Positions 1 through 64,000 of a DNA stretch of 64,000 nucleotides are shown here, one piece after another. The notes under the pieces are model-generated. The model saw only the letters and a list, made by a program, of their open reading frames with translations. It searched no databases and was not told where the DNA came from. The translations under genes and the position numbers were made by a program. The stretch is from NCBI RefSeq assembly GCF_012027635.1, contig NZ_SNUS01000001.1, forward strand, positions 868,001-932,000, in the 5' to 3' direction. The stretch's first letter is position 1. Every line of letters begins with the position of its first letter. The stretch comes from Thermococcus sp. 21S9. Lineage in GTDB: Archaea; Methanobacteriota_B; Thermococci; Thermococcales; Thermococcaceae.

Positions 1-686
1 GGCGTTGTCGTCCAGATGAGGAGGTACTCGTTCTCCTTACCCTCGACCGGGAACTTGACGTAGATGCTCGGGTCCTTCCTGACCTTGTACTCACCGCGAA
101 CCTCGTGCTCGGCCAGAGCGGTCTCACAGCGCGGGCACCAGTGGAGAACGCGCTTGTCCTTCTCCAAAAGCCCCTTCTCCCAGGCTTTCTTGAGGGTAAA
201 CCAGCCCGATTCGATGTACTCGTTCTTTATCGTCATGTAGGGGTTGTCCCAGTCCATCCAGATTCCGAGCATCTTGAACTGTTCGGTCATGACCTTGAGG
301 TTGTTGAGGGCGAACTCCTTACACTTCTTGATGAAGTTGTCAACGCCTATCTCGGTCTCGATGTCCTTCTTGGTTTTGAGCCCGAGGGCCTGCTCGACCT
401 TGACCTCTATCGGCAGGCCGTGCATGTCGAAGCCCGGCTGTCTGCGAACGTTGTAGCCCTGCATAGTCCTAAAACGGATTATCATGTCCTTGATTATCTT
501 GTTCCAGGCCGTTCCAAGGTGTATCGCACCGCTCACGTACGGCGGTCCGTCGAGGAAGTAGTACTTCGGGCCGTTTGCCCTGCTGGCCTTGACCTTCTCG
601 TAGGTGTCGTTCTCCTTCCAAAAGGCCTCTATCTTCTCCTCCAGCTTGCCTGGGTTGTATTCCCTAAACTCCGGCTCCTTAATCAT
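1..686 (-). CDS. ileS: Isoleucyl-tRNA synthetase, N-terminal part (cut by window edge)
   Basis: Class I aminoacyl-tRNA synthetase that charges tRNA-Ile in the cytoplasm. About 228 N-terminal residues are visible and the rest lies off the left edge. The protein starts [20 protein letters not shown]. The class I HIGH signature appears as HLGT (residues 56-59) in the context [16 protein letters not shown], which is typical of Ile[17 protein letters not shown] stretch follows, where the connective/editing domain begins. The start is the first ATG after an AT-poor 160-bp intergenic region shared with the divergent DUF84 gene. Identification as IleS rather than ValRS or LeuRS rests on the [12 protein letters not shown] block. 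Nothing unusual is seen in the visible part. Confidence 0.93.
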
Positions 687-846
687 CCCAGAACCCTCCA
701 GAAGTGATAGTTAATGCTAACCCAGAAGAGGGCTCAAGCCTCGAAACGGGCGGAGCGAAGGATAAAACACTCCCCCCTCATGGGTATCGGGCCAGAATTG
801 GGAAGTTAGCTTATAAGGTTTTCTGCCGAGTTTTTTCGGTGGTGGC

Positions 847-1329
847 ATGAGAATCGCGGTTGGCTCTACCAATCCGACGAAGGTTAAGGCCGTTGAGAGG
901 GTTATGAGAAGGATTTACGGCGACGTTGATGTCATAGGGGTTGAGGTTGACAGTGGCGTCCCAGACCAGCCGATTGGAATCGGGGAGATAGCGAGGGGTG
1001 CTATAAACAGGGCGAAGAGGGCACTGGAGAAGACCAACGCCGACCTCGGCGTCGGAATAGAAGCGGGAATCTACCCCTTCCCCGGAACGCTGACCGGCTA
1101 CCTCGACGTCCAGGTCTGCGCGGTGGCGAGTCCCGATGGGCTGGTAACAATCGGCCACAGCCCCGGCTTCGAGTATCCACCAGTCGTCATAGAGAAAATC
1201 CTCAAGGAGGGCGTTGAGGCCGGTGTGGCGATGGGCGAGCTCGTCAAAGACCCCGAACTCAAGAGGAAGGTCGGTGCGATAGGCGTTCTGACTGACCTCC
1301 TCCCCTGCCAAGGCGAGGGTTCGGCTTAA
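847..1329 (+). pseudogene. DUF84 / YjjX-like inosine-xanthosine triphosphatase, 5' part, interrupted by an insertion element
   Basis: N-terminal 149 codons of a DUF84 (YjjX-type) non-canonical NTP phosphatase, a house-cleaning enzyme that removes ITP/XTP from the nucleotide pool. Family features are the opening [16 protein letters not shown], then [17 protein letters not shown] and KVGAIGVLT. The family core normally continues past GVLT into a G-LTR motif, but here the true sequence stops at base 1293. The last 11 codons ([11 protein letters not shown], stop 1327-1329) come from the inserted element. The missing tail is found 1.46 kb downstream at 2756-2851, in frame. The start ATG at 847 has GGTGGTG just upstream (838-844). 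The truncated 160-aa product lacks the conserved last helix and is probably inactive, although this was not tested. Confidence 0.85.
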
Positions 1330-1450
1330 CCCCTCGCCAATGACGGGGAGGTTCGAGGGGTCCTCATCAGAGAACCCATTACAACGGGTTCTTCGAACCC
1401 CTCTGGCCGGGCCTTCGGCCAGTTACCCCTCCTCTGAGCGTAAAGACCGC
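1294..1450 (-). ncRNA. Expected TnpB guide (omega/reRNA) region
   Basis: In characterised TnpB elements the guide RNA is transcribed in the tnpB sense, overlaps the gene's 3' end and finishes at the element's right end, with the guide read from flanking host DNA. Here that region contains several inverted repeats (for example 1303-1319) and ends abruptly in DUF84 codons, so the guide would derive from the disrupted gene. The extent is inferred from family knowledge, not from a recognisable sequence motif. Confidence 0.4.
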
Positions 1451-2639
1451 TCAGATTCGGGGTTATGGTTTTGACAACCTTCTTCAAAATGTTAAACGCT
1501 CCAACTAAATCCGCGTTAAAGACGAGCCCCGTTGTGGGACACTTAAATAACCCACGAACAAAACGAGCCCCCTCGTGGGGCTTCCCGCAAACGAGGCAAA
1601 GCTTAGAAGTAAAAGCCTCATTCACGACTTCGACAGGGATACCATACTCTTCAGCAACTTCCGTTAAGCGTTTGATAACGTAATTAAACCGCCAGACGTG
1701 AGAGAGGAGAAAATTCTGCCTCTTGCCTTTATCGGAGTTTCGAGCTATGCCCTTTGGATAACCGACGATAATCTTAGAAACACCAAGCTCGTAGAGTTTC
1801 CTCACGGTTTGCCTTACCGCCGTGTTAATATAGTGTTTAGCCTGAAGTTTGGCCTTCTCATGCATTTTCTTGAGCTTCCTACTCGTTTTAGCCCCTGATT
1901 TATTGAGTTTGGATTGATACTCGGCAATCTTCTTCCTCCAGTAAAAGTCAATGCTCTTTAACGGTCTCCCATTCACGAGGAAGCTTTCTCCATTCTCCAC
2001 ATAAACGGCTATGAGATTGTTCACTCCCAAGTCAATTCCTGCAAAGAGGTTCCCTCTTGGAGTTCTTGGGAGTTTAATCCACTCCCCGCCCTCAAGTTTT
2101 TCCTCGACTGTGAGGCTTACGTGAGCATACCACTTCCGTTTTACGGGGTCGTAGATGATTTCTAAGCGTCCTTGCTTCCCCTTCAAGTGTATTCTACCCT
2201 TGAACTGGATTTCAAGGCGTTTAAACTTTCCAAGGCCTTTTAGAATGAGCCTATTCCCTCCAATCCTGTACTGGTCGTTTCTGAGAATGATTAGGGGTTT
2301 TCTCCTTCCGTCTTCTTTGAGATAGTTTGGCGGTTTTGGTTTAAGCCAGTTGGGAAGTTCACCATTCCGCTTTTTCCGAAGGAGGGTGAAGAATGAACGC
2401 CAAGCTTCAGCGTTCTTCCTCGCTATTTGTTGAACGGTTGAAGAACCGATTTCCCGTTTGAATTCTTCATAAACGGTTTTCTCAGTCTTGTTAAAGTCCA
2501 CGATTTGTCCTTGGAAGAACTGTTGGCGTCGTAAATAATTTACCCGGTTCCATGCTTTGGCTCCAAGGTCGGCTAACTGGAAGAGTGTTTTTTCTTGCTC
2601 TTTTGAGGGCTGGAGTTTAAGAGTCACTGTTCGCTTCAT
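1326..2639 (-). CDS. tnpB: TnpB (OrfB, IS605 family), RNA-guided RuvC-like nuclease
   Basis: 437-aa TnpB, the transposon-encoded ancestor of Cas12 that uses an RNA made from the element's right end to cut DNA next to a short motif. The N-terminal helical region opens [17 protein letters not shown]. RuvC-I Asp is D203 in GIDLGVNN, and RuvC-III Asp is D377 in [12 protein letters not shown]. The usual RuvC-II Glu is absent: residues 290-298 read [10 protein letters not shown] Glu at 341 in VVNEAFTSK fits the relocated-glutamate arrangement described for some TnpB lineages. The zinc finger has C348, C351 and C367, but the expected fourth Cys is Thr (CPTTG). The protein is full length. The guide RNA should overlap the 3' end of this gene, about 1294-1450 on the minus strand. 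Confidence 0.93.
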
Positions 2640-2755
2640 TTCAAAGTATGGTATGAATTTTAGGCTTTAAAAGAGTGTTGTTTTCTCGCTTAAAGACTGT
2701 TGGGTTGTTTACTGCATCCCCGTCCTAAAGGGCAAGGCTTTCAAAAGAAAAATGT

Positions 2756-2851
2756 AAAGGCCTGCTCACGAGGACGGAACTCAACGAGATAGCCGTTTTG
2801 ATGGCGATGATACCGAGGATGAATCAGGAAATGTTCTTCGGGAGAAAATGA
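2756..2851 (+). pseudogene. DUF84 / YjjX-like NTPase, detached 3' tail
   Basis: The frame from 2756 reads K-G-L-L-T-R-T-E-L-N-E-I-A-V-L-M-A-M, then IPRMNQEMFFGRK and a TGA at 2849-2851. This matches the conserved C-terminal end of YjjX-type proteins (GxLTRxxVYxxAVxxAL in bacterial members) and continues the frame broken at 1293. Joined, the two parts give a protein of 180 codons, the normal family length. The tail has no start codon or ribosome binding site of its own. Confidence 0.85.
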
Positions 2852-2857
2852 GGCTGT

Positions 2858-2911
2858 GCCCTCCCCGACCGTCCCCCGGTCACTCCTCCCGGAGGCGTGA
2901 GAGGGGAGGGC
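2858..2911. ncRNA. Compact three-way-junction RNA-like structure
   Basis: A perfect 9-bp stem (GCCCTCCCC 2858-2866 with GGGGAGGGC 2903-2911) encloses two hairpins: GACCG/CGGTC (2867-2871 and 2877-2881) and CTCC/GGAG (2883-2886 and 2891-2894). It begins seven bases after the original DUF84 stop, so it could be a 3' processing or termination structure for that gene, or an independent small RNA. No promoter was identified directly in front of it. The pairing is seen in sequence, whereas the function is unknown. Confidence 0.35.
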
Positions 2912-2982
2912 GGTTAAGGTTAGGTCGGTGAGAATTTTAAGCTTTTGCGGAACTCACGTGTAAACATTGCCAACGGTATGGT

Positions 2983-2990
2983 TTTATAAT
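2983..2990 (+). promoter_or_regulatory. TATA box of the PIN-domain pair
   Basis: TTTATAAT lies about 38 bases upstream of the chosen start at 3021. Archaeal transcription starting about 25 bases downstream of the box would leave a very short leader containing GGGGAGAGG, which favours the ATG at 3021 over the TTG at 3006. Confidence 0.5.
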
Positions 2991-3020
2991 TCCCTTCATA
3001 AATAGTTGATGGGGAGAGGC

Positions 3021-3362
3021 ATGGCATCTGATGTGAGCGCTATTGAGATGATGTTGAAGACCAATGAGAAAGCCAGACGCTCAGTTAGCGAATGGATTGT
3101 TCAGCTCGCGAGAAAGATTCATGAGAGTCCGGAGGATATAGTGTGGTTTTTTGAGATGCGGCAGCGCATGAGGGAACTTGAAGAGAAAGCTAAGAGGATT
3201 AGTGATGAAGAGCTGGAGCTTTGGGAGAAGGAAATAGAGAAAGAATTAGAGAACTCTGAACCAGTAGAACAGAGCCTTGAAACGTTGATAGAGATTGGCG
3301 AGAGGAGTTTTAGGAAGTTCAAGCGCATCGAGGTGAAGCTGAGGGAATTAGGGGTTGTTTGA
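3021..3362 (+). CDS. Hypothetical helical protein upstream of a PIN toxin, possible antitoxin
   Basis: Family not recognised. The 113-aa product is almost wholly charged helix: a glutamate/lysine/arginine-rich stretch from about residue 45 (MRQRMRELEEKAKRISDEEL) suggests a coiled coil. There is no signal peptide, membrane segment or obvious ribbon-helix-helix or AbrB DNA-binding motif. It ends one base before the start of a PIN-domain gene, so the two are translationally coupled, the usual arrangement of antitoxin followed by toxin. The antitoxin role is inferred from this context only. The start at 3021 is chosen because GGGGAGAGGC precedes it. In-frame TTG (3006) and ATG (3009) alternatives exist. 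Confidence 0.6.
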   Translation: MASDVSAIEMMLKTNEKARRSVSEWIVQLARKIHESPEDIVWFFEMRQRMRELEEKAKRISDEELELWEKEIEKELENSEPVEQSLETLIEIGERSFRKFKRIEVKLRELGVV

Positions 3363-3363
3363 G

Positions 3364-3843
3364 ATGGCGGATAAAATCAGGGTTGTTTTGGACACCTCGG
3401 TTCTGATTAGCGCATTGAAAACTAAAAATCCGAAACGTTCTCCGGCATGGAGGGTTCTTAAAGCGCTGAGGACGGGTGAGATTACGAATTTCATTTCAAA
3501 GGAAATAGCTGAAGAAATGCAGGAGAAATTACTTGTAATTGGCGACGAAGTTGGAAGGCCAAACGTTGCTGACTATATACTCACCCTTGTACTGAACAAG
3601 AGCATCATGGTTCGTCCTCGGCGAAAGTTCTCCGATGACCCTGAGTTCCTAAAGAACCTGAGGGACCCGAACGACGCTAAGTTCTTTGACGTGGCCTACG
3701 TCAAGAAAGTGGATTATATTATCTCAGAAAACACGAAGCACATCGTCCAGATGAGGGATGAAGCTACCAAAACTTATCGTTTTGATGGAAGAAAAGTTAA
3801 AATCCTGAGGGCGGGAGAATTTGTAAGAGAAGCCTTACGATGA
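3364..3843 (+). CDS. PIN-domain protein (COG1569-type putative toxin)
   Basis: PIN-domain ribonuclease-like protein, the class used as VapC-type toxins that cleave RNA in a metal-dependent way. Of 159 residues, the N-terminus carries the first PIN aspartate in RVVLDTSVLISAL, then a mid-protein glutamate in SKEIAEEM. Near the C-terminus come the acidic DPNDAKFFDVAYVKKVDYIIS block and the TKHI segment typical of the COG1569 subgroup. The ATG at 3364 follows the upstream stop (3360-3362) by one base, indicating one operon. Its 3' end overlaps the end of the convergent gene at 3835 by 9 bases. Toxin activity is inferred from family and pairing. It sits next to the IS element in a short accessory patch. 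Confidence 0.8.
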   Translation: MADKIRVVLDTSVLISALKTKNPKRSPAWRVLKALRTGEITNFISKEIAEEMQEKLLVIGDEVGRPNVADYILTLVLNKSIMVRPRRKFSDDPEFLKNLRDPNDAKFFDVAYVKKVDYIISENTKHIVQMRDEATKTYRFDGRKVKILRAGEFVREALR

Positions 3844-4218
3844 AGCTTTCTCCTCGACCTGCCTCTCCTCCTCGGGCTCGCCCTTTCTCCTGCTCTCGTT
3901 CTTGATGACCTGTATCACGTAGTCTATGAACTTTCTGACCTCCTCAAGTTCCTCCTCCGGGATGTCCTGAATCTTCTTGTTCTTGCTCTTGTAGGTGAGC
4001 AGTTTGAGGAGCGCGAGCCTTCCGAGGGCCGTCCTCGTGCTTATCTCCCCGTTCTTCCAGTCGCGCCAGATGGCGTTCGCTATGCCGTAGAACTCGGGGA
4101 TGCTGTCGAGTCCCGGGTCGCCGACGTCAATGACCTCCTTTCCAAGGTACTTGTAGCGCTTCTCCTTCTCCTCCTTTGATAACTCCTTGATGCGGTCCTT
4201 TATGTACTCGTGCACCAT
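3835..4218 (-). CDS. Conserved hypothetical protein, charged
   Basis: Not assigned to a characterised family. The 127-aa soluble protein begins MVHEYIKDRIKELSKEEKEK and has a central stretch (IPEFYGIANAIWRDWKNGEISTRTALGRL) that looks like a folded helical core. The C-terminal tail is rich in Glu/Arg/Lys (ESRRKGEPEEERQVEEKASS). The start at 4218 is preceded by a strong GGAGGTGATT ribosome binding site, which lies inside the longer frame beginning at 4233 and argues against that start. The gene is single and convergent with the PIN gene. No signal peptide or membrane helix is visible. Confidence 0.75.
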   Translation of the reverse strand: MVHEYIKDRIKELSKEEKEKRYKYLGKEVIDVGDPGLDSIPEFYGIANAIWRDWKNGEISTRTALGRLALLKLLTYKSKNKKIQDIPEEELEEVRKFIDYVIQVIKNESRRKGEPEEERQVEEKASS

Positions 4219-4268
4219 GACAATCACCTCCACTTTAAGAATGGGCGAAAGTTTTTATTAACCTTTCG

Positions 4269-5096
4269 TTAGTTTTTCCTTATCTCGTTCCAGACGCCTG
4301 CCATTATGAGGAACGCGCCCGCTAAGGCCCTCCTCGTGAACCTCTCGCCAAGAAGGATGAAGGCCGACAGGGAACCGAAGATTGGTTCCATCGAATAGAT
4401 GAGCGCCGCCTTGTATGCCGTCGTGTATTTCTGGTACTTGACCTGAAGGGTGAAAGCCACAACCGTCCCGAAGACGGCCGTGTAGAGCAGTCCGAGCCAG
4501 GGGAGCAACTCCCTTGGAAAAACCCTGGGCTCAAAGGCCAGCGCGAAGATTAAGGAAAAGATGAAGTTCCAGAAAATCTGCCAGAAGGCCAGGCTGAGGT
4601 AGTCCTTCTCGCCGAAGCGCTGGACGAGGACTATCTGAAAGGCAAAGCTAACCGCGCAGAGGGCCGTGAGGAGGTCGCCGTAGCCGATGCTCGAGCTTGC
4701 CCCCGAGATGAGGTACAGTCCTGTGAGGGCGATGGCGAGCGACAGAACATCTCTCGCTTTTACCCTCTCCCCGAGGAGGAAGTATGCTATGAAGGGCGTG
4801 AACACGACGTAGAGAGACGTTATGAAGGCCGAGTTCGATGCGGTGGTGTACTTGAGGCCGACAATCTGGAAGCCGTGGCCGAAGAATAGCGTGAGCCCGA
4901 GGAGGAAACCCTCGCGCATAGTTTCCTTCCTGAGGACCTTCGAGCGGAAGAGAATGAGCATTAGAAGCGACGCGATGCCGAAGCGGTAAGCCAGGAAGAG
5001 AATCGGAGGAAGGTAGTCCAGACTGACCTTCATCGCCGGAAAGGTGAAACCCCACATCGCTGTTATCGTGAGAAGTATGAGCTCGGCCCTCTTCAT
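4269..5096 (-). CDS. EamA/DMT-superfamily permease
   Basis: Ten-helix drug/metabolite transporter family protein of the cytoplasmic membrane (275 aa), built as two EamA repeats. The first repeat starts MKRAELILLTITAMWGFTFP, and the GWGxxFP-like opening and PILFLAYRFGIASLLML are characteristic. The second covers LLTALCAVSFAFQIVLVQRF onward and ends SMEPIFGSLSAFILLGERF, the typical EPI-ALL-GE motif. Substrate cannot be read from sequence; relatives export amino acids or other metabolites. It is transcribed alone, with 30 bp to the next minus-strand gene upstream. Confidence 0.88.
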   Translation of the reverse strand: MKRAELILLTITAMWGFTFPAMKVSLDYLPPILFLAYRFGIASLLMLILFRSKVLRKETMREGFLLGLTLFFGHGFQIVGLKYTTASNSAFITSLYVVFTPFIAYFLLGERVKARDVLSLAIALTGLYLISGASSSIGYGDLLTALCAVSFAFQIVLVQRFGEKDYLSLAFWQIFWNFIFSLIFALAFEPRVFPRELLPWLGLLYTAVFGTVVAFTLQVKYQKYTTAYKAALIYSMEPIFGSLSAFILLGERFTRRALAGAFLIMAGVWNEIRKN

Positions 5097-5126
5097 CGAG
5101 CCGAGTTGCTACCGGAATTTAAAAAG

Positions 5127-5435
5127 CTACTCCCCGGGTCCGTTGATACAGGACATGTTCATTGAAAGGAGCATCTCCACGTAACCGCTTTCGAGGTTCT
5201 GGCGGATTTTGCCGGCCAGCTCTCTGAGCTCTTCCTCTTCGAGCGGTTTCTTCGTTTTCAGCCACTTTATCAGCCCGTCCCTCTTGTCAAGGATTACGAC
5301 GTCCCCTTCCGTGATGAGCGGGACGTAGTTCATCTTTACCCCGTAAAGCTCCTCCGCGAAGGCCAGCTTCGCCCTCAGCAGTTCGAGGTAGTTGGCCAGC
5401 TCCTCCCCAAGGAGTTCCCTCAAGAGCCTCTTCAT
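5127..5435 (-). CDS. Conserved hypothetical protein (102 aa)
   Basis: No recognised family. A small soluble protein starting MKRLLRELLGEELANYLELL with a helical N-terminal half, a short beta-like middle (YVPLITEGDVVILDKRDG) and a second helical part. The C-terminus SMNMSCINGPGE contains the only cysteine. Codon use matches its neighbours. The start ATG at 5435 is preceded by GGTGGGAG. It may be co-transcribed with the downstream permease (30-bp gap). Confidence 0.7.
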   Translation of the reverse strand: MKRLLRELLGEELANYLELLRAKLAFAEELYGVKMNYVPLITEGDVVILDKRDGLIKWLKTKKPLEEEELRELAGKIRQNLESGYVEMLLSMNMSCINGPGE

Positions 5436-5539
5436 TCTCCCACCATCTGTGCTTTGCTGGACAGGTTTATTAACCTATCGGGCAGATGTGGGTAGGAAAA
5501 GGCGATAAGGGTTGGAGACGTATCACTCACGGTGAGACC

Positions 5540-7270
5540 ATGTTCATGAAGTACGCCCACCACTTCCACGCCTATCAGCCGGGTGACATAGTTTACGTTA
5601 AAGACGGCGACGGCTCCGAGCCGATAGAGTACGAGGAGAGGAAGAGCCCGGTCGCGATTAGAATCGGCGATGAGGAAGTTAGGGGCGAGAACTGGACGCG
5701 GGCGATGCTCTACTCCTATGGGAGGATTTCCGATGTCCTATCACGGCTCAAGGGAGTCAGCGTTGATATCGAACCCTTCACGTTCCTCATGCTCCTTCGG
5801 TACGGAAGGAGGGCCTTTGAGAGAACCGTTGAGCTTCTTAAGAACCTTGACGCCGTTCCAACTGTTCCATTCCACCCGATAATGCCCCACCTCGATGAGT
5901 TTGAGCAGAGAATTCTTGCAAGGGTTTCCTTTGACTTCTACGCCCCTCTGATTGGCGACAAGAGCGTCATCGGCTACTGGCTCCCCGAGGCTGTGATAAC
6001 GAGAAAGACCGTTCAACTCATCGAGTCCCTCGCCGATAGGAAGCTCGTCTTTCTGCTCGATGAAAGAGGACTCCTCTACGACTTCCCGCAGGCGAAGTAC
6101 TCGTGCAACCGCTACTCAAACTCCTTCGTCTTCGGTCGTGAATGGGGTCTGAGCGACGCCTTCGCCTTCAACACCCTCGACGTTCCAGGGCTGGTGAGCG
6201 AGACCCTCTCGCGGAGGGACGACTACAAGGAGAACCTTGGCGTTCCCTACCTGGTCTTTACCGCGAGCGACCTTGAGAGTCTGCTCGGAAATCCGGCACA
6301 GCTCGAGCGCTTCGTTGCCTGGATGGAGGGCATTGAGAGAAACGGGGTTGAACTGATTTCGGCGCCTTCCTTCGTCTGGAAGAAGCTCTCCGGCGAGTTC
6401 AAGCGCCTTAAGGGCGAGTGCTCCTTCGAGATGCCGGTCAAGGAGTTCTCCAGCTGGAGCGACTACTTCGATTTGAGCCCCGACGGCAAGACGAGCGACT
6501 CGCGCTGGCTCGGTTACCGAAGGGCCGATGGAAGGGTCTTCGCGAGGGAAATAAACGGAAGAAAAATCTCCCAGCTCTGGAAGGTAGCATTCACGCGTCT
6601 TTTCGGCGAGCTCAACAGGACTGTGAGGCTCGGCGTTTTAAAGGGCCTGAAAGAGCTCAACGCCGACCCAGAGGGGTTCCTGGTCAGGTACGCGCGGGTC
6701 TTCTTCAGGGACTACTACGACTACTTTGGCCTGAGCACGTCTCTCAACTACGTCCTCGAACCTGTCAACGGCGATAGGGACGCCCTACCGCTCGGCAGGG
6801 CCTACTATCTGATGCTCCTCGCCAACCACTCCTGCCCGCGCTTCTGGGAGAACCTCGACACCCGCGTTGCCTTCTCCAACGTCTCGGTCATGGCAAAGGC
6901 TCTGATTGAGCTGATGAAGTATTTCGACGGAAGAGAAATCCAGAAACTGTTCATCGAGGCCTACTTAAAGCTCCTCAACTTCAAGCACCTCTACCACGTA
7001 TGGAACCTTTCGGTAATGCCATCAATCGAGGGCTGGGAGACGAGTGAGGAAGCCTGGAGTGGTGCTTTAAAGCCGGAGGTTCCGACGAGCGGTTATAACA
7101 TCGTGACGAGGTCTGCTCTCTACGTGGGGAAGCGCGACCTGAAGGGTGACTTGAGAAGCCTCATTGAAGGTTACACCCTCGAGTGGGCAGTTGCCGACGC
7201 CGGCCACATCCCCGGCGAGCGTCATGGCCTCTGGGAGAACCCCGAGTACTGCGAGCACCGTAACGGGTAG
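5540..7270 (+). CDS. Glycoside hydrolase family 57 protein
   Basis: Cytoplasmic carbohydrate-active enzyme (576 aa) of the GH57 type, the family of archaeal amylases, glucanotransferases and branching enzymes. It opens with the family hallmark MFMKYAHHFHAYQPGD (HxxQP-like). Family-like blocks follow: VPFHPIMPHLDEFEQRI, VIGYWLPEAVITRK (WLPE resembles the conserved catalytic-glutamate region) and FVFGREWGLSDAFAF (LSD block). No signal peptide is present. The ATG at 5540 is chosen because GGTGAG lies just upstream and the GH57 signature begins there; a longer frame from 5486 adds 18 unlike residues. Exact substrate is unknown. It is a single gene, divergent from the 102-aa hypothetical. Confidence 0.88.
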   Translation: MFMKYAHHFHAYQPGDIVYVKDGDGSEPIEYEERKSPVAIRIGDEEVRGENWTRAMLYSYGRISDVLSRLKGVSVDIEPFTFLMLLRYGRRAFERTVELLKNLDAVPTVPFHPIMPHLDEFEQRILARVSFDFYAPLIGDKSVIGYWLPEAVITRKTVQLIESLADRKLVFLLDERGLLYDFPQAKYSCNRYSNSFVFGREWGLSDAFAFNTLDVPGLVSETLSRRDDYKENLGVPYLVFTASDLESLLGNPAQLERFVAWMEGIERNGVELISAPSFVWKKLSGEFKRLKGECSFEMPVKEFSSWSDYFDLSPDGKTSDSRWLGYRRADGRVFAREINGRKISQLWKVAFTRLFGELNRTVRLGVLKGLKELNADPEGFLVRYARVFFRDYYDYFGLSTSLNYVLEPVNGDRDALPLGRAYYLMLLANHSCPRFWENLDTRVAFSNVSVMAKALIELMKYFDGREIQKLFIEAYLKLLNFKHLYHVWNLSVMPSIEGWETSEEAWSGALKPEVPTSGYNIVTRSALYVGKRDLKGDLRSLIEGYTLEWAVADAGHIPGERHGLWENPEYCEHRNG

Positions 7271-7312
7271 GTTTATATTTTGTTTTTCCTAATACTGTAA
7301 CTGGTGGTTTCA

Positions 7313-7531
7313 ATGAAACCCCGGAAGGGTTTCGAGCTGAAGGAATCACGGCTTGTTGAACTGATTGAGAGGGGCTTTGACGGCAAAAGTGCCCTCGAGC
7401 TCCGCTCCACAATCGATAAAATTCGCAGAAAGCTGGGGAAGCGCGGACTCCTGTTACTCCTTCAGATTCCACTTCTTTCTGCTCAGGAAGAGATAGGCTT
7501 CGCGCTCCAGCTCCTTGGGAACGTAGTTTAA
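7313..7531 (+). CDS. Possible small protein overlapping the end of cca
   Basis: A 72-codon frame starting MKPRKGFELKESRLVELIER. The first 45 codons have gene-like codon use. A TATA-like element (GTTTATATTTTG, about 7271-7282) and GGTGGT before the ATG support expression. The last 78 bases run antisense through the convergent cca gene and give a low-quality tail (LLLLLQIPLLSAQEEIGF), so the 3' end may be an eroded or accidental read-through. It could be a truncated remnant of a longer gene. No function can be proposed. Confidence 0.4.
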   Translation: MKPRKGFELKESRLVELIERGFDGKSALELRSTIDKIRRKLGKRGLLLLLQIPLLSAQEEIGFALQLLGNVV

Positions 7532-8818
7532 CAGGATGTCCGCTTCCCTTACCGCGTCCCTTATTCCTTTTCCAAGCGACACCTGGTTCTTCTCGAGGAG
7601 TTCGATTATGACGTCCACAACGCTCTCCGTGACCATCTTTTCGGAGTAGAGCCTCCTTCCGATTATCCAAACCTTCTCGTTCTTCCGGTAAAAGTTCCGT
7701 CCCCTCTCGGTGAAGAACTCCGGGCCGGGCTTAATCTTCACCCTCTCGCGCCTTTTCCGGTCGAGTTCGAGCATTATAAAGGCTCTCCCTTTTCTCCCGA
7801 CGTCCCAGCCGAGGATGCGGAAGCCCTCCCTCCCAAGGGCCTTCTCGAAGCCCCTCGCGCTCCTCTCCAGCTGGGGCAAAAGGATGTCGTCCACTATATC
7901 GGGGACATCGATTAGAAGCGTTACAAGGGCGGTTCCCCTCTTCCTCAGCTCGTCGAGGTAGTTCCCCTTAGGCTTCTCCTGTGGGAAGAAGAACCGGACC
8001 GATGGGTTCTCAAGGAACTCCATGCTCTTGAAGTAGAAGCGCCCGTACTTCTCCCAGCTCAAGTTGGCCGAAACGTTCCGCCTCGGGTCGACGGGGTCTA
8101 TCACTATCAGAGGTCTGTCCTCCTCGGTCTCCCTCTTCACGGTCTTGAGCGCGATTTCCGGCTCTTTCCTGAGCCAGTTCGCCGGGTCTATTATCTTCTG
8201 TCTCAGTATGAAGTCCGCCTTCCTGACCACGTCGAGGAAAGAACCGTACTTGATGACGAGGATTTCGGCCAGGTAGCCGGAAAATCCCCTCACGTAAATC
8301 TCGCTCCCGTAGGCGTTGATGCCCTTCAGGAAGCGCTTGAGGAGCCTTACTTCGTCGTTCCGTCCCTTGAGATTCTCGTTCACCCAGCGTGTGTGGAGTA
8401 TCGAGCGGTCAACGGCAGTTCTAACGTCTTTCCAGTTTCTAACGTCGTAGCAGGGAACCAAATCAACGCTCACTCCCCTGTATCTCGCCCGGACGTATGG
8501 GTGCTCCGCGTAGGCTATCTCGTGGGAGTCGAGCTTCTCTGCTATGGCTTTTCCGAGTTCCAGGCCTTTTTCCCTCAGCTCCTCAAGGGAAGTTTCGAGA
8601 GGGAAGGCCAGGAATAGGTCAACGTCGTGGTCTCCAGCTAAATAGGTGTCCTTCGCGAGCGAGCCGACGAAGTAGGGCCTGATGTCGAGGCCGAGTTCGT
8701 TTATCTTTTCCTCAGTTATAGTTCTTAGCTCTTTCATGAGGGCCTTGACGAAGGCCCTCTCCTCATCGCTTGGCCTTATCCTTCGGAGGACCTCGCTGAG
8801 GACTTCTTCCATCTCCAT
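7454..8818 (-). CDS. cca: Archaeal class I CCA-adding enzyme (tRNA nucleotidyltransferase)
   Basis: Adds or repairs the 3' CCA of tRNAs from CTP and ATP without a nucleic-acid template. The nucleotidyltransferase signature is YFVGSLAKDTYLAGDHDVDLFLAF near residue 50, with the GS and DxD catalytic aspartates, followed by VDLVPCY with the third carboxylate. The remaining archaeal head-to-tail domains (for example RPLIVIDPVDPRRNVSANLS) fit the roughly 450-aa class I enzyme. The ATG at 8818 follows GGAGTGAG at good spacing and is preferred to the GTG at 8827 that overlaps the thpR stop. The gene follows thpR directly, making an RNA-processing operon. Confidence 0.95.
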   Translation of the reverse strand: MEMEEVLSEVLRRIRPSDEERAFVKALMKELRTITEEKINELGLDIRPYFVGSLAKDTYLAGDHDVDLFLAFPLETSLEELREKGLELGKAIAEKLDSHEIAYAEHPYVRARYRGVSVDLVPCYDVRNWKDVRTAVDRSILHTRWVNENLKGRNDEVRLLKRFLKGINAYGSEIYVRGFSGYLAEILVIKYGSFLDVVRKADFILRQKIIDPANWLRKEPEIALKTVKRETEEDRPLIVIDPVDPRRNVSANLSWEKYGRFYFKSMEFLENPSVRFFFPQEKPKGNYLDELRKRGTALVTLLIDVPDIVDDILLPQLERSARGFEKALGREGFRILGWDVGRKGRAFIMLELDRKRRERVKIKPGPEFFTERGRNFYRKNEKVWIIGRRLYSEKMVTESVVDVIIELLEKNQVSLGKGIRDAVREADILLNYVPKELEREAYLFLSRKKWNLKE

Positions 8819-8823
8819 TGCGC

Positions 8824-9378
8824 TCACTCCGCAAGCTCGAACCTTGCCACAGTCTCATAGATTGGTCCCTTCGGCGTCAGCGTGCTCTTCTTCAGCTCTA
8901 TCGCCTCAACCTCGAACTCGCCGAAGTCCTCGTTAGCCAAATCCTTCAGCGCCATCGCCAGTTCAACCTTATCGCGGACGAACTTGACGCGCCCGATTGT
9001 TATGTGGGCCACAAAGTCCTTGTCCTTCTTGAAGCCGAGCCTTCTCATCTCGCGCTCGACGTCCTTCGCTATCGCCTTAATGCCTTCGTCGTTCTCGATT
9101 CCGGCCCAGATAACCCTCACGTAGTTCGGGTTCGGGAAGACGCCGATTCCTTTAACCCTAACGCGGTGCTTTTTGTGCTTCCTCGCTATCTCCGCCAGGA
9201 CCTTCTTGACCTCCTCCGCCGTTATTTCGTCAATCTCCCCGAGGAACTTGAGTGTCACGTGAAAGTTCTCCCTCTCGACGAACTTTATCTTCGCCGACTT
9301 GTTCCCTATCCTCTCCTGGGCCTTCAGGAGGTTGTCGCGAACCTCGTCGCTCACATCTATCGCTATGAACGCCCTCAT
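8824..9378 (-). CDS. thpR: RNA 2',3'-cyclic phosphodiesterase (LigT/2'-5' RNA ligase family)
   Basis: 184-aa 2H phosphoesterase that opens 2',3'-cyclic phosphates at RNA ends and, in vitro, can ligate tRNA halves. Both catalytic HxTx motifs are present: HVTLKFLG near residue 40 and HITIGRVK near residue 130. The start [21 protein letters not shown] is typical of ThpR, with GGTGGTGGT just upstream. The 3' end abuts the start of cca (GTGA overlap at 8824-8827), so the two tRNA-end enzymes are coupled. Confidence 0.95.
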
Positions 9379-9417
9379 ACCACCACCGAGAAAAGTTGGG
9401 GGGAGGGGTTAAAGGGG

Positions 9418-9882
9418 TTACTCCCTCACCACAACGGGAAACTCCTCCCAGGGGAAGACTATCCACTTGTCCGTTCTGAAGACGTAGAAGTCGGGAACGA
9501 CCTTGGTCCAGGGCTTCATGCTGAGGCAGGCAACCTTAACCTCCTTCGCTCCGGCCTTCTTGACCTCTTCGATGACGACCTCGAGGGTCTTTCCGGTGTC
9601 GCTGACGTCATCTACGATGACGACCCTCTTATCTTTTAGCGAGCCGTGGAGCGGAATCGTCACGACCGGCTTCTCCATCCTCTCGTCGATGCCCTTGTAG
9701 AACTTGACGTCTATGACCTTGAGCTCCACGTCGCCCAAAACGTGGCTCAGCCTCACCGCTGGGATAAGCCCGCCCCTCGCGATTCCAACTATCACGTCAG
9801 GCATGAAGTGCTTCTGTATCTCCTCGGCGAGCGCGAAGACGGCCCTATCAATCTGCCACCAGGTTAGGTAAACCTTGTCCAT
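9418..9882 (-). CDS. Purine-type phosphoribosyltransferase
   Basis: 154-aa type I phosphoribosyltransferase, probably salvaging guanine, xanthine or hypoxanthine with PRPP. The PRPP-binding loop is VVIVDDVSDTGKT near residue 85-97, preceded by the dipeptide-loop region VGIARGGLIPAVRLSHVLG. Length and order of motifs match archaeal Gpt/Xpt-like proteins. A clear GGAGGTGTTCCC lies before ATG 9882. Which base is used cannot be decided from sequence alone. Confidence 0.87.
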   Translation of the reverse strand: MDKVYLTWWQIDRAVFALAEEIQKHFMPDVIVGIARGGLIPAVRLSHVLGDVELKVIDVKFYKGIDERMEKPVVTIPLHGSLKDKRVVIVDDVSDTGKTLEVVIEEVKKAGAKEVKVACLSMKPWTKVVPDFYVFRTDKWIVFPWEEFPVVVRE

Positions 9883-10030
9883 GGGAACACCTCCGAATAG
9901 CGTGAGTTCTCAACGCCAAACTTAAGCTTTGGGTGAGTGGTGGAAGTTAAAAGATAGGGATTAAAAAACCTATTTTGGCAGGAAGATGTTAAAACAGAGG
10001 GAGACAAATTGGGGGAGCGGGGAAAGTGCC

Positions 10031-13363
<3,333 letters not shown>

Positions 13364-13367
<4 letters not shown>

Positions 13368-14161
13368 TCCACAACCCTCAGGTAGTCCAGGAGCTCCTTT
13401 ATACTCGGCAGAACGAGGTCGGGCTTAACCTCGCTCCTCTCGACGTCCTCCAACGTGCTGACCCCCGTGAGGACCATTATCGCCTTCATGCCGAAGCGCT
13501 TGGCGAAGGCTATGTCCGTATCGAGCCTGTCGCCGACCATCCAGATTTCATCAACTGGTCCGAGTTTCTCCCTCACTATCTCGTAGGCCGGTTCGTTGGG
13601 CTTTCCGATTATTATGGGCTCCCGACCGGTTGAGGCTTTAAGCGACGCTATTATCGCCCCCGCGCCGGGGTAGAGGCCCTCCTCCGCAGGGTAAGTGGTA
13701 TCGGGGTTCGTTCCGATGAAGCTCGCCCCGTTCCTTATTGCGAGCGTCCCGTACTTGAGCTTCTCGTAGGTTAGCTCGGGGTCGAGGCCAACCACGACGT
13801 GCGCGATTTCCTTCCATTTTCCTTCTCTGCACTCCTCAAGGCTCACCGTTCCCCAGCCGAGCCTTTTCATCTCCTCGTGAAGGCCTTTCCCGCCAATGAC
13901 GAAAACCTTCCCCGGCTTAACGTGCCTCTCCATGTAGAGCCTCGTGGCAAGGCCCGAGGTAACTATCCTCTCCGCAGGGACGTCTATGCCCATCGAAAGG
14001 AGCTTTTGTTGGTATGCTTCAGGGGTCTTCGTTGAGTTGTTGGTGAGGAAGACGAAGGGGATACCCTTTTCCTTCAGGTATTCGATTACCTCCCGCGAAC
14101 CATCTATCGGCCGGTTTCCGCGGTAGATGACGCCGTCCATGTCGAATATGATTCCAATCAT
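13364..14161 (-). CDS. HAD-superfamily sugar phosphatase (NagD-like)
   Basis: 265-aa cytoplasmic phosphatase of the NagD/PGPase subfamily. HAD motif I is IIFDMDGVIYRGN at the N-terminus with nucleophile Asp in FDMDG. Motif II is FVFLTNNSTKTPEAY, and the C-terminal motif III/IV block is IIIGKPNEPAYEIV followed by VGDRLDTDIAFAKRFGMKAIMVLTGV. The substrate is likely a small phosphorylated sugar, nucleotide or phosphoglycolate and is not determinable here. GGTGAAAGT precedes the ATG. It overlaps the rubrerythrin-like gene by four bases. Confidence 0.93.
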
Positions 14162-14200
14162 ACTTTCACCAACGGGAAAAGGAAGGGTAAGTATAAAAGC

Positions 14201-14782
14201 TCACTGGCTCGCGTCGAGCCTCAGCGTCACGTCTATTCCATCGGTCTGACACTCGTTGCCCGCCTTGGCCGGGAGTTCAAAGGTCATCCTTACTTCAGCC
14301 TTCTCCCCTGGCTTGAGCTTTACCGGCAGGGATACCATCTTCCCGTTGAGGTCGTCGAGCGTTTTGTTCACCGGGACTGTTCGTCCGTTTACACTGATTG
14401 TTTTCAAAACCAGCCATTTTCCAAGTTCTCCTCTTTCGGGAGTTGAGTCAACGGCTTTCTCTGCCGGAGACATCTTCACCTCGTAGTTTCGGACGTTTAG
14501 CGTCAGTGTCAGCCTGTTCATCGTGACAGTGCCCCGGTTCTTGACGAGGAATGTCACGTTCCTGTTCTCCCCCGGGAGCATGTTACTTAGCTCAAAGAGC
14601 TTGAGCTCGTTGTAGAAGCGCTTTCCGTCCTTGCTTATGGCAATGTCGAACTCGGCAGTGGTTACCCTGTTGCTCTTCGAGACTGCCGTGTCCGTGAAGT
14701 AGGATTTGGCTACTCCAGAGATTGCTACCATTAGTACCACTACGACAACGATTATCTGAAGTTTTACCTTAACTGTCTTCAT
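14201..14782 (-). CDS. TasA/camelysin-like secreted protein (SipW-type signal peptide)
   Basis: 193-aa exported protein with one hydrophobic N-terminal segment (residues 8-24, QIIVVVVVLMVAISGVA). It is followed by SYFTDTAVSKSNRVTTAEFDI, which matches the start of mature TasA/CalY-type proteins (xxFTD...N.F.AG..D). The rest is beta-rich with LPGENRNVTFLVKNRG, the jelly-roll or Ig-like region of that family, and one late cysteine. Bacterial TasA and archaeal relatives assemble into extracellular fibres by donor-strand exchange; that role is inferred here. Start 14782 has GGTGTT upstream. It follows a DUF1616 operon on the same strand. A suitable signal peptidase is encoded at 34471. Confidence 0.72.
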   Translation of the reverse strand: MKTVKVKLQIIVVVVVLMVAISGVAKSYFTDTAVSKSNRVTTAEFDIAISKDGKRFYNELKLFELSNMLPGENRNVTFLVKNRGTVTMNRLTLTLNVRNYEVKMSPAEKAVDSTPERGELGKWLVLKTISVNGRTVPVNKTLDDLNGKMVSLPVKLKPGEKAEVRMTFELPAKAGNECQTDGIDVTLRLDASQ

Positions 14783-14845
14783 TAGTAACACCATATAATG
14801 TTGGAAATTTTCTTTATATGCTTTTCGATATTCAGGAGTAACTAA

Positions 14846-15847
14846 TCACTCATGGACATAGATATTCAGCTTGAGACTCTGAATTGTTCCGTTGACAGCC
14901 TTCAAAATGAGCTCTCTTGCGGGGGTCTCAGCGTAGTTTCCATCTTGGGGTTCAGGGGGAAGTCTTGGTTGGCTGTCTTTGAACAATAGAAACCACAGTT
15001 GCCACCTGCCGGGTCGGTCTATGCTGAATGTGTAGTTGGTCTCGAACTGGGGTGTCCAGTTGCCTTCGATGTTGACGGGGACAGGTGGGAGAGTTACGTT
15101 AAACCACCCTGGCATTGGATACATCTCGTGGATTATCGTCGTGTTTGTCTGGTTGTCCCAGGTCAGGTTCACAAGCCAGATTTGGACGTAGTATGTCACG
15201 TTTCTGTGTTCATGGTTGACGATGCCAATTATCACTGTTGCATTTTCTCCGACGAAGAGGTCTGTTGGGTAGTCACTCGCCTTTCCGTTTGGGCCGAGGA
15301 TGTAAAACTCCGTGAAAGCTTCTCCTGGCTTTGGATGGGTCACAACATAGGTCAAGACCCCCACAGAGGTAACAATTGCGATTATCAGAATCACGGTAAG
15401 GGCTTTATCGAGCCTACTTGCAGTCTCCCACTCCAGTTCCCGTTTTATATCTTCCAGGGTTACCCAGGGAATCCAGGGTTCAATTGCGTTTTTCCTCCTG
15501 TAAATTGCCGCAAGGGTGAATACTATATTAAATGCAGTCATGCTGATTAGGACTGGCTTCAGCCTTATCCCCCATGGGGTGTAGTTCAGGGCCAAGCCGA
15601 TGAGTGGAACTATCGCTATACTGAGTCCGAAGCTCAGGGCGAGCCTCTCAAGATTATCAAGCTCCTTTCTCTCTGGGAATAGGGCGGTAATAAACGCGTA
15701 GCCCGGGAAAAAGAGCACAAACGCTAAACCAAGGGCCTTCCTCGCGAGGCTGTCTGGGAAGATTATTATAAGGATGTCCAGAAGGACTGAGAGGCATATC
15801 AGCGTCACAAGGTCCCAGTACCTCCATATGCCTCGAGGCTCTCGCAA
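14846..15847 (-). CDS. DUF1616-family membrane protein
   Basis: 333-aa membrane protein. The N-terminal half has four predicted helices beginning WRYWDLVTLICLSVLLDILIIIF, with the characteristic FPGYAFITALFPER motif and LALSFGLSIAIVPLIGL. A further helix (KALTVILIIAIVTSVGVLTYVV, around residue 150) leads into a large external domain (GEAFTEFYILGPNGKASDYP...) with several N-glycosylation sequons, which resembles the DUF1616 C-terminal Ig-like domain. Start is a TTG directly after the TAG of the upstream gene, with GGGGGGAAGG before it. Function of the family is unknown; in archaea it often sits near surface-protein and polysaccharide genes, as here. Confidence 0.82.
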   Translation of the reverse strand: MREPRGIWRYWDLVTLICLSVLLDILIIIFPDSLARKALGLAFVLFFPGYAFITALFPERKELDNLERLALSFGLSIAIVPLIGLALNYTPWGIRLKPVLISMTAFNIVFTLAAIYRRKNAIEPWIPWVTLEDIKRELEWETASRLDKALTVILIIAIVTSVGVLTYVVTHPKPGEAFTEFYILGPNGKASDYPTDLFVGENATVIIGIVNHEHRNVTYYVQIWLVNLTWDNQTNTTIIHEMYPMPGWFNVTLPPVPVNIEGNWTPQFETNYTFSIDRPGRWQLWFLLFKDSQPRLPPEPQDGNYAETPARELILKAVNGTIQSLKLNIYVHE

Positions 15848-16096
15848 CTACCTTCCCCCCGAGAGGATTGAGTATACACGTCCCATAACGATGATTGCGA
15901 ACACCACTATCAAGAGCTCGATGAGAGGTTTTAAACTCTCCTTCTGATCCCTGCTCAGGAAGAGGCTTCCCACTTCAACGGTTATTAAAAGGCCTATGAG
16001 GGTTAGGGTTAGGAAAACGCTTACGCTCGATGTAGCCAGAGCAGAAATCAAAATCCAGACTGACAGGAAGAGGAGTATGTAATCCTCTACATCCAT
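15848..16096 (-). CDS. Small membrane protein (82 aa)
   Basis: No recognised family. The protein has about three hydrophobic segments: YILLFLSVWILISALA, VFLTLTLIGLLITVEVGSLFL and LIELLIVVFAIIVMGRVYSIL. It overlaps the upstream 248-aa gene by 10 bases and is followed immediately by the DUF1616 gene, so all three are translationally coupled. Probably a subunit or partner of the DUF1616 protein, by position only. Confidence 0.75.
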   Translation of the reverse strand: MDVEDYILLFLSVWILISALATSSVSVFLTLTLIGLLITVEVGSLFLSRDQKESLKPLIELLIVVFAIIVMGRVYSILSGGR

Positions 16097-16833
16097 TTCT
16101 CGACTCCTCCTAGCTTTCTGGCGGTCACTTCAATTCCGTAGTCCTTCTCTTCAACGGATTCAACGGCGAGCACCTGATTTGTTCCCTTTGCAAGTGCGAG
16201 TAGGACTGAGGCGCATATTGGACAGGGAGTCTTCTCGCAGTTCCTTGGTCTGCATCTAATTGTTGGTCGAATTACTATCCGAAATCCATCATCATTCTCC
16301 TCTATGTACACTCTATCGGCTAACTCAAGGTATCGAAGAACAGACCCCGTGACGCTCTCAACGGTTCCACTGCCTGCTCCATCCAGTGGGCCTTCAAAGT
16401 GTTCCTCAAATTTCTCTACTAGAGAACCTCCGAAAGGGCCGAGGAAAAGTCCCATTGCCCTGTCATTGGGAACATCTGTAAGAAAGACTATTCCTTCGTC
16501 AAGTCTCGCTAAGTCGAGCTCAAACTTCTCGTGGAGGGGTACGAAGAGGCCACCCTCTGGGAGATTTTCGTAAGGTGGTATAAAGATGGCGTTTCCTTCG
16601 AGGTACAGATTGTCTGCAAAGGTTGAGAAAACTCTCCGATACGGTTCCATAATCGCATGAACACTTTCTGCTTTCACATAGTCATTGGATTTGAATGTAA
16701 GAACAATGAGACCCAAGAAAACGCCGGCTATGCCGAGGTTTGTAATAGTAGTTTTAACATTCACAAATCCGTAGATTGCGAGTGCAAGTCCAATTATAAT
16801 TAGAGTTAGTCCAGAGGCTTCTTTTATCTTCAT
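16087..16833 (-). CDS. Membrane-anchored hypothetical protein with a cysteine cluster
   Basis: 248-aa protein with two N-terminal hydrophobic helices (ASGLTLIIIGLALAIYGFV and ITNLGIAGVFLGLIVLTF) and a soluble domain, probably cytoplasmic. Features are FIPPYENLPEGGLFVPLHE in the middle and a C-terminal cluster CRPRNCEKTPCPIC (four cysteines, roughly residues 195-208) that could bind a metal. The family name is not certain; similar proteins accompany DUF1616 in archaea. It is first gene of the 16833-to-14846 operon, which shares a divergent promoter region with the MoxR-type operon. Confidence 0.75.
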   Translation of the reverse strand: MKIKEASGLTLIIIGLALAIYGFVNVKTTITNLGIAGVFLGLIVLTFKSNDYVKAESVHAIMEPYRRVFSTFADNLYLEGNAIFIPPYENLPEGGLFVPLHEKFELDLARLDEGIVFLTDVPNDRAMGLFLGPFGGSLVEKFEEHFEGPLDGAGSGTVESVTGSVLRYLELADRVYIEENDDGFRIVIRPTIRCRPRNCEKTPCPICASVLLALAKGTNQVLAVESVEEKDYGIEVTARKLGGVEKWM

Positions 16834-16859
16834 CCCTACCCATGAACGGGGGAGCCACT

Positions 16860-16875
16860 AACCTTATAAAAGGTT
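16860..16875. promoter_or_regulatory. Palindromic TATA region between divergent operons
   Basis: AACCTT-ATAA-AAGGTT is a perfect 6-bp inverted repeat around an AT core, 26 bases before the plus-strand start at 16901 and 27 bases after the minus-strand start at 16833. Because it is symmetric, it could act as a TATA/BRE for both directions or as an operator covering the promoter. Confidence 0.45.
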
Positions 16876-16900
16876 TTCTCGTTTCCGTTCGCGAGGTATT

Positions 16901-18634
16901 ATGAAGAAGGTTTCCATAATCCTGTTACTGTTGCTCCCTCTTGCAATGATTCCTCCATCTTCAGCGAGTTCATCTCTGAGTACTCCTTACTATGTATACT
17001 ATAGCAATCTTCTTAATAGAACCGCTGTCGTTCTTTCAGGTGTGCTGGTGGGTAACGCATCAGTGCCAGACACTTTGGAGTTGCTTTCTGTTGCAAATTC
17101 TACGTATTTTACTCTTCTCTCCTATAATGCTTCAAGTGATGCTCTTACTCTCGCTCGCTCTTTTATTAAGCTTGAGAAGGGTGTCTTTTTAATAGTTAAC
17201 GGAAGCATTTCACTCAATTTTTTACTTTCAAGTGGAAACTATGAGATGGCGAGGCAGTACTTAGCATCTGTTTTGGATGGTATATCTCTCGTTAGAAACT
17301 CTCTTCAGATTATCTCGGCTTTTTCATTTGGAGTTGAAGGTAACAACGTTTCTTTTAATACAACTGCTCTGGATAATCTTGTTGTCGAAATCTCGCGTGA
17401 GTTTCGTTCAAAGGAGAACGTCCTCAACGAGGTTACTGGGTGGAGGTTCTCTATATTCGCTTCCAATACACGACCTTTTGTTGGGGAGAACATTACAATT
17501 TTTGGATATGCCCCTAACATGAGCCAGGTTGTTCTTTATGTTGGTAATCTTTCGGTTATCCTTCCGCTTATTGGGGGAAAGTTTTCTTATACGTGCTCTT
17601 TTCCATCAACTGGAGTCTACGAGGTATATGCAGTGGGTACAAATGCAACGGGTAAGCACCGCTCAAATACACTTGAGGTTGATGTTCTTCGCGTTCCAGT
17701 CTTCATTACTTTCAGTACCTGTGCAAACCTCTCCGGTGTGTGTGGCTACGTTAATGATGCTTTGGGCAACCCTTTAAGAAATACCTCTCTCTTAGTTCGG
17801 TGGGAAAACTCAGATAGAGGCATCTTTACAAATGAAAAGGGACAATTTTTCGTCCCAATCAACACAACCGACCGAGTATGGGTGGACGTTCTCTACTTTG
17901 GAGATCCTATCCATGCACCAGCAAGTGCCTTTACTGAGTTCGTTCCTCAGAGGAGGCCTCTTATAATAAAGCTCTCTGTCTCTAAAGTTTCTCCCCTTTC
18001 CGGAAAAGCAACTATTGAGGGACGTCTGTTCCCGTCTCCAAATGGTTTGATTGTCCTTGACGTTTACGTGGATGATTCCTTTTACTCTCATCTCTCCATT
18101 TCGAAGGGAGAGTTCACGCTAACAATACCAACTGGAAGCAGATCTCATGAAGTCTACGTTGTTTTCAGTGGGAACCAAGAGTATCTGCCCGCTAGGTCAA
18201 ACACCGTAATAATAACACCCCCGTTAATTCCAGTAGCGAGGGTTGTCCTTTTCGTGTCCCTACTGGCCATAGCGTTCCTCGCGTATCGGATATTTAGCAG
18301 AGAGAGTTCTGGCTCTCATGAACCGGTGGAAAATGCAGACTCGAGTCCTAGAGCGTGGGGCTTGCGGGACAGAACTTTCTCCTCCGTGCGTGAGGTTTAC
18401 GTCATCGTTTACCGTGCTCTGCTGAGGCTCCGGGGATTGCCCAGGTCTATGACGCCCAGGGAGCTCCTCGGTGAGTTTAGGCGGTTTCCTTTCAGGGAGG
18501 ATTTACTCACTCTCACAACTCTTCATGAGCTTGAAGTTTACAGGGGAATTAAGGCTAAGGCCTCAACGGTTAGGGATGCAGTCAAAATCGCGTCGAGGGT
18601 TCTGCTATCAGCAATAATTGGTGATGAGCTGTGA
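16901..18634 (+). CDS. Secreted/membrane protein with a DUF4129-like tail
   Basis: 577-aa protein with a signal peptide (MKKVSIILLLLLPLAMIPPSSA), a long sequon-rich external region and a transmembrane segment near residue 450 (ARVVLFVSLLAIAFLAYRIF). The cytoplasmic C-terminus VYRALLRLRGLPRSMTPRELLGEFRR resembles DUF4129. The middle contains Ig/carboxypeptidase-regulatory-like repeats (CGYVNDALGNPLRNTSLLVRW and similar). It is first in a run with DUF4350-like, MoxR and DUF58 genes. In bacteria and archaea DUF4129 accompanies MoxR/DUF58 systems thought to act on cell-envelope complexes. GCGAGGTATT precedes the ATG. Base composition is somewhat AT-richer than the housekeeping genes. Confidence 0.8.
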   Translation: MKKVSIILLLLLPLAMIPPSSASSSLSTPYYVYYSNLLNRTAVVLSGVLVGNASVPDTLELLSVANSTYFTLLSYNASSDALTLARSFIKLEKGVFLIVNGSISLNFLLSSGNYEMARQYLASVLDGISLVRNSLQIISAFSFGVEGNNVSFNTTALDNLVVEISREFRSKENVLNEVTGWRFSIFASNTRPFVGENITIFGYAPNMSQVVLYVGNLSVILPLIGGKFSYTCSFPSTGVYEVYAVGTNATGKHRSNTLEVDVLRVPVFITFSTCANLSGVCGYVNDALGNPLRNTSLLVRWENSDRGIFTNEKGQFFVPINTTDRVWVDVLYFGDPIHAPASAFTEFVPQRRPLIIKLSVSKVSPLSGKATIEGRLFPSPNGLIVLDVYVDDSFYSHLSISKGEFTLTIPTGSRSHEVYVVFSGNQEYLPARSNTVIITPPLIPVARVVLFVSLLAIAFLAYRIFSRESSGSHEPVENADSSPRAWGLRDRTFSSVREVYVIVYRALLRLRGLPRSMTPRELLGEFRRFPFREDLLTLTTLHELEVYRGIKAKASTVRDAVKIASRVLLSAIIGDEL

Positions 18635-19647
18635 GAAGGGTAGCGTATGCATTGCTCCTCATAGTTGGGGTTGCCCTCATAGTCATGCCCTTGAGCGTTC
18701 CCAAGTTTAAGAGTGATGCCCCATACAGCGTTCTAAACACCGGGCCAGATGGAACTTCGAGGTTTGGAGTGCTCTTGTACCACTCTGGCAAGGTTGTTCC
18801 TGTGCTCTTTCCTTACTCCTCGTTCTCAGAGGAGAACGCGACGCTCATAATGATAGAGCCCGATGTTTCACTTGGAGCAAGTGAACTTGAAGTGCTTCGT
18901 TCGTTCATTGAAAATGGGGGCACGTTGCTACTCGCCACGGACTCTGACGTGGGAAACTTCATACTTCGGGAGCTGGGTTTAAAGCAGAGGGTCTCTATGG
19001 AGAAAGCGCTCACGATAACGTTCCTTAACGGTCTCCCCATTACGCGAGAAGTTTCGGATTCCTTGGCAAGGGGTGTTTCTTTTGTGGCTCTTTACAAACC
19101 CTCAGTTATTATTGGGGCTCAGAATCCATTCCTGTTTACTAGCAACGCGACGATGTTCATGGGTTCCTACGGCCGGTTCCCCATCGCCGATGAGGTACCC
19201 TATGGCAAAGGGCGGATAATTATAATCTCGGACCCCGAGATTTTCACAAATGCACTCTTTGACGATAACGAGCCATTTCTCAGGAACCTTATTGCAGGGC
19301 TTCCTAAGACGTTCTACATAGACGAGGCTCATCATCGTGACCTGAACCCGTACTCCTCAGGGACAATAGTTATACAGAGGGCTGTTAATAAGAAGTTAGT
19401 GTTTTACTATGTTCTGTTCGTCGCGCTTGTTGTGTTCTTTGTTGAATCTGGCCTTGCGTTCCGTGTTCTCACATGGGGTCTCTCCTTAGTTTTTTCAATC
19501 CTTAAGAACCTCTTCAGGACAGAGGAAGAGGCCCTTGAAAATGTCCTCAGAAAGCTCGAATCTAAGGGATACGACAGGGATAAGTTAAAAAGACTGATTG
19601 AGGAAATCGAAACCGGCTCAAAACTGGGTGGTGCTCATGGACGGTAA
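18631..19647 (+). CDS. DUF4350-like membrane protein
   Basis: 338-aa protein with an N-terminal helix (VAYALLLIVGVALIVMPLSV) and an external domain typical of DUF4350: SRFGVLLYHSGKVVPVLF, LSVLRSFIENGG-like ELEVLRSFIENGGTLLLATD, and YGKGRIIIISDPEIFTN. A C-terminal helix (LVFYYVLFVALVVFFVESGLAF) and short cytoplasmic tail follow. The fold resembles a ThuA or class I glutamine amidotransferase-like domain without catalytic residues. The GTG start overlaps the TGA of the upstream gene (18631-18634), and its own end overlaps the MoxR start by 11 bases. Confidence 0.8.
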   Translation: MRRVAYALLLIVGVALIVMPLSVPKFKSDAPYSVLNTGPDGTSRFGVLLYHSGKVVPVLFPYSSFSEENATLIMIEPDVSLGASELEVLRSFIENGGTLLLATDSDVGNFILRELGLKQRVSMEKALTITFLNGLPITREVSDSLARGVSFVALYKPSVIIGAQNPFLFTSNATMFMGSYGRFPIADEVPYGKGRIIIISDPEIFTNALFDDNEPFLRNLIAGLPKTFYIDEAHHRDLNPYSSGTIVIQRAVNKKLVFYYVLFVALVVFFVESGLAFRVLTWGLSLVFSILKNLFRTEEEALENVLRKLESKGYDRDKLKRLIEEIETGSKLGGAHGR

Positions 19648-20566
19648 AACCTTCATCACTAATCTTAAACGGGAGCTCTCAAAGGCAGTGGTTGGCAAGG
19701 GGGATGTTATAGAACTCCTTGCAATTGCTTTGTTAACAGAGGGACATGTGCTCCTTGAAGGAATTCCTGGCGTCGCGAAGACGACTGTTGCCAAAGCCTT
19801 TGCTTCTGCTACTGGTCTTACATTCTCAAGGATACAGTTTACCCCTGACCTTCTGCCCGCCGATATACTCGGTGTCCGCTACTACGACCAGAAGGTCAAA
19901 GATTGGGTTGTTAAAATGGGACCGATATTTGCAAACGTCGTTCTTGCCGATGAGATAAACCGTGCTCAGCCGAAAACCCAGTCGGCTCTGCTTGAGGCAA
20001 TGCAGGAGAGGCAGGTTACCATAGAGGGAGAAACGCATCTTCTTCCCCGTCCTTTCCTCGTGATAGCGACTATGAATCCTCTTGAGCAGGAGGGTGTTTA
20101 CCCCCTTCCCGAGGCTCAGATTGACAGGTTCATGCTCAAGGTCGAAATGGGTTACCCGAGCAGGGAGGAGGAACTTGCGCTCTTGAGGAGAAAGAGTACC
20201 AACGACTTTGGTAATGTTCAGCCTGTAGTTGATAGGAATGAAATGTTTAAGCTTATGGAAGAAGTACAGGAAGTTACTGTTAGTGATGAGGTTATTGAGT
20301 ATATCTACGCTCTTATTTCTGCCACTAGGAGTGATGAGCGTCTGCTTTTCGGCGCCTCTCCTAGGGCTGGAGAGCATCTTCTCTATGCTGCCAAAGCGAA
20401 GGCCTTTCTCGATGGTAGGGATTATGTTATCCCCGATGATGTGAAGAAAATGACACTCCCTGTTCTTGCCCACAGGCTCGTTCTTAGAGTTGACTACGAA
20501 CTCGAAGGTATCAAGCCTAAGGATGTCCTCTTAGATATCATTAAGAGAACACCAGTGCCGGTGTAG
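19637..20566 (+). CDS. MoxR-family AAA+ ATPase
   Basis: 309-aa ATPase of the MoxR branch of AAA+ proteins, proposed chaperones for metal-centre or complex assembly. Walker A is LLEGIPGVAKTTVAKAFA; Walker B is VVLADEINRAQPKTQSALLEAMQE. The sensor region has PFLVIATMNPLEQEGVYPLPEAQIDRFM, and ASPRAGEHLLYAAKA is the typical lid motif. ATG 19637 has GGGTGGTG before it and is preferred to the upstream frame. It lies next to DUF58, its usual partner, with which it is probably coupled (3-bp gap). Confidence 0.93.
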   Translation: MDGKTFITNLKRELSKAVVGKGDVIELLAIALLTEGHVLLEGIPGVAKTTVAKAFASATGLTFSRIQFTPDLLPADILGVRYYDQKVKDWVVKMGPIFANVVLADEINRAQPKTQSALLEAMQERQVTIEGETHLLPRPFLVIATMNPLEQEGVYPLPEAQIDRFMLKVEMGYPSREEELALLRRKSTNDFGNVQPVVDRNEMFKLMEEVQEVTVSDEVIEYIYALISATRSDERLLFGASPRAGEHLLYAAKAKAFLDGRDYVIPDDVKKMTLPVLAHRLVLRVDYELEGIKPKDVLLDIIKRTPVPV

Positions 20567-20569
20567 CGC

Positions 20570-21862
20570 ATGAAGAGGGAAGACTTCCTCGTGATGACGG
20601 CATTCCTCCTAATGCTTGAGGGCTATCTCTTGGGCAATGTCCTCCCGGGATTTCTCGGTCTAGTGATGTTACTCTACTTGCTCTTTCTCCGCTCCTCCAC
20701 GGAGTTCGCCGTTAGTACCTCAGTAACTTTCCCTGAGGGTCCTCTTGAGGTGGGTAGAGAGTATCCTCTGGAACTTAATGTTAAGAACTTTGGTAGTATT
20801 GTTAGGCTTTGTCCGGAAGTTCCTGCGAGGGGATTAATCGTTGAGTTTCCTGAGTCTCTTCTCGTTAAGGGTGAGGAAAAAACCCTAATTGGCCGTATGA
20901 AGGTCCTTGAAAAGGGTGAGGTTTCTATAGATAGAATTACCCTTAGAATTGAGGAATGGCATGGACTCTACTTTGATGAGCTGACTCTCGAAGGGGCTAA
21001 GTTTCAAGCATACCCCTCATTGGAAGAGTTGAAAGAAGAGGCGAAAGTTGACAGAAACCTTCGTTTGGCTGAGCTTTATAGGGCCGGACGTTTTTTTGGC
21101 CTTGAGAGTTTGGACTTCAAAGATTTAAGAGAATATCAACACGGTGACGACTTTAGAAGGATAGACTGGAAGGCTAGTCTCCGGCTTGGTGAGCTTATAG
21201 TGAGAGAGTTCCTTAGGGAGGATAATGTTGATGTTTATATTTTTCTCGATAACACCCGCGAGATGCGGAAAGGTATAAGACGGGCAAAAATTGACTATGG
21301 TTCAACTCTCGTTCTCCAGCTGGCTTCTGTGCTTCTTGATAACTACAACGTTGGACTGGTTATCTATGATGAAAAAAGTGCTAAATTATTGCCCGCAAGA
21401 AAGGGCTGGACTCAACTCGAAGCCATCCGGAGAAGTCTTGGCATAAAGCACGAGAGGAAAGTCATGAGCCTTAGGTTCGAGTTCTCCCCCAACGTTGGTT
21501 TCAGAGCCAGGGAGTTCCTCAAAAAGGTATTTCCTATGATAAAGGGCAGAAGCGGTTTGTCTGGAATCTTTGAAGCTCTTTCCCTCATTAAAGGTCCGGC
21601 ATTTATAATACTCATAACCGACCTTAGCAATCCAAGAGATGTTTATCGAGCTGTTTCAGAGGCTAGGAAAAAGCACGGGGTCCTAATACTCTCCCCAAAT
21701 CCGATTCTGTTCTACTCCGGGACGCTCGACGAGAAAACCCTTGAGAGACTTTACAAAGCTTATGAAGAAAGGGAGAGACTTATAAAACGCTTCAATGCCC
21801 TCGTTCCCACAATTGACCTTGGCCCAAGCGATTACCTCAGGGAGATATCAAAGGTGATGTGA
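20570..21862 (+). CDS. DUF58 protein (MoxR partner, vWA-like)
   Basis: 430-aa membrane-anchored protein with two N-terminal hydrophobic segments (LVMTAFLLMLEGYLLGNVLPGFLGLVMLLYLLFL) and a DUF11-like external beta domain. The DUF58 signature is LREYQHGDDFRRIDWKASLRLGELIVREF. A von Willebrand A-like part follows (VDVYIFLDNTREM with the MIDAS-type DxT/S region altered, and FIILITDLSNPRDV). It is the standard partner of MoxR ATPases. The gene begins three bases after the MoxR stop. Confidence 0.92.
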   Translation: MKREDFLVMTAFLLMLEGYLLGNVLPGFLGLVMLLYLLFLRSSTEFAVSTSVTFPEGPLEVGREYPLELNVKNFGSIVRLCPEVPARGLIVEFPESLLVKGEEKTLIGRMKVLEKGEVSIDRITLRIEEWHGLYFDELTLEGAKFQAYPSLEELKEEAKVDRNLRLAELYRAGRFFGLESLDFKDLREYQHGDDFRRIDWKASLRLGELIVREFLREDNVDVYIFLDNTREMRKGIRRAKIDYGSTLVLQLASVLLDNYNVGLVIYDEKSAKLLPARKGWTQLEAIRRSLGIKHERKVMSLRFEFSPNVGFRAREFLKKVFPMIKGRSGLSGIFEALSLIKGPAFIILITDLSNPRDVYRAVSEARKKHGVLILSPNPILFYSGTLDEKTLERLYKAYEERERLIKRFNALVPTIDLGPSDYLREISKVM

Positions 21863-22411
21863 ATGATTGGTGTTTTACTCTCGATAATCGCCAGTTACTG
21901 GGCCGGAACTTACGTGGGAGCGCTTTCGATAGTACCCTGGTTGCTCTCGTTGAAGAAAAGGGACGCTGGACTAGTCGCGTTCTTTCTCTATGCCCTCTAT
22001 CTTGGCAACTCCGTTCAGGTTTCGACGGTGTACTCTTACTCCTCATTGATTGCGGTCCTTTCCTTTTCCATAGCCTTCATTGTTCTCCTTGACGACGTTC
22101 TAACGGAACGGCTCCTGCCGGGAAGAAGGGAGTTAATTGCGGTTCCCTTTATTCTCCTTGGAGCAATCTTTCCGGAGTCACTGATTGTTGGTGGGGTGGT
22201 TGTTCTGGTCTCCAGAGTGAGGTTTGGACGGATTGCCAACGCAGTCATGGGGGTTATAATTGTGGCATTTACCCTGCTTAGAGAAACCCTAGATTACGCT
22301 GGCTCCTCTCTAGTTCAAGTGGCAGTTATTGCCTCCATTGGTATTTTTACGTTTTCATTACTTCTCTTTTGGAAAAACTTTAAAAAGGTGTTACTGTTTG
22401 ATGGACAGTGA
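21863..22411 (+). CDS. Polytopic membrane protein, last gene of the MoxR operon
   Basis: 182-aa protein that is almost wholly hydrophobic, with about six helices (for example GALSIVPWLLSL, SYSSLIAVLSFSIAFIVLL, IAVPFILLGAIF and VAVIASIGIFTFSLLLFW). No recognised family. It starts one base after the DUF58 stop, so it is part of the same operon and probably a membrane partner of the complex. It ends just before the AT-rich glycan island. Confidence 0.75.
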   Translation: MIGVLLSIIASYWAGTYVGALSIVPWLLSLKKRDAGLVAFFLYALYLGNSVQVSTVYSYSSLIAVLSFSIAFIVLLDDVLTERLLPGRRELIAVPFILLGAIFPESLIVGGVVVLVSRVRFGRIANAVMGVIIVAFTLLRETLDYAGSSLVQVAVIASIGIFTFSLLLFWKNFKKVLLFDGQ

Positions 22412-22420
22412 GGACAAACA

Positions 22421-23332
22421 ATGACAGCGTCACCTTGGAAGGAGGTTACTAACCTCAAGAATGATGTGCTGATAGTAATCCCTGCATATAATGAGGAGTT
22501 GACTATAGGCTCAATTGTGCTTTTATCTCGTAAATATGGAGATGTTTTAGTTGTAGATGATGGTTCATCGGATAGAACTTCTGAGATAGCTAAAGAAGCT
22601 GGTGCAATCGTTATACGGCATGAGAGGAATATGGGTAAAGGCCAGGCACTTAGAACTGCCTTTGAATATGCTTTGAGTAGGGGTTATTCAATTGTTATAA
22701 CAATTGATGCAGATGGTCAGCATAATCCGGATGAAATACCTTTACTAGTTGAGCCAATAATCAAAGGCGAGGCAGATATTGTGATTGGGTCTAGGTATTT
22801 AAACGGCAGTAAAAAAGAGATTCCTTTATATAGACGAGTCGGTCTTTGGGTTTTGAATAAAACCACCAAAGTTGCATCAAGCGTTGAAGTTGATTCTCAG
22901 AGTGGATTTCGGGCATTGAATAAGAGTGCTCTCGAAAAACTAGATCTACGTGGGGACGGTTATTCCATAGAAACTGATATGATAGTTAAAGCTAGCGATA
23001 ATGGTATTAGATTGAGGGAAGTTCCTATAAGTGTTCGCTATGATGTTCCCAAAAAGCATAAAAAGAATCCAATTTCTCATGGACTCGGTGTTTTAGCTAG
23101 TATTGTAGGATTAATCGGGTATAAACGGCCACTACTGCTTTTTGGGACTTTAAGTATAATATCCTTTATTATAGCTGGGATTTTGGGGTACTTGGCGTTA
23201 GAACCCTATTACAATGGTGGACGTGTTTATCTAACCCAAGCAATTGGTGCAGGAATTTTTGTAATAATTGGGATACAATTGTTTATTGCAGGATTAACAT
23301 TGAATGTGTTAGCGAAAATGGTGGGGGAGTGA
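22421..23332 (+). CDS. Family 2 glycosyltransferase, dolichyl-phosphate sugar synthase-like
   Basis: 303-aa membrane-bound GT2 enzyme similar to dolichyl-phosphate mannose/glucose synthases, which load a sugar from a nucleotide donor onto dolichyl phosphate for N-glycan assembly. Motifs are VLIVIPAYNEE, VVDDGSSDRT, IDADGQHNPDE (metal-binding DxD) and DSQSGFRALNKSAL. Two C-terminal helices follow (LLLFGTLSIISFIIAGILGYL and AIGAGIFVIIGIQLFIAGLTL). GAGGAC precedes the ATG weakly. It is first gene of the AT-rich island and nine bases after the MoxR operon's last gene, so the two may be co-transcribed. Sugar unknown. Confidence 0.9.
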   Translation: MTASPWKEVTNLKNDVLIVIPAYNEELTIGSIVLLSRKYGDVLVVDDGSSDRTSEIAKEAGAIVIRHERNMGKGQALRTAFEYALSRGYSIVITIDADGQHNPDEIPLLVEPIIKGEADIVIGSRYLNGSKKEIPLYRRVGLWVLNKTTKVASSVEVDSQSGFRALNKSALEKLDLRGDGYSIETDMIVKASDNGIRLREVPISVRYDVPKKHKKNPISHGLGVLASIVGLIGYKRPLLLFGTLSIISFIIAGILGYLALEPYYNGGRVYLTQAIGAGIFVIIGIQLFIAGLTLNVLAKMVGE

Positions 23333-23339
23333 TTTATCT

Positions 23340-24500
23340 ATGAGAATCGCTTTAATTGGTTCTAGGGGGATTCCTGGTAAATATGGGGGCACCGAAACTT
23401 TTGTTGAGGAAATTTCAACGAGGTTATCTAGTAGAGGATTTACAATATATGTTACCTGTGAATCCGATAAATTTCACGAAGACGAATACAATGGAGTCAT
23501 CCGAGTTCATGTTCCATCTATTCAGGGAAAAAGTACAACTATTCCATCTATTAATGATCTACTTGCTACTCTCATCTTGTTAAAATATCATTCGGGTGAT
23601 ATTGATATTATGTATTATGTGGCCCCAGACGGAGCTCTTGCAGCGATTCTTGCTAGACTTGCAAAGAAAAGGCTTGTCATAAACCCTGATGGCATTGAAT
23701 GGAAACGTTTGATAAAGCGAAGTTTGTTTGTCCCGCCATATTTACTACCTCTGTATTTGTCCACAATGATTTACATGTTCGTAATGGAATACCTATCATG
23801 TAAACTTCCTGATATTGTAATTGCAGACTCTGTAGGGATTAAAGAATACCTGAAAAAATATCACAATCCCCGGAGAATCGTATATATATCATATGGGGCA
23901 AGGGAACTAATCCCTTCTAAATATTCGTGGAAGGATGAGGTTGATATACTCAAAAGGTTTAGTCTTGAACCGAACGGTTACTATTTAACAGTTGCTCGTA
24001 TTGTTGCTGAAAACAATATCCATTTAGAAATTGAGGGTTTTAATATGGCGGATTCATACAAAAAGTTGGCTATAATTGGGAATTTTAATATAAATGATGC
24101 TTATACTAGATATCTATTTAAGTTAAGAGGAGATAATGATAATATTTTGTTCCTTGATCCTATTTATGATAAAGATATTCTTGGGGTTTTAAGAAAGAAC
24201 TGTTTTGCTTATATCCACGCATATGAGGTAGGTGGAACAAATCCTTCCCTCCTTGAGCAGATGTTGTTTAAAAGACCTATCCTTGCGTATAATGTTCCAT
24301 TTAATAAGGAAGTCCTTCGTGATGGAGGAATTTATTTCAAAAACGCCGAGGACTTGGCAAAGAAAATGAACCTGCTTGAAGAGGGTGGTTATAACTTAAA
24401 ACGCATAAGAAAAAGCCAGATTATCCGAATAAGAAGACAATACAATTGGGAAAAAATTGCAAGAGAGTATGCAAAGGTATTTAATAGCATTGGTAGGTGA
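23340..24500 (+). CDS. Glycosyltransferase with DUF1972 N-terminus (GT4-like)
   Basis: 386-aa GT-B fold glycosyltransferase. The N-terminus MRIALIGSRGIPGKYGGTETFVEEI is diagnostic of the DUF1972 group, found in rhamnosyl- and related transferases of surface polysaccharide loci. The C-terminal donor-binding half has LTVARIVAENNIHLEIEGF and FAYIHAYEVGGTNPSLLEQMLFKRPILAY, where the E in GGTNPSLLEQM corresponds to the EX7E region. It has no membrane helix. It sits seven bases after the GT2 gene. Confidence 0.88.
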   Translation: MRIALIGSRGIPGKYGGTETFVEEISTRLSSRGFTIYVTCESDKFHEDEYNGVIRVHVPSIQGKSTTIPSINDLLATLILLKYHSGDIDIMYYVAPDGALAAILARLAKKRLVINPDGIEWKRLIKRSLFVPPYLLPLYLSTMIYMFVMEYLSCKLPDIVIADSVGIKEYLKKYHNPRRIVYISYGARELIPSKYSWKDEVDILKRFSLEPNGYYLTVARIVAENNIHLEIEGFNMADSYKKLAIIGNFNINDAYTRYLFKLRGDNDNILFLDPIYDKDILGVLRKNCFAYIHAYEVGGTNPSLLEQMLFKRPILAYNVPFNKEVLRDGGIYFKNAEDLAKKMNLLEEGGYNLKRIRKSQIIRIRRQYNWEKIAREYAKVFNSIGR

Positions 24501-24505
24501 AAGCC

Positions 24506-25648
24506 GTGAGAATTCTTTTAGTAAACTATATGGAAACAACGGCGCCGGGAGGTATAAATAGGGTAGTATTTGAAACTGCTAAATGGCTTTCTAAATGGGG
24601 TCATAAAGTGGTTGTGTTTAATCCTTCTTATTCTGAAAAAATAGTTGAGCAGGTATCTTTAACTAATGATTCTATATTAATTAGAGGATATCCCCTTAGG
24701 AGCACTCTATATGGTCTTGATGTAAAAAATCTCAAATTAATAAAGAGAATATTATCAACTTTTAGTCCAGATATTGTCCATATTCATGGGTATCATAGTT
24801 TGTTTTCTCATGAAGTTATTCATTTTATCAAGTTTTACTCTCCAAAAATTCCAATGATATTTTCACCTCACCTTGATGTTTCTCGAAGTACTTTCATTGG
24901 TGAATATCTATGGCGATTTTACAATTCACTTATCGGTGCATCTACTTTTAGAATTGTAGATCATATAATTTCCCATTCTAAATTTGAGGCTGAAAATATT
25001 ACTCGGTTATTTGGCATAAGTAAGGAAAGGATATCTATAATTCCCCATGGAGTTGACAATGTTAGTATAAAAAAACCGACTCGACAAAAAAAGCGATTGT
25101 ACCTCGTTTACTCTGGATACTTGATAAAACGAAAAAGAGTTGACCACATTCTTAGAACTTTGCATAGTCTAATTTATGATTTCAACATAAGAGATGTCTA
25201 TCTTATAATCATTGGGGAGGGCCCTGAAAAGCAAGCCCTCCATAAATTAGCAAAGACCTTAAATATTCAAAATAACATTATATGGTATCCTTTTTTACGT
25301 AGAGAATTATTAATTGACATCATTAAAAATGCTGATGTATTGTTACTTCTATCTGAATCAGAGGCTTATGGTATAACAGTGGCCGAGGCTTTAGCGTTAG
25401 GCACCCCTGTTATAGTTTCAAAAAAAGCAGCGCTTAAAGAGTTCCTAATTGAACCTGGCTGTTTTGGAGTGGATTACCCCCCGGATCCTGTAGAAGTTGC
25501 TAGTATCATATTGAATATTACTACTACTAATATCAGAGTGGGACCCTTTAGTAAGCGAATTAGACCATGGGATCAGGTTGTCAAAGACTATGAGAATGTC
25601 TATTTTTCTTTACTTAATAGTCAGTGGACATATCGAGTGAATGATTAA
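24506..25648 (+). CDS. Family 4 glycosyltransferase
   Basis: GT-B glycosyltransferase of about 380 aa. The N-terminus reads MRILLVNYMETTAPGGINRVVFETA, the G-G-N-R phosphate-loop region of GT4. The C-terminal half has LVYSGYLIKRKRVDHIL and the donor site SESEAYGITVAEALALGTPVIVS with the EX7E motif. A GTG at 24506 is chosen because AGGTGA lies eight bases upstream; the GTG at 24497, which overlaps the previous stop, is the alternative. The 3' end overlaps the convergent GT2 gene by 35 bases. Confidence 0.88.
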   Translation: MRILLVNYMETTAPGGINRVVFETAKWLSKWGHKVVVFNPSYSEKIVEQVSLTNDSILIRGYPLRSTLYGLDVKNLKLIKRILSTFSPDIVHIHGYHSLFSHEVIHFIKFYSPKIPMIFSPHLDVSRSTFIGEYLWRFYNSLIGASTFRIVDHIISHSKFEAENITRLFGISKERISIIPHGVDNVSIKKPTRQKKRLYLVYSGYLIKRKRVDHILRTLHSLIYDFNIRDVYLIIIGEGPEKQALHKLAKTLNIQNNIIWYPFLRRELLIDIIKNADVLLLLSESEAYGITVAEALALGTPVIVSKKAALKEFLIEPGCFGVDYPPDPVEVASIILNITTTNIRVGPFSKRIRPWDQVVKDYENVYFSLLNSQWTYRVND

Positions 25649-26747
25649 TAGAAGATTTACAACTCATATTATAACTGTTGAATAGCTTGCAACATGGTTT
25701 TCCTCGTTCATTTTTGATCCCTTTTAATATGCCCAATGTGAAACTAATAGCTGCTATTGGATTTGCATAGTGTAATACATATATCAACCATAAGGTCACT
25801 GTTTTTAACGTTAAAATATATAATAAGTTTACAAATTTTGTTATTCCGTTTAAATTTTTTTGTGTAAAATAAATCATATTCCTACCAAATAGATATGATG
25901 CTAAGATACTAACACGCTTTTCAGAATCATTATTTGACCCAATTTTATGCCAAATTGTAGCACCTGGAACAATCTTTAGTATATATCCTTGTTTCTTGGT
26001 ATTAAAACACATATCTGTTTCTTCCCAATACGCAAAAAAGTTCTCATCAAATAATCCAATGTCATACAGGATATTCTCTTTTATTAACATACATGCACCA
26101 TATACTTCATCAGTATCGATGGGATTTTTGTAGATGCATTGTTTTTTCTTATGGCCTATAATTTGTTTACGGAGGAATAATATCTTAAAAATTGATCCAC
26201 AGTATTGTACTATATCCTTGTGTCCTAAATAGTTATAATAATTCACCCTAGGCCCAACAATACCAATTCTGTTATCCTGCTCTGCAACTTTGACTAATTT
26301 ATTTATTAGATCAGGAGCAATAACTGTATCATTATTTAAAATTAAGATATATTTGGGGGATAACACGCTAAGTGCGAACTTAATTCCTGTATTATTGCCT
26401 CCTGCGTATCCATAATTCTCATGATTTCTAATTATAATCATTCTTCTGTCGGGATCATATTTCTCATAGATTCTTTTATTGAATCGCCCTACTCTTGCTT
26501 CTGTTTCATCAAGTTCAAATACCTTAATTGGTTTATTCCATATGGAATACTTAAAAAAGTCTGAGGTTATCTTGATATTACCTCGAGCATATTCCTTGAT
26601 TTTTGTTACTGATTCATCATCTGACCCGTTATCCACTATAATGACATCATAATTTGTGTACTTTAACCGGTACACAGATTCTAAACATTCAATAGTGTCT
26701 CCCCAATTTTTCCAATTTAAAATGATTATCGAAACTCGTGGCGGCAT
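25614..26747 (-). CDS. Family 2 glycosyltransferase (rhamnosyltransferase-like)
   Basis: 377-aa GT2 enzyme with the typical start PPRVSIIILNWKNWGDTIECLESV and VIIVDNGSDDESV. The group-specific NHENYGYAGGNNTGIKFAL follows, with YILILNNDTVIAPDL (DxD-like NND) and FFAYWEETDMCFNTKKQGY. A hydrophobic C-terminal stretch (LLYILTLKTVTLWLIYVL) suggests membrane association. The start at 26747 gives the family-like N-terminus; an ATG at 26780 would add 11 residues. Neither has a ribosome binding site, so it may be leaderless. It is on the opposite strand to the other island transferases. Confidence 0.87.
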   Translation of the reverse strand: MPPRVSIIILNWKNWGDTIECLESVYRLKYTNYDVIIVDNGSDDESVTKIKEYARGNIKITSDFFKYSIWNKPIKVFELDETEARVGRFNKRIYEKYDPDRRMIIIRNHENYGYAGGNNTGIKFALSVLSPKYILILNNDTVIAPDLINKLVKVAEQDNRIGIVGPRVNYYNYLGHKDIVQYCGSIFKILFLRKQIIGHKKKQCIYKNPIDTDEVYGACMLIKENILYDIGLFDENFFAYWEETDMCFNTKKQGYILKIVPGATIWHKIGSNNDSEKRVSILASYLFGRNMIYFTQKNLNGITKFVNLLYILTLKTVTLWLIYVLHYANPIAAISFTLGILKGIKNERGKPCCKLFNSYNMSCKSSINHSLDMSTDY

Positions 26748-26809
26748 TATTAATAAGATGTCCAAAAAACTATTAAACATTTCGGATACTTCTTGCCTTG
26801 GGTGTGAGT

Positions 26810-28951
26810 GTGAGGAAGAGATTACTGGTTATGTTCACATTGGCTCTTGTGGTTGGGCTAGATCTTTCCGTTTTACTTGCCTCGTTGTATGATTCTCTTA
26901 TATCTATGGCATATCCCCTGAGGTTATTCTCAGGCGCTATTCTTCTGTTATTTCTTCAGGGATACCTTTTATTGAAAGTTCTTAATATAAAATTACATAA
27001 TCTATCTGAAACACTTTTTTTGAGTATTGGGATTAGTATATCAATAACCCTCCTGTGGGGGCTTTTTATTGAGTTTGTGCTCCCTTTGTTAGGGGTTACC
27101 TCCCCATTCTCAATTCGCTACGTAATGTTAGTGTTGAATATCACCATTGTAATACTCTTATTGTTCTTTTGTATATTGGATGGACATACAAATCCTGCAC
27201 ATAGAGTAATAAGTATTAAAATTAAATTAACATTTAACTATCTAGATCTTTTTTTTGTTTTGCTTCCTATTTTGTCCCTTTTATCTGCATATTATTTTAA
27301 TATCTCACACAATAATATTGGTCTTTTAGTAGTTTATATTGTTATTTCAATCACCCCCTTAATTTTCCTTGTGACAGATGCCTTCAATTATACCCTTGCA
27401 CTTTGGTTAATATCTCTTTCCTTAATCCTGTCTACAACCTTTGGGATTTCTTGGAATTATATATGGGGATACGATATTAATGGGGAGTACCATTGGGCGA
27501 AATCTGTACTTATGAATGGATTTTGGAACATTAATGAGTATAATCAATATAATGTGGTTGCTAGTGTTAATATTTTGGCTCCGATTTATTCACTAGTTCT
27601 AAACAAAAGTTTGATATGGATATTCAAATTAGTATACCCCTTTTTGTTATCTTTTGTCCCTGTTGTTCTGTATGTATCTTATCTCAAATTGTTACGCGAT
27701 AAAAGAATGGCAGTATTCTCGGTTTTGTTTTTTATGTTTATTCCTGCATTCTTTGTAAATATGCTTGCATTGGCAAGACAAATGATTGCTGAGTTGTATC
27801 TATCACTTATTATATATTCTATTGTAACAAGACTTGATAAAAAACTATTTTTGCTATTCATAGTATCTCTTGCGATTTCTCATTATGGAACTGCGTATCT
27901 TTTAATGTTTGCATTGTTAGTGTTGGCAGTGGTTTTTAGTTTTATTAAATTAAAATTTTACAAGAAGTATATAGACTCTAAGTCTGTCGCTCTGTTTTGG
28001 ATAATAACATTATTATGGTATATGTATACGGGGGGAGGTTTTCAATTTCGAAACCTGACTAACATTGTTTATCAGACTTTTTCGTATATTCAATATCTCT
28101 TTAATCCTCAATATTCTCAAGGTCTCTCATTATTAGTTGGTAAATTGACCCCGATACGACAAATAGCAAAATGGATAAATCTTTTGGCTTTGATTTTTAT
28201 ACTACTTGGTATGCTCAGAGTGTTATATCAATTATTTTACGCTGATAAAAAACACAATTTGGAATTTTATGGTCTATCTATAGTTTTTTTGATGTATGAT
28301 TTAGCGGGAATTGCTGTTCCCTTTTTCTCTAACCGTTTGAATACAGCACGATTATATCAAATCACTTTGTTTTTTTTAGCTCCTTATTTTGTTATTGGAA
28401 TTTTATGTTTTATATCACTTTTCCGCACGATTATTTTAAGAAAGAGGAAACAATATAAAGCTATTAAATCTAGAGTGAATTCTCTTAAACTTTCAGCTGT
28501 CTTTTTAATAATTTATTTTCTTTTTAATTCTGGGATTATGATGGTTGTTGCCAATGATCCAAAGCCTCCTATGTGGCTAACTAAGTCTGTTGGTCCATAC
28601 TGGACCTCTCCAGAAATTGTGGGAGCTGGCTGGTTGGCCCTTCATAAACAAATAGAATTAAGGGTGTACTCTGATCAATATTCTTCTCTACTTTTTTTAA
28701 ATCTACTTGGGCAACCTATTGGTAAGGTGTACTTCAAATGCCGTCATGGTGTAATTATTAATCTCCCGGTAGCTAAAGCATATGTATATTTTAATAGTTT
28801 CGAAATTAATTATAAAAAAATAGTCTGTGTTCTCCCCAGTACTTCCATATCTTTAACAATATATCTTCCGATGGCACAACTAATGCCTTATCTATTACAT
28901 GCCCAAAAAATATATTCTTCTACTGCGGTCTATATCTATTATACGCGTTAA
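26810..28951 (+). CDS. Large polytopic membrane protein, DUF2206-like
   Basis: About 713-aa protein with some 14-16 hydrophobic segments, starting VRKRLLVMFTLALVVGLDLSVLLASLYD. A luminal loop holds GYDINGEYHWAKSVLMNGFWN, and a short C-terminal extracellular part is present. The layout, a DxxxE/HW-containing first large loop among many helices, resembles DUF2206 and GT-C type transferases of archaeal glycan loci that use lipid-linked sugars. The start is uncertain (GTG 26810, GTG 26804 or TTG 26798), with only a weak GGTGTGA upstream. Its last bases overlap the stop of the convergent aglB (28948-28951). Confidence 0.75.
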   Translation: MRKRLLVMFTLALVVGLDLSVLLASLYDSLISMAYPLRLFSGAILLLFLQGYLLLKVLNIKLHNLSETLFLSIGISISITLLWGLFIEFVLPLLGVTSPFSIRYVMLVLNITIVILLLFFCILDGHTNPAHRVISIKIKLTFNYLDLFFVLLPILSLLSAYYFNISHNNIGLLVVYIVISITPLIFLVTDAFNYTLALWLISLSLILSTTFGISWNYIWGYDINGEYHWAKSVLMNGFWNINEYNQYNVVASVNILAPIYSLVLNKSLIWIFKLVYPFLLSFVPVVLYVSYLKLLRDKRMAVFSVLFFMFIPAFFVNMLALARQMIAELYLSLIIYSIVTRLDKKLFLLFIVSLAISHYGTAYLLMFALLVLAVVFSFIKLKFYKKYIDSKSVALFWIITLLWYMYTGGGFQFRNLTNIVYQTFSYIQYLFNPQYSQGLSLLVGKLTPIRQIAKWINLLALIFILLGMLRVLYQLFYADKKHNLEFYGLSIVFLMYDLAGIAVPFFSNRLNTARLYQITLFFLAPYFVIGILCFISLFRTIILRKRKQYKAIKSRVNSLKLSAVFLIIYFLFNSGIMMVVANDPKPPMWLTKSVGPYWTSPEIVGAGWLALHKQIELRVYSDQYSSLLFLNLLGQPIGKVYFKCRHGVIINLPVAKAYVYFNSFEINYKKIVCVLPSTSISLTIYLPMAQLMPYLLHAQKIYSSTAVYIYYTR

Positions 28952-31290
28952 GATCTATTGTTTTCATATGTTATTATGTCTTTTATTCTAAATACCCCCC
29001 TATCTAAAACTGTTTTTCCTTTAACGTATGTATATTGTATTATTGAAACATTAGAGTATTTTGATACGATCAACTCTCTTTTTTTTGCTACATTAATCCA
29101 TTTTCCTTCTATCAATGTCCCGTTATCAAGATAACCCCAGATACCTATACCTGTTCCAGTCGCGTTCTCGAACCTCAGCACAATGGAGCCGTTTTCGGCA
29201 GTTACGATGACGTTGGGATGCACGAAGCGGAATATCTTGACCATCCCCCCGTCTGTGTAGAGGAGCCGGTAGTCGCTTGAGTACTGGTTGGTGAACATGA
29301 GCTTCGCTAAGGGCGTCTCGAAGGCTTTTTCGTTCATCAGCACCGCGTAGCCGTAGTTAAGGTTTATGTAAACGTATGCACCGAGGGTTGGCCGTTCCCT
29401 TAGCGGGACTTCCTCAACAGTTTTTCCCTTTTCAACGAAAACGCCCGCCGGGATTCCCCACGCGTTCCCAATCCTGACCCTCACGTCCCATCTCTCTCCG
29501 GGGGTTGCCATGACGGTGTATCCCGGCGCCGAGAAGGTGAGAACGCCCGGTGTTGAAACGGGCCTGAGGACGACCATCGCGTACCCGCTCTCGCCGGCAG
29601 TCTGGAGTATCGCCTCGAACTTCTCGACGGCGTCGAGGGAGACGATAACATAGTCGACTCCGAGGTTCATAAGGGCCCTTTCCGAGACCTTTCCAAGGTA
29701 ATAGTCTGCGACGAACTTGCTCGGGCTTCCCTGCGCAACCGGTGCCCTCTCGGCGAAGTAAGTTACCCAGTGCCCCTCATCCCACCAGGTAAGGACGACG
29801 TCGTTGAGGTTCGAGTGGTTTCCTAGGTAGTGGAGGGCCGTTGCCCAGTTGTCGTTTACTATGGGTCTGACTGAGAGGGCGTTCTGAAACCCCGTGTACG
29901 CCGTCGTGGCCGGGACGATGGCAATGATGAGGGTGAGGGCAAGGGCGCCGAGCCTCTTCGATACGGCGAGGGGTTTCAGCTTCTCGTAGACAGCAACCAG
30001 CCCAACGCCGGCCATAACGGCCACCGCGATGGAGCCAATGAAGAGGAACCTCGTCCAAATCAGCAACATCGGGACAGAGACAACCGCCAGTCCGAGTATA
30101 ACGTAGTCGGCGAGATGTTTCCTCCGAAAGCTGAGTGCAAACACCGGAACTGCGAAGAACGCCAGCCCGTACGCTGTCCACAGGTCCCTCAGTCCTGTTC
30201 TCTGGGTCTCCACTATTGGGGCCGTGTGGAATACCTTGTCCACGAGATTTTGGAGGACTCCCCAGTAATGAACGAAAACCGCAATCGCAACCAGTGAGAC
30301 AACCGCCACGAGGGACAGTCGGGTTTTCCAGTCCCTAACGAACCTCGCAACGATGAGGAGAGTTATCCCCACTGCAACTGCGAGGACGACGGCGTATTTC
30401 AGGTAGAGCAGGAGGAATGCGTCTTTTATGAATCCGAAGTTAAGCCCGAACTCCTTCGCGAGTTCTTTACCCAGTATCTTATTGTAGCCAGTCATGCCGT
30501 AGCCGAATATCCCGCCGAGGGCGTTGGCTATTACCGCTCCAAGGGCCGTTGAAAGGGTTACACAGATTCCGTCCACAATCCTTCGGTCATTTCCGATGAG
30601 GAACGCGCCGATGGATAGCAAGACTCCGTTTGCCAGGACGAAGGCGAATATCGGGTAGTACGCCTGCCAGAATATCGCCGATAGGCCCGTCGCTATTCCC
30701 GGAATCAGGTAAAGCGCGAACCGCTCGTATCCCCACCTCCTAGGCGTCCACGTCAGCCCGAGGGCGATTCCGAGGAGGGCCACGCTGTACCAGAAGAGCA
30801 TGTAGTTGTCTCCCCTGTAATAACCGGCCATAGAGCGGAACACGTGGCCGAAGCTCACTGCCAGAATCAGCGAGGAGAGCAGTGCCTCCTTTCTACCGTA
30901 AAGCCTGAGCACCGCCGTGTAAACTAAGGCCACAGTGAGCACGCCGAATATGACGGGAGTAAGCCGGAAGGCATTGAAGAGCGAGACGCCAAACGGGTGG
31001 AGGAGCTTGTAGACAAAGGCAGGAACCATCCACAGGCCGAGGGGATGAGAAAGCTTTACCTGGAATCCCCAGGGACCGAGGGCGTAGGGGAAGAAGTTCA
31101 CCCAGCCATGAGTTATGGCGTAGCGGATGTAGGCGAGGTGAAAGAACGGGTCGTAACCGAGGAGGTACTTGAAGCGCATCGGAAGAAGACGGATTATGAA
31201 TGCAATGAGTATCACGGCTAGAAACTCAAGTTTTGGTTTTGTGTTGGCTATTGAGGCAATTTTGTTGATTGGTGTTCTCTTTTCTTTCAT
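28948..31290 (-). CDS. aglB: Oligosaccharyltransferase AglB (STT3 homologue)
   Basis: 780-aa enzyme that transfers a lipid-linked oligosaccharide to Asn in N-x-S/T sequons on the outer membrane face. The first external acidic motif is GYDPFFHLAYIRYA (residues 45-58), and YYRGDNYMLFWY carries the second. About a dozen helices precede the soluble domain, which carries the STT3 signature WWDEGHWVTYFAER near residue 500. The last roughly 65-70 codons (28948-29150) are sharply AT-richer than the rest, so the gene looks chimaeric at its 3' end, where it meets the glycan island. The start ATG is at 31290. Confidence 0.95.
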   Translation of the reverse strand: MKEKRTPINKIASIANTKPKLEFLAVILIAFIIRLLPMRFKYLLGYDPFFHLAYIRYAITHGWVNFFPYALGPWGFQVKLSHPLGLWMVPAFVYKLLHPFGVSLFNAFRLTPVIFGVLTVALVYTAVLRLYGRKEALLSSLILAVSFGHVFRSMAGYYRGDNYMLFWYSVALLGIALGLTWTPRRWGYERFALYLIPGIATGLSAIFWQAYYPIFAFVLANGVLLSIGAFLIGNDRRIVDGICVTLSTALGAVIANALGGIFGYGMTGYNKILGKELAKEFGLNFGFIKDAFLLLYLKYAVVLAVAVGITLLIVARFVRDWKTRLSLVAVVSLVAIAVFVHYWGVLQNLVDKVFHTAPIVETQRTGLRDLWTAYGLAFFAVPVFALSFRRKHLADYVILGLAVVSVPMLLIWTRFLFIGSIAVAVMAGVGLVAVYEKLKPLAVSKRLGALALTLIIAIVPATTAYTGFQNALSVRPIVNDNWATALHYLGNHSNLNDVVLTWWDEGHWVTYFAERAPVAQGSPSKFVADYYLGKVSERALMNLGVDYVIVSLDAVEKFEAILQTAGESGYAMVVLRPVSTPGVLTFSAPGYTVMATPGERWDVRVRIGNAWGIPAGVFVEKGKTVEEVPLRERPTLGAYVYINLNYGYAVLMNEKAFETPLAKLMFTNQYSSDYRLLYTDGGMVKIFRFVHPNVIVTAENGSIVLRFENATGTGIGIWGYLDNGTLIEGKWINVAKKRELIVSKYSNVSIIQYTYVKGKTVLDRGVFRIKDIITYENNRS

Positions 31291-31397
31291 ACTATTCCCT
31301 TTGCTTTTTGTGAGTATGGCAATTAAAAGAATTTCGCAAGAGATACATTGCTAATCAGGGTAGTTATAAGACTATAATGAAGCTCCTCCAACCGAAA

Positions 31398-31407
31398 ACT
31401 TTTTAAA
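31398..31407 (+). promoter_or_regulatory. Promoter of the tRNA-Glu/tRNA-Ile unit
   Basis: CGAAAACTTTTTAAACCC contains a BRE-like CGAAAA and a TATA box about 30 bases before the first base of tRNA-Glu. Confidence 0.6.
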
Positions 31408-31434
31408 CCCTCCCTCGCCCTTAATCTCGGACAC

Positions 31435-31512
31435 GCCCCGGTGGTGTAGCCCGGTCAATCATGCGGGACTCTCGATCCCGCGACCCGGGTTCAAATCCCG
31501 GCCGGGGCACCA
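31435..31512 (+). tRNA. tRNA-Glu (anticodon CTC)
   Basis: The acceptor stem GCCCCGG pairs with CCGGGGC. The anticodon stem GCGGGA/TCCCGC flanks the seven-base loop CTCTCGA, giving anticodon CTC for GAG codons. The T arm is CCGGG-TTCAAAT-CCCGG. The 3' CCA (31510-31512) is encoded. No intron is present. Confidence 0.95.
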
Positions 31513-31522
31513 GAATTCTTAC

Positions 31523-31600
31523 GGGCCCGTGGCTCAGCCTGGTCAGAGCGCCCGCCTGATAAGCGGGAGGTCCGGGGTTCGAAGCCCCGCGGGCCCACCA
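31523..31600 (+). tRNA. tRNA-Ile (anticodon GAT)
   Basis: The acceptor stem GGGCCCG pairs with CGGGCCC. The anticodon stem CCCGC/GCGGG flanks the loop CTGATAA, giving GAT. The T arm is CCGGGG-TTCGAAG-CCCC. CCA is encoded (31598-31600). It lies ten bases after tRNA-Glu and is probably co-transcribed with it. Confidence 0.95.
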
Positions 31601-31935
31601 GTACAGCCCTTTCTGACGAAAGCGCTGGCGGATGAAAAGTTTCATCAAAGTGGGCATGCTTTTTGGAATGGCCGATTTTCACAAGGGGTTGCTTTTAAGC
31701 TTGCTATTCCTCAGTGTGTTTCCTTCATTAGCGCCCTTTGGGCGCCCTTTTAGTTGAACACTTCCTCTCAAAGCTATCCTAGAAGTAACCCCAAAACTAT
31801 GGGGGTGCTTGATGAAGCATGCAACTTTCCCTTACCTTTTCAGATAGTCAGGCCATTTTGGTCAAGCTTTGCGCAAGCAAAGCTTGCGGAGGAGTAAAAT
31901 TTATAAATCCTCCCCTTTAGCTATTCAACGGGCAC
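31601..31935. other. 335-bp gene-free region between tRNA-Ile and tRNA-Gln with several palindromes
   Basis: No convincing coding frame. It contains GATGAAA-AG-TTTCATC (about 31632-31647) and a GCGCCC-TTT-GGGCGC hairpin followed by CCTTTT (31731-31751). It also has TGCTT-GATG-AAGCA (31806-31819) and CAAGCTTTG-CGCAAG-CAAAGCTTG (31863-31886). tRNA 3' flanks are common integration sites in Thermococcales, so this may be the eroded trace of an element, but no attachment-site repeat of a tRNA end was found. Confidence 0.4.
31900..31907 (+). promoter_or_regulatory. TATA box of tRNA-Gln
   Basis: TTTATAAA lies about 29 bases before the tRNA-Gln start and immediately after a 9-bp perfect inverted repeat (31863-31886) that could modulate it. 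Confidence 0.6.
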
Positions 31936-32011
31936 AGCCCCGTGGTGTAGCGGCCAAGCATGCGGGACTCTGGATCCCGCGACCGGGGTTCGAATCCCCG
32001 CGGGGCTACCA
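31936..32011 (+). tRNA. tRNA-Gln (anticodon CTG)
   Basis: The acceptor stem AGCCCCG pairs with CGGGGCT. The anticodon stem GCGGGA/TCCCGC flanks loop CTCTGGA, giving CTG for CAG codons. The T arm is CGGGG-TTCGAAT-CCCCG. CCA is encoded (32009-32011). Confidence 0.95.
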
Positions 32012-32198
32012 TCGTTTAAGGGCTCCAGAACCCCGAACCCCCTCTCTTAAATTCCCTTCTCGAACCTTATGTTATACTTCAAGACGTATTCTTGCCGTTG
32101 GCGTTTATCCTAACTCGTCCAATTTTGTGACTTATTTCTCCGTTTTGTTCTCACTGTTGGGACTTTTGGAGGTCCATTCCTGGCGGTTCCCTGGAAAA

Positions 32199-32248
32199 TG
32201 CCCAACGGCATCTGCCGACAGAAAACGTGGTTTCTCGCCCGTTGGGCA
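32199..32248. ncRNA. Long-stem inverted repeat, possible small RNA
   Basis: TGCCCAACGG (32199-32208) pairs perfectly over 10 bp with CCGTTGGGCA (32239-32248). The enclosed 30 bases can form a second hairpin AGAAA-ACGTGG-TTTCT, or alternatively a CGGC-ATCT-GCCG hairpin that competes with the outer stem. It sits in a 390-bp gene-free stretch after tRNA-Gln (32012-32403), upstream of the promoter at 32339. Strand and function are unknown. Confidence 0.35.
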
Positions 32249-32338
32249 GTTGTCGCCCGGGGAACACTCTTTTCTCCAAATAAGCAGTTTTTGAGGGTCT
32301 TGTCTGTTCAAAATCCTTTTTCGAACTTTTGGGGCAGG

Positions 32339-32346
32339 TTTAAATA
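32339..32346 (+). promoter_or_regulatory. Promoter and leader hairpin of the HTH gene at 32404
   Basis: TTTAAATA with GCAGG upstream is a BRE/TATA. Transcription would start near 32370. The short leader then contains GGTCGG (32370-32375) pairing with CCGGCC (32384-32389, one G-U), directly before the AGGAGG ribosome binding site. Confidence 0.55.
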
Positions 32347-32403
32347 CTCTCCCGCCGTATTTTCCCCCAGGTCGGGTCTTACTCCGGCCAGGAGGTCGTA
32401 GTG

Positions 32404-32610
32404 ATGAGTGGGGATTTTGAGAGTGAGATGGTGGATATGCTCCGGGAAAGGGAGTTGACCGTTGCGTTCATCACCCGTTTTCTCACGGAGAGGGGTTTTG
32501 ACGTCACGAGACAGAAGGTTGAGCGGGCCCTCCGGAGGTTGGCCAAGGCCGGTCTCGTTGAGACGAGGGTCGGCAACAACGGTAGAAAACACTACAGGTT
32601 AGCACGGTGA
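32404..32610 (+). CDS. Small winged-helix transcription regulator
   Basis: 68-aa protein that is essentially one winged helix: SEMVDMLRERELTVAFITRFLTERGFDVTRQKVERALRRLAKAGLVETRVGNNGRKHYRLAR. A helix-turn-helix with RQKVERALRRLAKAGLVE as recognition region is followed by the wing. AGGAGG lies at good spacing before 32401-32404 (GTGATG). It is followed, six bases after its stop, by a second HTH protein, and both precede the TasA-like genes, so they are the best candidates for local regulators of that module. Confidence 0.82.
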   Translation: MSGDFESEMVDMLRERELTVAFITRFLTERGFDVTRQKVERALRRLAKAGLVETRVGNNGRKHYRLAR

Positions 32611-32615
32611 TTGCC

Positions 32616-33047
32616 ATGGGGACCTCCTCGGTCATACTCGGAAACAGCAGGAGGATGCTCATGATTGAGTACCTCCAGAAGTCCGACGGGAGGGCCGAGC
32701 TGAGGGATATGGTTGAGTACATAGCCGAGAACGAGGGGAACACTGACAGGAAGCACAGGAAGAGCGTTTACGTGAGCCTGGTTCAGACGCATATTCCGAA
32801 GCTTGAGCGAGAGGGTGTTATAACCTTCAAGCACGGCGTCATAACCCTCGTTAAGGTGCCCGACGACGTTACGGTTTATATGGAGACCGTCAAGAAGAAC
32901 GACATAAGCTGGAGTTCCTTCTACATAGGGCTCTCGCTGATGTTCTTCATAACCGCCCTCTACCTGAACAACCTCCAGCTTGCCCTGGCGTCACTGGTTT
33001 ACGCCGGTGTTGGCGTCATTCACCACAGGAAAATGAAGCGCATTTAG
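32616..33047 (+). CDS. Membrane-anchored HTH protein resembling haloarchaeal DUF7344
   Basis: 143-aa protein. Residues 5-95 form a winged-helix domain (SSVILGNSRRMLMIEYLQ, then VSLVQTHIPKLEREGVITF) whose pattern matches the DUF7344 domain of haloarchaea (NxRRRxxLxxL...YxSLxQTHLPxLxxxGVV). Two transmembrane helices follow (SFYIGLSLMFFITALYL and LALASLVYAGVGVI) and a short basic tail. A DNA-binding domain fixed to the membrane suggests a regulator that senses an envelope signal. GGTGATT precedes the ATG. It is probably co-transcribed with the 68-aa HTH protein. Domain assignment is from memory of the family pattern. Confidence 0.75.
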   Translation: MGTSSVILGNSRRMLMIEYLQKSDGRAELRDMVEYIAENEGNTDRKHRKSVYVSLVQTHIPKLEREGVITFKHGVITLVKVPDDVTVYMETVKKNDISWSSFYIGLSLMFFITALYLNNLQLALASLVYAGVGVIHHRKMKRI

Positions 33048-33097
33048 CCCTTCTTTTCTTGGGTAATCTCCCATTACCGGCCGTTAATCCGACATTT

Positions 33098-33105
33098 CAT
33101 ATATA
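33098..33105 (+). promoter_or_regulatory. TATA box of the TasA/DUF1102-like operon
   Basis: CATATATA is the clearest TATA-like box in the 223-bp gap. A start about 25 bases downstream (near 33125-33130) would place the hairpin GCAACCC-TGCG-GGGTTGC at the very 5' end of the transcript. Confidence 0.55.
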
Positions 33106-33120
33106 CCCCAACGGGCCAAG

Positions 33121-33270
33121 GGATTAGTGAGCAACCCTGCGGGGTTGCAGAGGCACTGCGTTGAGTTCACCGTTGCAGTGGTCGTGAGTGTGTCTTGGTT
33201 TAGGGATGAACCTTCACTCTCACCGCTGGCTTCTCTGCCACAGTGCCTCCTTAATCTGGAGGCGAAAAAG
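33121..33270 (+). promoter_or_regulatory. Highly structured 5' leader, candidate RNA switch
   Basis: The roughly 145-nt leader of the first TasA/DUF1102-like gene holds nested pairings. A 5' hairpin GCAACCC/GGGTTGC (33131-33137 and 33142-33148) comes first. A perfect 9-bp stem GAGGCACTG (33150-33158) with CAGTGCCTC (33241-33249) follows. Inside it, CAGTG/CGCTG and a hairpin GTGAG-T-GTG...GGTT/AACC...CAC-T-CTCAC form. The 3' arm also reads CCTCC (33246-33250), which can instead pair with the ribosome binding site GGAGG (33258-33262) across a 7-base loop. The two pairings exclude each other, so folding of the 9-bp stem would expose the ribosome binding site. Pairings are seen; ligand or signal is unknown. 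Confidence 0.6.
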
Positions 33271-33873
33271 ATGAGAAAGAATCTTGCCCTTGGAATTTTT
33301 GGCCTGTTGGTGGCCTTTGGTCTCGTGTTAGGGGCTGGAGCCAACTTCAGGGACTACAACGCTGAGAGGAGCGTTCACTGGAAGATTGTCAGCGATGACA
33401 ACGAACTCATTGACCTGACCCCCATTCAGCCCTACGCTTACATAAACAGCGGTGGCGTTCTGGTGGTCGACATAAGCCCTGACAACCCGAACTACCCAGG
33501 CTACGGCCAGGGCCTCAGCCCGAACTCGGAGTACAACTTCGACGAGGTCTTTGAGGTAAGCAACGACCTCTGGGAGGACAACATGAGCATAGTCGTCAGG
33601 ATAACCAACGCCAACACCGCGATACAGTTCTACGGAGCGGATGAGAACGTGTACTACCCGGGAACCGGGTCACCAGTTTACGCCAGTGACATGGCGAAGA
33701 ACGATGTTTGCTTCACCGTTGGTCCTGGAGAGGCCGTTAAGGTAGGTATGGACTTCACAGTCGGAAACGCCGCGCTCAACACCACTGAGAGTAGCACCAT
33801 ACACATACAGGCTTGGAGACTCGGCACCGAGCCAAGCGACCTTGTCGGCAAGTGCGGTCAGCCGGGGCAGTGA
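33271..33873 (+). CDS. Secreted DUF1102/TasA-like surface protein, copy 1
   Basis: 200-aa exported protein. The signal peptide NLALGIFGLLVAFGLVLGAGA is followed by the mature start NFRDYNAERSVHWKIVSDDNELIDLTP. The FRxYxAxRS...VVxDDxELIDL pattern fits archaeal DUF1102. A beta-rich body with sequons follows and two late cysteines. It has a tandem paralogue directly downstream and a dedicated signal peptidase two genes on, the arrangement of TasA/SipW fibre operons. Fibre formation is inferred. ATG 33271 has GGAGGCG at seven bases; the frame extends upstream through the structured leader only by chance. Expression is probably controlled by that leader. Confidence 0.8.
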   Translation: MRKNLALGIFGLLVAFGLVLGAGANFRDYNAERSVHWKIVSDDNELIDLTPIQPYAYINSGGVLVVDISPDNPNYPGYGQGLSPNSEYNFDEVFEVSNDLWEDNMSIVVRITNANTAIQFYGADENVYYPGTGSPVYASDMAKNDVCFTVGPGEAVKVGMDFTVGNAALNTTESSTIHIQAWRLGTEPSDLVGKCGQPGQ

Positions 33874-33887
33874 AGGGGGTGTGAAAG

Positions 33888-34424
33888 ATGAATAAACTAT
33901 TTGGATTGGCCTTATTGATGGTTGGAATGCTCCTGGCCGTTGGAGCCGGAGCCAACTTCAGGTATTACTCTGCCGATAGGCAGGCGAGCTTTGATGTCGT
34001 CTCAGACGACAACGAGCTTATTGACTTGACCGCCCTTCAGCCCTACGTGACCTACGACGCGGGAAAGCTTTACGTTGACATCAGCGCCAACAACCCGAAC
34101 TACCCTGAGGGTGCGGGTCAGGGAATGAGTCCGAACACGACTTACGTCTTCGAGGAAATGTTTGAGGTCAGCAATGAGCTCTGGGAGAACGACAACGAGA
34201 GCTACCCGATATGTGTGACCATCACCACCCAGCATGACAACGTCCTTATCTTCGCCGGCGACTACGGGAACGAGACCGCCGGACCGGCTCACAACATCCA
34301 GTTCACCGTTGAGCACGGAAACCCCGTTAAGGTCGGAATGATATTCAACAACACCAACGCCACCCTTGGCCTCGACCAGTTCCAGATGAGCATCTCGGCG
34401 GTTGCCGGAGCCTGCGGACCGTGA
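33888..34424 (+). CDS. Secreted DUF1102/TasA-like surface protein, copy 2
   Basis: 178-aa paralogue of the preceding gene. The signal peptide is LFGLALLMVGMLLAVGAGA, then NFRYYSADRQASFDVVSDDNELIDLTALQPYV. The middle also aligns (ISANNPNYP with ISPDNPNYP, MFEVSNELWENDN with VFEVSNDLWEDNM, and PVKVGMIF with AVKVGMDF). Five N-glycosylation sequons are visible. GGGGGTG precedes the ATG, 14 bases after copy 1. Two similar subunits in tandem suggest a heteropolymer or a major plus minor subunit. It is followed by two hairpins before the signal peptidase. Confidence 0.8.
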   Translation: MNKLFGLALLMVGMLLAVGAGANFRYYSADRQASFDVVSDDNELIDLTALQPYVTYDAGKLYVDISANNPNYPEGAGQGMSPNTTYVFEEMFEVSNELWENDNESYPICVTITTQHDNVLIFAGDYGNETAGPAHNIQFTVEHGNPVKVGMIFNNTNATLGLDQFQMSISAVAGACGP

Positions 34425-34433
34425 TTTCTTTTC

Positions 34434-34463
34434 GGGGCCTTTGCCCCAACCCCTTTAAGGGGG
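34434..34463 (+). promoter_or_regulatory. Tandem intercistronic hairpins, second one covering a ribosome binding site
   Basis: GGGGC-CTTT-GCCCC (34434-34447) is followed by CCCC-TTTAA-GGGG (34450-34462). The second 3' arm is part of GGGGGAG, the ribosome binding site of the signal peptidase gene. The pair probably lowers signal peptidase output relative to the two structural subunits, by termination, processing or occlusion. Confidence 0.5.
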
Positions 34464-34470
34464 AGTTGCT

Positions 34471-35529
34471 ATGAAGAAAATACTCGAGTTCACGTTTGCT
34501 TTCATCGTCATTGCCTTTCTCACAGGTTCATTAGTCGGTTTCTTCCTTGACCGTCCCGTGTTTCTGTCGTACGCTTACTCAAGCAGTATGACGCCTACGA
34601 TAGACAAGGGAGACCTCTTCTTGATGAACCCATTCGCCCGGAACTTTGACGTCGGCGACATAATAGTCTTTCACAGGAGTGATGGGTGGACGGTTCACAG
34701 AATCTTCGCGGTTACCGAGGACGGCTTCATAACCAAGGGCGACAACAACGTCGCGACGGACCAGCAGAACGGTCTGTATCCTCCCGTTAAGGAGTCGGAC
34801 GTGGCCGGGAAGGTGGTCGTTCTCTTCGGCAAGCCCCTCGTCCTCAGGGGTGGCGGAGACCTGGTTCAATCCTTAAGAACGAGACTCAGCAACGTCTACG
34901 CGATAGCGATTCTGCTCCTCGTTGGGGCGTTCCTGACCTTCTCGGGAGGCTCCAAGAGAAAAAAGCGAGTTAAGTACTACCGGGTTAGCGTTAAGACACT
35001 CTACGCGGTCGCTTCGGTCTTCATAATCGCCGGCTTCCTCTTCGTGACCGTGGCCTCGTGGGGAACGCTGGCCTTCAGCTACTCCTCCACCCTCGCCGGT
35101 GGACAGAGGGACGGCTGGTACCTGCCAGGTTCAACCTTCGAGAAGAACCTCAGCGTCACGAACAACGCCGTTTACCCGTTCTACTACTTTGTGAGCGGTG
35201 GTAGCGAGAGGGTTCAGCTCCTCGGCCCGACGTTCTTCCGCATCGACGGCGGTTCGAGCGTTAGTGTTCCGGTTCACGTCACGGTTCCCCAGGACACGAG
35301 GATTTACCGCGAGGAGTTCCAGGTGAGGTCTTACCCCGCAATACTTCCCGCTTCCCTCGTGGTCTTCCTGTACTCGTTCAGCCCGTATCTCCCGCTCGTG
35401 GCCTACGCCCTGCTTCTCACTGGATTGCTCGTGGTCTTCTACCGTCTCGCGGGGATTTCGGAGGGCGACATCCTTAGAATCAGAAAACGGAGGGGAAGTC
35501 TTCTCTCCAAGGTACTCGGAGATGGTTAG
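34471..35529 (+). CDS. SipW/ER-type signal peptidase I with extra C-terminal membrane domain
   Basis: 352-aa membrane protease that would cleave the signal peptides of the neighbouring surface proteins. An N-terminal helix is followed by the catalytic Ser39 in YAYSSSMTPTIDKGD and His76 in DGWTVHRIFAV. The His replaces the Lys of bacterial enzymes, as in archaeal/ER/SipW peptidases. KGDNN with Asp91 follows. After residue 150 come at least three more helices and a beta-rich external insert (STFEKNLSVTNNAVYPFYYFV), which ordinary archaeal signal peptidases lack. A housekeeping signal peptidase presumably exists elsewhere, and its position here marks it as dedicated. It overlaps no gene; the next starts two bases after its end. 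Confidence 0.9.
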   Translation: MKKILEFTFAFIVIAFLTGSLVGFFLDRPVFLSYAYSSSMTPTIDKGDLFLMNPFARNFDVGDIIVFHRSDGWTVHRIFAVTEDGFITKGDNNVATDQQNGLYPPVKESDVAGKVVVLFGKPLVLRGGGDLVQSLRTRLSNVYAIAILLLVGAFLTFSGGSKRKKRVKYYRVSVKTLYAVASVFIIAGFLFVTVASWGTLAFSYSSTLAGGQRDGWYLPGSTFEKNLSVTNNAVYPFYYFVSGGSERVQLLGPTFFRIDGGSSVSVPVHVTVPQDTRIYREEFQVRSYPAILPASLVVFLYSFSPYLPLVAYALLLTGLLVVFYRLAGISEGDILRIRKRRGSLLSKVLGDG

Positions 35530-35530
35530 C

Positions 35531-36403
35531 ATGAGAAAGTTTGTACTCCTTACAACCTTCCTCCTCGGACTGCTCCTCATCGTGGGCTCGAGCGGGAACT
35601 TTCGGGCTTACACCGCCAGCAGGAGCGTTGAGTTTGGGGTTGTGGGAGGGAATGATTCGTATATAGCCTACCGCTGTCTTTCAGACCCGGTTCCGGTTAA
35701 CGCCAGCTCCGGGGTGGAGTTCACTGCGATAACCGTGGAGAACCTGATGGACCGGCCGATAACGTTTCACGTTGCTGGGAACTACTCAGGTCTACCTGAT
35801 GGGCTTAGTGGAGACGTTGACAGTTCAACCTACACGCTCGACCCTGGGGAGTCGGTTTCCATAGGGGGTAGCTTCTCCGCTGATGATGACGTCGAAGACG
35901 GCACCTACGGGGTGCCCCTAACGGTTTACGCGGAGTGGGACGGCGGAAGCGCCCAGATTAAGGACTGCTCGATGTACGCAAGCGTTGAAAGACCAACTTA
36001 CGTGCTGAAGAAGGCCATAGTCGGGGACGTATACACCTACAGCCTCTTCGCCTGGAACGACATAACGCTCCAGCTTAACTTCACCAACAACGGGCCCGAA
36101 GGGGATTTCGTTATAAAAGACTTCATCCCGAATCCCGGCTGGAAGGCGGTGTACGTCGTAGGACTACCACAGCCGAGTTCGGGTAATGCCGATTTGCTCC
36201 TTAGCGTCGGCCACTGCGGTTGCTCCGGCTGGATGATAGTGTGGCACGTCCACGTTGCCCACGGGGAAACGGTTACCCTGAACATACCGATGGGGGCGGT
36301 TTTCTTCTGCAAGGGCGACTACGTTCTCAACTGCGGGGCCCACCTGTGCGGTGCCGACGTCGTTTCGAATAAAATCACTGTCCACGTAACTGGAGGTCGT
36401 TGA
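35531..36403 (+). CDS. Secreted NFR-type surface protein, larger relative
   Basis: 290-aa exported protein with signal peptide FVLLTTFLLGLLLIVGSSG. The mature start NFRAYTASRSVEFGVVGGND is the same motif as in the two DUF1102-like proteins, so it should be cut by the same peptidase. Two beta domains follow: one around ITVENLMDRPITFHV and DPGESVSIGGSF, and a C-terminal one with a cysteine cluster (GHCGCSG, FFCKGDYVLNCGAHLCG) that may form disulphides. It could be an accessory or capping subunit. ATG 35531 lies two bases after the peptidase stop. Confidence 0.78.
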   Translation: MRKFVLLTTFLLGLLLIVGSSGNFRAYTASRSVEFGVVGGNDSYIAYRCLSDPVPVNASSGVEFTAITVENLMDRPITFHVAGNYSGLPDGLSGDVDSSTYTLDPGESVSIGGSFSADDDVEDGTYGVPLTVYAEWDGGSAQIKDCSMYASVERPTYVLKKAIVGDVYTYSLFAWNDITLQLNFTNNGPEGDFVIKDFIPNPGWKAVYVVGLPQPSSGNADLLLSVGHCGCSGWMIVWHVHVAHGETVTLNIPMGAVFFCKGDYVLNCGAHLCGADVVSNKITVHVTGGR

Positions 36404-36405
36404 TT

Positions 36406-37368
36406 ATGAAGATTGATAAAAAGCGGGCGCTCCTTGGAGGTCTCGCCCTCTCCGTTTCCCTCGCCTTCATCTTTGCCCTCTACTCGGGTGTTGCCTACTC
36501 AAGGGAGCCCGTGACAACGAAGGCAACCTACTCAACAGCCTACACGCAGGAAGGGCATTTCGCGAATTACGGTCTGTTCTCTAACGAGACCGTGTACAAG
36601 AACGGAACGTCCCTGGCCTATTACCCGTCCAAGATAACCACCGCAATCGTGGGTGAGTACAGGTTCTCGTCCGACGGCGCGAGGGGAAGCTACGAGGCCG
36701 TCCTCCACGTCAACTACTACGTCTCCTCGGGCAAGAAGAAGGTCTACCTCGTCAACGACACCCAACTGCTCTCGAAGGGCACGTTCTCGGGTTCATTCGA
36801 GGTTCCCCTGGTTATCAACTTCACCGAGCTCAACGAACAACTCAAGAAAGTTCGCGAGGGGACTGGCCTCTACCGCGCTGAGATGGAGGTTTACGTGACG
36901 GTTAAGGTGCTTTCCAACGGGCAGGAGCCCTTCGTCCAGGAAATCCGCCTGAACCGCGACGCATCAGGGATGCTGTACTTCAGCGGAACGGACAAGGAGT
37001 ACCAGAAGGTTGTGAGAACCGTTAGCACGACCACGAACTCGCTCTCCTTTGCCGGTTCTGACGTGGGGGTTTCGACGGCCAGGACGGTCTTTCCAGCGAT
37101 GGCACTGCTCTTCGCGATTCCTCCGGCGGGGTTCATCTACGCCAAGCGCGAGAAGAAGGAACCAGAGCCCAAGGAGCTGAAGGGCCTGAAGAAGTACACG
37201 GTTGAGGGAACGTCCCCCGACGGGAAGCGCGTCGAGCTGTCCTCTCCGAAGGACCTTGAGAGGGTCTTTGAGCTCGTTGACAGGCCGATAGTGCACTACC
37301 GCGACGGCGAGACTGACGTCTACGCGATAACCGACGGCGAGACCGTTTACGAGTACCGGGCGAATTAG
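36406..37368 (+). CDS. DUF5305-like membrane protein of the surface-fibre module
   Basis: 320-aa protein with an N-terminal helix (ALLGGLALSVSLAFIFALYSGVAY) and an external beta-rich domain starting REPVTTKATYSTAYTQEGHFAN. This Y-T/S-EGxFxY-like opening fits DUF5305. A second helix near residue 230 (TVFPAMALLFAIPPAGFIYA) leads to a cytoplasmic tail of about 85 residues. In haloarchaea DUF5305 proteins lie beside S26 signal peptidases and DUF1102 genes, the same company as here. GGAGGTCG precedes ATG 36406. Last gene of the module. Confidence 0.78.
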   Translation: MKIDKKRALLGGLALSVSLAFIFALYSGVAYSREPVTTKATYSTAYTQEGHFANYGLFSNETVYKNGTSLAYYPSKITTAIVGEYRFSSDGARGSYEAVLHVNYYVSSGKKKVYLVNDTQLLSKGTFSGSFEVPLVINFTELNEQLKKVREGTGLYRAEMEVYVTVKVLSNGQEPFVQEIRLNRDASGMLYFSGTDKEYQKVVRTVSTTTNSLSFAGSDVGVSTARTVFPAMALLFAIPPAGFIYAKREKKEPEPKELKGLKKYTVEGTSPDGKRVELSSPKDLERVFELVDRPIVHYRDGETDVYAITDGETVYEYRAN

Positions 37369-37444
37369 CCCGGACACCAACAACTTTAAAAGCCCAAGCG
37401 GAAAGCCACCTTAGGAATTCTAAAAGGGTTAGAGGTGGTTAGAG

Positions 37445-37978
37445 ATGAACCCGTTCCACGAGCTTGAGCCCGGACCGAACGTTCCGGACGTTGTGTACGC
37501 TCTTATAGAGATTCCGAAGGGAAGCAGGAACAAGTACGAGCTCGACAAGAAGACCGGCCTCATAAAGCTTGACAGGGTCCTTTACAGCCCGTTCTTCTAC
37601 CCGGTGGACTACGGAATAATCCCGCAGACCTGGTACGACGACGGCGACCCGTTCGATATAATGGTCATAATGCGCGAGCCGGTTTACCCGCTCACCCTCA
37701 TTGAGGCCAGGCCGATAGGCATAATGAAGATGAACGACTCCGGCGACAAGGACTGGAAGGTCTTAGCGGTTCCCGTTGAAGACCCGTACTTCAAGGACTG
37801 GAAGGACATAGACGACGTCCCCAAGGCCTTCCTCGACGAGATTGCCCACTTCTTCCAGCGCTACAAGGAGCTCCAGGGCAAGGTTACCGAGATAGAGGGC
37901 TGGGGCAACGCCGAGGAGGCCAAGAAGGAAATCCTCAGGGCCATAGAGCTCTACAAGGAGAAGTTCGGAAAGGAGTGA
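37445..37978 (+). CDS. ppa: Inorganic pyrophosphatase
   Basis: 177-aa family I soluble pyrophosphatase that hydrolyses PPi to drive biosynthesis. The core motifs are complete: [31 protein letters not shown], then [12 protein letters not shown] (D-x-D-PxD metal site) and [16 protein letters not shown]. Ends and length match archaeal enzymes. AGAGGTGG precedes ATG 37445 and CTTTAAAAG about 55 bases upstream is a likely TATA. The gene heads a run of information-processing genes. Confidence 0.97.
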
Positions 37979-38008
37979 TTCCTTTCAACTCTTTTTGGAG
38001 GTCAGGCC

Positions 38009-38569
38009 ATGTACAAGCTTTTGACGGTTAAGGACGTTGTCAGGATTCCGCCCAGGATGTTCACGATGGACCCGAAGGAGGCAGCCAAGAAGGTCCTCCG
38101 TGAGACCTACGAGGGTATCTACGATAGGGACGAGGGAGTTATTCTGGCAATCCTCGACGTCCACGACGTTGGCCAGGGAATAATCGTCCCCGGCGACGGA
38201 GCCACTTACCACGAGGTAACCTTCGACGTCCTCGTCTGGAAGCCCGAGAACCAGGAGGTCGTCGAGGGCGAGGTCGTTGAGATGATGCCCTACGGTGCCT
38301 TCATCAGAATCGGCCCGATGGACGGTCTCGTCCACATAAGCCAGCTCATGGACGACTACGTCGTCTTCGACGAGAAGAACAGGCAGTTCATAGGCAAGGA
38401 AACCAACCGCGTTCTCAAGCTCGGTGACTTCGTGAGGGCGAGGATAATCGGCATAAGCGTCAAGAGCAGAATCATCAGGGAGAACAAGATTAACATGACC
38501 ATGCGCCAGCCCGGTCTCGGAAAGTTCGAGTGGATTGAGAAGGAGAAGAGAAAGGCCAAGGAGGAGTGA
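38009..38569 (+). CDS. rpoE: DNA-directed RNA polymerase subunit E' (Rpo7)
   Basis: 186-aa stalk subunit of archaeal RNA polymerase, homologue of eukaryotic Rpb7. It combines an N-terminal RNP-like domain (MYKLLTVKDVVRIPPRMF) with an S1/OB domain beginning near residue 80 (VVEGEVVEMMPYGAFIRIGPMDGLVHISQLMDDYV). It binds nascent RNA and aids open-complex formation. The spt4/rpoE'' gene follows after two bases, the conserved archaeal arrangement. GGAGGTCAGG lies before ATG 38009. Confidence 0.97.
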   Translation: MYKLLTVKDVVRIPPRMFTMDPKEAAKKVLRETYEGIYDRDEGVILAILDVHDVGQGIIVPGDGATYHEVTFDVLVWKPENQEVVEGEVVEMMPYGAFIRIGPMDGLVHISQLMDDYVVFDEKNRQFIGKETNRVLKLGDFVRARIIGISVKSRIIRENKINMTMRQPGLGKFEWIEKEKRKAKEE

Positions 38570-38571
38570 GC

Positions 38572-38775
38572 ATGGCGAAGGAGAGGGCCTGCAGGCACTG
38601 CCACTACATAACGACCGAGGACCGCTGTCCCGTCTGCGGGAGCAGGGATTTGAGCGACGACTGGTTCGACCTCGTCATAATCCTCGACACCGAGAGCAAA
38701 ATTGCCAGGAAGCTCCGCGAGAGCATACCGGAAGCTGCCAAAGTTCCCGGCAAATACGCCATAAGGGTCAGGTGA
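38572..38775 (+). CDS. spt4: Transcription elongation factor Spt4 (RpoE'')
   Basis: 67-aa zinc-binding partner of Spt5/NusG that keeps RNA polymerase processive. CRHCHYITTEDRCPVCG contains the two CxxC zinc ligands, followed by DLSDDWFDLVIILDTESKIARKL, the Spt5-contact part. Start ATG 38572 (MAKERACRHC) directly follows the Rpo7 stop. Confidence 0.96.
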   Translation: MAKERACRHCHYITTEDRCPVCGSRDLSDDWFDLVIILDTESKIARKLRESIPEAAKVPGKYAIRVR

Positions 38776-38776
38776 A

Positions 38777-39304
38777 ATGCTGTTCCGCCTAACCGAGGAG
38801 CTCCGGCGGGAGCTCAAGGAACCGCTGGGGGAGCTGATAAAGGGCCCGATTCCGGAGCCCTACCTTCGGATTAAGGACGAGCTTAGGGGTAAGACCGTAA
38901 TCACCGTCGGGGACGTCGTTACCGAGAACGTCCTCAAGCTCGGCATTTCTCCTTCCCTTGCCCTCTACGACCTCAGGACGAAGAGGGCCGACTATTCTCC
39001 CGACATAAACGCTAAGGCCGTCTTCATGACCGTTTCAAATCCCCCTGGAACCATAACGAAAGCTTTATTAGACGCCATCAGAAAGGCCTTCCGCCTCGTC
39101 GAGCGGGGCAGGCCGGTTCACATACTCGTCAGCGGTGAGGAGGATTTGGGGGCGATTCCGGCGGTGCTCTACGCCCCTCTCAACTCGGTCGTCCTCTACG
39201 GCCAGCCCGACGAGGGGGTAGTGCTTATAAAGGTAACACCCGAATGCAAGCGCAGGTGTGCGCAAATACTTGCCAAGATGGAGGTGGTTCGTGATGGAGA
39301 TTAA
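38777..39304 (+). CDS. GTP-dependent dephospho-CoA kinase (DUF359)
   Basis: 175-aa enzyme for the last step of coenzyme A synthesis in Thermococcales. The DUF359 protein was shown in T. kodakarensis to phosphorylate dephospho-CoA with GTP. Family features are [62 protein letters not shown] and [14 protein letters not shown]. It starts one base after spt4 and overlaps rps24e by 11 bases, so it is translated within the information-gene operon. Confidence 0.93.
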
Positions 39305-39590
39305 GGTGACCGAGATAAGGGAGAACAAGCTCCTTGGGAGAAAGGAGATATACTTCGACATCATCCACGAGGGCGAGCCTACCCCGAGCAGGGAAGCGGT
39401 GAAGGGTAAGCTCGTCGCCATGCTCGACCTCGACCCGAACACCACCGTTCTCCAGTACATCAGGAGCTACTTCGGAAGCCACGTCAGCAAGGGCTACGCC
39501 AAGGCCTACGAGACGAGGGAGAGGATGCTCTACATCGAGCCCGAGTACATCCTCGTTAGGGACGGCCTCATCCAGAAGGAGGAAGAGTGA
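39294..39590 (+). CDS. rps24e: Ribosomal protein S24e
   Basis: 98-aa small-subunit protein shared by archaea and eukaryotes. It begins [19 protein letters not shown] and contains [15 protein letters not shown] and the conserved [24 protein letters not shown] 39294 has GAGGTGG upstream inside the end of the kinase gene, which settles the start against the longer frame from 39258. Confidence 0.97.
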
Positions 39591-39600
39591 GGTGGTGTGA

Positions 39601-39771
39601 ATGGCGAAGAAGAAAAAGACCAGCCAGAAGTGGAAGCTCTACGAGGTTAAGGGCGGAAAGGTCGTCAGGAAGAACAAGTTCTGCCCGCGCTGTGGGCCGG
39701 GCGTCTTCATGGCCAACCACAAGGACCGCTGGTCCTGCGGAAGGTGTGGCTACACCGAGTGGAAGAAGTGA
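39601..39771 (+). CDS. rps27ae: Ribosomal protein S27ae
   Basis: 56-aa zinc-ribbon ribosomal protein. [20 protein letters not shown] is followed by [29 protein letters not shown] with two CxxC pairs. Its usual neighbour is S24e, as here. GAGGTGGTGTGA lies directly before the ATG. Confidence 0.97.
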
Positions 39772-39840
39772 TTTCCCTTTCTTTCCTTTGAACTGGGCTT
39801 TTCTGAGAACTTCTTGGAAGGGAATATAAAAGAGAGGAAA

Positions 39841-41121
39841 TCAGCCAAGAGCCGCCTGGACTGCCAGGTCGGCCCTGACTATTCCGTAGCCGTAGTAGAT
39901 GTCCCATCCTGGGTCTCCAAGGTCGTCGGCGGTAACATGTAGGATTCCCCTGACGGTGTCGGTGCTGGTGTCGTTAAAGGTTCCAACGGGCAGAACCTTG
40001 CCGTACTTGTTGTAGTAGGCCGCCTGGATGAGCGCAACGACACCACTGACGTGCGGGGTGGCCATTGAGGTTCCGCTGAGGGTCTCGTAGGTGTCGTCCG
40101 GGTAGGTGCTGAGTATGTCAACACCCGGAGCGCTGACCTCTGGCTGGAGGTTGCTGAAGGAGGCAACGGCATCGTTCGAGTCGGTGGCTCCAACCGCTAT
40201 GACCTCCGGGTAGATGGCCGGGTAGCTCGGCTGGTCGGCGGCCTCGTTACCGCTCGCGGCAACGATGACGACGCCGTAGTTGTAGGCCTTGATTATCATG
40301 TCGTGGAGGTACTCGTCGTCGCTCGGTCCTCCGAGGGACATGCTTATGACCTCAGCGGCATCATCGTCGGGATCACCGACGACTATTCCGTCGCCGTCCT
40401 TGTCAAGGACCCCGTCGGGACCGAGGAGGGCCTGCTCGATTCCGATTGCGATGTCGGTGTAGGTTCCGCTTCCCCTGTCGTCGAGAACCTTTATGGCATA
40501 GATTTCAACGTTCGGGGCGACGCCGACGACGCCGATGTCGTTGTTAAGAGCCGCGATGGTTCCTGCGACGTGAGTTCCGTGGCCGTTGCCGTCGTACCAG
40601 TCAGCGGGGTCGGTGCTCACCTGGCCGTCGAGCGTGCTGACGCCCCAGGCGATGTTGTCCTTGAGGTCCGGGTGGTCCCAGTCTATTCCGGTATCGAGTA
40701 TGGCAACCTCAATGACGCCGTTGCTGGCGCCGGTGGTGATGTTCCAGGTTTCTGGAGCTTTAACGCGCTCTATTCCCCAGGGGACGGTCTGGGCCGGCTG
40801 GGTCGGCTCGGTAACGAGCCACGGCGGGCCTCCCCTGTAAAGCTGGGCCTGGGCGTCGAACTCGACCTTCTTGACTCCCTCAAGCTTGGCGAGCTTTCCA
40901 ACGGCATTCGCGGGAACGTCTATGACGACCGCGTCAATCAGCTTGAACTCGTAGACTATTTTACCGCCAATGCCCCTGACGGCGTCTCCCCTGAAGTCGT
41001 CCTTGTCTATAAGGGCAACCACCCTAACCGTGTCGCTACCCTTCGCGGCGGCCGGCACCGCGAAGAGGGACAGAACCAGTGCCAGAACGAGCAATCCACT
41101 CAAGACTGCCTTCTTCCACAT
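39841..41121 (-). CDS. Secreted subtilisin-like serine protease (Tk-subtilisin type)
   Basis: 426-aa preproprotein. The signal peptide is residues 1-26 (ending AVPAAA). The I9-type propeptide, about 27-106, ends near TEPTQPAQ, and mature protease follows. The catalytic triad is Asp143 (ILDTGID), His181 (HGTHVAG) and Ser352 (GTSMATPH), with oxyanion Asn292 (SGNE). The calcium-binding insert [15 protein letters not shown] (240-254) is the hallmark of Tk-subtilisin, which needs Ca2+ to fold. It should be secreted and heat-stable, degrading extracellular peptides. Single gene, divergent from the methylase with a 243-bp promoter region. Confidence 0.96.
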
Positions 41122-41364
41122 ATCCGTTCACCCCTGTAGGTTTTAGCGCATTCGTATCAAGTTTGGGCTACTTAAGTCTTTTGTAGCTTACATATGTCAC
41201 ATTGTCAACAGGACGGACCTTTCGTCTTCACATTTATCTCCCTGCTTGCTATTCGACGTCATTTTGACAAATACCAATTTTTTAGGTAGAAATTACGAAA
41301 ATTTTTCGGAAACTCTAAGGGATTAAACCGAAAGCCCAATAAACACGACCTGTAATGTGCCACC

Positions 41365-41940
41365 ATGCCCCATTACTACGGCCTCAGAATCCTGCTCGAC
41401 GAGAGCGTCTATGAGCCTGCAGAGGACACCTTTCTCCTCGCCGAGACCCTTGAAGTTAACCCCGGTGAAACCGCTTTAGACGTCGGCACCGGAACCGGGC
41501 TGATAGCCCTCCTCATGGCGAGGAAAGCCAAACACGTCCTCGGCGTTGACGTGAATCCAAAGGCCGTAGAGCTCGCAAGGAAGAACGCCCTGCTGAACGG
41601 AATCGGGAACGTCGAGTTTCGCCTGAGCGACCTCTTCGAGAACGTCTCGGGAAGGTTTGATGTGATAACGTTCAACGCCCCCTATCTACCGGGTGAGCCG
41701 GAGGAGCCAATAGACTTGGCCCTCGTCGGTGGGGAAACCGGGAGGGAGGTGATAGACCGGTTCATCCGGGAGGTGCCGGATTACCTGGCCGAAAAGGGCA
41801 GGGTTTACCTCGTCCAGAGCTCAATAACCGGGATTGAAGAAACGCTGAACCTTTTCCGGAAAGTCGGCCTTAGGGCTGAGGTCGTCGCCAAAAGGCACCT
41901 CTTCTTTGAGGACATCGTGGTCGTTCAGGCAAGGCGGTAG
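41365..41940 (+). CDS. HemK2/Mtq2-like methyltransferase with NAPY in place of NPPY
   Basis: 191-aa SAM-dependent methylase of the HemK2/Mtq2 group, whose archaeal members methylate Gln in release factor aRF1 or Lys in other proteins. The SAM site is TALDVGTGTGLIALLMA with VLGVDVNPKAVELARKNA. The substrate-binding tetrapeptide, NPPY in most of the family, reads NAPY in FDVITFNAPYLPGEPEEP. The signature VYEPAEDTFLLAETL near the N-terminus is intact. GTGCCACC precedes the ATG with no strong ribosome binding site, and TATA-like elements about 40 bases upstream suggest a short leader. Confidence 0.88.
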   Translation: MPHYYGLRILLDESVYEPAEDTFLLAETLEVNPGETALDVGTGTGLIALLMARKAKHVLGVDVNPKAVELARKNALLNGIGNVEFRLSDLFENVSGRFDVITFNAPYLPGEPEEPIDLALVGGETGREVIDRFIREVPDYLAEKGRVYLVQSSITGIEETLNLFRKVGLRAEVVAKRHLFFEDIVVVQARR

Positions 41941-42059
41941 CGCCTTATCTCGTGGAGGAGCTTTACCTTGGGCCTCTCGCTTCCTTCCTCGGGCTCTTCA
42001 CTGGGGAAAAGAACTATCTCCCTCGGCTTGAGCATGGGTTCGGGTTTTATGCGCATCAT
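41925..42059 (-). CDS. Possible 44-aa protein convergent with the methylase
   Basis: Short frame MMRIKPEPMLKPREIVLFPS, continuing EEPEEGSERPKVKLLHEIRR and ending YRLA. Codon use is fully gene-like. On the minus strand GGTTTAAAAAGC lies about 25-35 bases before the ATG, the spacing of a leaderless archaeal promoter. It overlaps the methylase end by 16 bases. No family recognised; the Pro/Glu/Lys-rich sequence predicts little fold. Confidence 0.5.
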   Translation of the reverse strand: MMRIKPEPMLKPREIVLFPSEEPEEGSERPKVKLLHEIRRYRLA

Positions 42060-42182
42060 GGTTGTGGGCTCGGCTTTAGCTTTTTAAACCTTTCGCAGAT
42101 TGACGAAGGAATTTTCGACGATGCACAGTCGCGACCAATCAGGTTTTTAAAACCTCGCCCGAGTTTCGGTTAGGTGAGACTA

Positions 42183-43184
42183 ATGGCGATAGTGGTTAAG
42201 GCCAACCCGAACATGCCCGAGGAAATCGCGCTCCTCTTTAGGAAACAGCACTACGAGCTCGTTGGGAGGCACAGCGGAGTTAAGCTCTGCCACTGGCTCA
42301 AGGAGAGCCTTACCAAGGGGCGCTTCTGCTACAAGCAGAAGTTCTACGGCATAGCGAGCCACCGCTGTTTGCAGATGACGCCCGTCTTGGCCTGGTGCAC
42401 CCACAACTGCATCTTCTGCTGGCGCCCGATGGAGGGCTTCCTCGGCACTGAACTGCCCCAGCCCTGGGACGACCCGGCTTTCATCGTCGAGGAGAGCATA
42501 AAGGCCCAGAGAAAGCTCCTCGTCGGCTACAAGGGCAACCCCAAGGTTCCGAAGGAGAAGTTCGAGGAAGCGTGGAACCCGAAGCACGCCGCGATTAGCC
42601 TCTCCGGCGAGCCGATGCTCTATCCGTACATGGGCGACCTCGTTGAGGAGTTCCACAAGAGGGGCTTCACTACCTTCATAGTCACCAACGGAACCGTTCC
42701 CGAAAGGCTGGAGGAAATGATTAGGGAGGACAAGCTCCCAACGCAGTTCTACGTCTCGCTGACCGCTCCTGACATCGAGACCTACAATCGCGTCAACGTC
42801 CCGATGATTCCCGACGGCTGGGAGAAGATAAAGGAAACCCTCAGGCTCATGCGTGACGCGGAAACGAGGACGGTGATAAGGCTCACCCTCGTCAAGGGCG
42901 AGAACATGCACAGCCCGGAAAAGTACGCCGAGCTGATTAAGATAGCCAACCCGATGTTCGTCGAGGCGAAAGCCTACATGTTCGTCGGCTTCTCGCGGAA
43001 CAGGCTCACCATCAACAACATGCCGAGGCACGAGGAAATCAGAGCTTTTGCCGAGGAGCTCGTGAAGCACCTGCCGGGCTATCACATCGAGGACGAGTAC
43101 GAGCCGAGCAGGGTCGTTCTCATCATGCGCGACGACGTGGACAGCAGAGGAAGGGGATTGACGGGAAGGTTCATTTCTGATTGA
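42183..43184 (+). CDS. taw1: tRNA 4-demethylwyosine synthase Taw1 (TYW1)
   Basis: 333-aa radical SAM enzyme that builds the tricyclic wyosine base at G37 of tRNA-Phe, using pyruvate. The radical SAM cluster motif is CTHNCIFCW (CxxxCxxC). A second set of cysteines upstream (KLCHWLKE, RFCYKQKFYGIASHRCLQ) would hold the additional cluster of TYW1. LSGEPMLYPYMGDLVEEFHKRGFTTFIVTNGT and YVSLTAPDIETYNRVNVP are family blocks. ATG 42183 follows AGGTGAG. Single gene. Its antisense strand is also open, which is a codon-bias shadow. Confidence 0.95.
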   Translation: MAIVVKANPNMPEEIALLFRKQHYELVGRHSGVKLCHWLKESLTKGRFCYKQKFYGIASHRCLQMTPVLAWCTHNCIFCWRPMEGFLGTELPQPWDDPAFIVEESIKAQRKLLVGYKGNPKVPKEKFEEAWNPKHAAISLSGEPMLYPYMGDLVEEFHKRGFTTFIVTNGTVPERLEEMIREDKLPTQFYVSLTAPDIETYNRVNVPMIPDGWEKIKETLRLMRDAETRTVIRLTLVKGENMHSPEKYAELIKIANPMFVEAKAYMFVGFSRNRLTINNMPRHEEIRAFAEELVKHLPGYHIEDEYEPSRVVLIMRDDVDSRGRGLTGRFISD

Positions 43185-43204
43185 TTCCACGCCACGTGGA
43201 AAAC

Positions 43205-43212
43205 TTTATTTA
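43205..43212 (+). promoter_or_regulatory. TATA box of the toroid-cetZ unit
   Basis: TTTATTTA lies about 35 bases before ATG 43247, with GGGGTGTGAG as ribosome binding site in the short leader. Confidence 0.5.
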
Positions 43213-43246
43213 TCTTCCGCTCCATTTTTGGTTGGGGTGTGAGTAT

Positions 43247-45472
43247 ATGAATAGGATAATGGCGGTTTTAATGGTCATCCTCCTGGTAATTCCCGGCGCT
43301 TACGCTGGCCAAATCAGTGGCGGTGTTAACTTTCTCTCGGACGCCTCGTCAAACGTTCAAAGCATCCGCGATATGAGCCTCGTTCTCATGGCACTCTCCG
43401 GTGCTCAGAAGGCCGTTGGCAACACCTCAGTGGATAAAATCGACTCCCTTGCCATGGAACTGCTCTCACTCCAGAACCCGGATGGCGGGTGGGGTTACCT
43501 TCCAAACGAGACAAGCAACGTGGTTGACACCTCTTATGCCCTCATCGCCCTTCTCAAGGCAGAGCCTTACGTTTCTCCTGTTCACCGCTCCTCCCTCGTT
43601 GAGGGTGTCTCGGGCGCGGTGTCCTACCTTCTCACGTCCTCGTCCGGTAAGGGCTGGGGCTACGTTCCTGGCAGTGCTCCCGCATTCTACCCGACCGTTA
43701 TGGCCGTTTGGGCCCTTGGTGAGTACGGCTATTACTACACTGCGAGCCCGGTAAAGGGGGCAATCGACTTCCTCCTCTCCGCTCCTTCGACCCTTCCCGC
43801 TCCCCAGGCTCTTGCGCTCAAGGTTATAGCCCTCCACGCCGTTAACTACCCCGTGCCCGACGACATCGTTTCCAACGTTGAGGAACTCCTCAGGAGCGAC
43901 TCGATAACGACCCTTGACAGGGCCATGCTCACTTATGCCCTTGAGCTCGTCAGGCCCCTTGACTTCACCACGTCCTTCTTCGTGAGCAAACTGCTTGAAC
44001 TCGCCAACGTTTCCGGGGACTACGCCTACTGGCTCTCGTCGCCAACTTACCCCCTCACAACTCCCGAGGTCGTTAAGACCTCTGCATTCGCGCTTATGGC
44101 CGTTGCATACCTTGAGCAGTACACCCCACAGCTCCCGGTTGAGGAGAACCCATACTCCGCCCCATGCTTCGAGCTTAAGGCCCTCCAGAACGACGACGGA
44201 GGCTGGCCCCTCGTTAAACCCGGCCCGTCAAACGAGAAGGCAACATACTACGCCCTCCTTGCCCTCAAGTACTGCGTTCCGACCAACGAGTCCATCGAGA
44301 AGGCCCTCTCGTGGGCCAGGGATGCCCTTGCCGTCGATGGGGAGAAGATGGTGAGCACCCACAGGTTCTCCTCCGCCTACTTCTACGCCCTTGAGACACT
44401 GCTCCACTTCAACGCCCTCTCGGCGGATGAAAAGGAGAAGGCCATCAACGACATAATCTCCTCCCAACTCCCCTATGGAATTGGCCTCTGGGGCAACAAC
44501 CTCGGCCCCCAGCCCTACCAGACGGCACTCGCAGTTAGGGCCCTCGTTGACCTTGGCGTCCCGGTGAACGACTCCCTCATTCAGCGCGCCGTTAAGTGGG
44601 TTCTTGGCACCTCCAACGGGGGATGGGGAATCTACGTTTCAACGCCCTACTTCTCCTACATGCTGAGGCCCGACGTCATGACGACCGTTTCGATAATCGA
44701 GGCCCTTCAGGGAATCGTGCCCGAGGACAAGCTCAAGCCTCACGCGGACTGGCTGGTTTCCCAGCGCGTTGACGGTGGCTGGGCCTACTGGAAGCCCTAC
44801 TACGACCCCGTGAGCGGTCGCGTTATCCAGGAGAAGCCCACCGTTGAGCTGACCGTCCGCGTCACCGACGTGCTGGAGAAGTTCGGCTACAACTTCAGCA
44901 AGGACACCCTCAACTTCGTCATCAAGGCCAAGCAGAGCGGTGAAATCAACGGAAAGTCCGTCGAGACGGCCTTTGCAGTTATGTATCTCTCCCGCTACAA
45001 GTTCATCCCGAAGGTCACCCTCGATAACGTCAGGCTGGCCCTTGGTTCCGAGCTCTTCACAATCGTGACCTCAGGTCTCTCCAAGAACGAGACCGACGAT
45101 ATAGTGAACTCTCTCGTCAGGCTCTACGGGAACTCCTTTGTGGTGTCCAATACGACTGAAATAGGCGAGGGCTACTACATAGTCGTGGCGCCCTACGGAA
45201 GCTACAACGTCTCCGCCTACAACCCCTACCTCGGCTTCCGCGTCGAGAATGGAAACGTAGTGGTGGCCAACTACACTGCACCGGTGAACTCCTCGATAGT
45301 GCTGGTTCCGGGCTACACACCGGACGGAAACGTGCTCTTCGTGTTCTACTCACCATCGAGCAGGTGGATGGCCGTAGAGCTCTTCACAACGGGCTTCATA
45401 CGCTACATAAGGGGCGACGCGATGGTGCTGACGTACGAGAACGACAGGTTCATCCAGAAGGTCGTGGGGTGA
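43247..45472 (+). CDS. Secreted alpha/alpha-toroid protein with terpene-cyclase/prenyltransferase-like repeats
   Basis: 741-aa exported protein: signal peptide MNRIMAVLMVILLVIPGAYA, then repeated helical units each carrying a GGWG-type turn. These are NPDGGWGYL, GKGWGYVPG, NDDGGWPLV, SNGGWGIYV and VDGGWAYWK, the QW-like repeats of squalene-cyclase/prenyltransferase toroids. No DxDD cyclase motif or zinc site was seen, so a binding or structural role outside the cell is more likely than catalysis. A beta-rich C-terminal part (from about residue 600) has sequons. ATG 43247 is set by the signal peptide. The cetZ start follows seven bases after its stop, so the two are co-translated. Confidence 0.82.
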   Translation: MNRIMAVLMVILLVIPGAYAGQISGGVNFLSDASSNVQSIRDMSLVLMALSGAQKAVGNTSVDKIDSLAMELLSLQNPDGGWGYLPNETSNVVDTSYALIALLKAEPYVSPVHRSSLVEGVSGAVSYLLTSSSGKGWGYVPGSAPAFYPTVMAVWALGEYGYYYTASPVKGAIDFLLSAPSTLPAPQALALKVIALHAVNYPVPDDIVSNVEELLRSDSITTLDRAMLTYALELVRPLDFTTSFFVSKLLELANVSGDYAYWLSSPTYPLTTPEVVKTSAFALMAVAYLEQYTPQLPVEENPYSAPCFELKALQNDDGGWPLVKPGPSNEKATYYALLALKYCVPTNESIEKALSWARDALAVDGEKMVSTHRFSSAYFYALETLLHFNALSADEKEKAINDIISSQLPYGIGLWGNNLGPQPYQTALAVRALVDLGVPVNDSLIQRAVKWVLGTSNGGWGIYVSTPYFSYMLRPDVMTTVSIIEALQGIVPEDKLKPHADWLVSQRVDGGWAYWKPYYDPVSGRVIQEKPTVELTVRVTDVLEKFGYNFSKDTLNFVIKAKQSGEINGKSVETAFAVMYLSRYKFIPKVTLDNVRLALGSELFTIVTSGLSKNETDDIVNSLVRLYGNSFVVSNTTEIGEGYYIVVAPYGSYNVSAYNPYLGFRVENGNVVVANYTAPVNSSIVLVPGYTPDGNVLFVFYSPSSRWMAVELFTTGFIRYIRGDAMVLTYENDRFIQKVVG

Positions 45473-45478
45473 AGGCCC

Positions 45479-46576
45479 TTGAGGGCCCTGATAATCGGAA
45501 TCGGCCAGTGCGGGACGAAGATAGCCGACCTGTTCGCGCTGGTTGACTTCGAAACCCTTGCAATAAACACCTCCCGTGGTGACCTCGACTACCTAAAGCA
45601 CGTCCCCCAGGACAGGAGAATCCTGATAGGTGAGAGCATAACCGGGGGCAAGGGCGTCAACGCGAACCCAATACTGGGCAGGGAAGCCATGAAGCGCGAC
45701 CTACCGCTCGTGATGCGCAAGATAAACTCCATAGTCGGCTACGAGGACGTTGACATCTTCTTTCTAACCTTCGGCTTCGGCGGTGGAACCGGCGCCGGCG
45801 GAACGCCCGTCCTTGCTGAGGCCCTCAAGGAGGAGTACCCGGACTCGCTCGTCGTTGCCATCGGCGCGCTCCCGCTCAGGGAAGAGGGGATAAGGCCCAC
45901 AATCAACGCGGCGATAACGATAGACAAGCTCTCCAAGATTGCGGACTCGATAATCGCTATAGACAACAACAAGCTGAAGGAGGGCAACGACGACATAAGC
46001 CGGGCCTACGAGAGGATTAACTACACGATAGTTGAGAGGATAGCCTCGCTTCTTGCCTTAGTCGACGTCCCCGGCGAGCAGACCCTTGACGCGAGCGACC
46101 TCAAGTTCGTCCTCAAGGCCTTTGGAAGCTTTGCAACGGTTGGCTACGCCAAGGCTGACGCGAGCAAGGTGAAGAGCCTGTCGAGGCTAATCATCAAGTC
46201 CTTCGAGAGCGAGGGACTGTATTTGGATGCCAACATTGAGTCCGCCCTCTACGGTCTCGTTGCCATACACGGCCCGCCGGAGGTTCTCAAGGCTGGAGAC
46301 ATCTTCGAGGCCCTCGATTACCTCACGAGCAAAATCAGGGGCAAGCAGATTTTCCGCGGTTTCTACCCGGACCCGCGCGAGAGGGAAGTTGAGGTTGTGA
46401 CGCTCCTCAGCGGAATCTACGAGAGCAAAAGCATCGAGGAAATCGTTAAAACCGCCAAGCAGTACGCCAGGTCCTTCATGGAGGCCAAAAAAGAGGCTGA
46501 AACGAAGAAGAGCGAGCTCCTCAGCGGTTTGCCGGACTTCGACGACATCTACCCGGTTCCCGAGGGTGAGGAGTGA
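45479..46576 (+). CDS. cetZ: CetZ-type tubulin/FtsZ-superfamily GTPase
   Basis: 365-aa cytoskeletal GTPase. The nucleotide-binding signature is FGFGGGTGAGGTPVLAEAL (GGGTGAG at 101-107). The N-terminus MRALIIGIGQCGTKIADLFALVDF and SLVVAIGALPLREEG are closer to archaeal CetZ than to FtsZ, and the FtsZ C-terminal partner-binding tail is absent. CetZ proteins of haloarchaea control cell shape and motility. The TTG start at 45479 follows GGGGTGAAGG inside the end of the toroid gene. The next gene begins at this gene's last codon. Confidence 0.88.
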   Translation: MRALIIGIGQCGTKIADLFALVDFETLAINTSRGDLDYLKHVPQDRRILIGESITGGKGVNANPILGREAMKRDLPLVMRKINSIVGYEDVDIFFLTFGFGGGTGAGGTPVLAEALKEEYPDSLVVAIGALPLREEGIRPTINAAITIDKLSKIADSIIAIDNNKLKEGNDDISRAYERINYTIVERIASLLALVDVPGEQTLDASDLKFVLKAFGSFATVGYAKADASKVKSLSRLIIKSFESEGLYLDANIESALYGLVAIHGPPEVLKAGDIFEALDYLTSKIRGKQIFRGFYPDPREREVEVVTLLSGIYESKSIEEIVKTAKQYARSFMEAKKEAETKKSELLSGLPDFDDIYPVPEGEE

Positions 46577-47193
46577 TGGAGAACATCAAGGACTCGGTGG
46601 AAGTCGCGCTCGAACTCGACGAGAAGTCGGTTTATTCCCACATCGCCCACGAAAGTGCGGAGGACATAATCAGAATTATCTCATCCCTCGACGCCGAGAG
46701 GGCAAAGCTCCACGGCGAGGTTATTTACTACACCGACGACTGGGACGCGCTGATAAGGGAGAGGATGGCCAAAGGAAAGCGTCATACGGCCTTTGACTTT
46801 TACAACCCTGCCCTGCTCGACATCTGGGAGGAGAAGGTTAAGCTCGGAAAGAGGCTGAAGAGGCTTGAAAAGATTACCTACGCGGTTCTCGGAGGTATTG
46901 TTGGGCTGACTGGCCTTGCGACGGTTCTGACTGGAACCCCTTTCATCCTGCTCGGTCTCGCCCTTCTTCCCCTGGCGGTCGCCGTAAGGGACAGGGTGAA
47001 GAGTTCGCTCGACCTTCTCTACTACGAACTCACCCAGTTCTTCATAGACGAACTCCGGGCAATCGTCACAAAACACGGGCTCACTCCCGAGAAGTACAAG
47101 TTTAAACTCTTCACGGGGGGTTATTTTGGCGTAGAAACAAAAAGAACGCCTTCAGGCATATTTGCGGTAGTTGAAGGCAAATCTGGGGAGTAA
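46576..47193 (+). CDS. Membrane protein coupled to cetZ
   Basis: 205-aa protein not assigned to a family. A soluble N-terminal region of about 95 residues ends in basic KVKLGKRLKRLEK, two close transmembrane helices follow (ITYAVLGGIVGLTGLATVLTG and PFILLGLALLPLAVAV), and a soluble C-terminal domain of about 80 residues begins RDRVKSSLDLLYYEL. Both ends are probably cytoplasmic, which suits a membrane anchor or partner for CetZ. ATG 46576 overlaps the last base of cetZ. The next gene has its own promoter. Confidence 0.75.
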   Translation: MENIKDSVEVALELDEKSVYSHIAHESAEDIIRIISSLDAERAKLHGEVIYYTDDWDALIRERMAKGKRHTAFDFYNPALLDIWEEKVKLGKRLKRLEKITYAVLGGIVGLTGLATVLTGTPFILLGLALLPLAVAVRDRVKSSLDLLYYELTQFFIDELRAIVTKHGLTPEKYKFKLFTGGYFGVETKRTPSGIFAVVEGKSGE

Positions 47194-47205
47194 CCGTTAA
47201 ATAGG

Positions 47206-47213
47206 TTTTTATT
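47206..47213 (+). promoter_or_regulatory. Likely promoter of the pilin-like operon
   Basis: TTTTTATT within AATAGGTTTTTATTCGTATAA follows the upstream stop, with a strong GGAGGGAGTGAG ribosome binding site before ATG 47240. Confidence 0.5.
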
Positions 47214-47239
47214 CGTATAAACTTTACGGAGGGAGTGAG

Positions 47240-47854
47240 ATGGGGTTAGTCTTTAAAAGGCGCGGTCAGATTTCACTTGAATTCATGCTGGTGTTCTCAA
47301 TAATGCTGATTATGCTACTCTACTCCGTCAAAAACGTTGGTTTCGACTCGAACTCGCCCTCCTCCGGGACCCTGGCCATCCAGATGGCCCTCGAGGAGAA
47401 GAGCGTTGCGAACGTCATAGCCGGGGCAATCGACCAGGTCTACGCCCAGGGTCCCGGCTCAAAGGTTACGGTTTACGCGCACTTCAACCTGCTCCGCAAC
47501 TCCAAGTACATAACGAGTGCCTTCAACGTAACCTCCCCCCAGGTGCAGTTGCTCTTCCTTGGAACTAACGACCCGCTCTTCCCTGCCGGTGCTGAGAACT
47601 CCGTGGTCGCCGTCGCTGTTGCAAACTCAACTGTTGGCCCTGTGCTTACCGGCTCCAACAGAACGGGAGTTTGGGTTCAGACGTACTTCCTCTACAACGC
47701 TACCTCGCCGACGGGTTTCGTCGTTGCCCTCAACCCCGCAGACGTTCCGGGTACCATGAAGGTCGTCGTTGAGTGGAACCCCGCGAAGCCGGTTTTGATG
47801 GTGTACAACAGCACCTCCGAGACCCTGTACATAAACATAAAGCCGGGTGCCTGA
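47240..47854 (+). CDS. Class III signal-peptide pilin-like protein 1
   Basis: 204-aa type IV pilin-like protein. A basic leader ending KRRG is followed by QISLEFMLVFSIMLIMLLYSV, the class III (QxSxEF) signal that archaeal prepilin peptidase cuts between G and Q. The hydrophobic helix would form the pilus core and the beta-rich remainder with sequons the outside. It is first of a tight row of related genes, so it may be the main subunit or a priming minor pilin. No assembly ATPase or TadC-like platform gene lies in the window. Confidence 0.85.
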   Translation: MGLVFKRRGQISLEFMLVFSIMLIMLLYSVKNVGFDSNSPSSGTLAIQMALEEKSVANVIAGAIDQVYAQGPGSKVTVYAHFNLLRNSKYITSAFNVTSPQVQLLFLGTNDPLFPAGAENSVVAVAVANSTVGPVLTGSNRTGVWVQTYFLYNATSPTGFVVALNPADVPGTMKVVVEWNPAKPVLMVYNSTSETLYINIKPGA

Positions 47855-47855
47855 G

Positions 47856-48284
47856 ATGAGGGGACAGATAAGCCTTGACCTGCTCTTTGCAGTCGCCATA
47901 ATATCAATAACAATGCTGAGCGTGATGAACGTTGCCCTGAGCGAGAAGACCGAGACGGAGGTTCTCGGCACGTCGGCCCAGCTGAAGGCCTTCGCCATAG
48001 ACCTGAGGGGAACGGTGGCGAGGCTGTACTCATCCCCCGGGATGACCGTTGTCAAGGAGGCTCCTGTGGAACTCGGGCCCGGGGACTGGATTAACGTAAC
48101 CCTCACGGCCGACGGTTATCTGCGGGTTCGCGCCCAAATCGGCGGTAGGGAGTACGTTGTAGTGGAAAAGCTCCAAGTGCCTCCAGGGACTACCAGCTCG
48201 GTACTGTTGACCCAGTCCGCTCCCGTGTTTAAGGTTTCATCAAGGAGGTCGCCCGATGGTGTGGAAGTCGTCGTCGAAACGTAG
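47856..48284 (+). CDS. Class III signal-peptide pilin-like protein 2
   Basis: 142-aa pilin-like protein with a very short leader MRG before QISLDLLFAVAIISITMLSVM. Asp replaces the usual Glu at +5. The body is short and beta-rich (DWINVTLTADGYLRVRAQIGG). The start at 47856 follows the previous stop by one base. Its end overlaps the next gene by 29 bases. Confidence 0.83.
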   Translation: MRGQISLDLLFAVAIISITMLSVMNVALSEKTETEVLGTSAQLKAFAIDLRGTVARLYSSPGMTVVKEAPVELGPGDWINVTLTADGYLRVRAQIGGREYVVVEKLQVPPGTTSSVLLTQSAPVFKVSSRRSPDGVEVVVET

Positions 48285-48726
48285 GGGTCAGACCGCAATC
48301 GAGTTGCTGTTCATAACTGCGATAATCCTGACCGGGATAGTCTACATTCTCCCCTCCGTCGTGTACTCGAATCAAGCTGTCTCGCTCTCGGATGCCTTTA
48401 GAACCGCCGGTTCGGACGTCTGCTCGTACCTCAACACCGGCGTCGTGGTCAACGACTCCCTTCACGCGCCCCTCAACAACCTCGTTGAGCTGTGGAACTA
48501 CACCCCGCTCGGCTGTCGCTTCGTTGGCCTGTCCGTGGAAACGAACTCCTCCGTTAACGCAACACTCGTCTTCGAGTATCCCGGGGGAGCCTTTCCCAAC
48601 GCCTTTGGGGGGAACGTGACGCTTTACCTTAAGCTCAGGCTTTCGCGTATCTCGGGCTTCAAGCTGGTCGGCGAGAACCTGTACTACGGCGAGAAACCGG
48701 TTAACATTACGGTGGTGGTGAGATGA
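48256..48726 (+). CDS. Class III signal-peptide pilin-like protein 3
   Basis: 156-aa pilin-like protein. The leader MVWKSSSKRRG precedes QTAIELLFITAIILTGIVYILP, keeping the +5 Glu. The external part carries two cysteines (DVCSYLNT and LGCRFVG) that may form a disulphide, and several sequons. It overlaps both neighbours (29 and 4 bases), so the row is translated as one unit. Confidence 0.83.
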   Translation: MVWKSSSKRRGQTAIELLFITAIILTGIVYILPSVVYSNQAVSLSDAFRTAGSDVCSYLNTGVVVNDSLHAPLNNLVELWNYTPLGCRFVGLSVETNSSVNATLVFEYPGGAFPNAFGGNVTLYLKLRLSRISGFKLVGENLYYGEKPVNITVVVR

Positions 48727-50462
48727 GGCGCGGTCAACTCCTGAGTTTTGACGCCCTCCTTGCGGTGGTTATGGTAATCTTCATGCTCGGCGCGGTTAGT
48801 GCTACCTCCGACAACCTGAAAGCGGGCATAACGAACCTTCTCGGCTGGTATGATAGGACGAGCATTCCCGATACTATGCTCGATGTCCTCCTTCAGAGCC
48901 CTGGAACTCCTCCGAACTGGAACGAGAACGTCTCTGCCCTCGTGGTTCCCGGGCTGAGGGCGTCATCTGGTCAGTACGTTGACTACAACAAGGCCGTTAC
49001 CTTCTTTGACCTGCTCAAGAACAACGATTCTCGCGTTCAAAGTGCCCTCCTGAACCTCAGCTTGGGTCACCCGTTCCTGCTCGACTTCTACCTCGGCAGG
49101 TGGACGTTCAAGGCGAACTTCACGTGGAACCCGAACGCGAGCGGTGGAACCGTCCCCCCTGGTTTCGTGGTTTACAACGGAACCTGCGCAATCAGGGGAA
49201 GCGTTACCCTGACGTTTCCAGACCCCACGATACTGCCCTGTGAGCCACTTGACGTCAGGGGTTCCGCCCGTATAGTGGCGGACTCCAACCTCTGTATAGT
49301 GGGCTCGATAGGCGTTGACACCAGGGGTTCAATAACCGTTGACGTCGGTGATTATCCACCTTACCAGTCGTACCCGTACCTCGCGATAGGCGGAGACTGG
49401 GAGATAATCGGTGCGGGTACCGTTTACGTAGCCGGCAACACCTACGTCCAGGGCGCCCTCATAGTCCGCGGTATCGGTTCGCGCTCAATCAACATCGCGA
49501 AGGACCTCATTATCTACGGGGACACTACCAACCCGTACGTTATAGACATGGCCGGTGCATCGGCCACGATAAACGTTGGAATCGCGGGTTATACGCCTGG
49601 AAACGTTTACGTTCGCGTTAACGGGGTGTGGTACGCCTCCAACGAGACCGATGTGTGGTACGAGAAGACCTCAACCGGATGGAAGCGCATTCAGGGTGTT
49701 CCACCTGGAATCGTCCTTCCTGCGGGAGTCCTCAGGGTCAACGGGTACCCGCTGTCTCCAGATTGGGTCCCACCTGCCCCTCCGGAATGTTTGAGCTTTG
49801 GAACCGGCCAGCCACTCGCGGTGTCGTCCCTCCTCGGTAACTACACCTACCCCCAGGAGCTAAACGCGAGCGAGGCGTGGAACAGGGTGGCCTACACGAA
49901 CGCGTCGTTCCTCGTTAACCCCTCCAACGTCTCAAGCGTTTTGGAGGCCAGAACCAACGCGACGTGGGTCTCTTACTCAGAGAGGAACACTGTGATGAGC
50001 CTGTTTAGGTACAACAGCACCATAACGATTGTCGGCAACGACTCGGGCATTGTACTCGCGGGCGTTCTGCGTTACGATGTGCCGGACTACGCCATGCTCC
50101 GCGTTGATGTTCCTGCCGAGACGGGTTACGTCCTTCTTATAGCAGTCGATGGGGGAACCCTCAAGGCAATCGGCATATGGAAGACCTCGGTTAACGGGTC
50201 GGTCAACGCGGAAGTCTGGGAGGATAGCGGTACCGGCCTCAGTACCGTTGCAACTTTCAGGGGTTCCAACACCTCCGTGACGATTCCCTGGAGCGTAATC
50301 TTCAGCGGACCGGCGGGCTTTGGCAGGCCCGTTCTGCTCTACATGTACTCCAATGGGTTCACCGGGCCGGTAACGCTCGTTGACGAGGGTGACATAGGGG
50401 TTCTTATGACACCGATGTACGAGCCCCTGCTTGTAAAACTCTGGGTGTGGGATGAGCCATGA
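48723..50462 (+). CDS. Large pilin-like surface protein with beta-helix-like middle
   Basis: 579-aa protein starting MRRGQLLSFDALLAVVMVIFMLG, a degenerate class III leader (G|Q, then Asp near +6) and helix. The middle (about residues 150-300) is a run of short beta repeats (VRGSARIVADSNLCIVGSIGVDTRG and AIGGDWEIIGAGTVYVAGNTYVQGALIVRG) resembling a polymer-forming or beta-helix domain. The rest is beta-rich with many sequons. It is probably a minor or tip-proximal subunit. It overlaps both neighbours by four bases. Confidence 0.78.
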   Translation: MRRGQLLSFDALLAVVMVIFMLGAVSATSDNLKAGITNLLGWYDRTSIPDTMLDVLLQSPGTPPNWNENVSALVVPGLRASSGQYVDYNKAVTFFDLLKNNDSRVQSALLNLSLGHPFLLDFYLGRWTFKANFTWNPNASGGTVPPGFVVYNGTCAIRGSVTLTFPDPTILPCEPLDVRGSARIVADSNLCIVGSIGVDTRGSITVDVGDYPPYQSYPYLAIGGDWEIIGAGTVYVAGNTYVQGALIVRGIGSRSINIAKDLIIYGDTTNPYVIDMAGASATINVGIAGYTPGNVYVRVNGVWYASNETDVWYEKTSTGWKRIQGVPPGIVLPAGVLRVNGYPLSPDWVPPAPPECLSFGTGQPLAVSSLLGNYTYPQELNASEAWNRVAYTNASFLVNPSNVSSVLEARTNATWVSYSERNTVMSLFRYNSTITIVGNDSGIVLAGVLRYDVPDYAMLRVDVPAETGYVLLIAVDGGTLKAIGIWKTSVNGSVNAEVWEDSGTGLSTVATFRGSNTSVTIPWSVIFSGPAGFGRPVLLYMYSNGFTGPVTLVDEGDIGVLMTPMYEPLLVKLWVWDEP

Positions 50463-52600
50463 GGCGAGGTTTTGTTTTTACCCTTGATGCAGTCCTCGCT
50501 CTATTCCTTGTCCTCATTATGATAACCGCCATCACCACAGCCGAGAGCCAGGTCCAGTCCGTTTACAAGACGAAGATGCGGATGGGAGAGCTTGGGGACG
50601 CGAACGCCATGCTCAAACTCCTCCGTACCGTCCCGCTGAGTCAGCTCGTTCCTGCGGACGTCGTTCAGAAGTGGGAGAACGGACCGGACCCTGTAATCAA
50701 CCTGACCCTCGTGTCCCCGGATATGAGCCCCCTTGAGATAGCCGCCACGTACTGGGCGGTCAGCCCGCTTTACCCCTCCCAGAACTACCGGGAGAAGGCT
50801 TCAATAATCCTCGGCTACATCCTGAATTCTACACTCAAGGGCTACAACTACGAGCTCCTGATAAACAACTGGACGGACGCTTTCATGAGCAAGGGAACCT
50901 ACAACTACACCCTTGCGAGGGACGTCTCTGCCGCGACCCTCGTGCTCAGCGGTTACTCCTACAACCAGACTCCGAGGGGTTACGTTGCGAGGGCTTTCCT
51001 GAGCAAGCTGAGGGAGAAAGTCACAAGCTACGTTTACCAGGGTGACTACATCGCCACGAAGCACGGAAGCAGGGACATCGAGATAACGTACATCATCCCA
51101 ACAAGTCAGTTCCCCGTTAACTCGACTGTGCTGAACGTTACATGGTACCTTGAGCCCGCTTACACATACTCCTACTACGACGTTTCCCTCAACGGTTACT
51201 CCCTCGACAGCTGTCTCCCGAGGTACGGGCTCGTTGATTACGGATACGAGATAACCTCCTCCTCGTGTCCTGCATTGGCCACCCTCGTTCAGGATGCCGT
51301 TGACAACGGGAGTGACTCCAACTTCACTGTGGTTGTTTCCAAGGACTACCAGGTGGCCGGTGAGGACGGTGCCCAGCACATCATAATAACTTACTCTACC
51401 TCGCAGGCGTCCACCTTCAAGTATCCCCACTACTATTACTTCGCAGACGTCAAGACGTACGATTCGGTCTACATTGAGAAGTACGTTTTCGTGCCCGGAA
51501 ACCTAACGGACCTCTCCATAAAGCTGGCCGGTGAGAACATAAAGTCCGTGACTGCAAGTATTCGCGTCTACGGCGTTGACTCGAGGAGCTTCCCGCTGAT
51601 TGACGAGGGTGGTTACTTCGTCGCCGACAACAGTACCCTGGCATCGGTTGTGGAGGGAATGGGCTTCAACTACTCGGACCTCTCCGGGACTTACTTCACG
51701 ATACTCTTCAACGTCACCTGGGACGGCACGGGTGAGCTCCACATCGACGGAAGGAACTCCTACGTCTACGCCGACTACATCCCCTTCACCGCAATGAGTC
51801 TTTACTCAGTTGACGTTACCCAGCTCATAAACGACTACACCGTTGACCCCACCACCGAGTACTACAACACTGGCTTCTACGGCGACGTTCAGTGGGACTG
51901 GAACATCCCCGACTACGCGACCCCGCTGTATACTACCTTCCAGCTCCCCTGGCTCCACATAGTTGGTTCCAACTCGCCCTGTGAGCAGAAGGTCTCAATC
52001 CTGATGAACGCGACGACCAACACCTGGGTCAAGCTCTACGATGCTCCGGTTTACAACACCTTCATCAACGCCTTCGCCCGCTGGGGGTACACGACCGTAA
52101 CAAGGGACTACCTCGGCAATCCCGTCGAGAACGCCCTCCACGGCGGTCACAACGCGCTTCACCTTCAGTTTGGTAGCTGTTACTACGTCTCGCCCGAGCA
52201 CGCACTTGCCTCAGTGGTGTACCTGCTCAATGCATACGCTCCCTACGGAAACGTTAAGCCCTACCTGATGCAGGGCTATCCCAACGTCAAGGCTTACAAC
52301 CTGACATACGCCTACAACGTGAGCGGTGTGGTGAGGTACGGCTCCATAATAGTTGGCGATTCAACGGCGATAGAGAGCGGGGAGTACATGAACCTGACTG
52401 CCTGTGACCTCAAACCCGATGAATACGCGGTTGACGACGCCATACTGAGGCTGTTCAACAACCTCGGCGGAGACGGCTGTACCAAGCCTGTGCTCGTTGA
52501 CCTCGGCGACACGATGATAAACTACGTCTCCCTTCCCGGCGTTCCGAGGTCTATCTCTCCGATAACCGTTACCCTTAGGGTGTGGAGGGTTGGTGGATGA
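50459..52600 (+). CDS. Large pilin-like surface protein (713 aa)
   Basis: Starts MRRGFVFTLDAVLALFLVLIMI, the same leader-plus-helix design but with Phe in place of the conserved Gln after the cleavage Gly. The long external region is rich in Tyr, Asn and Thr, has many sequons and several cysteines (SCLPRYG, SSCPALA, SPCEQKV, GSCYYVS), and no catalytic motif was recognised. Family unknown. A role as minor pilin or adhesin shaft is inferred from the leader and operon. It overlaps the next gene (ATGA at 52597-52600). Confidence 0.75.
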   Translation: MRRGFVFTLDAVLALFLVLIMITAITTAESQVQSVYKTKMRMGELGDANAMLKLLRTVPLSQLVPADVVQKWENGPDPVINLTLVSPDMSPLEIAATYWAVSPLYPSQNYREKASIILGYILNSTLKGYNYELLINNWTDAFMSKGTYNYTLARDVSAATLVLSGYSYNQTPRGYVARAFLSKLREKVTSYVYQGDYIATKHGSRDIEITYIIPTSQFPVNSTVLNVTWYLEPAYTYSYYDVSLNGYSLDSCLPRYGLVDYGYEITSSSCPALATLVQDAVDNGSDSNFTVVVSKDYQVAGEDGAQHIIITYSTSQASTFKYPHYYYFADVKTYDSVYIEKYVFVPGNLTDLSIKLAGENIKSVTASIRVYGVDSRSFPLIDEGGYFVADNSTLASVVEGMGFNYSDLSGTYFTILFNVTWDGTGELHIDGRNSYVYADYIPFTAMSLYSVDVTQLINDYTVDPTTEYYNTGFYGDVQWDWNIPDYATPLYTTFQLPWLHIVGSNSPCEQKVSILMNATTNTWVKLYDAPVYNTFINAFARWGYTTVTRDYLGNPVENALHGGHNALHLQFGSCYYVSPEHALASVVYLLNAYAPYGNVKPYLMQGYPNVKAYNLTYAYNVSGVVRYGSIIVGDSTAIESGEYMNLTACDLKPDEYAVDDAILRLFNNLGGDGCTKPVLVDLGDTMINYVSLPGVPRSISPITVTLRVWRVGG

Positions 52601-55600
52601 AGAGGCGAGGCTTCATAATAAACTCAACCGTTCTCGTTCTTCTCATACCCTTACTCCTGCTTCTCGCCACCTACAGCAACGTTACCTCATACGTTCTTCA
52701 GGCTCAATCACAGGCGACCCGTTTGAAAACGACGCAGGACGTTGTATCGTACCTTCAACTCGACCTCCAGAACGTCATGAGGCTCTCGATTAAGAGGGCC
52801 CTCGTCCTCAGCATAGCCTTCGTGACCTCCGTGCAACCCCTTGACAACGCCCAGCTCGCCCTCGAGGACCTCGTCAAGTACGGGGCGTATCCCCAGATAA
52901 CCTCGGCCGGCGCGGACTGGGCGTCCCGGGAGAGGCAGTTCATGGGAAACGCCACTCTACTCGACTGGCTGAACAACATGAGGGACTACCTCGCCACGAT
53001 GGGGTACAGGATGGTCACTCCCCCATCCCAGGTGCTGGACAGCATAAACCTGACAATCGCCCCCCTTGACTCCTTCCACATAGTTGCGAACGTCACTATT
53101 CCCCACATCGTCATCGAGGACTCCTCTGGCAAGATAGTCTACAACTCGAGCATTCCCCCAACTGGCTCGCTCTACGTCGTCGTGCCAATCACTAACCTTG
53201 AGGACCCCCTTGTTTCGTACCTCACCAGGGGCAGGCTCTCCAGGGTCATAAACCCCTGCCAGTTCGCGTACCCAAACATAACCCCTCCCTACTACCTCCT
53301 CACGGGGTACGGTGACCCGGAGACGATGCCCCTCAAGTTCGCCGCACCCTTCGCGCCCACGATAGCCTCAGATAAAATCTACTACGGCGACACATATCCG
53401 GGAGACGGCGCCCTTGCTTATGTTCTCAAGGACCAGCCCACGACCACCCCAAGCTCGGCCTTCGTCTTTGATACCCGCGTAAACGGCTCACTCGTGTCTC
53501 CGTCGGATGTTCTTAAGGATGGCAACATGGGTGTTATGGTCTTCTCCGGAACCGTTGGAGCGGGCACTACATGGTGTGACGACAACTATGCCATGAAGAC
53601 CGATTTCACCCTGTCAGGCGTCTCCGATGGTCAGGTAGTCCTGCTGAAGTTCAACCCTGCTACGGTTCCGTTTTCCCAGATACGGCACAACGGCTCCTAC
53701 GCCGATTTGAGGATATACACCTCAAGCTGTGTTCCCGCCCGCTACTGGATTGAAAAATGGGACTCGAACGAGGTCTTGATTTGGCTCAACGTCACCGGAA
53801 CATCTTATTCAATCTACTACTCCTCCGACACCGGCGCTCCCCTGAGCAGGGGATACCTCAACAACGTCTTTGGCAACAACTACGTTGAGAACGTTACCCT
53901 TTCCCCCGGCCAGTCTCTCTTCCTCTTCAACACTACTTCCCCTGTCTTCATCCGCTACAACGCCTCAGCATCAGCCAACGCAGACTTCGGGGGAGGTGTC
54001 TCCCTGAACGTCTCGGCCCGGATTCCCGCTAACGTCCTCAACGTGTCCCTTGATTACCCATCGAGCGTTTCCGACGTCCAGGTGCCTGTGTACCTCAACT
54101 CAACCTGGGCTTCGCTGATTCCCCACTCCGGCAACGAGGCAAGGATTGAGGTTTACTCCGACCCAAGCCTAACGACCGCCCTGCCCTTCTGGATTGAGTA
54201 CTGGAACAACAATGGCGCCCTCATATGGGTGAGGACGAGCGTCCCAGGTAACGTTTACATCCGCTTCGGCGATGACCTTCCCCTAACCCAGGGCAACGGA
54301 AGTCAGGTCTTCGAGTTCTTCGACGACTTCTCATATCTGACGGCTGGACTGCCCGGCTCGACCATAGCGAGCCTGCTGGAGAGCCACGGTTGGAACGTCG
54401 GGGGCGACACAGATTATCTGACCTCCGGAAACGGGGTCCTTGATGTCAGCGGGGACTCGAGCTGGTACTATCCTGAGGTGTGGCTGTGGACGCAGAAGAG
54501 GTTCCCCTATTACACCTACGTCGTGGGAATGGGTGTTAAGCTAAACGGGGAGCCTTTCCTCGGGTGGTACATCACGAGCACCGACATCGGATTGATTGAG
54601 CATATCTATTACTCCAGCTTCTACAACGGCTACTATGGACACCTCTACACCTTTGACTTCGACCAGGGTGACGAGCTGTCCTATTACGGAACCGGTGGTG
54701 AGTACCTGTACAACGCCTGGACCCACCTTGAGATTGCCATCGACTGGACATCAACGGGTGGAGTGTACTTCGAGACCTACCAGAACCAGACGGGTCCGTT
54801 CACTGGAACCTGGGGTGGCGATACAGTGAGCGTCAGCTACTACTCGACCTTCTACCCCTACAGCAACACCGCCATAGGCCTTGGACAGTTCTACGGTGGC
54901 CCCACTGAGTACGACTTCGTCTACGTGAGGAAGTACCTCGACCTCAGTGCCCTTGACGAGAACGTTAGCAGGGTGTACACCGAGAAGTCCACCTCTTTCC
55001 AGCTCGTCGACAACTGGACCACCTCCGGAAGGCTCTTCATACTCCAGGACTGGAACACAACCCTCGCGAGTTATCCGGCAGGAACCTGGCCGATTGACGT
55101 TCCCAACCGCTACGAGGTCGATGTGGTTCCGTACACCAACCTGTTCCTCAACTACACCCACGAGCCCAACTCCGCAGTGTCCCAGAACTCGAACTCAATA
55201 GTCAACGTTTCAGTTGCCGGCAACATTAGCGTTTACCTGACCGTGAACAACAGCGCAGGAAACTCCGCCCACTTTTCCTGGGTCTTCTGGGCACCGTATC
55301 CGTACAGTGTGCTCTCTCCTGTGCTTGGGGCTCCCCAGCAGAGGCCACCCGCGGGCAACTACGTGAGTGCAAGGGTCTTCGACATTCAGCCCTTCATAAG
55401 TTGCATCCTCGACGACAGGTACTTCGGCGTTGCCGGGGCACCGTCTTTCTTTGAGCGCCTTGAGGGCGGAAGCTCTGTTCACAGGGCCCATTACGTCGCC
55501 CTTGCCCAGGCCATGCAGAAGGCCGTTTACGGAAGCGTTAAGTACCCCATCGGCCTGGTGAGTTTCATACTCCCCAAGAACCTCCCTGCAAACCTGAACT

Positions 55601-55821
55601 TCCTCGTTCGCGAGCAACCTGCCGTGGACTACATCTACCTCGACTACGCCGATTACCCCGGCGACGACCCCAGCGCCATGCAGGTCCTTGGAATATCAGC
55701 CACTGGCGGAATATCAACGACTCCCGTCCTGGACCAGAACTTTTACCTTACCCCGACCACAGCAAGCCTCATATTCGGCCCGTACGCCAACGACCTGCTC
55801 GTTCCAATAGGCTCAGGGTGA
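52597..55821 (+). CDS. Giant pilin-like adhesin with DUF2341-like domains
   Basis: 1074-aa protein starting MKRRGFIINSTVLVLLIPLLLLLATYS, a pilin-type leader and helix. Two units resembling DUF2341, a domain of secreted sugar-binding or adhesive proteins, are visible near residues 345-430 (LRIYTSSCVPARYWIEKWDSNEVLIWLNV) and 480-570 (VPVYLNSTWASLIP, then IEVYSDPSLTTALPFWIEYW and NVYIRFGDD). A lectin-like jelly-roll stretch follows (FEFFDDFSYL onward). As the largest and last pilin-like gene it is the best candidate for the fibre tip. The ATG overlaps the upstream stop. Function inferred. Confidence 0.75.
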   Translation: MKRRGFIINSTVLVLLIPLLLLLATYSNVTSYVLQAQSQATRLKTTQDVVSYLQLDLQNVMRLSIKRALVLSIAFVTSVQPLDNAQLALEDLVKYGAYPQITSAGADWASRERQFMGNATLLDWLNNMRDYLATMGYRMVTPPSQVLDSINLTIAPLDSFHIVANVTIPHIVIEDSSGKIVYNSSIPPTGSLYVVVPITNLEDPLVSYLTRGRLSRVINPCQFAYPNITPPYYLLTGYGDPETMPLKFAAPFAPTIASDKIYYGDTYPGDGALAYVLKDQPTTTPSSAFVFDTRVNGSLVSPSDVLKDGNMGVMVFSGTVGAGTTWCDDNYAMKTDFTLSGVSDGQVVLLKFNPATVPFSQIRHNGSYADLRIYTSSCVPARYWIEKWDSNEVLIWLNVTGTSYSIYYSSDTGAPLSRGYLNNVFGNNYVENVTLSPGQSLFLFNTTSPVFIRYNASASANADFGGGVSLNVSARIPANVLNVSLDYPSSVSDVQVPVYLNSTWASLIPHSGNEARIEVYSDPSLTTALPFWIEYWNNNGALIWVRTSVPGNVYIRFGDDLPLTQGNGSQVFEFFDDFSYLTAGLPGSTIASLLESHGWNVGGDTDYLTSGNGVLDVSGDSSWYYPEVWLWTQKRFPYYTYVVGMGVKLNGEPFLGWYITSTDIGLIEHIYYSSFYNGYYGHLYTFDFDQGDELSYYGTGGEYLYNAWTHLEIAIDWTSTGGVYFETYQNQTGPFTGTWGGDTVSVSYYSTFYPYSNTAIGLGQFYGGPTEYDFVYVRKYLDLSALDENVSRVYTEKSTSFQLVDNWTTSGRLFILQDWNTTLASYPAGTWPIDVPNRYEVDVVPYTNLFLNYTHEPNSAVSQNSNSIVNVSVAGNISVYLTVNNSAGNSAHFSWVFWAPYPYSVLSPVLGAPQQRPPAGNYVSARVFDIQPFISCILDDRYFGVAGAPSFFERLEGGSSVHRAHYVALAQAMQKAVYGSVKYPIGLVSFILPKNLPANLNFLVREQPAVDYIYLDYADYPGDDPSAMQVLGISATGGISTTPVLDQNFYLTPTTASLIFGPYANDLLVPIGSG

Positions 55822-55826
55822 TGTAA

Positions 55827-56570
55827 ATGGCAGTGGACGAGTTCCTTTACTCAATCGGTGAGGGGGTAGAGCGCATCGCCTCCGCCTTCAGGTCTTTCAT
55901 TTTCCCTGAACCTGCTGAGAACCCGCCTCGTTTTGGCTTCACGCGGAGGCTCGTTAAATCCAGGGTCACGCTCCACGAGCTCTTCAGCCTTCACCTCCAG
56001 CTCTGCTTCCTGCTCTACCTGGCCCTGAACTTTGTGGTGGTGTTCCTGGTGAGTAGCCCCCTGTGGGTGCTCGTCCTGGCGGTTCCCTACTTCCTGTACC
56101 TCCGCTACCTTTTCAACCGCTACGGTCACTTTCTCCTCGAGGAAAAACCCTATCGGGTCTTCTACACAGTAATCTCGGCACTCTCTTTCCTTGCGTTCTT
56201 TGGCTACTCCCTCGTCAGGCTATACGCCGGCGGAGTTCTCTACGTTTACGCCTACGTGATGGGGATAGCCGTCCTCGTCCTGCTCTTCCGCTGGTACTTC
56301 AAGAGAACCTTCGGCAGAGACTACACGTACGGCGTCGTCGAGGAACTCAAAGGCGACCTCGTCAGGGTCTTCGTACACGATGACCTCTCCGCCAATGTCA
56401 AGCCCGGCCTTTACTGGCTTCCGGCGGTTCCCGACGCCGAGCCCGGAAGGGTCGTTAAGGTTCTCGTGGAGGACAGGGCTTTCCGGAGCGCCAAGCCCGT
56501 GAGGATAATAGAGGTTTACCTCTCTCAGTCCTCCCAGAGCTCCACCGAGCCGAAGAACGCAACGGAGTGA
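55827..56570 (+). CDS. DUF2101-like membrane protein
   Basis: 247-aa protein with an amphipathic N-terminus (MAVDEFLYSIGEGVERIASAF) and four helices (LQLCFLLYLALNFVVVFLV, PLWVLVLAVPYFLYLRYL, VISALSFLAFFGYSLVRLY and YVYAYVMGIAVLVLLFRWY). A soluble domain, FGRDYTYGVVEELKGDLVRVFVHDDL, follows. The pattern matches archaeal DUF2101. It starts five bases after the giant adhesin and is probably last of that operon, so it may help assembly or anchoring. Confidence 0.78.
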   Translation: MAVDEFLYSIGEGVERIASAFRSFIFPEPAENPPRFGFTRRLVKSRVTLHELFSLHLQLCFLLYLALNFVVVFLVSSPLWVLVLAVPYFLYLRYLFNRYGHFLLEEKPYRVFYTVISALSFLAFFGYSLVRLYAGGVLYVYAYVMGIAVLVLLFRWYFKRTFGRDYTYGVVEELKGDLVRVFVHDDLSANVKPGLYWLPAVPDAEPGRVVKVLVEDRAFRSAKPVRIIEVYLSQSSQSSTEPKNATE

Positions 56571-56800
56571 AGGACGAGCAGATAAATGGAATGGTGGGGT
56601 TCCACCAGGTTGGTCTTGGCGAATCCCTCCCCACTTTTCTCCACGACCAGCGGTTCCACAAGGGGGTGCCCGGGGTCGATTGTCAGGGACTCCTTCGTGG
56701 TCTGCACGTGGTAACCTATTCCTTCTGCAACCCTCTCAACGAAATCCCGGAACCTTTCCCACTTGTCGACCCTGGTTCGGTAGTAAACCGTGTGCCCCAC
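56525..56800 (-). CDS. Conserved archaeal hypothetical protein (91 aa)
   Basis: Small soluble protein MGHTVYYRTRVDKWERFRDFVERVAEGIGY with a beta-alpha start and TIDPGHPLVEPLVVEKSGEGFAKTNLVEPHHSIYLLVLHSV in the second half. The MGHTVYY start recurs in other archaeal hypotheticals of this size. The 3' end overlaps the convergent DUF2101 gene by 46 bases. TGATAGCG precedes the ATG with only weak ribosome-binding character. Function unknown. Confidence 0.72.
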   Translation of the reverse strand: MGHTVYYRTRVDKWERFRDFVERVAEGIGYHVQTTKESLTIDPGHPLVEPLVVEKSGEGFAKTNLVEPHHSIYLLVLHSVAFFGSVELWED

Positions 56801-56915
56801 GCTATCACCAATGGAGGTAATGCTAAAACCTTAAAAAGTTTTTCTTAATGCAACTTTAGCTCGTAACAACCCCTAAGTTTTTAAAGGCAGGTACTCGTGC
56901 TCGGGTGGTGGTGCC

Positions 56916-57566
56916 ATGATAGACCTTCTCGAACTCTTCAAGTACCTCCTGATTCTCTACGGTGGCCTGTTTGCGATAACAAACCCGGTTGGAGCTGTCC
57001 CAGTGTTTCTTAGCGTTACCCACGACCTCAGCCTCCGCGAGAGACGCGAGATAGCGACGAAAACAGCCCTAACGGTCGTGATAACGCTCGTCGTCTTTGC
57101 CCTCATCGGCCAGTGGATTTTTCGGTTCTTCGGCTCGAGCGTTGACGCTTTCGCGATAGCCGGTGGAATCCTCCTCTTCAGGATGGCGATGGACATGCTC
57201 TCGGGCAGACTCTCGTCGGTCAAGATAAGCAGGGAGGAGACGGAGGAGTTTGATGATGAGGTGGTTACTCTTGAAGAAGTCGCCATAATACCCCTCGCGA
57301 TTCCACTGATTTCCGGGCCCGGTGCCATAACGACAGTGATGCTCTACATGGCGAAGGCGGGGAGCGTCGCCGAGAGGGCGGTTGTCCTGCTCACGATAGT
57401 TCTCATCGGCGTTACCGTCTGGCTCGTCCTCTGCTCGGCGAACGTGATTAAGGCCCGCCTCGGAAGGGTCGGCATAAAGGTCATGACGAGAATGATGGGT
57501 CTAATTCTGACGTCGATGGCAGTTCAGATGATTATAAACGGCATTAAGGGGGCCTTTGGCCTCTGA
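56916..57566 (+). CDS. MarC/SnatA-family membrane transporter
   Basis: 216-aa six-helix membrane protein. Family blocks are YGGLFAITNPVGAVPVFLSVTHDLSLRER, FRFFGSSVDAFAIAGGILLFRMAMDML and EVAIIPLAIPLISGPGAITTVML. The Thermococcus KS-1 member SnatA carries small neutral amino acids such as alanine and glycine, so a similar job is likely here. GGTGGTG lies before ATG 56916. Single gene. Confidence 0.93.
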   Translation: MIDLLELFKYLLILYGGLFAITNPVGAVPVFLSVTHDLSLRERREIATKTALTVVITLVVFALIGQWIFRFFGSSVDAFAIAGGILLFRMAMDMLSGRLSSVKISREETEEFDDEVVTLEEVAIIPLAIPLISGPGAITTVMLYMAKAGSVAERAVVLLTIVLIGVTVWLVLCSANVIKARLGRVGIKVMTRMMGLILTSMAVQMIINGIKGAFGL

Positions 57567-57617
57567 TTTTTCCAAAACCCTTAAATCGTCCGGGTTGAAC
57601 CTTTACCGGTGTTGAAA

Positions 57618-57896
57618 ATGCGCGGAGACCTGATAAGGATTCTGAGCGCCGTTGAGGAGAAGGCGAACGAGCTGAAGCTTGAGGGCTTCGAGCCCGATGT
57701 GGTTCTCGTCGGCGGTGAAGCCTACGAGTTCATAAAGGCCCAGGTGAACGAGGAGTTCGGTGGCGACGAGGAGGTTCTTGAGCTCTCTGGTCTGCCTGTG
57801 AGGATAGTCGACGAACTCGGTAAGGACGCGGTGGTAATAGACAGCAAGGCCCTCGGCTACGCTCCCTCTGCCAAGCGTTTCACCGTCGTGAAGTGA
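57618..57896 (+). CDS. DUF1884-family protein
   Basis: 92-aa protein MRGDLIRILSAVEEKANELKLEGFEPDVVLVGGEAYEFIKAQV with ELSGLPVRIVDELGKDAVVIDSKALGYAPSAKRFTVVK, matching the Thermococcales-specific DUF1884 family, which forms small alpha/beta domains of unknown role. ATG 57618 has CCGGTGTTG upstream. Its last 17 bases overlap the end of the convergent CitG-like gene. Confidence 0.83.
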   Translation: MRGDLIRILSAVEEKANELKLEGFEPDVVLVGGEAYEFIKAQVNEEFGGDEEVLELSGLPVRIVDELGKDAVVIDSKALGYAPSAKRFTVVK

Positions 57897-58803
57897 CCAG
57901 CCAGGCCCTTCCGTTTCTCATTTCGACCCTTACTCCGGCCAGAAACAGCAGGCCCAGCGAGACTGCCATAACGTCCGCCAGACTGCCCGGGTTCCTTAAG
58001 TCACCCTTCTCGCGCATGAACGCGTCGAACTCCTCAAGGCTCAGCTTTCCCTCCACGACGTCTCTCGCCTTTTCCCTGACGAGCTCTGCCTCGTCCCTTC
58101 CGGCCTTGCGCAGGATTAGCGTGTCAAGGTTTTCCGCGAGGAGCTCGATGAACACCCCAACGACGGTCTCCTCCAGTGGGCCGGGGATTCTTTCTGCGAG
58201 CCTCTCGAAGGTCTCGTAGGTGAGCCGGTAACCCTCAATCCACTCGCGGAAAACGAGCTCCCTGCCCCTGCTAATCTCGGCAATCCCCGAGAGGTTTATC
58301 CTGTCCCTGAAGAGCTCCTCGAAGGCCTTCTCCGAGTAGACGTCGTACTTTACTCCACTCGGGAGCCCCTTGGGGTTCGCGATTCTTATCGCCCGGTAGA
58401 GCTCCATCGTGTCCCTCACCGTTGACTCCTCGAGGAGTAGCTTCGCCTTCTCGCCACCCTCGCGTATCTTCCTCGTCATAGAGAGCCCCATCAGGAGCGG
58501 AATCGAGAGGACTATCACCCCAAAGTTCGGGTTGGCATCTTGTACCCTTTTGCTCGCCTCAACGCTCCGCCTTATGAGCTCTCCTATTCCAGCCTCGTTC
58601 GGCCTGAGAAGGCCGGAGCGGATTGACTCGGCCCTCTTTATGGCTTCATGGTAGACCCCTGTCAAGGCAGGATACGCAACGAGAAAGTTGTAGATGCTCA
58701 AATCCTCGAAGTCCCTTCTCCTGCTCACGTTCCCTGGTTTTGGGACGGTCGCCTCCACGAGTGGGCCTGTGAGAAAAGCCCTGATGAGTTCCCACCGGTT
58801 CAT
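57880..58803 (-). CDS. CitG-like triphosphoribosyl-dephospho-CoA synthase family protein
   Basis: 307-aa protein of the CitG/MdcB family, which in bacteria makes the prosthetic-group precursor of citrate lyase. The family signature is VEATVPKPGNVSRRRDFEDLSIYNFL near the N-terminus, with NPNFGVIVLSIPLLMGL (the TN-NLG-like block) and a late GSLADVMAVSLGLLFLAGV. Citrate lyase is not expected in Thermococcales, so archaeal members probably serve another step; a role in methanopterin-like or CoA-related metabolism cannot be read here. GGTGGAAGA precedes the ATG. Confidence 0.85.
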   Translation of the reverse strand: MNRWELIRAFLTGPLVEATVPKPGNVSRRRDFEDLSIYNFLVAYPALTGVYHEAIKRAESIRSGLLRPNEAGIGELIRRSVEASKRVQDANPNFGVIVLSIPLLMGLSMTRKIREGGEKAKLLLEESTVRDTMELYRAIRIANPKGLPSGVKYDVYSEKAFEELFRDRINLSGIAEISRGRELVFREWIEGYRLTYETFERLAERIPGPLEETVVGVFIELLAENLDTLILRKAGRDEAELVREKARDVVEGKLSLEEFDAFMREKGDLRNPGSLADVMAVSLGLLFLAGVRVEMRNGRAWLVTSRR

Positions 58804-58842
58804 TCTTCCACCACTGGAAGAAGGGAGGGGGACCTTAAAAAG

Positions 58843-59562
58843 TCAGCCCCCGACCTCGACGTTTCCCACCACGTCGTTCACGGAGACCTCAACCGACCCG
58901 TTTCCGGTGGCGTCGTTGATGACGTTGCCCATAACGTTCCTCGCCTTGAGCACCGCGCCCTTCCCCGATGGGACCGCAACGACCACGTTTCCAACCACGT
59001 CGCTGACGGTGACACTATCCCTCGCGTTGATGTAGACGTTTCCCACGATGTTCGAAACGCTGTAGTCCGCCCACGCGCGCCCCTTAACCGTCCCAACGAT
59101 GTTGGAGAGCTCCACGTTCGTCGCGTTCACGCCAACGTAAACGGTCCCAACGACGTTCTCAACCTTCACGTAATCGAGCTTCTCAGGAACCTCGACGATT
59201 ACCGTTCCGTTCCTGTAATCGTCGCAGAGGGTTCCGCCACCGAAATAGCCGTGCTTTGAGGGGCAGTAGACGGTTAGGACGTCGTTTTGAAGGCTCGCCC
59301 TGACGGGGAGGTTGCTCCTGACGACAGCTCCGCTCACGTTGGCCGGGACAATCGAGACGTCGCCGTTGACGTTTACGACCTTCAGGCTCGAGATAGAGGA
59401 GTTGAGAGTATCGATAGTTACCACCCTGCCGGCCGTCTTCTTGGGTTCTGAGCCGTTTATCGCTATCTTTCCGCTCACGGCCAGCACCGTCACAGTACCT
59501 GCAACCAGAAGGACGAGCAGGAAAATGCCGAGCGCGAGGCCGTGAATGCCACCCTTTCTCAT
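58843..59562 (-). CDS. Membrane-anchored DUF4097-like beta-repeat protein
   Basis: 239-aa protein with one N-terminal helix (ALGIFLLVLLVAGTVTVLAVSG) and an external right-handed-helix-like region. Short units repeat six times with a VxGNV/VGTV turn: NVVGTVYV, NIVGTVKG, NIVGNVYI, DVVGNVVV, NVMGNVIN and DVVGNVEV, spaced about 18-24 residues. A cysteine pair (VYCPSK and TLCDDY) lies before the repeats. This is the design of DUF4097/DUF2807-type adhesin-like domains. ATG 59562 follows GGGTGAG; an ATG at 59574 lacks one. Single gene. Confidence 0.78.
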   Translation of the reverse strand: MRKGGIHGLALGIFLLVLLVAGTVTVLAVSGKIAINGSEPKKTAGRVVTIDTLNSSISSLKVVNVNGDVSIVPANVSGAVVRSNLPVRASLQNDVLTVYCPSKHGYFGGGTLCDDYRNGTVIVEVPEKLDYVKVENVVGTVYVGVNATNVELSNIVGTVKGRAWADYSVSNIVGNVYINARDSVTVSDVVGNVVVAVPSGKGAVLKARNVMGNVINDATGNGSVEVSVNDVVGNVEVGG

Positions 59563-59629
59563 GGACTCACCCATGAGAATAATCTCATATTTCCGTATAA
59601 GCTTTACGCAAAAACGGGGAAAGAAGGGT

Positions 59630-60130
59630 TCAGCGGAGCAGTTTGACGAACTCCCTCATCCAGGCGTACAAATCCCCGGGGTGCCTTGAGCTGACCCAGT
59701 TGCCGTCGACGACAACCGGCTCGTTCACCCACTCGGCACCGGCGTTGATGACGTCATCCCTTATGGTTATCGTGCTCGTTCCCTTCCTGCCCTTGAGGAC
59801 CTTTGCCGAGATTAGTATCTGTGGCCCGTGGCAGATGCTCGCGACCGGCTTTCCGTCCTCGAACATCTTCTTCGTTATCGCCACGGCCTTCTCGTTGAGC
59901 CTCACCCTCTCAGGCGCCTTTCCGCCCGGAAGGACGAGGGCGTCGAATTCATCGGGGTCAACCTCGTCAAAGGCCAGCTGAACCTCAACGGTGTAGCCGT
60001 GTTTTCCGGTAATCTTTCCGCGCTCGAAGCTCGCTATGTAGACCTCGTGGCCCTCCTCCTTGAGCCTGTGGAGCGGGTAAATCAGCTCAACGTCCTCAAA
60101 ATCGTTGGCGCTGAGGAACAGAACCTTCAC
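59630..60130 (-). CDS. pfpI: PfpI/DJ-1 family intracellular protease/deglycase
   Basis: 166-aa enzyme of the PfpI (PH1704) group, forming hexamers with protease or glyoxalase/deglycase activity in the cytoplasm. The nucleophile elbow Cys is in ASICHGPQILISA, the supporting Glu in ANDFEDVELIYPLHRL, and LVLPGGKAPERVRL is conserved. The GTG at 60130 (mature start MKVLFLSAND) with GGTGATTG upstream is preferred over the GTG at 60139. It sits next to an Lrp-type regulator but with its own promoter gap. Confidence 0.94.
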   Translation of the reverse strand: MKVLFLSANDFEDVELIYPLHRLKEEGHEVYIASFERGKITGKHGYTVEVQLAFDEVDPDEFDALVLPGGKAPERVRLNEKAVAITKKMFEDGKPVASICHGPQILISAKVLKGRKGTSTITIRDDVINAGAEWVNEPVVVDGNWVSSRHPGDLYAWMREFVKLLR

Positions 60131-60200
60131 TTCAATCACCCCCTTAACGTTCAGAAGAATATATGGGTGACCGCTTATAACCCTAACTGGACAAAAATGG

Positions 60201-60656
60201 TTAGAGCGGGAGCTCGGTGGTTTCCTTGTGGGTCTTGAGGACGACCATCGTGTGGGTTGATTCTACCCCGTCGACCTCTCCAATCTTGTCGAGGAACTCG
60301 TTGAGCTCCTCACTGCTCCTCGTTCTGATTTTGACGAGCATGTCGTAGTCCCCGGTCGTCTCGTAGACCTCGCATATCTGGGGGTACTTCTTGAGCTCGT
60401 CCGCGACGTGACCGTACATCCCGGCGCGGGCCTTTATGAGAATGAAGGCGAGAATCTTGAAGCCCAGTGAGTCCGGGTCGAGAATGACCGTGAACTTCTT
60501 TATTATTCCCCTATCCTTCAGCTTCTTTATGCGTTCGTATATGGTTGATTCCGCCAGTCCAACTTCCTTAGAAATCTCACGAAGGGGCGTTCTGCTGTTC
60601 CGCTGGAGTATCGTGAGTATTTTTCTATCAACCTCATCCAGACCGCTCCTCGTCAT
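60201..60656 (-). CDS. Lrp/AsnC-family regulator, FL11-like
   Basis: 151-aa feast/famine regulator. The N-terminal HTH is LDEVDRKILTILQRNSRTPLREISKEVGLAESTIYERIKKL, joined by a hinge to the RAM ligand domain (KILAFILIKARAGMYGHVADELKKYPQICEVYETTGDYDMLVKIRT). The C-terminal THTMVVLKTHKETTELPL closely matches FL11 of Pyrococcus OT3, which senses lysine and switches between dimers and octamers. ATG 60656 is chosen because GGTGGTGAGA precedes it; the open frame extends much further upstream without homology. Divergent from drg. Confidence 0.93.
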   Translation of the reverse strand: MTRSGLDEVDRKILTILQRNSRTPLREISKEVGLAESTIYERIKKLKDRGIIKKFTVILDPDSLGFKILAFILIKARAGMYGHVADELKKYPQICEVYETTGDYDMLVKIRTRSSEELNEFLDKIGEVDGVESTHTMVVLKTHKETTELPL

Positions 60657-60771
60657 TCTCACCACCGTCATGGAAAATTTTCGGCAATCCTTATAAATTT
60701 GCCGATTCTCGATAACCATACGTTTATAAAACGCCGTTCGTCTTTTAGTTCCGGGCCGGGGGTGAGCAGGA

Positions 60772-61938
60772 ATGCCAACGAACGTAACAGCGGAGTACCT
60801 TGCCGCGGAGGAGGAATACAGGAACGCAAAGACAATTCCCGAGAAGATTCGAGCCCTTGAAAAGATGTACGCGACGGTTCCGAAGCACAAGGGAACCGAA
60901 AAGCTCCGCCTCCAGATAAAGCGCAAGTTAGCGGAGCTCAGGAAGGAACTGGAGAAGCAGAGGCAGATGAGGAAAGGCGGTGGCGGGCCCTCGATGGCCG
61001 TCAGGAAAGAGGGCGCGGCGCAGATAGTTTTGGCCGGTCTTCCCAACGTCGGCAAGAGCTCCCTCCTCAAAGCTCTAACAAACGTCGATGCGGACGTTGC
61101 AGATTACGCCTTCACAACCGTTCAGCCGATTCCGGGAATGATGCACCACAAGGACGTTCAAATCCAGCTCGTTGAGGTTCCCGGCCTCGTTGAGGGTGCC
61201 GCTTTGGGTAAAGGAATGGGCCCACAGCTCCTTAGCGTCATAAGGAACGCCGATGCCATAGCGATAGTCGTTGACCTCTCCCAGGACCCGGTCAAGCAGA
61301 TGGAAACCCTTCTCCGGGAGTTTGAGAGGGCCGGAATAAAGGTCAACAAGAGGAAGCCGAGGGTCGAAATCAAGAGAACCGCGATGGGCGGAATCGTCAT
61401 CAACGGCCAGGAGAACATAAAGGGCGATATTCAGGAGGTCATGAAGATGCTCCGCGAGGAGCGCATACACTCGGCTGAGATAACTGTCAAGGAGCCCGTA
61501 ACGCTCGAAGAGTTCGCCGATGCCATAGACGAGAGCCTCGTCTGGAGGAGGGCGATAATCATAGCAAACAAGGGCGACGCCCCCGGGAGCAAGGAGAACT
61601 ACGAGAAACTCGTCAAGGCCTACGGCGACCGCTTCAAGATAATCCCTATATCGGCAAAGAAGGGCATAAACCTCGACAAGCTGAAGGACGAGCTCTACGA
61701 TTTGGCCGGAATCATTCGCGTTTTCACCAAGAGTCCCGGCGAGGAGCCGGCCTATCCACCGGTTGCCCTCAAGAAAGGCTCCACCGTTATGGACCTGGCC
61801 GAGAGAATTCACAAGGACTTCGCCAAGAACTTCCGCTATGCGAGGGTCTGGGGCAAGAGCGTCAAGTTCCCCGGTCAGAGAGTCGGTGCCGACCACGTGC
61901 TCGAGGACGGCGACATAGTGGAGATTCACGCCCGTTAA
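60772..61938 (+). CDS. drg: Drg-type Obg-family GTPase with TGS domain
   Basis: 388-aa ribosome-associated GTPase, archaeal counterpart of eukaryotic DRG. A helical N-terminus ends in a basic, glycine-rich link. The G domain has G1 LAGLPNVGKSS (87-97), a G2 region with YAFTTVQPIPG, G3 VEVPGLVEGA and G4 NKGD. The C-terminal TGS domain begins near residue 315 (IRVFTKSPGEEP) and ends GDIVEIHAR. GGTGAGCAGG precedes ATG 60772. Single gene, divergent from the FL11-like regulator. Confidence 0.95.
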   Translation: MPTNVTAEYLAAEEEYRNAKTIPEKIRALEKMYATVPKHKGTEKLRLQIKRKLAELRKELEKQRQMRKGGGGPSMAVRKEGAAQIVLAGLPNVGKSSLLKALTNVDADVADYAFTTVQPIPGMMHHKDVQIQLVEVPGLVEGAALGKGMGPQLLSVIRNADAIAIVVDLSQDPVKQMETLLREFERAGIKVNKRKPRVEIKRTAMGGIVINGQENIKGDIQEVMKMLREERIHSAEITVKEPVTLEEFADAIDESLVWRRAIIIANKGDAPGSKENYEKLVKAYGDRFKIIPISAKKGINLDKLKDELYDLAGIIRVFTKSPGEEPAYPPVALKKGSTVMDLAERIHKDFAKNFRYARVWGKSVKFPGQRVGADHVLEDGDIVEIHAR

Positions 61939-62417
61939 CGGCAGAACGGCCCCTTGCAGGTTCTTCTTCCCTTCCCGGTCAGTACGTCGAGGCTGTATTC
62001 CTTTCCATCGAGGCTGTCGAGAATTAGCCTCTCGCCGTCCCTTTCGAAAATCCAGAAGACCTTGTAGGCGAGCTCTTCCCTGACGACCTCAATCCTCGGG
62101 AGCCACCACGAGATTACGCGCGAGTTTCCCCAGGTTATGGCGCTCTCAAAGGCCTTCATTCTGGCCTCTTCCTCGTCGACGAGCGGGTTCATAACGGCCT
62201 TTTCGTCAACCTCCCACTCCTGGAGTTCTATGAACCTGTCTCCCCTCTCCGCGCCGAACCGGTAGAGGTCAACGTAGGCGAAGTAGTCGAAGACCCTGTC
62301 CTTCATGCCGAGCCTCTTGTAGTGGAGTCGTAGGTGATATATCCTGTACGGGTAGAGAATGAAGTTTGATTCCATCTCAGGCTGGAATATTGGGCGCATA
62401 ACCTTCACGGTCTTCAT
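61935..62417 (-). CDS. Hypothetical protein (160 aa)
   Basis: No recognised family. Soluble protein starting MKTVKVMRPIFQPEMESNFI, with aromatic-rich central parts (YPYRIYHLRLHYKRLGMKD and VFDYFAYVDLYRFGAERGDRF) and the C-terminus TGKGRRTCKGPFCR, where two cysteines lie near the end. The start at 62417 follows GTGTTGACC weakly; the longer frame from 62480 reaches into the divergent promoter region and is unlikely. It overlaps the drg stop by four bases (convergent). Confidence 0.7.
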   Translation of the reverse strand: MKTVKVMRPIFQPEMESNFILYPYRIYHLRLHYKRLGMKDRVFDYFAYVDLYRFGAERGDRFIELQEWEVDEKAVMNPLVDEEEARMKAFESAITWGNSRVISWWLPRIEVVREELAYKVFWIFERDGERLILDSLDGKEYSLDVLTGKGRRTCKGPFCR

Positions 62418-62497
62418 GGTCAACACCATAACGCTTTGTTTCAATTCGACTTTCCTAATTTTCCCAAACAGTTCACTCAATAGTTTTTAACGATAGG

Positions 62498-62543
62498 TTT
62501 ATAACTTTTTGGCAACAATATACAGTGCTGGCTATCAACCAGC
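62498..62543 (+). promoter_or_regulatory. Promoter and short leader hairpin of the symporter operon
   Basis: TTTATAAC (62498-62505) is a TATA box. GCTGG-CTATCAA-CCAGC (62527-62543) forms a hairpin near the expected transcript start, 12 bases before the GGAGGG ribosome binding site. Confidence 0.45.
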
Positions 62544-62566
62544 ATATATATACAGGAGGGTTCAAT

Positions 62567-62740
62567 ATGGGGCTCAGTGCCGGTGGATGGGCATTGTTGT
62601 TGGTGCCAACCCTTCTCGGTATAGCAACTATGCTCCTCTATGGTTTTTGGGACAAGATAACGGGCGAGGAGTACTACGTTGACGACGACATCCTGGCCTA
62701 CGACGAAGACCTGATTAAACAGCAGGAGGGAGGGGCATGA
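62567..62740 (+). CDS. Small membrane protein coupled to a Na+/solute symporter
   Basis: 57-aa protein: one hydrophobic helix (GGWALLLVPTLLGIATMLLYGFW) followed by an acidic tail (TGEEYYVDDDILAYDEDLIKQ). Its stop overlaps the symporter start (ATGA at 62737-62740), so the two are made together. Its helix plus ExYYVDDD resembles the first segment of the symporter itself (WWANKYTKTEDQYFVGG), so it may be a regulatory or extra-helix subunit. GGAGGG precedes the ATG. Confidence 0.75.
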   Translation: MGLSAGGWALLLVPTLLGIATMLLYGFWDKITGEEYYVDDDILAYDEDLIKQQEGGA

Positions 62741-64000
62741 ACACCGAGATACTGCTCGGTTTTCTGTTCTACCTCGCGTTGCTGGCCTACATCGGCTGGT
62801 GGGCCAACAAGTACACCAAGACCGAGGACCAGTACTTCGTTGGGGGAAGAAAGGTTCACGTTTTGGCGGCTACACTCTCAGACAAGGCGAGTGACTTCAG
62901 TGGCTGGCTGATGCTCGGCTACCCGGGAAGCGCCTTCAAAGCCGGCCTCGGTGCGTTCTGGGCTGCGGTGGGCTGTCTCTTCGGAACGCTCGCGGACTAC
63001 GTCCTCATCGGTCCAAGGCTCAGAATCTACGCCGGTAAGTTCAGGGCGATAACGGTTCCGGACTATCTTGAGGCCAGGCTCAAGGACGACACCAAGCTGA
63101 TAAGAATCCTGAGCGCCATTATAATCCTCGTCTTCATGACGGCTTACGTCGCGGCCCAGTTCACGGCCGGCGGAAAAACGTTTGCAGAGGGCTTTGGAAT
63201 CAGCGACAACGCGGGAATAATCCTAACGGTGATAATCCTGACGGCTTACGTCATAACCGGTGGCTTCTTCGCGGTCGTCTGGACCGACGTCGTTCAGGCC
63301 ATGTTCATGCTACTGACGCTTATAGTGGTTCCGATTCTCGCCCTGGTTGAGATAGGTGGTTTCGACAAGGCGACCCAGATAATAGCCCAAACGGACCCGA
63401 CCAAGCTCGACCCCTTTGGAGGTGCAACCGGCTGGGCCGCGATAATCTTCGCCATCGGTTATGCTTCATGGATAGTCGGCTACCTAGGACAGCCCCACAT
63501 CGTCACGCGCTACATGAGCGTTGAAGACCCGAGGAAGCTCAGAAGACCTGGAATCTTCATCAGCGGAACCTGGACAATCCTCGTCCTCTGGGGTGCGTTC
63601 TTTGCGGGATTCCTGGGCTTCGCGATGTACGCCGCGGGAATGCTGAAGGTCAGCGACCCGGAGAAGGTAATCCCGGCGATGGCAGTTGAACTCATGCCCG
63701 GCTGGCTGGCCGGCTTCGTCATAGCGGGAATAATCTCGGCCGTCATGAGCACAGCGGACTCACAGCTCCTCGTGGCCTCCTCTGCCATAGCGAGGGACTT
63801 CTATCACAAGGTCCTTGGCAAGGAGGTCGGCAAGAGGCAGATGGTTAACATATCGAGGCTCGTCGTTGCTGGCGTCGCCCTCGTCGGGCTCTGGTTCGCA
63901 CTGACAGGCAACAAGGTCGTCTACGAGATGGTGGCAACTGCCTGGGGCGGTCTCGCTGTCGGATTCGGGCCGATTCTCGTGCTGAGCCTCTGGTGGAAGC
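62737..64000 (+). CDS. Sodium/solute symporter (PutP-like), cut by window edge
   Basis: First 421 residues of an SSS-family symporter, which takes up proline or another small solute with Na+. Seen are the N-terminal helix LLGFLFYLALLAYIGWWANK and TEDQYFVGGRKV. LSDKASDFSGWLMLGYPGSAF matches the PutP Na+/proline site region (DxSGWLxxGxPG). FFAVVWTDVVQAMFMLLTLIVVP and ISAVMSTADSQLLVASSAIARDFY (Na2-site serines) follow. At least ten helices are visible and the frame is open at base 64000. PutP-type specificity is suggested by the SGW-GxPG block but not proven. Confidence 0.92.
   Translation, partial: MNTEILLGFLFYLALLAYIGWWANKYTKTEDQYFVGGRKVHVLAATLSDKASDFSGWLMLGYPGSAFKAGLGAFWAAVGCLFGTLADYVLIGPRLRIYAGKFRAITVPDYLEARLKDDTKLIRILSAIIILVFMTAYVAAQFTAGGKTFAEGFGISDNAGIILTVIILTAYVITGGFFAVVWTDVVQAMFMLLTLIVVPILALVEIGGFDKATQIIAQTDPTKLDPFGGATGWAAIIFAIGYASWIVGYLGQPHIVTRYMSVEDPRKLRRPGIFISGTWTILVLWGAFFAGFLGFAMYAAGMLKVSDPEKVIPAMAVELMPGWLAGFVIAGIISAVMSTADSQLLVASSAIARDFYHKVLGKEVGKRQMVNISRLVVAGVALVGLWFALTGNKVVYEMVATAWGGLAVGFGPILVLSLWWK

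Follow-up and report, generated by a model that had tools for sequence, protein, structure and literature searches.

An operon of Thermococcus sp. 21S9 that begins with two DUF1102 genes is preceded by a long leader, in which a strand just ahead of the ribosome binding site has two possible pairing partners. This locus raises three questions: whether the leader is a genuine RNA element, whether it controls translation, and what would operate it. The window (the whole stretch of DNA that was analysed) comprised 64,000 nucleotides of contig NZ_SNUS01000001.1. Within it, the leader was taken as about 33126-33270, its 5' end being the predicted transcript start (Table 1). We infer, with a probability of roughly 0.7, that the leader acts in the cell as a cis-acting bistable translational control element. 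This reading is based on conservation, covariation and mutual exclusion at the level of sequence, together with computed values for the order of folding and the balance between states.

Table 1. Features of the leader, its promoter and the operon downstream (window coordinates).
Feature	Position	Strand	Sequence or family match	Remarks
Promoter operator	33062-33088	+	GGTAAT (33062-33067), ATTACC (33073-33078), half-site GTTAAT (33083-33088)	Directly upstream of the TATA box
TATA box	33098-33105	+	CATATATA	Assigned from the sequence and the TATA-P0 spacing
P0, 5'-terminal hairpin	33131-33137 with 33142-33148	+	GCAACCC with GGGTTGC	7 bp; in 34/34 leaders
P1, 5' strand	33150-33158	+	GAGGCACTG	Pairs with 33241-33249; ribosome binding site free when paired
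Variable core within P1	33159-33240	+		Long imperfect arm; length and sequence variation, constrained folds
P1, 3' strand	33241-33249	+	CAGTGCCTC	Overlaps the anti-ribosome-binding-site CCTCC
Anti-ribosome-binding-site	33245-33250	+	GCCTCC	Alternative partner of GGAGGC
Ribosome binding site	33258-33263	+	GGAGGC	Identical in 34/34; then GAAAAA or GGAAAA
First operon gene, DUF1102 (TasA-like)	33271-33873	+	PF06510, E = 9e-54	
Second DUF1102 gene	33888-34424	+	PF06510, E = 4e-55	
Archaeal signal peptidase I, SipW-like similarity	34471-35529	+	TIGR02228, E = 3e-17	Above cut-off

The stem P1 that had been put forward in the first-pass annotation was confirmed by direct reading: the two strands form a perfect 9-bp stem around a core of 82 nt. 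The GGAGG of the ribosome binding site (33258-33262) lies ahead of the ATG start codon at 33271 and can pair with CCTCC (33246-33250), as had been stated; the full hairpin that would hide the ribosome binding site (hereafter the hiding hairpin) is longer, with 6 bp between GCCTCC and GGAGGC, or 7 bp when the flanking U-G is counted. Positions 33245-33249 are common to P1 and to the hiding hairpin, and for this reason the two are mutually exclusive. Within the window, CCTCC was found ahead of a ribosome binding site in 1 case out of 17, which was the leader itself.

The proposed 7-bp hairpin at the 5' end (P0) was likewise found, and its place agrees with the predicted transcript start. The distance from TATA to P0 was 23-26 nt in 34/34 leaders (sd 0.73); for the start codon of the same leaders, the distance from TATA ranged from 126 to 180 nt. 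In T. kodakarensis, the median distance from TATA to the transcript start is 23 bp (PMC4247193). Transcription would be expected to start ~20-23 bases past the TATA box, near 33125-33129. The near-fixed TATA-P0 distance anchors P0 to the transcript start, so that a start downstream of 33150, which the first-pass annotation had named as one case against the element, is unlikely.

The promoter carries a conserved motif of its own. With a single regular expression, GTAA-N-TTAC and a third GTAA/TTAA were found ahead of TATA in 52/57 orthologous promoters; this operator is probably a transcription-factor site, and its conservation indicates that the operon is probably under transcriptional control too. 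The gene that adjoins the operator (32607-33047) encodes a DUF7344 protein, possibly a winged-helix regulator, and is a candidate for the operator-binding factor.

The description of the operon as TasA/DUF1102-like was borne out by the PF06510 matches of its first two genes. The first gene product also gave a weak match to the TafA fimbrial protein, far below cut-off, and the signal peptidase matched the SipW model NF046067 at E = 5e-8, again below cut-off. The further proteins of the operon are probably exported. Two DUF1102 genes with a SipW-like peptidase resemble the tasA-sipW arrangement of Bacillus; the likeness to TasA is drawn from what is known of the family and from the SipW-like peptidase, and a search of solved structures for it gave nothing convincing.

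For assessment of conservation, matches to the first-gene protein were sought across 61 Thermococcus genomes, and the upstream regions of the 57 genomes with a match were compared. These regions fell into two groups. The leader plan of the window was shared by 34 of them (proteins 70-100% identical); most of the other leaders were short and different, and their proteins were about 50-65% identical over the aligned part. P0, P1 and the hiding hairpin could be written by hand in all 34 leaders of the first group (one bulged T was omitted from P1 in three rows of this stem table), and the core measured 43-94 nt across species. A covariance model was built from 17 sequences, leaving out the window and its closest relatives, and it detected the element of the window with 63.6 bits (E = 4e-15). 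Exactly one strong match per genome was obtained in 34 Thermococcus genomes, each ahead of the same DUF1102 gene, with no second strong copy in these genomes and no other occurrence among 115 genomes of the phylum; the DUF1102 orthologues of Archaeoglobus and Geoglobus were without the element. Borderline matches in two genomes (G064 and G041, E = 0.02-0.05) were rejected on score and position.

The first-pass annotation had called for an alignment of orthologous leaders and had recognised no known riboswitch class. In the alignment, P0 and P1 showed compensatory changes. Among 20 distinct stem sets, 94.6% of cells were paired, versus 40-49% with slid partners, and 7 pairs had changed on both sides, a result equalled in 0/500 shuffles. 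The covariance-model alignment of all 34 sequences gave 91.2% versus 41-48%, with 12 pairs changed on both sides (0/500 shuffles as high). Mapped onto a tree built from the coding DNA, P1 pairs 2-9 had undergone 20 changes, of which 19 preserved the pair (among them CG to TA and the reverse), and P0 pairs 18 changes, of which 14 did so; these counts depend on parsimony reconstruction and are indicative. P0 included two-sided AU to GC changes in several lineages. Several inner P1 pairs were invariant, and both stems conserve more sequence than pairing demands. The search of Rfam 15, in gathering and relaxed E-value modes, found no matching family; chance-level matches (an S15 leader at 17 bits and a human lncRNA on the other strand) were discarded. 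In our view the element represents a genuine family of conserved RNA that is built like a translational switch and is described neither in Rfam nor in the literature searched.

The hiding hairpin hardly varies and shows no covariation: the anti-ribosome-binding-site reads GCCTCC in 31/34 leaders, GCCTCT in 1/34 and GCCTCG in 2/34. Two positions are informative. At 33249 the C never varies, even though its P1 partner is unable to pair in 6 of the 20 distinct sequences. The base at 33250, which lies outside P1, is C or U (both of which pair with G) in 32/34 leaders, and the next loop bases vary freely. Since both positions are conserved beyond the needs of P1, the hiding hairpin appears, on the evidence of conservation and these two positions, to be selected in its own right. 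The two exclusive folds that had been proposed, in which the ribosome binding site is either exposed or hidden, were possible in 34/34 leaders, and the exposing stem covaries. The ribosome binding site itself is GGAGGC in every leader and not GGAGGT, which would give the best pairing with 16S rRNA; its final C is the base on which the hiding hairpin depends. The adjoining GAAAAA varies almost as little, so descent alone could also account for GGAGGC.

The balance between the two states was calculated as follows. The energy parameters apply to 37°C and 1 M salt and were extrapolated from there, and all folding values speak to plausibility only. The single-sequence fold of 155 nt preferred the hidden state (-60.7 kcal/mol). 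In leaders ending before GGAGG, the median probability of P1 was 1.0 at 37°C and 0.78 at 85°C; when GGAGG was included, it was 0.01 and 0.13, and that of the hiding hairpin was 0.96 and 0.73, respectively, with both states calculated to be populated near 85°C. For the isolated hiding hairpin, the calculated energy was -7.9 to -11.2 kcal/mol at 37°C; it rose to about -1.3 kcal/mol at 85°C and to about zero at 95°C, with zero crossed at ~85-95°C. Its probability in many leaders dropped from ~0.8 at 80°C to ~0.4 at 95°C. Neither state was dominant at 85°C in one leader (L101), and P1 was favoured at 37°C in the full leader of L113 and a few others. It is plausible from these calculations that both states lie near melting within the growth range.

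The proposed mechanism would run as follows: during synthesis of the leader, GRGGCACTG would pair with CAGTGCCTC to form P1, enclosing the folded arm, and with P1 closed GGAGGC would be free once transcribed. GGAGGC would then capture GCCTCC out of P1 and so hide itself, the hidden state being, by calculation, the more stable one in the finished leader for most species. Such an element would be off by default with a transient on state, and translation of the DUF1102 operon would be set by whatever keeps P1 closed or melts the hiding hairpin.

The nature of the trigger can be suggested only tentatively. P0, P1, the adjoining junction and the ribosome binding site are the only conserved parts of the leader, and our best guess is a protein that would bind the conserved P0/P1 end. 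We place this ahead of temperature, of the absence of any signal and of a small molecule.

Temperature is the next candidate, and as the trigger it is unlikely. In RNA thermosensors of the ROSE, FourU and cspA types, the ribosome binding site is held in a hairpin that is marginally stable at growth temperature. The leader resembles these in its calculations, which place its ribosome binding site in such a hairpin; it differs in having no Rfam match to them and in the conservation of a second, competing stem. As a thermosensor, the hiding hairpin would melt within the growth range with neither ligand nor protein, and P1 would compete with it or buffer it. The narrow calculated range of stability, with zero at ~85-95°C, and the decrease in hairpin probability from 80 to 95°C in many leaders are in favour of this, and the variable core is compatible with it. 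However, any GC-rich hairpin of similar size would melt there, the parameters are uncertain at 85°C, and a thermosensor requires neither a conserved P0 nor a conserved P1. The suggestion of a thermosensor in the first-pass annotation is compatible with the calculated melting, as a candidate reading only.

We regard as somewhat less probable again that the leader responds to no signal and is a constitutive damper or stabiliser, which would set a low translation rate or protect the 5' end. The position of P0 at the extreme 5' end is typical of stabilising hairpins, and the hidden state is the calculated default. A plain hiding hairpin would suffice for damping, however, and 34 species have kept P1, the anti-anti strand, through compensatory changes, which suggests switching.

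A small-molecule riboswitch is improbable. Translational riboswitches have a P1 that overlaps an anti-Shine-Dalgarno strand, and control translation initiation through two exclusive folds. The leader shares the exclusive folds and the anti-ribosome-binding-site within a P1 strand, and its terminal hairpin and enclosed arm complete the same architecture; a metabolite bound in the arm or at the P0/P1 junction would stabilise P1 and turn translation on. Unlike the riboswitches, the leader has no conserved ligand pocket: across the 34 sequences the core has a length of 43-94 nt and no conserved unpaired nucleotides, which argues against a classical aptamer. In addition, its lone target is an operon for surface proteins and not a regulon of enzymes or transporters, and no Rfam family matched. 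Of the riboswitch or thermosensor layout first proposed, the bistable leader was supported and the ligand riboswitch was not. A leader peptide was also considered, and is unlikely because the core changes in length by amounts not divisible by three.

Chance pairing in a GC-rich leader, with no RNA element at all, would fit a single-sequence fold that is only moderately unusual (z = -2.64, 2/200 shuffles as good), but it is barely credible in view of the covariation, the model search and the phylogenetic distribution, and is refuted unless the alignment is wrong; the hand-made stem table and the model alignment agree.

Archaeal translational switches are still few, and the leader adds a candidate that is compact, conserved and precise in what it predicts. 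T. kodakarensis is genetically tractable. A transcriptome paper on that species stated in 2014 that there was no direct in vivo experimental support for riboswitch or attenuator regulation in Archaea (PMC4247193). Confirmation of the bistable control element would reveal how an RNA switch can be built to work close to the temperature at which its own helices melt, and how surface proteins of the matrix-like or filament kind are controlled in archaea. A broader picture, conceivable but in our view doubtful, is that of an undescribed RNA switch of hyperthermophilic archaea, active at about 80-95°C. Two near-melting stems would compete to set access to the ribosome binding site of a TasA-like filament operon and so sense temperature or another signal, with a kink-turn leader taking its place in the sister group.

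In archaea, L7Ae regulates translation through kink-turn leaders (PMC5539422, PMC6298567). A box C/D-like motif was seen at the same place in sister-group leaders and not in the 34-leader family, where a kink-turn pattern scan gave no recurrent match, only isolated lineage-specific ones. Many of the short sister-group leaders contain the C-stem, NRU, GA ... GA and G-stem of a box C/D kink-turn. These fall within the upstream regions L115, L118 and L121-L134; the pattern was recovered by scan in L130-L133, L115 and L118, and by eye in others, some of which have UA for the second GA. L130 is an example (GTGTCTC-ggt-GA-CGTGCCG...GGTGCC-GA-GGGATGC). The motif beside the ribosome binding site in this group is a possible L7Ae site.

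A structured long Thermococcus leader with a suspected role in translation is known from sscA, an RNA in the 118-nt leader of TK0308 (aEF1alpha) in T. kodakarensis (PMC4247193). The leader of the window is similar in these respects, but precedes another gene and has no Rfam match to sscA; identity with sscA, which belongs to the aEF1alpha gene, was rejected.

In L047 (1681-1740), L114 and L116, the leaders are compact and have a GTGCCTC/GRGGCAC hairpin ahead of the ribosome binding site. The order of the two strands is reversed relative to P1, and L047 also carries GGAGGCG; these leaders may be a minimal form of the same switch or a convergent one. Elsewhere in the window, positions 2855-2911 (minus strand) gave an Rfam match to Pab91, an H/ACA guide RNA.

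Follow-up and report, generated by a model that had tools for sequence, protein, structure and literature searches.

A run of ten genes at positions 43181-56570 of the window (the whole 64-kb stretch of DNA analysed) encodes a squalene-cyclase-like protein, CetZ, a small membrane protein, six pilin-like proteins (p1 to p6) and a DUF2101 protein. We consider it probable, at roughly 0.7, that this run specifies the minor-pilin tip complex of the clade 1 (Epd-like) type IV pilus of Thermococcaceae, with the genes ordered from shaft to tip and p6 as the cap; what we infer is that the subunits are cleaved, sit at the tip in this order, depend on the PilB motor and mediate adhesion. The locus itself has already been described: the available text of Makarova 2016 (PMC4858521) and of Brown and Duggin 2023 (PMC9856176) reports a predicted Thermococcales pilin locus of unknown function, beside a CetZ/FtsZ-like protein in the former and beside CetZ in the latter. 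The claim of an earlier, sequence-only reading that no system of such composition had been described is therefore withdrawn, and the part added here is the fixed residue register carried by each slot.

The gene run and its leader registers

The genes of the run are the following.

43181..45472, + strand: secreted alpha/alpha-toroid (squalene-cyclase/prenyltransferase-like) protein, opening the conserved run (PF13243, E 3.9e-9; PF13249, E 1.9e-7)
45479..46576, + strand: CetZ tubulin-like GTPase (PF00091, E 2.7e-30; PF21011 CetZ_C, E 1.7e-16)
46576..47193, + strand: mp8, small protein with a hydrophobic hairpin (no Pfam family at E 0.01)
47240..47854, + strand: p1, class III prepilin, 204 aa, mature start QISLEF, Glu at +5 (PF04021, E 1.9e-5)
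47856..48284, + strand: p2, prepilin-like, 142 aa from an internal ATG, QISLDL, Asp at +5 (leader pattern)
48256..48726, + strand: p3, prepilin-like, 156 aa, QTAIEL, Glu at +5 (PF04021, E 0.0042, below the cut-off)
48723..50462, + strand: p4, predicted large minor pilin, 579 aa, QLLSFDA, acid at +6 (leader pattern)
50459..52600, + strand: p5, predicted large minor pilin, 713 aa, FVFTLDA, acid at +6, beta-sandwich body (leader; AlphaFold2)
52597..55821, + strand: p6, giant acid-free minor pilin, 1074 aa, DUF2341 and a lectin-like insert, our candidate for the tip cap and adhesin (PF10102, E 3.9e-17)
55827..56570, + strand: DUF2101 membrane protein, 247 aa, closing the run (PF09874, E 6.6e-73)

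The open reading frames confirmed the six proteins with a basic leader, a glycine and a helix, with the sizes and leader strings reported in the sequence-only reading, and the Pfam match confirmed the DUF2101 membrane gene. That reading had described a seven-gene operon; those genes are present, but the run reaches further upstream, to mp8 (46576), CetZ (45479) and the toroid protein (43181). It was also right about tight packing, although the count of overlaps or near-overlaps is six of six junctions (overlap or gap of at most 5 bases) and not five: from p1 to the DUF2101 gene they measure, in order, +1, -29, -4, -4, -4 and +5 bases. Among p1 to p6, PF04021 scores above the cut-off in p1 alone. 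A sigma-70 promoter scan yielded nothing useful; its model is not applicable to archaea.

The locus is nearly universal in Thermococcaceae, with p5 present in 82 of 94 genomes of the family. A search of the window's phylum with the p5 profile recovered 85 of 115 genomes and 6 of 12 genera, and among the matches listed these belonged to one family throughout. From the 82 genomes bearing p5 we chose 40 loci, preferring long contigs. Gene order, whose conservation had been put forward as a check, is identical from p1 to p6 in 40/40 of these loci; CetZ and mp8 each occur in 40/40, DUF2101 in 39/40 and the toroid protein in 38/40.

Each of p1 to p6 starts with a basic leader and a glycine, followed by a hydrophobic stretch, and residue -1 is G or A in 40/40 loci for every slot except p2, which has S in one locus. 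The acid is E5 in p1, D5 in p2, E5 in p3, D6 in p4 and D6 in p5, in each case in 40/40 loci, and p6 has no acid at +5/+6, again in 40/40. The leaders are discrete fixed registers (E5, D5, E5, D6, D6, none), and not a canonical signal that weakens gradually from gene to gene, as had been suggested at first. Because every slot keeps its own pattern in 40/40 relatives, these leaders are not due to chance. The Gln+1/Glu+5 (EppA type) pattern is carried by p1 and p3, with D5 in p2; p4 combines Q1 with D6, and p5 and p6 show F/Y at +1 instead of Gln. Our first cleavage-site picker preferred Q/F at +1, and a picker devoid of that bonus agreed with it for slots 4 to 6. No description of the register code was found in the accessible text of the open-licence literature searched, where it appears to be unreported.

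A candidate motor and the proposed tip assembly

The absence of ATPase and platform genes noted earlier holds for the window, because no T2SSE or T2SSF domain matched anywhere in its 64 kb, but both are found elsewhere in the same genome. The candidate pilus motor includes a PilB ATPase gene (PF00437; 717955-720036, about 150 kb from the run) with two TadC genes (PF00482) and DUF515 beside it, the PF00437 and PF00482 genes lying at 718-722 kb. The PilB ATPase occurs in 94/94 genomes of the family, and the pilus motor genes are outside the pilin run in 40/40 loci. Candidate archaellum-type genes are located near 269-272 kb, apart from the PilB set and, unlike what an archaellum locus would show, the window has no ATPase or platform match. 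Since the genome holds a second pilus machine, borrowing the archaellum, one of the two options named in the sequence-only reading, is not required, and assigning the archaellum as motor is unnecessary. The secretion ATPase and two TadC proteins expected of a clade 1 type IV pilus system are present in the genome, the clade being assigned by gene context. Next to the gene of a short class III pilin, the genome also encodes an archaeal A24 peptidase (PF06819, E 2.2e-31).

The AlphaFold2 model of p5 (pTM 0.71) places a helix at residues 9-57, and that of p6 has a pTM of 0.44; confidence in the N-terminal helix is partly low, as pLDDT falls under 50 for residues 24-43 of p5 and for some of residues 24-46 of p6. 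Residues 427-902 of p6 resemble a lectin-like fold, possibly an L-type lectin/ConA-like beta-sandwich (VIA Z 13.7, rmsd 3.2, 150 aligned; best Foldseek E only 3.0e-3). Foldseek returned no whole-chain match for the p5 and p6 models, and for p6 nothing reached E 0.001; whole-chain relatives of p5 were discarded, since none of the matches listed exceeded a TM of 0.15 by query length. A similarity of p5 to BcsB (best VIA Z 8.6, over 114 residues) was read as a common beta-sandwich only, and the p5 and p6 profiles gave nothing significant against PDB sequences. The match between the two profiles is confined to the leader (33 columns, probability 40), so we do not claim common ancestry of the p5 and p6 bodies. 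Across loci the length of p6 ranges between 354 and 1138 residues, with conserved ends and a variable middle, and 32 of 41 p6 proteins contain DUF2341 (PF10102). The gene order kept in 40/40 loci, the DUF2341 match and the predicted lectin-like fold of p6 support the sequence-only reading in its view of an ordered minor-pilin/tip set, ending in a large adhesin-like protein.

In the assembly that we propose, p1 to p3 would lie near the shaft as class III minor pilins of the usual kind, and p4, p5 and p6 would be large pilins, each closer to the tip. The last of them would cap the filament, its lectin-like DUF2341 head binding surfaces or glycans; DUF2341 proteins have been proposed as tip adhesins of clade 1 (PMC4858521). 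According to a review (PMC10191384), minor pilins assemble into a complex at the tip whose cap is a subunit devoid of Glu5, and an acid-free p6 fits the cap role because there would be no subunit above it whose N-terminus needs neutralising. All six would probably be processed by an archaeal prepilin peptidase encoded elsewhere in the genome and polymerised by PilB and the two TadC platform proteins onto short stand-alone major pilins. In the accessible part of the open-licence literature searched, we found no processing, localisation or pilus data on the p1 to p6 family and no description of an archaeal pilus tip.

By gene descriptions, the run matches the clade 1 archaeal type IV pilus (Epd-type, PMC4858521) in its class III minor pilins, DUF2341 adhesins, FtsZ-family GTPase and squalene cyclase, and the genome matches it in the ATPase and two TadC proteins; unlike there, the pilin run is apart from the ATPase and TadC genes in 40/40 loci, and slot registers are absent from the available description. 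The Thermococcales neighbourhood in PMC9856176 likewise has a conserved cetZ adjoining seven arCOGs of the pilin family in every member of the Thermococcales covered by that work, whose available text contains no leader, tip or cross-phylum analysis. The Epd pili of Methanococcus maripaludis (PMC3875500, PMC10133366) share EppA and DUF2341 genes and short Q-E5 pilins with the system proposed here. In composition, the bacterial PilHIJK/GspHIJK tip complex, whose assembly begins at the tip, also has several minor pilins and a cap lacking Glu5 (PMC10191384); the archaeal bodies differ in being large and beta, with no whole-chain PDB match, and two subunits have the acid at +6. As described, the Myxococcus Tad/Kil pilus has interchangeable tips of large modular minor pilins, although there they are a bacterial KilLMN trimer (PMC12075869).

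A conserved cassette of tip genes whose order can be read from a code would provide a shortlist of genes and point mutants for studying the priming and capping of type IV filaments, in Thermococcus, a genetically tractable group for such tests, and it would tie CetZ, DUF2101 and DUF2341 to one concrete machine.

Registers beyond Thermococcaceae

In Thermococcaceae and in other phyla alike, slots were assigned independently of the leader, using a leaderless p5 profile and the gene neighbours. The p5 profile search matched 25 of 34 genomes in the G115 phylum (sampled as 20 loci plus L108) and 21 of 29 in the G116 phylum (sampled as 20 loci from 18 genomes), counting a doubtful match in G116 itself; in the G117 phylum it matched 1 of 300 genomes, the doubtful contig alone. 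The p5 match of G116 itself resembles a misbinned Thermococcus contig.

The +6/+6/none pattern of slots 4 to 6 recurs in two further archaeal groups, in both of which these slots also come after canonical Q-E5 prepilins. Slot 5 has the acid at +6 in 40/40 Thermococcaceae, 21/22 of the G115 group (one is a fragment) and 23/23 of the G116 group, that is, in 84/84 proteins with a readable leader in the three groups together. Slot 6 is acid-free in 40/40, 15/16 and 11/12, respectively. Among the 15 upstream neighbours of the G116 group, four do not carry an acid at +6 alone, three being the p6 of a preceding tandem cassette and one having its acid at +5; two of the downstream neighbours in this count are second p5 genes. 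An intermediate picker set the site one residue early in four slot-4/5 proteins and so scored them as acid-free; they are two p5 from the G115 group together with a p4 and a p5 from the G116 group, and we read these calls as picker errors. The same picker detected no leader in some proteins, namely two p5 and five p6 from the G115 group, and one p4 and two p6 from the G116 group.

We suggest, tentatively and with some doubt, that the position of the acid (+5, +6 or absent) might be an ancient address code setting shaft-to-tip stacking, such that gene order, register and filament layer would correspond one-to-one; the code would be common to Thermococcaceae and two other groups of archaea, one that contains Altiarchaeales and one with small genomes. 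Slot signatures would also reveal such cassettes where class III predictors overlook p4 to p6.

Alternative readings of p4 to p6

The tip complex could serve mainly for DNA uptake rather than for adhesion, with p5 and p6 binding DNA or priming a competence pilus through the same motor. In Methanococcus maripaludis, a transposon screen for loss of transformation struck the epd pilus locus, including the DUF2341 protein MMJJ_08210, and T. kodakarensis and P. furiosus are named as competent (PMC10133366). Nevertheless, the lectin-like head of p6, variable in size, suggests ligand diversity over DNA binding, and no pilus gene is tied to Thermococcales competence in the accessible open-licence literature searched, so that we regard this role as unlikely; it is compatible with, and does not exclude, a tip complex as proposed above.

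Less credible still is that p4 to p6 are membrane-anchored or signal-peptidase-I-secreted surface proteins, part of a complex in the envelope to which CetZ, DUF2101 and the toroid protein also belong. Their leaders are indeed non-canonical, CetZ and membrane proteins lie within the same run, and a signal-peptidase-like [AVS]xA follows the helix in p4 from 20/40 loci and in p5 and p6 from 7/40 each. However, neither p5 nor p6 conserves this motif, an ordinary signal peptide would have no need of the basic-Gly/Ala site or of the fixed +4/+6 residues, and the position of slots 4 to 6 after canonical prepilins in two other groups also argues for minor pilins. Even as minor pilins, p4 and p5 could be cut one residue later, which would put the acid back at +5 and make the register shift only apparent. 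We consider this very improbable: the Gly/Ala-Gln of p4 is common to E5 pilins, so that the anchor for cleavage does not change and the acid alone moves; moreover, three p4 relatives hold E5 and D6 together.

The conserved gene run

The six class III leaders and the DUF2101 gene picked out by the sequence-only reading are present as stated, and the conserved run extends beyond them. It comprises, all on the + strand, genes for a toroid protein, CetZ, mp8, the six successive predicted prepilins p1–p6 (47240-55821) and DUF2101. Successive junctions, starting with p1/p2 and ending with p6/DUF2101, measure +1, -29, -4, -4, -4 and +5 bases. The upstream genes are:

start 43181, + strand: secreted squalene-cyclase-like toroid protein, first gene of the run
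start 45479, + strand: CetZ, second gene of the run
start 46576, + strand: small membrane-type protein (mp8), between CetZ and p1

Relatives of p5 were retrieved from 82/94 family genomes (71/74 among the good ones), and we compared 19-kb loci from 40 of the positive genomes. Gene order is conserved, as the proposal of an ordered assembly required, with p1–p6, CetZ and mp8 all found in identical order in 40/40 loci. The toroid protein occurs in 38/40 (without match in L071 and L082) and DUF2101 in 39/40 (without match in L085); p4 in L067 and DUF2101 in L075 are each split in two pieces. This composition had been thought undescribed, yet Makarova 2016 (PMC4858521) and Brown and Duggin 2023 (PMC9856176) had already predicted a pilus locus with these components in Thermococcales, leaving its function open in the available portions of both papers; we infer that the run matches their arCOGs gene by gene.

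Elsewhere in the window, a single run at 33127-36403 encodes a signal-peptidase-like S24/S26 protein together with three secreted proteins, two of them DUF1102 members, and presumably resembles TasA/SipW-type fibre loci.

Position of the leader acid

Rather than weakening step by step, as was first proposed, the leaders fall into three discrete classes, fixed by slot across the 40 loci. Counting from the predicted mature start, the acid is at +5 in p1 (Glu), p2 (Asp) and p3 (Glu), at +6 in p4 and p5 (both Asp), and at neither position in p6, which has Asn at +4, in 40/40 loci for every slot; a polar +4 is common to p4 (S/T), p5 (T) and p6 (N). To avoid circularity, slot 5 was also assigned with a profile lacking the leader; the genes on either side were taken as slots 4 and 6, and leader sites were picked with no preference at +1. 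This assignment gave the register pattern in 40/40 for each of the three slots.

The same code appears in two further archaeal groups, the phylum of small-genome archaea including G115 (20 fetched loci plus L108) and the Altiarchaeales-containing phylum of G116 (20 loci from 18 genomes). Slot 5 has its acid at +6 in 21/22 proteins of the former, the remaining one being a fragment, and in 23/23 of the latter. For slot 4 the counts are 19/19 (three also acidic at +5) and 11/15, the latter using Glu, and slot 6 is acid-free in 15/16 and 11/12. Slots 1/2 carry Glu at +5 in 20/21 and 8/8, the single exception probably being a misassigned protein. Register exceptions outside Thermococcaceae are for the most part in tandem cassettes. 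Thermococcaceae p5 and p6 profiles match their counterparts in both groups at E 1e-3 or better, the p6 match taking in its C-terminal core, and an alignment of 17 p5 sequences drawn from both Thermococcaceae and the G115 group retains only three invariant columns, Asp at +6 among them. We found no description of this code, or of its occurrence in the two further groups, in the published literature searched.

Several other observations concern these relatives. The slot 4 relative at L108:9462-10001 carries an acid at +5 as well as at +6 and may represent a step between the two registers. Tandem p5-p6 cassettes in L198, L199 and L206, from the Altiarchaeales-containing group, suggest several alternative tips per genome. 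Contigs L095 and L098, carrying p4-p5-p6-DUF2101 and filed under an Altiarchaeales and a Thermoproteota MAG, respectively, look like Thermococcus contigs in the wrong bin. Of 17 slot-5 N-termini (one from window 50459-51151, the others from 16 relatives), 7 match DUF7288 (PF23959) at E values of 0.1 or below, the best being 1.2e-4, a hint of relatives in other archaea.

A putative tip complex and its candidate machinery

Mature p6 lengths form three groups (354-475, 710-856 and 1057-1138). Since invariant columns lie at both ends of p6 and DUF2341 occurs in 32/41 proteins, the head looks, from these alignments, like a module set into a conserved core; in L108, p6 aligns over the core, the middle being largely absent. 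AlphaFold2 models (pTM 0.71 for p5, 0.44 for p6) have a single long N-terminal helix each (p5 9-57, p6 3-78), modelled in part with low confidence.

Assembly of type IV filaments starts at the tip and proceeds towards the base, with minor pilins forming a tip complex whose cap subunit lacks Glu5 (PMC10191384). In the run, p6 would be the cap, p5 and p4 the layers next to it, and p1–p3 the connection to the major pilin; moving the acid by one residue would turn it by about 100 degrees round the helix, possibly giving these layers a different partner contact. In the predicted structure, p6 427-902 is similar to legume-type lectins (Z 13.7, rmsd 3.2, 150 aligned; 338/989 chains at Z >= 8; only E 3.0e-3 by Foldseek alone), and such a head suggests adhesion. 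The main alternative is DNA uptake, since a transformation screen in Methanococcus (PMC10133366) scored a hit in a DUF2341 gene from the epd locus.

No PilB (ATPase), TadC (platform) or DUF515 matches were found in the 40 fetched 19-kb loci. The window covers 868001-932000 of its contig (C1), and elsewhere in the same genome lie:

717955-720036: PilB, adjoined by DUF515, a secreted protein and two TadC proteins
269-272 kb: separate ATPase/platform pair, presumably of archaellum type from gene size and arrangement
264464, 1535629, 1535886 and 1195305 (the last under the family cut-off): short class III pilins
adjoining the pilin at 264464: archaeal A24-type peptidase

PilB, which we take to be the ATPase long known as KlbA, has relatives in 94/94 family genomes. 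Its copy in G025 (G025:C1:1559200-1562850, L218) contains an intein with Intein_splicing and LAGLIDADG domains; several further family genomes have PilB likewise split at residues 528-532, and the copy in the window's genome is uninterrupted.
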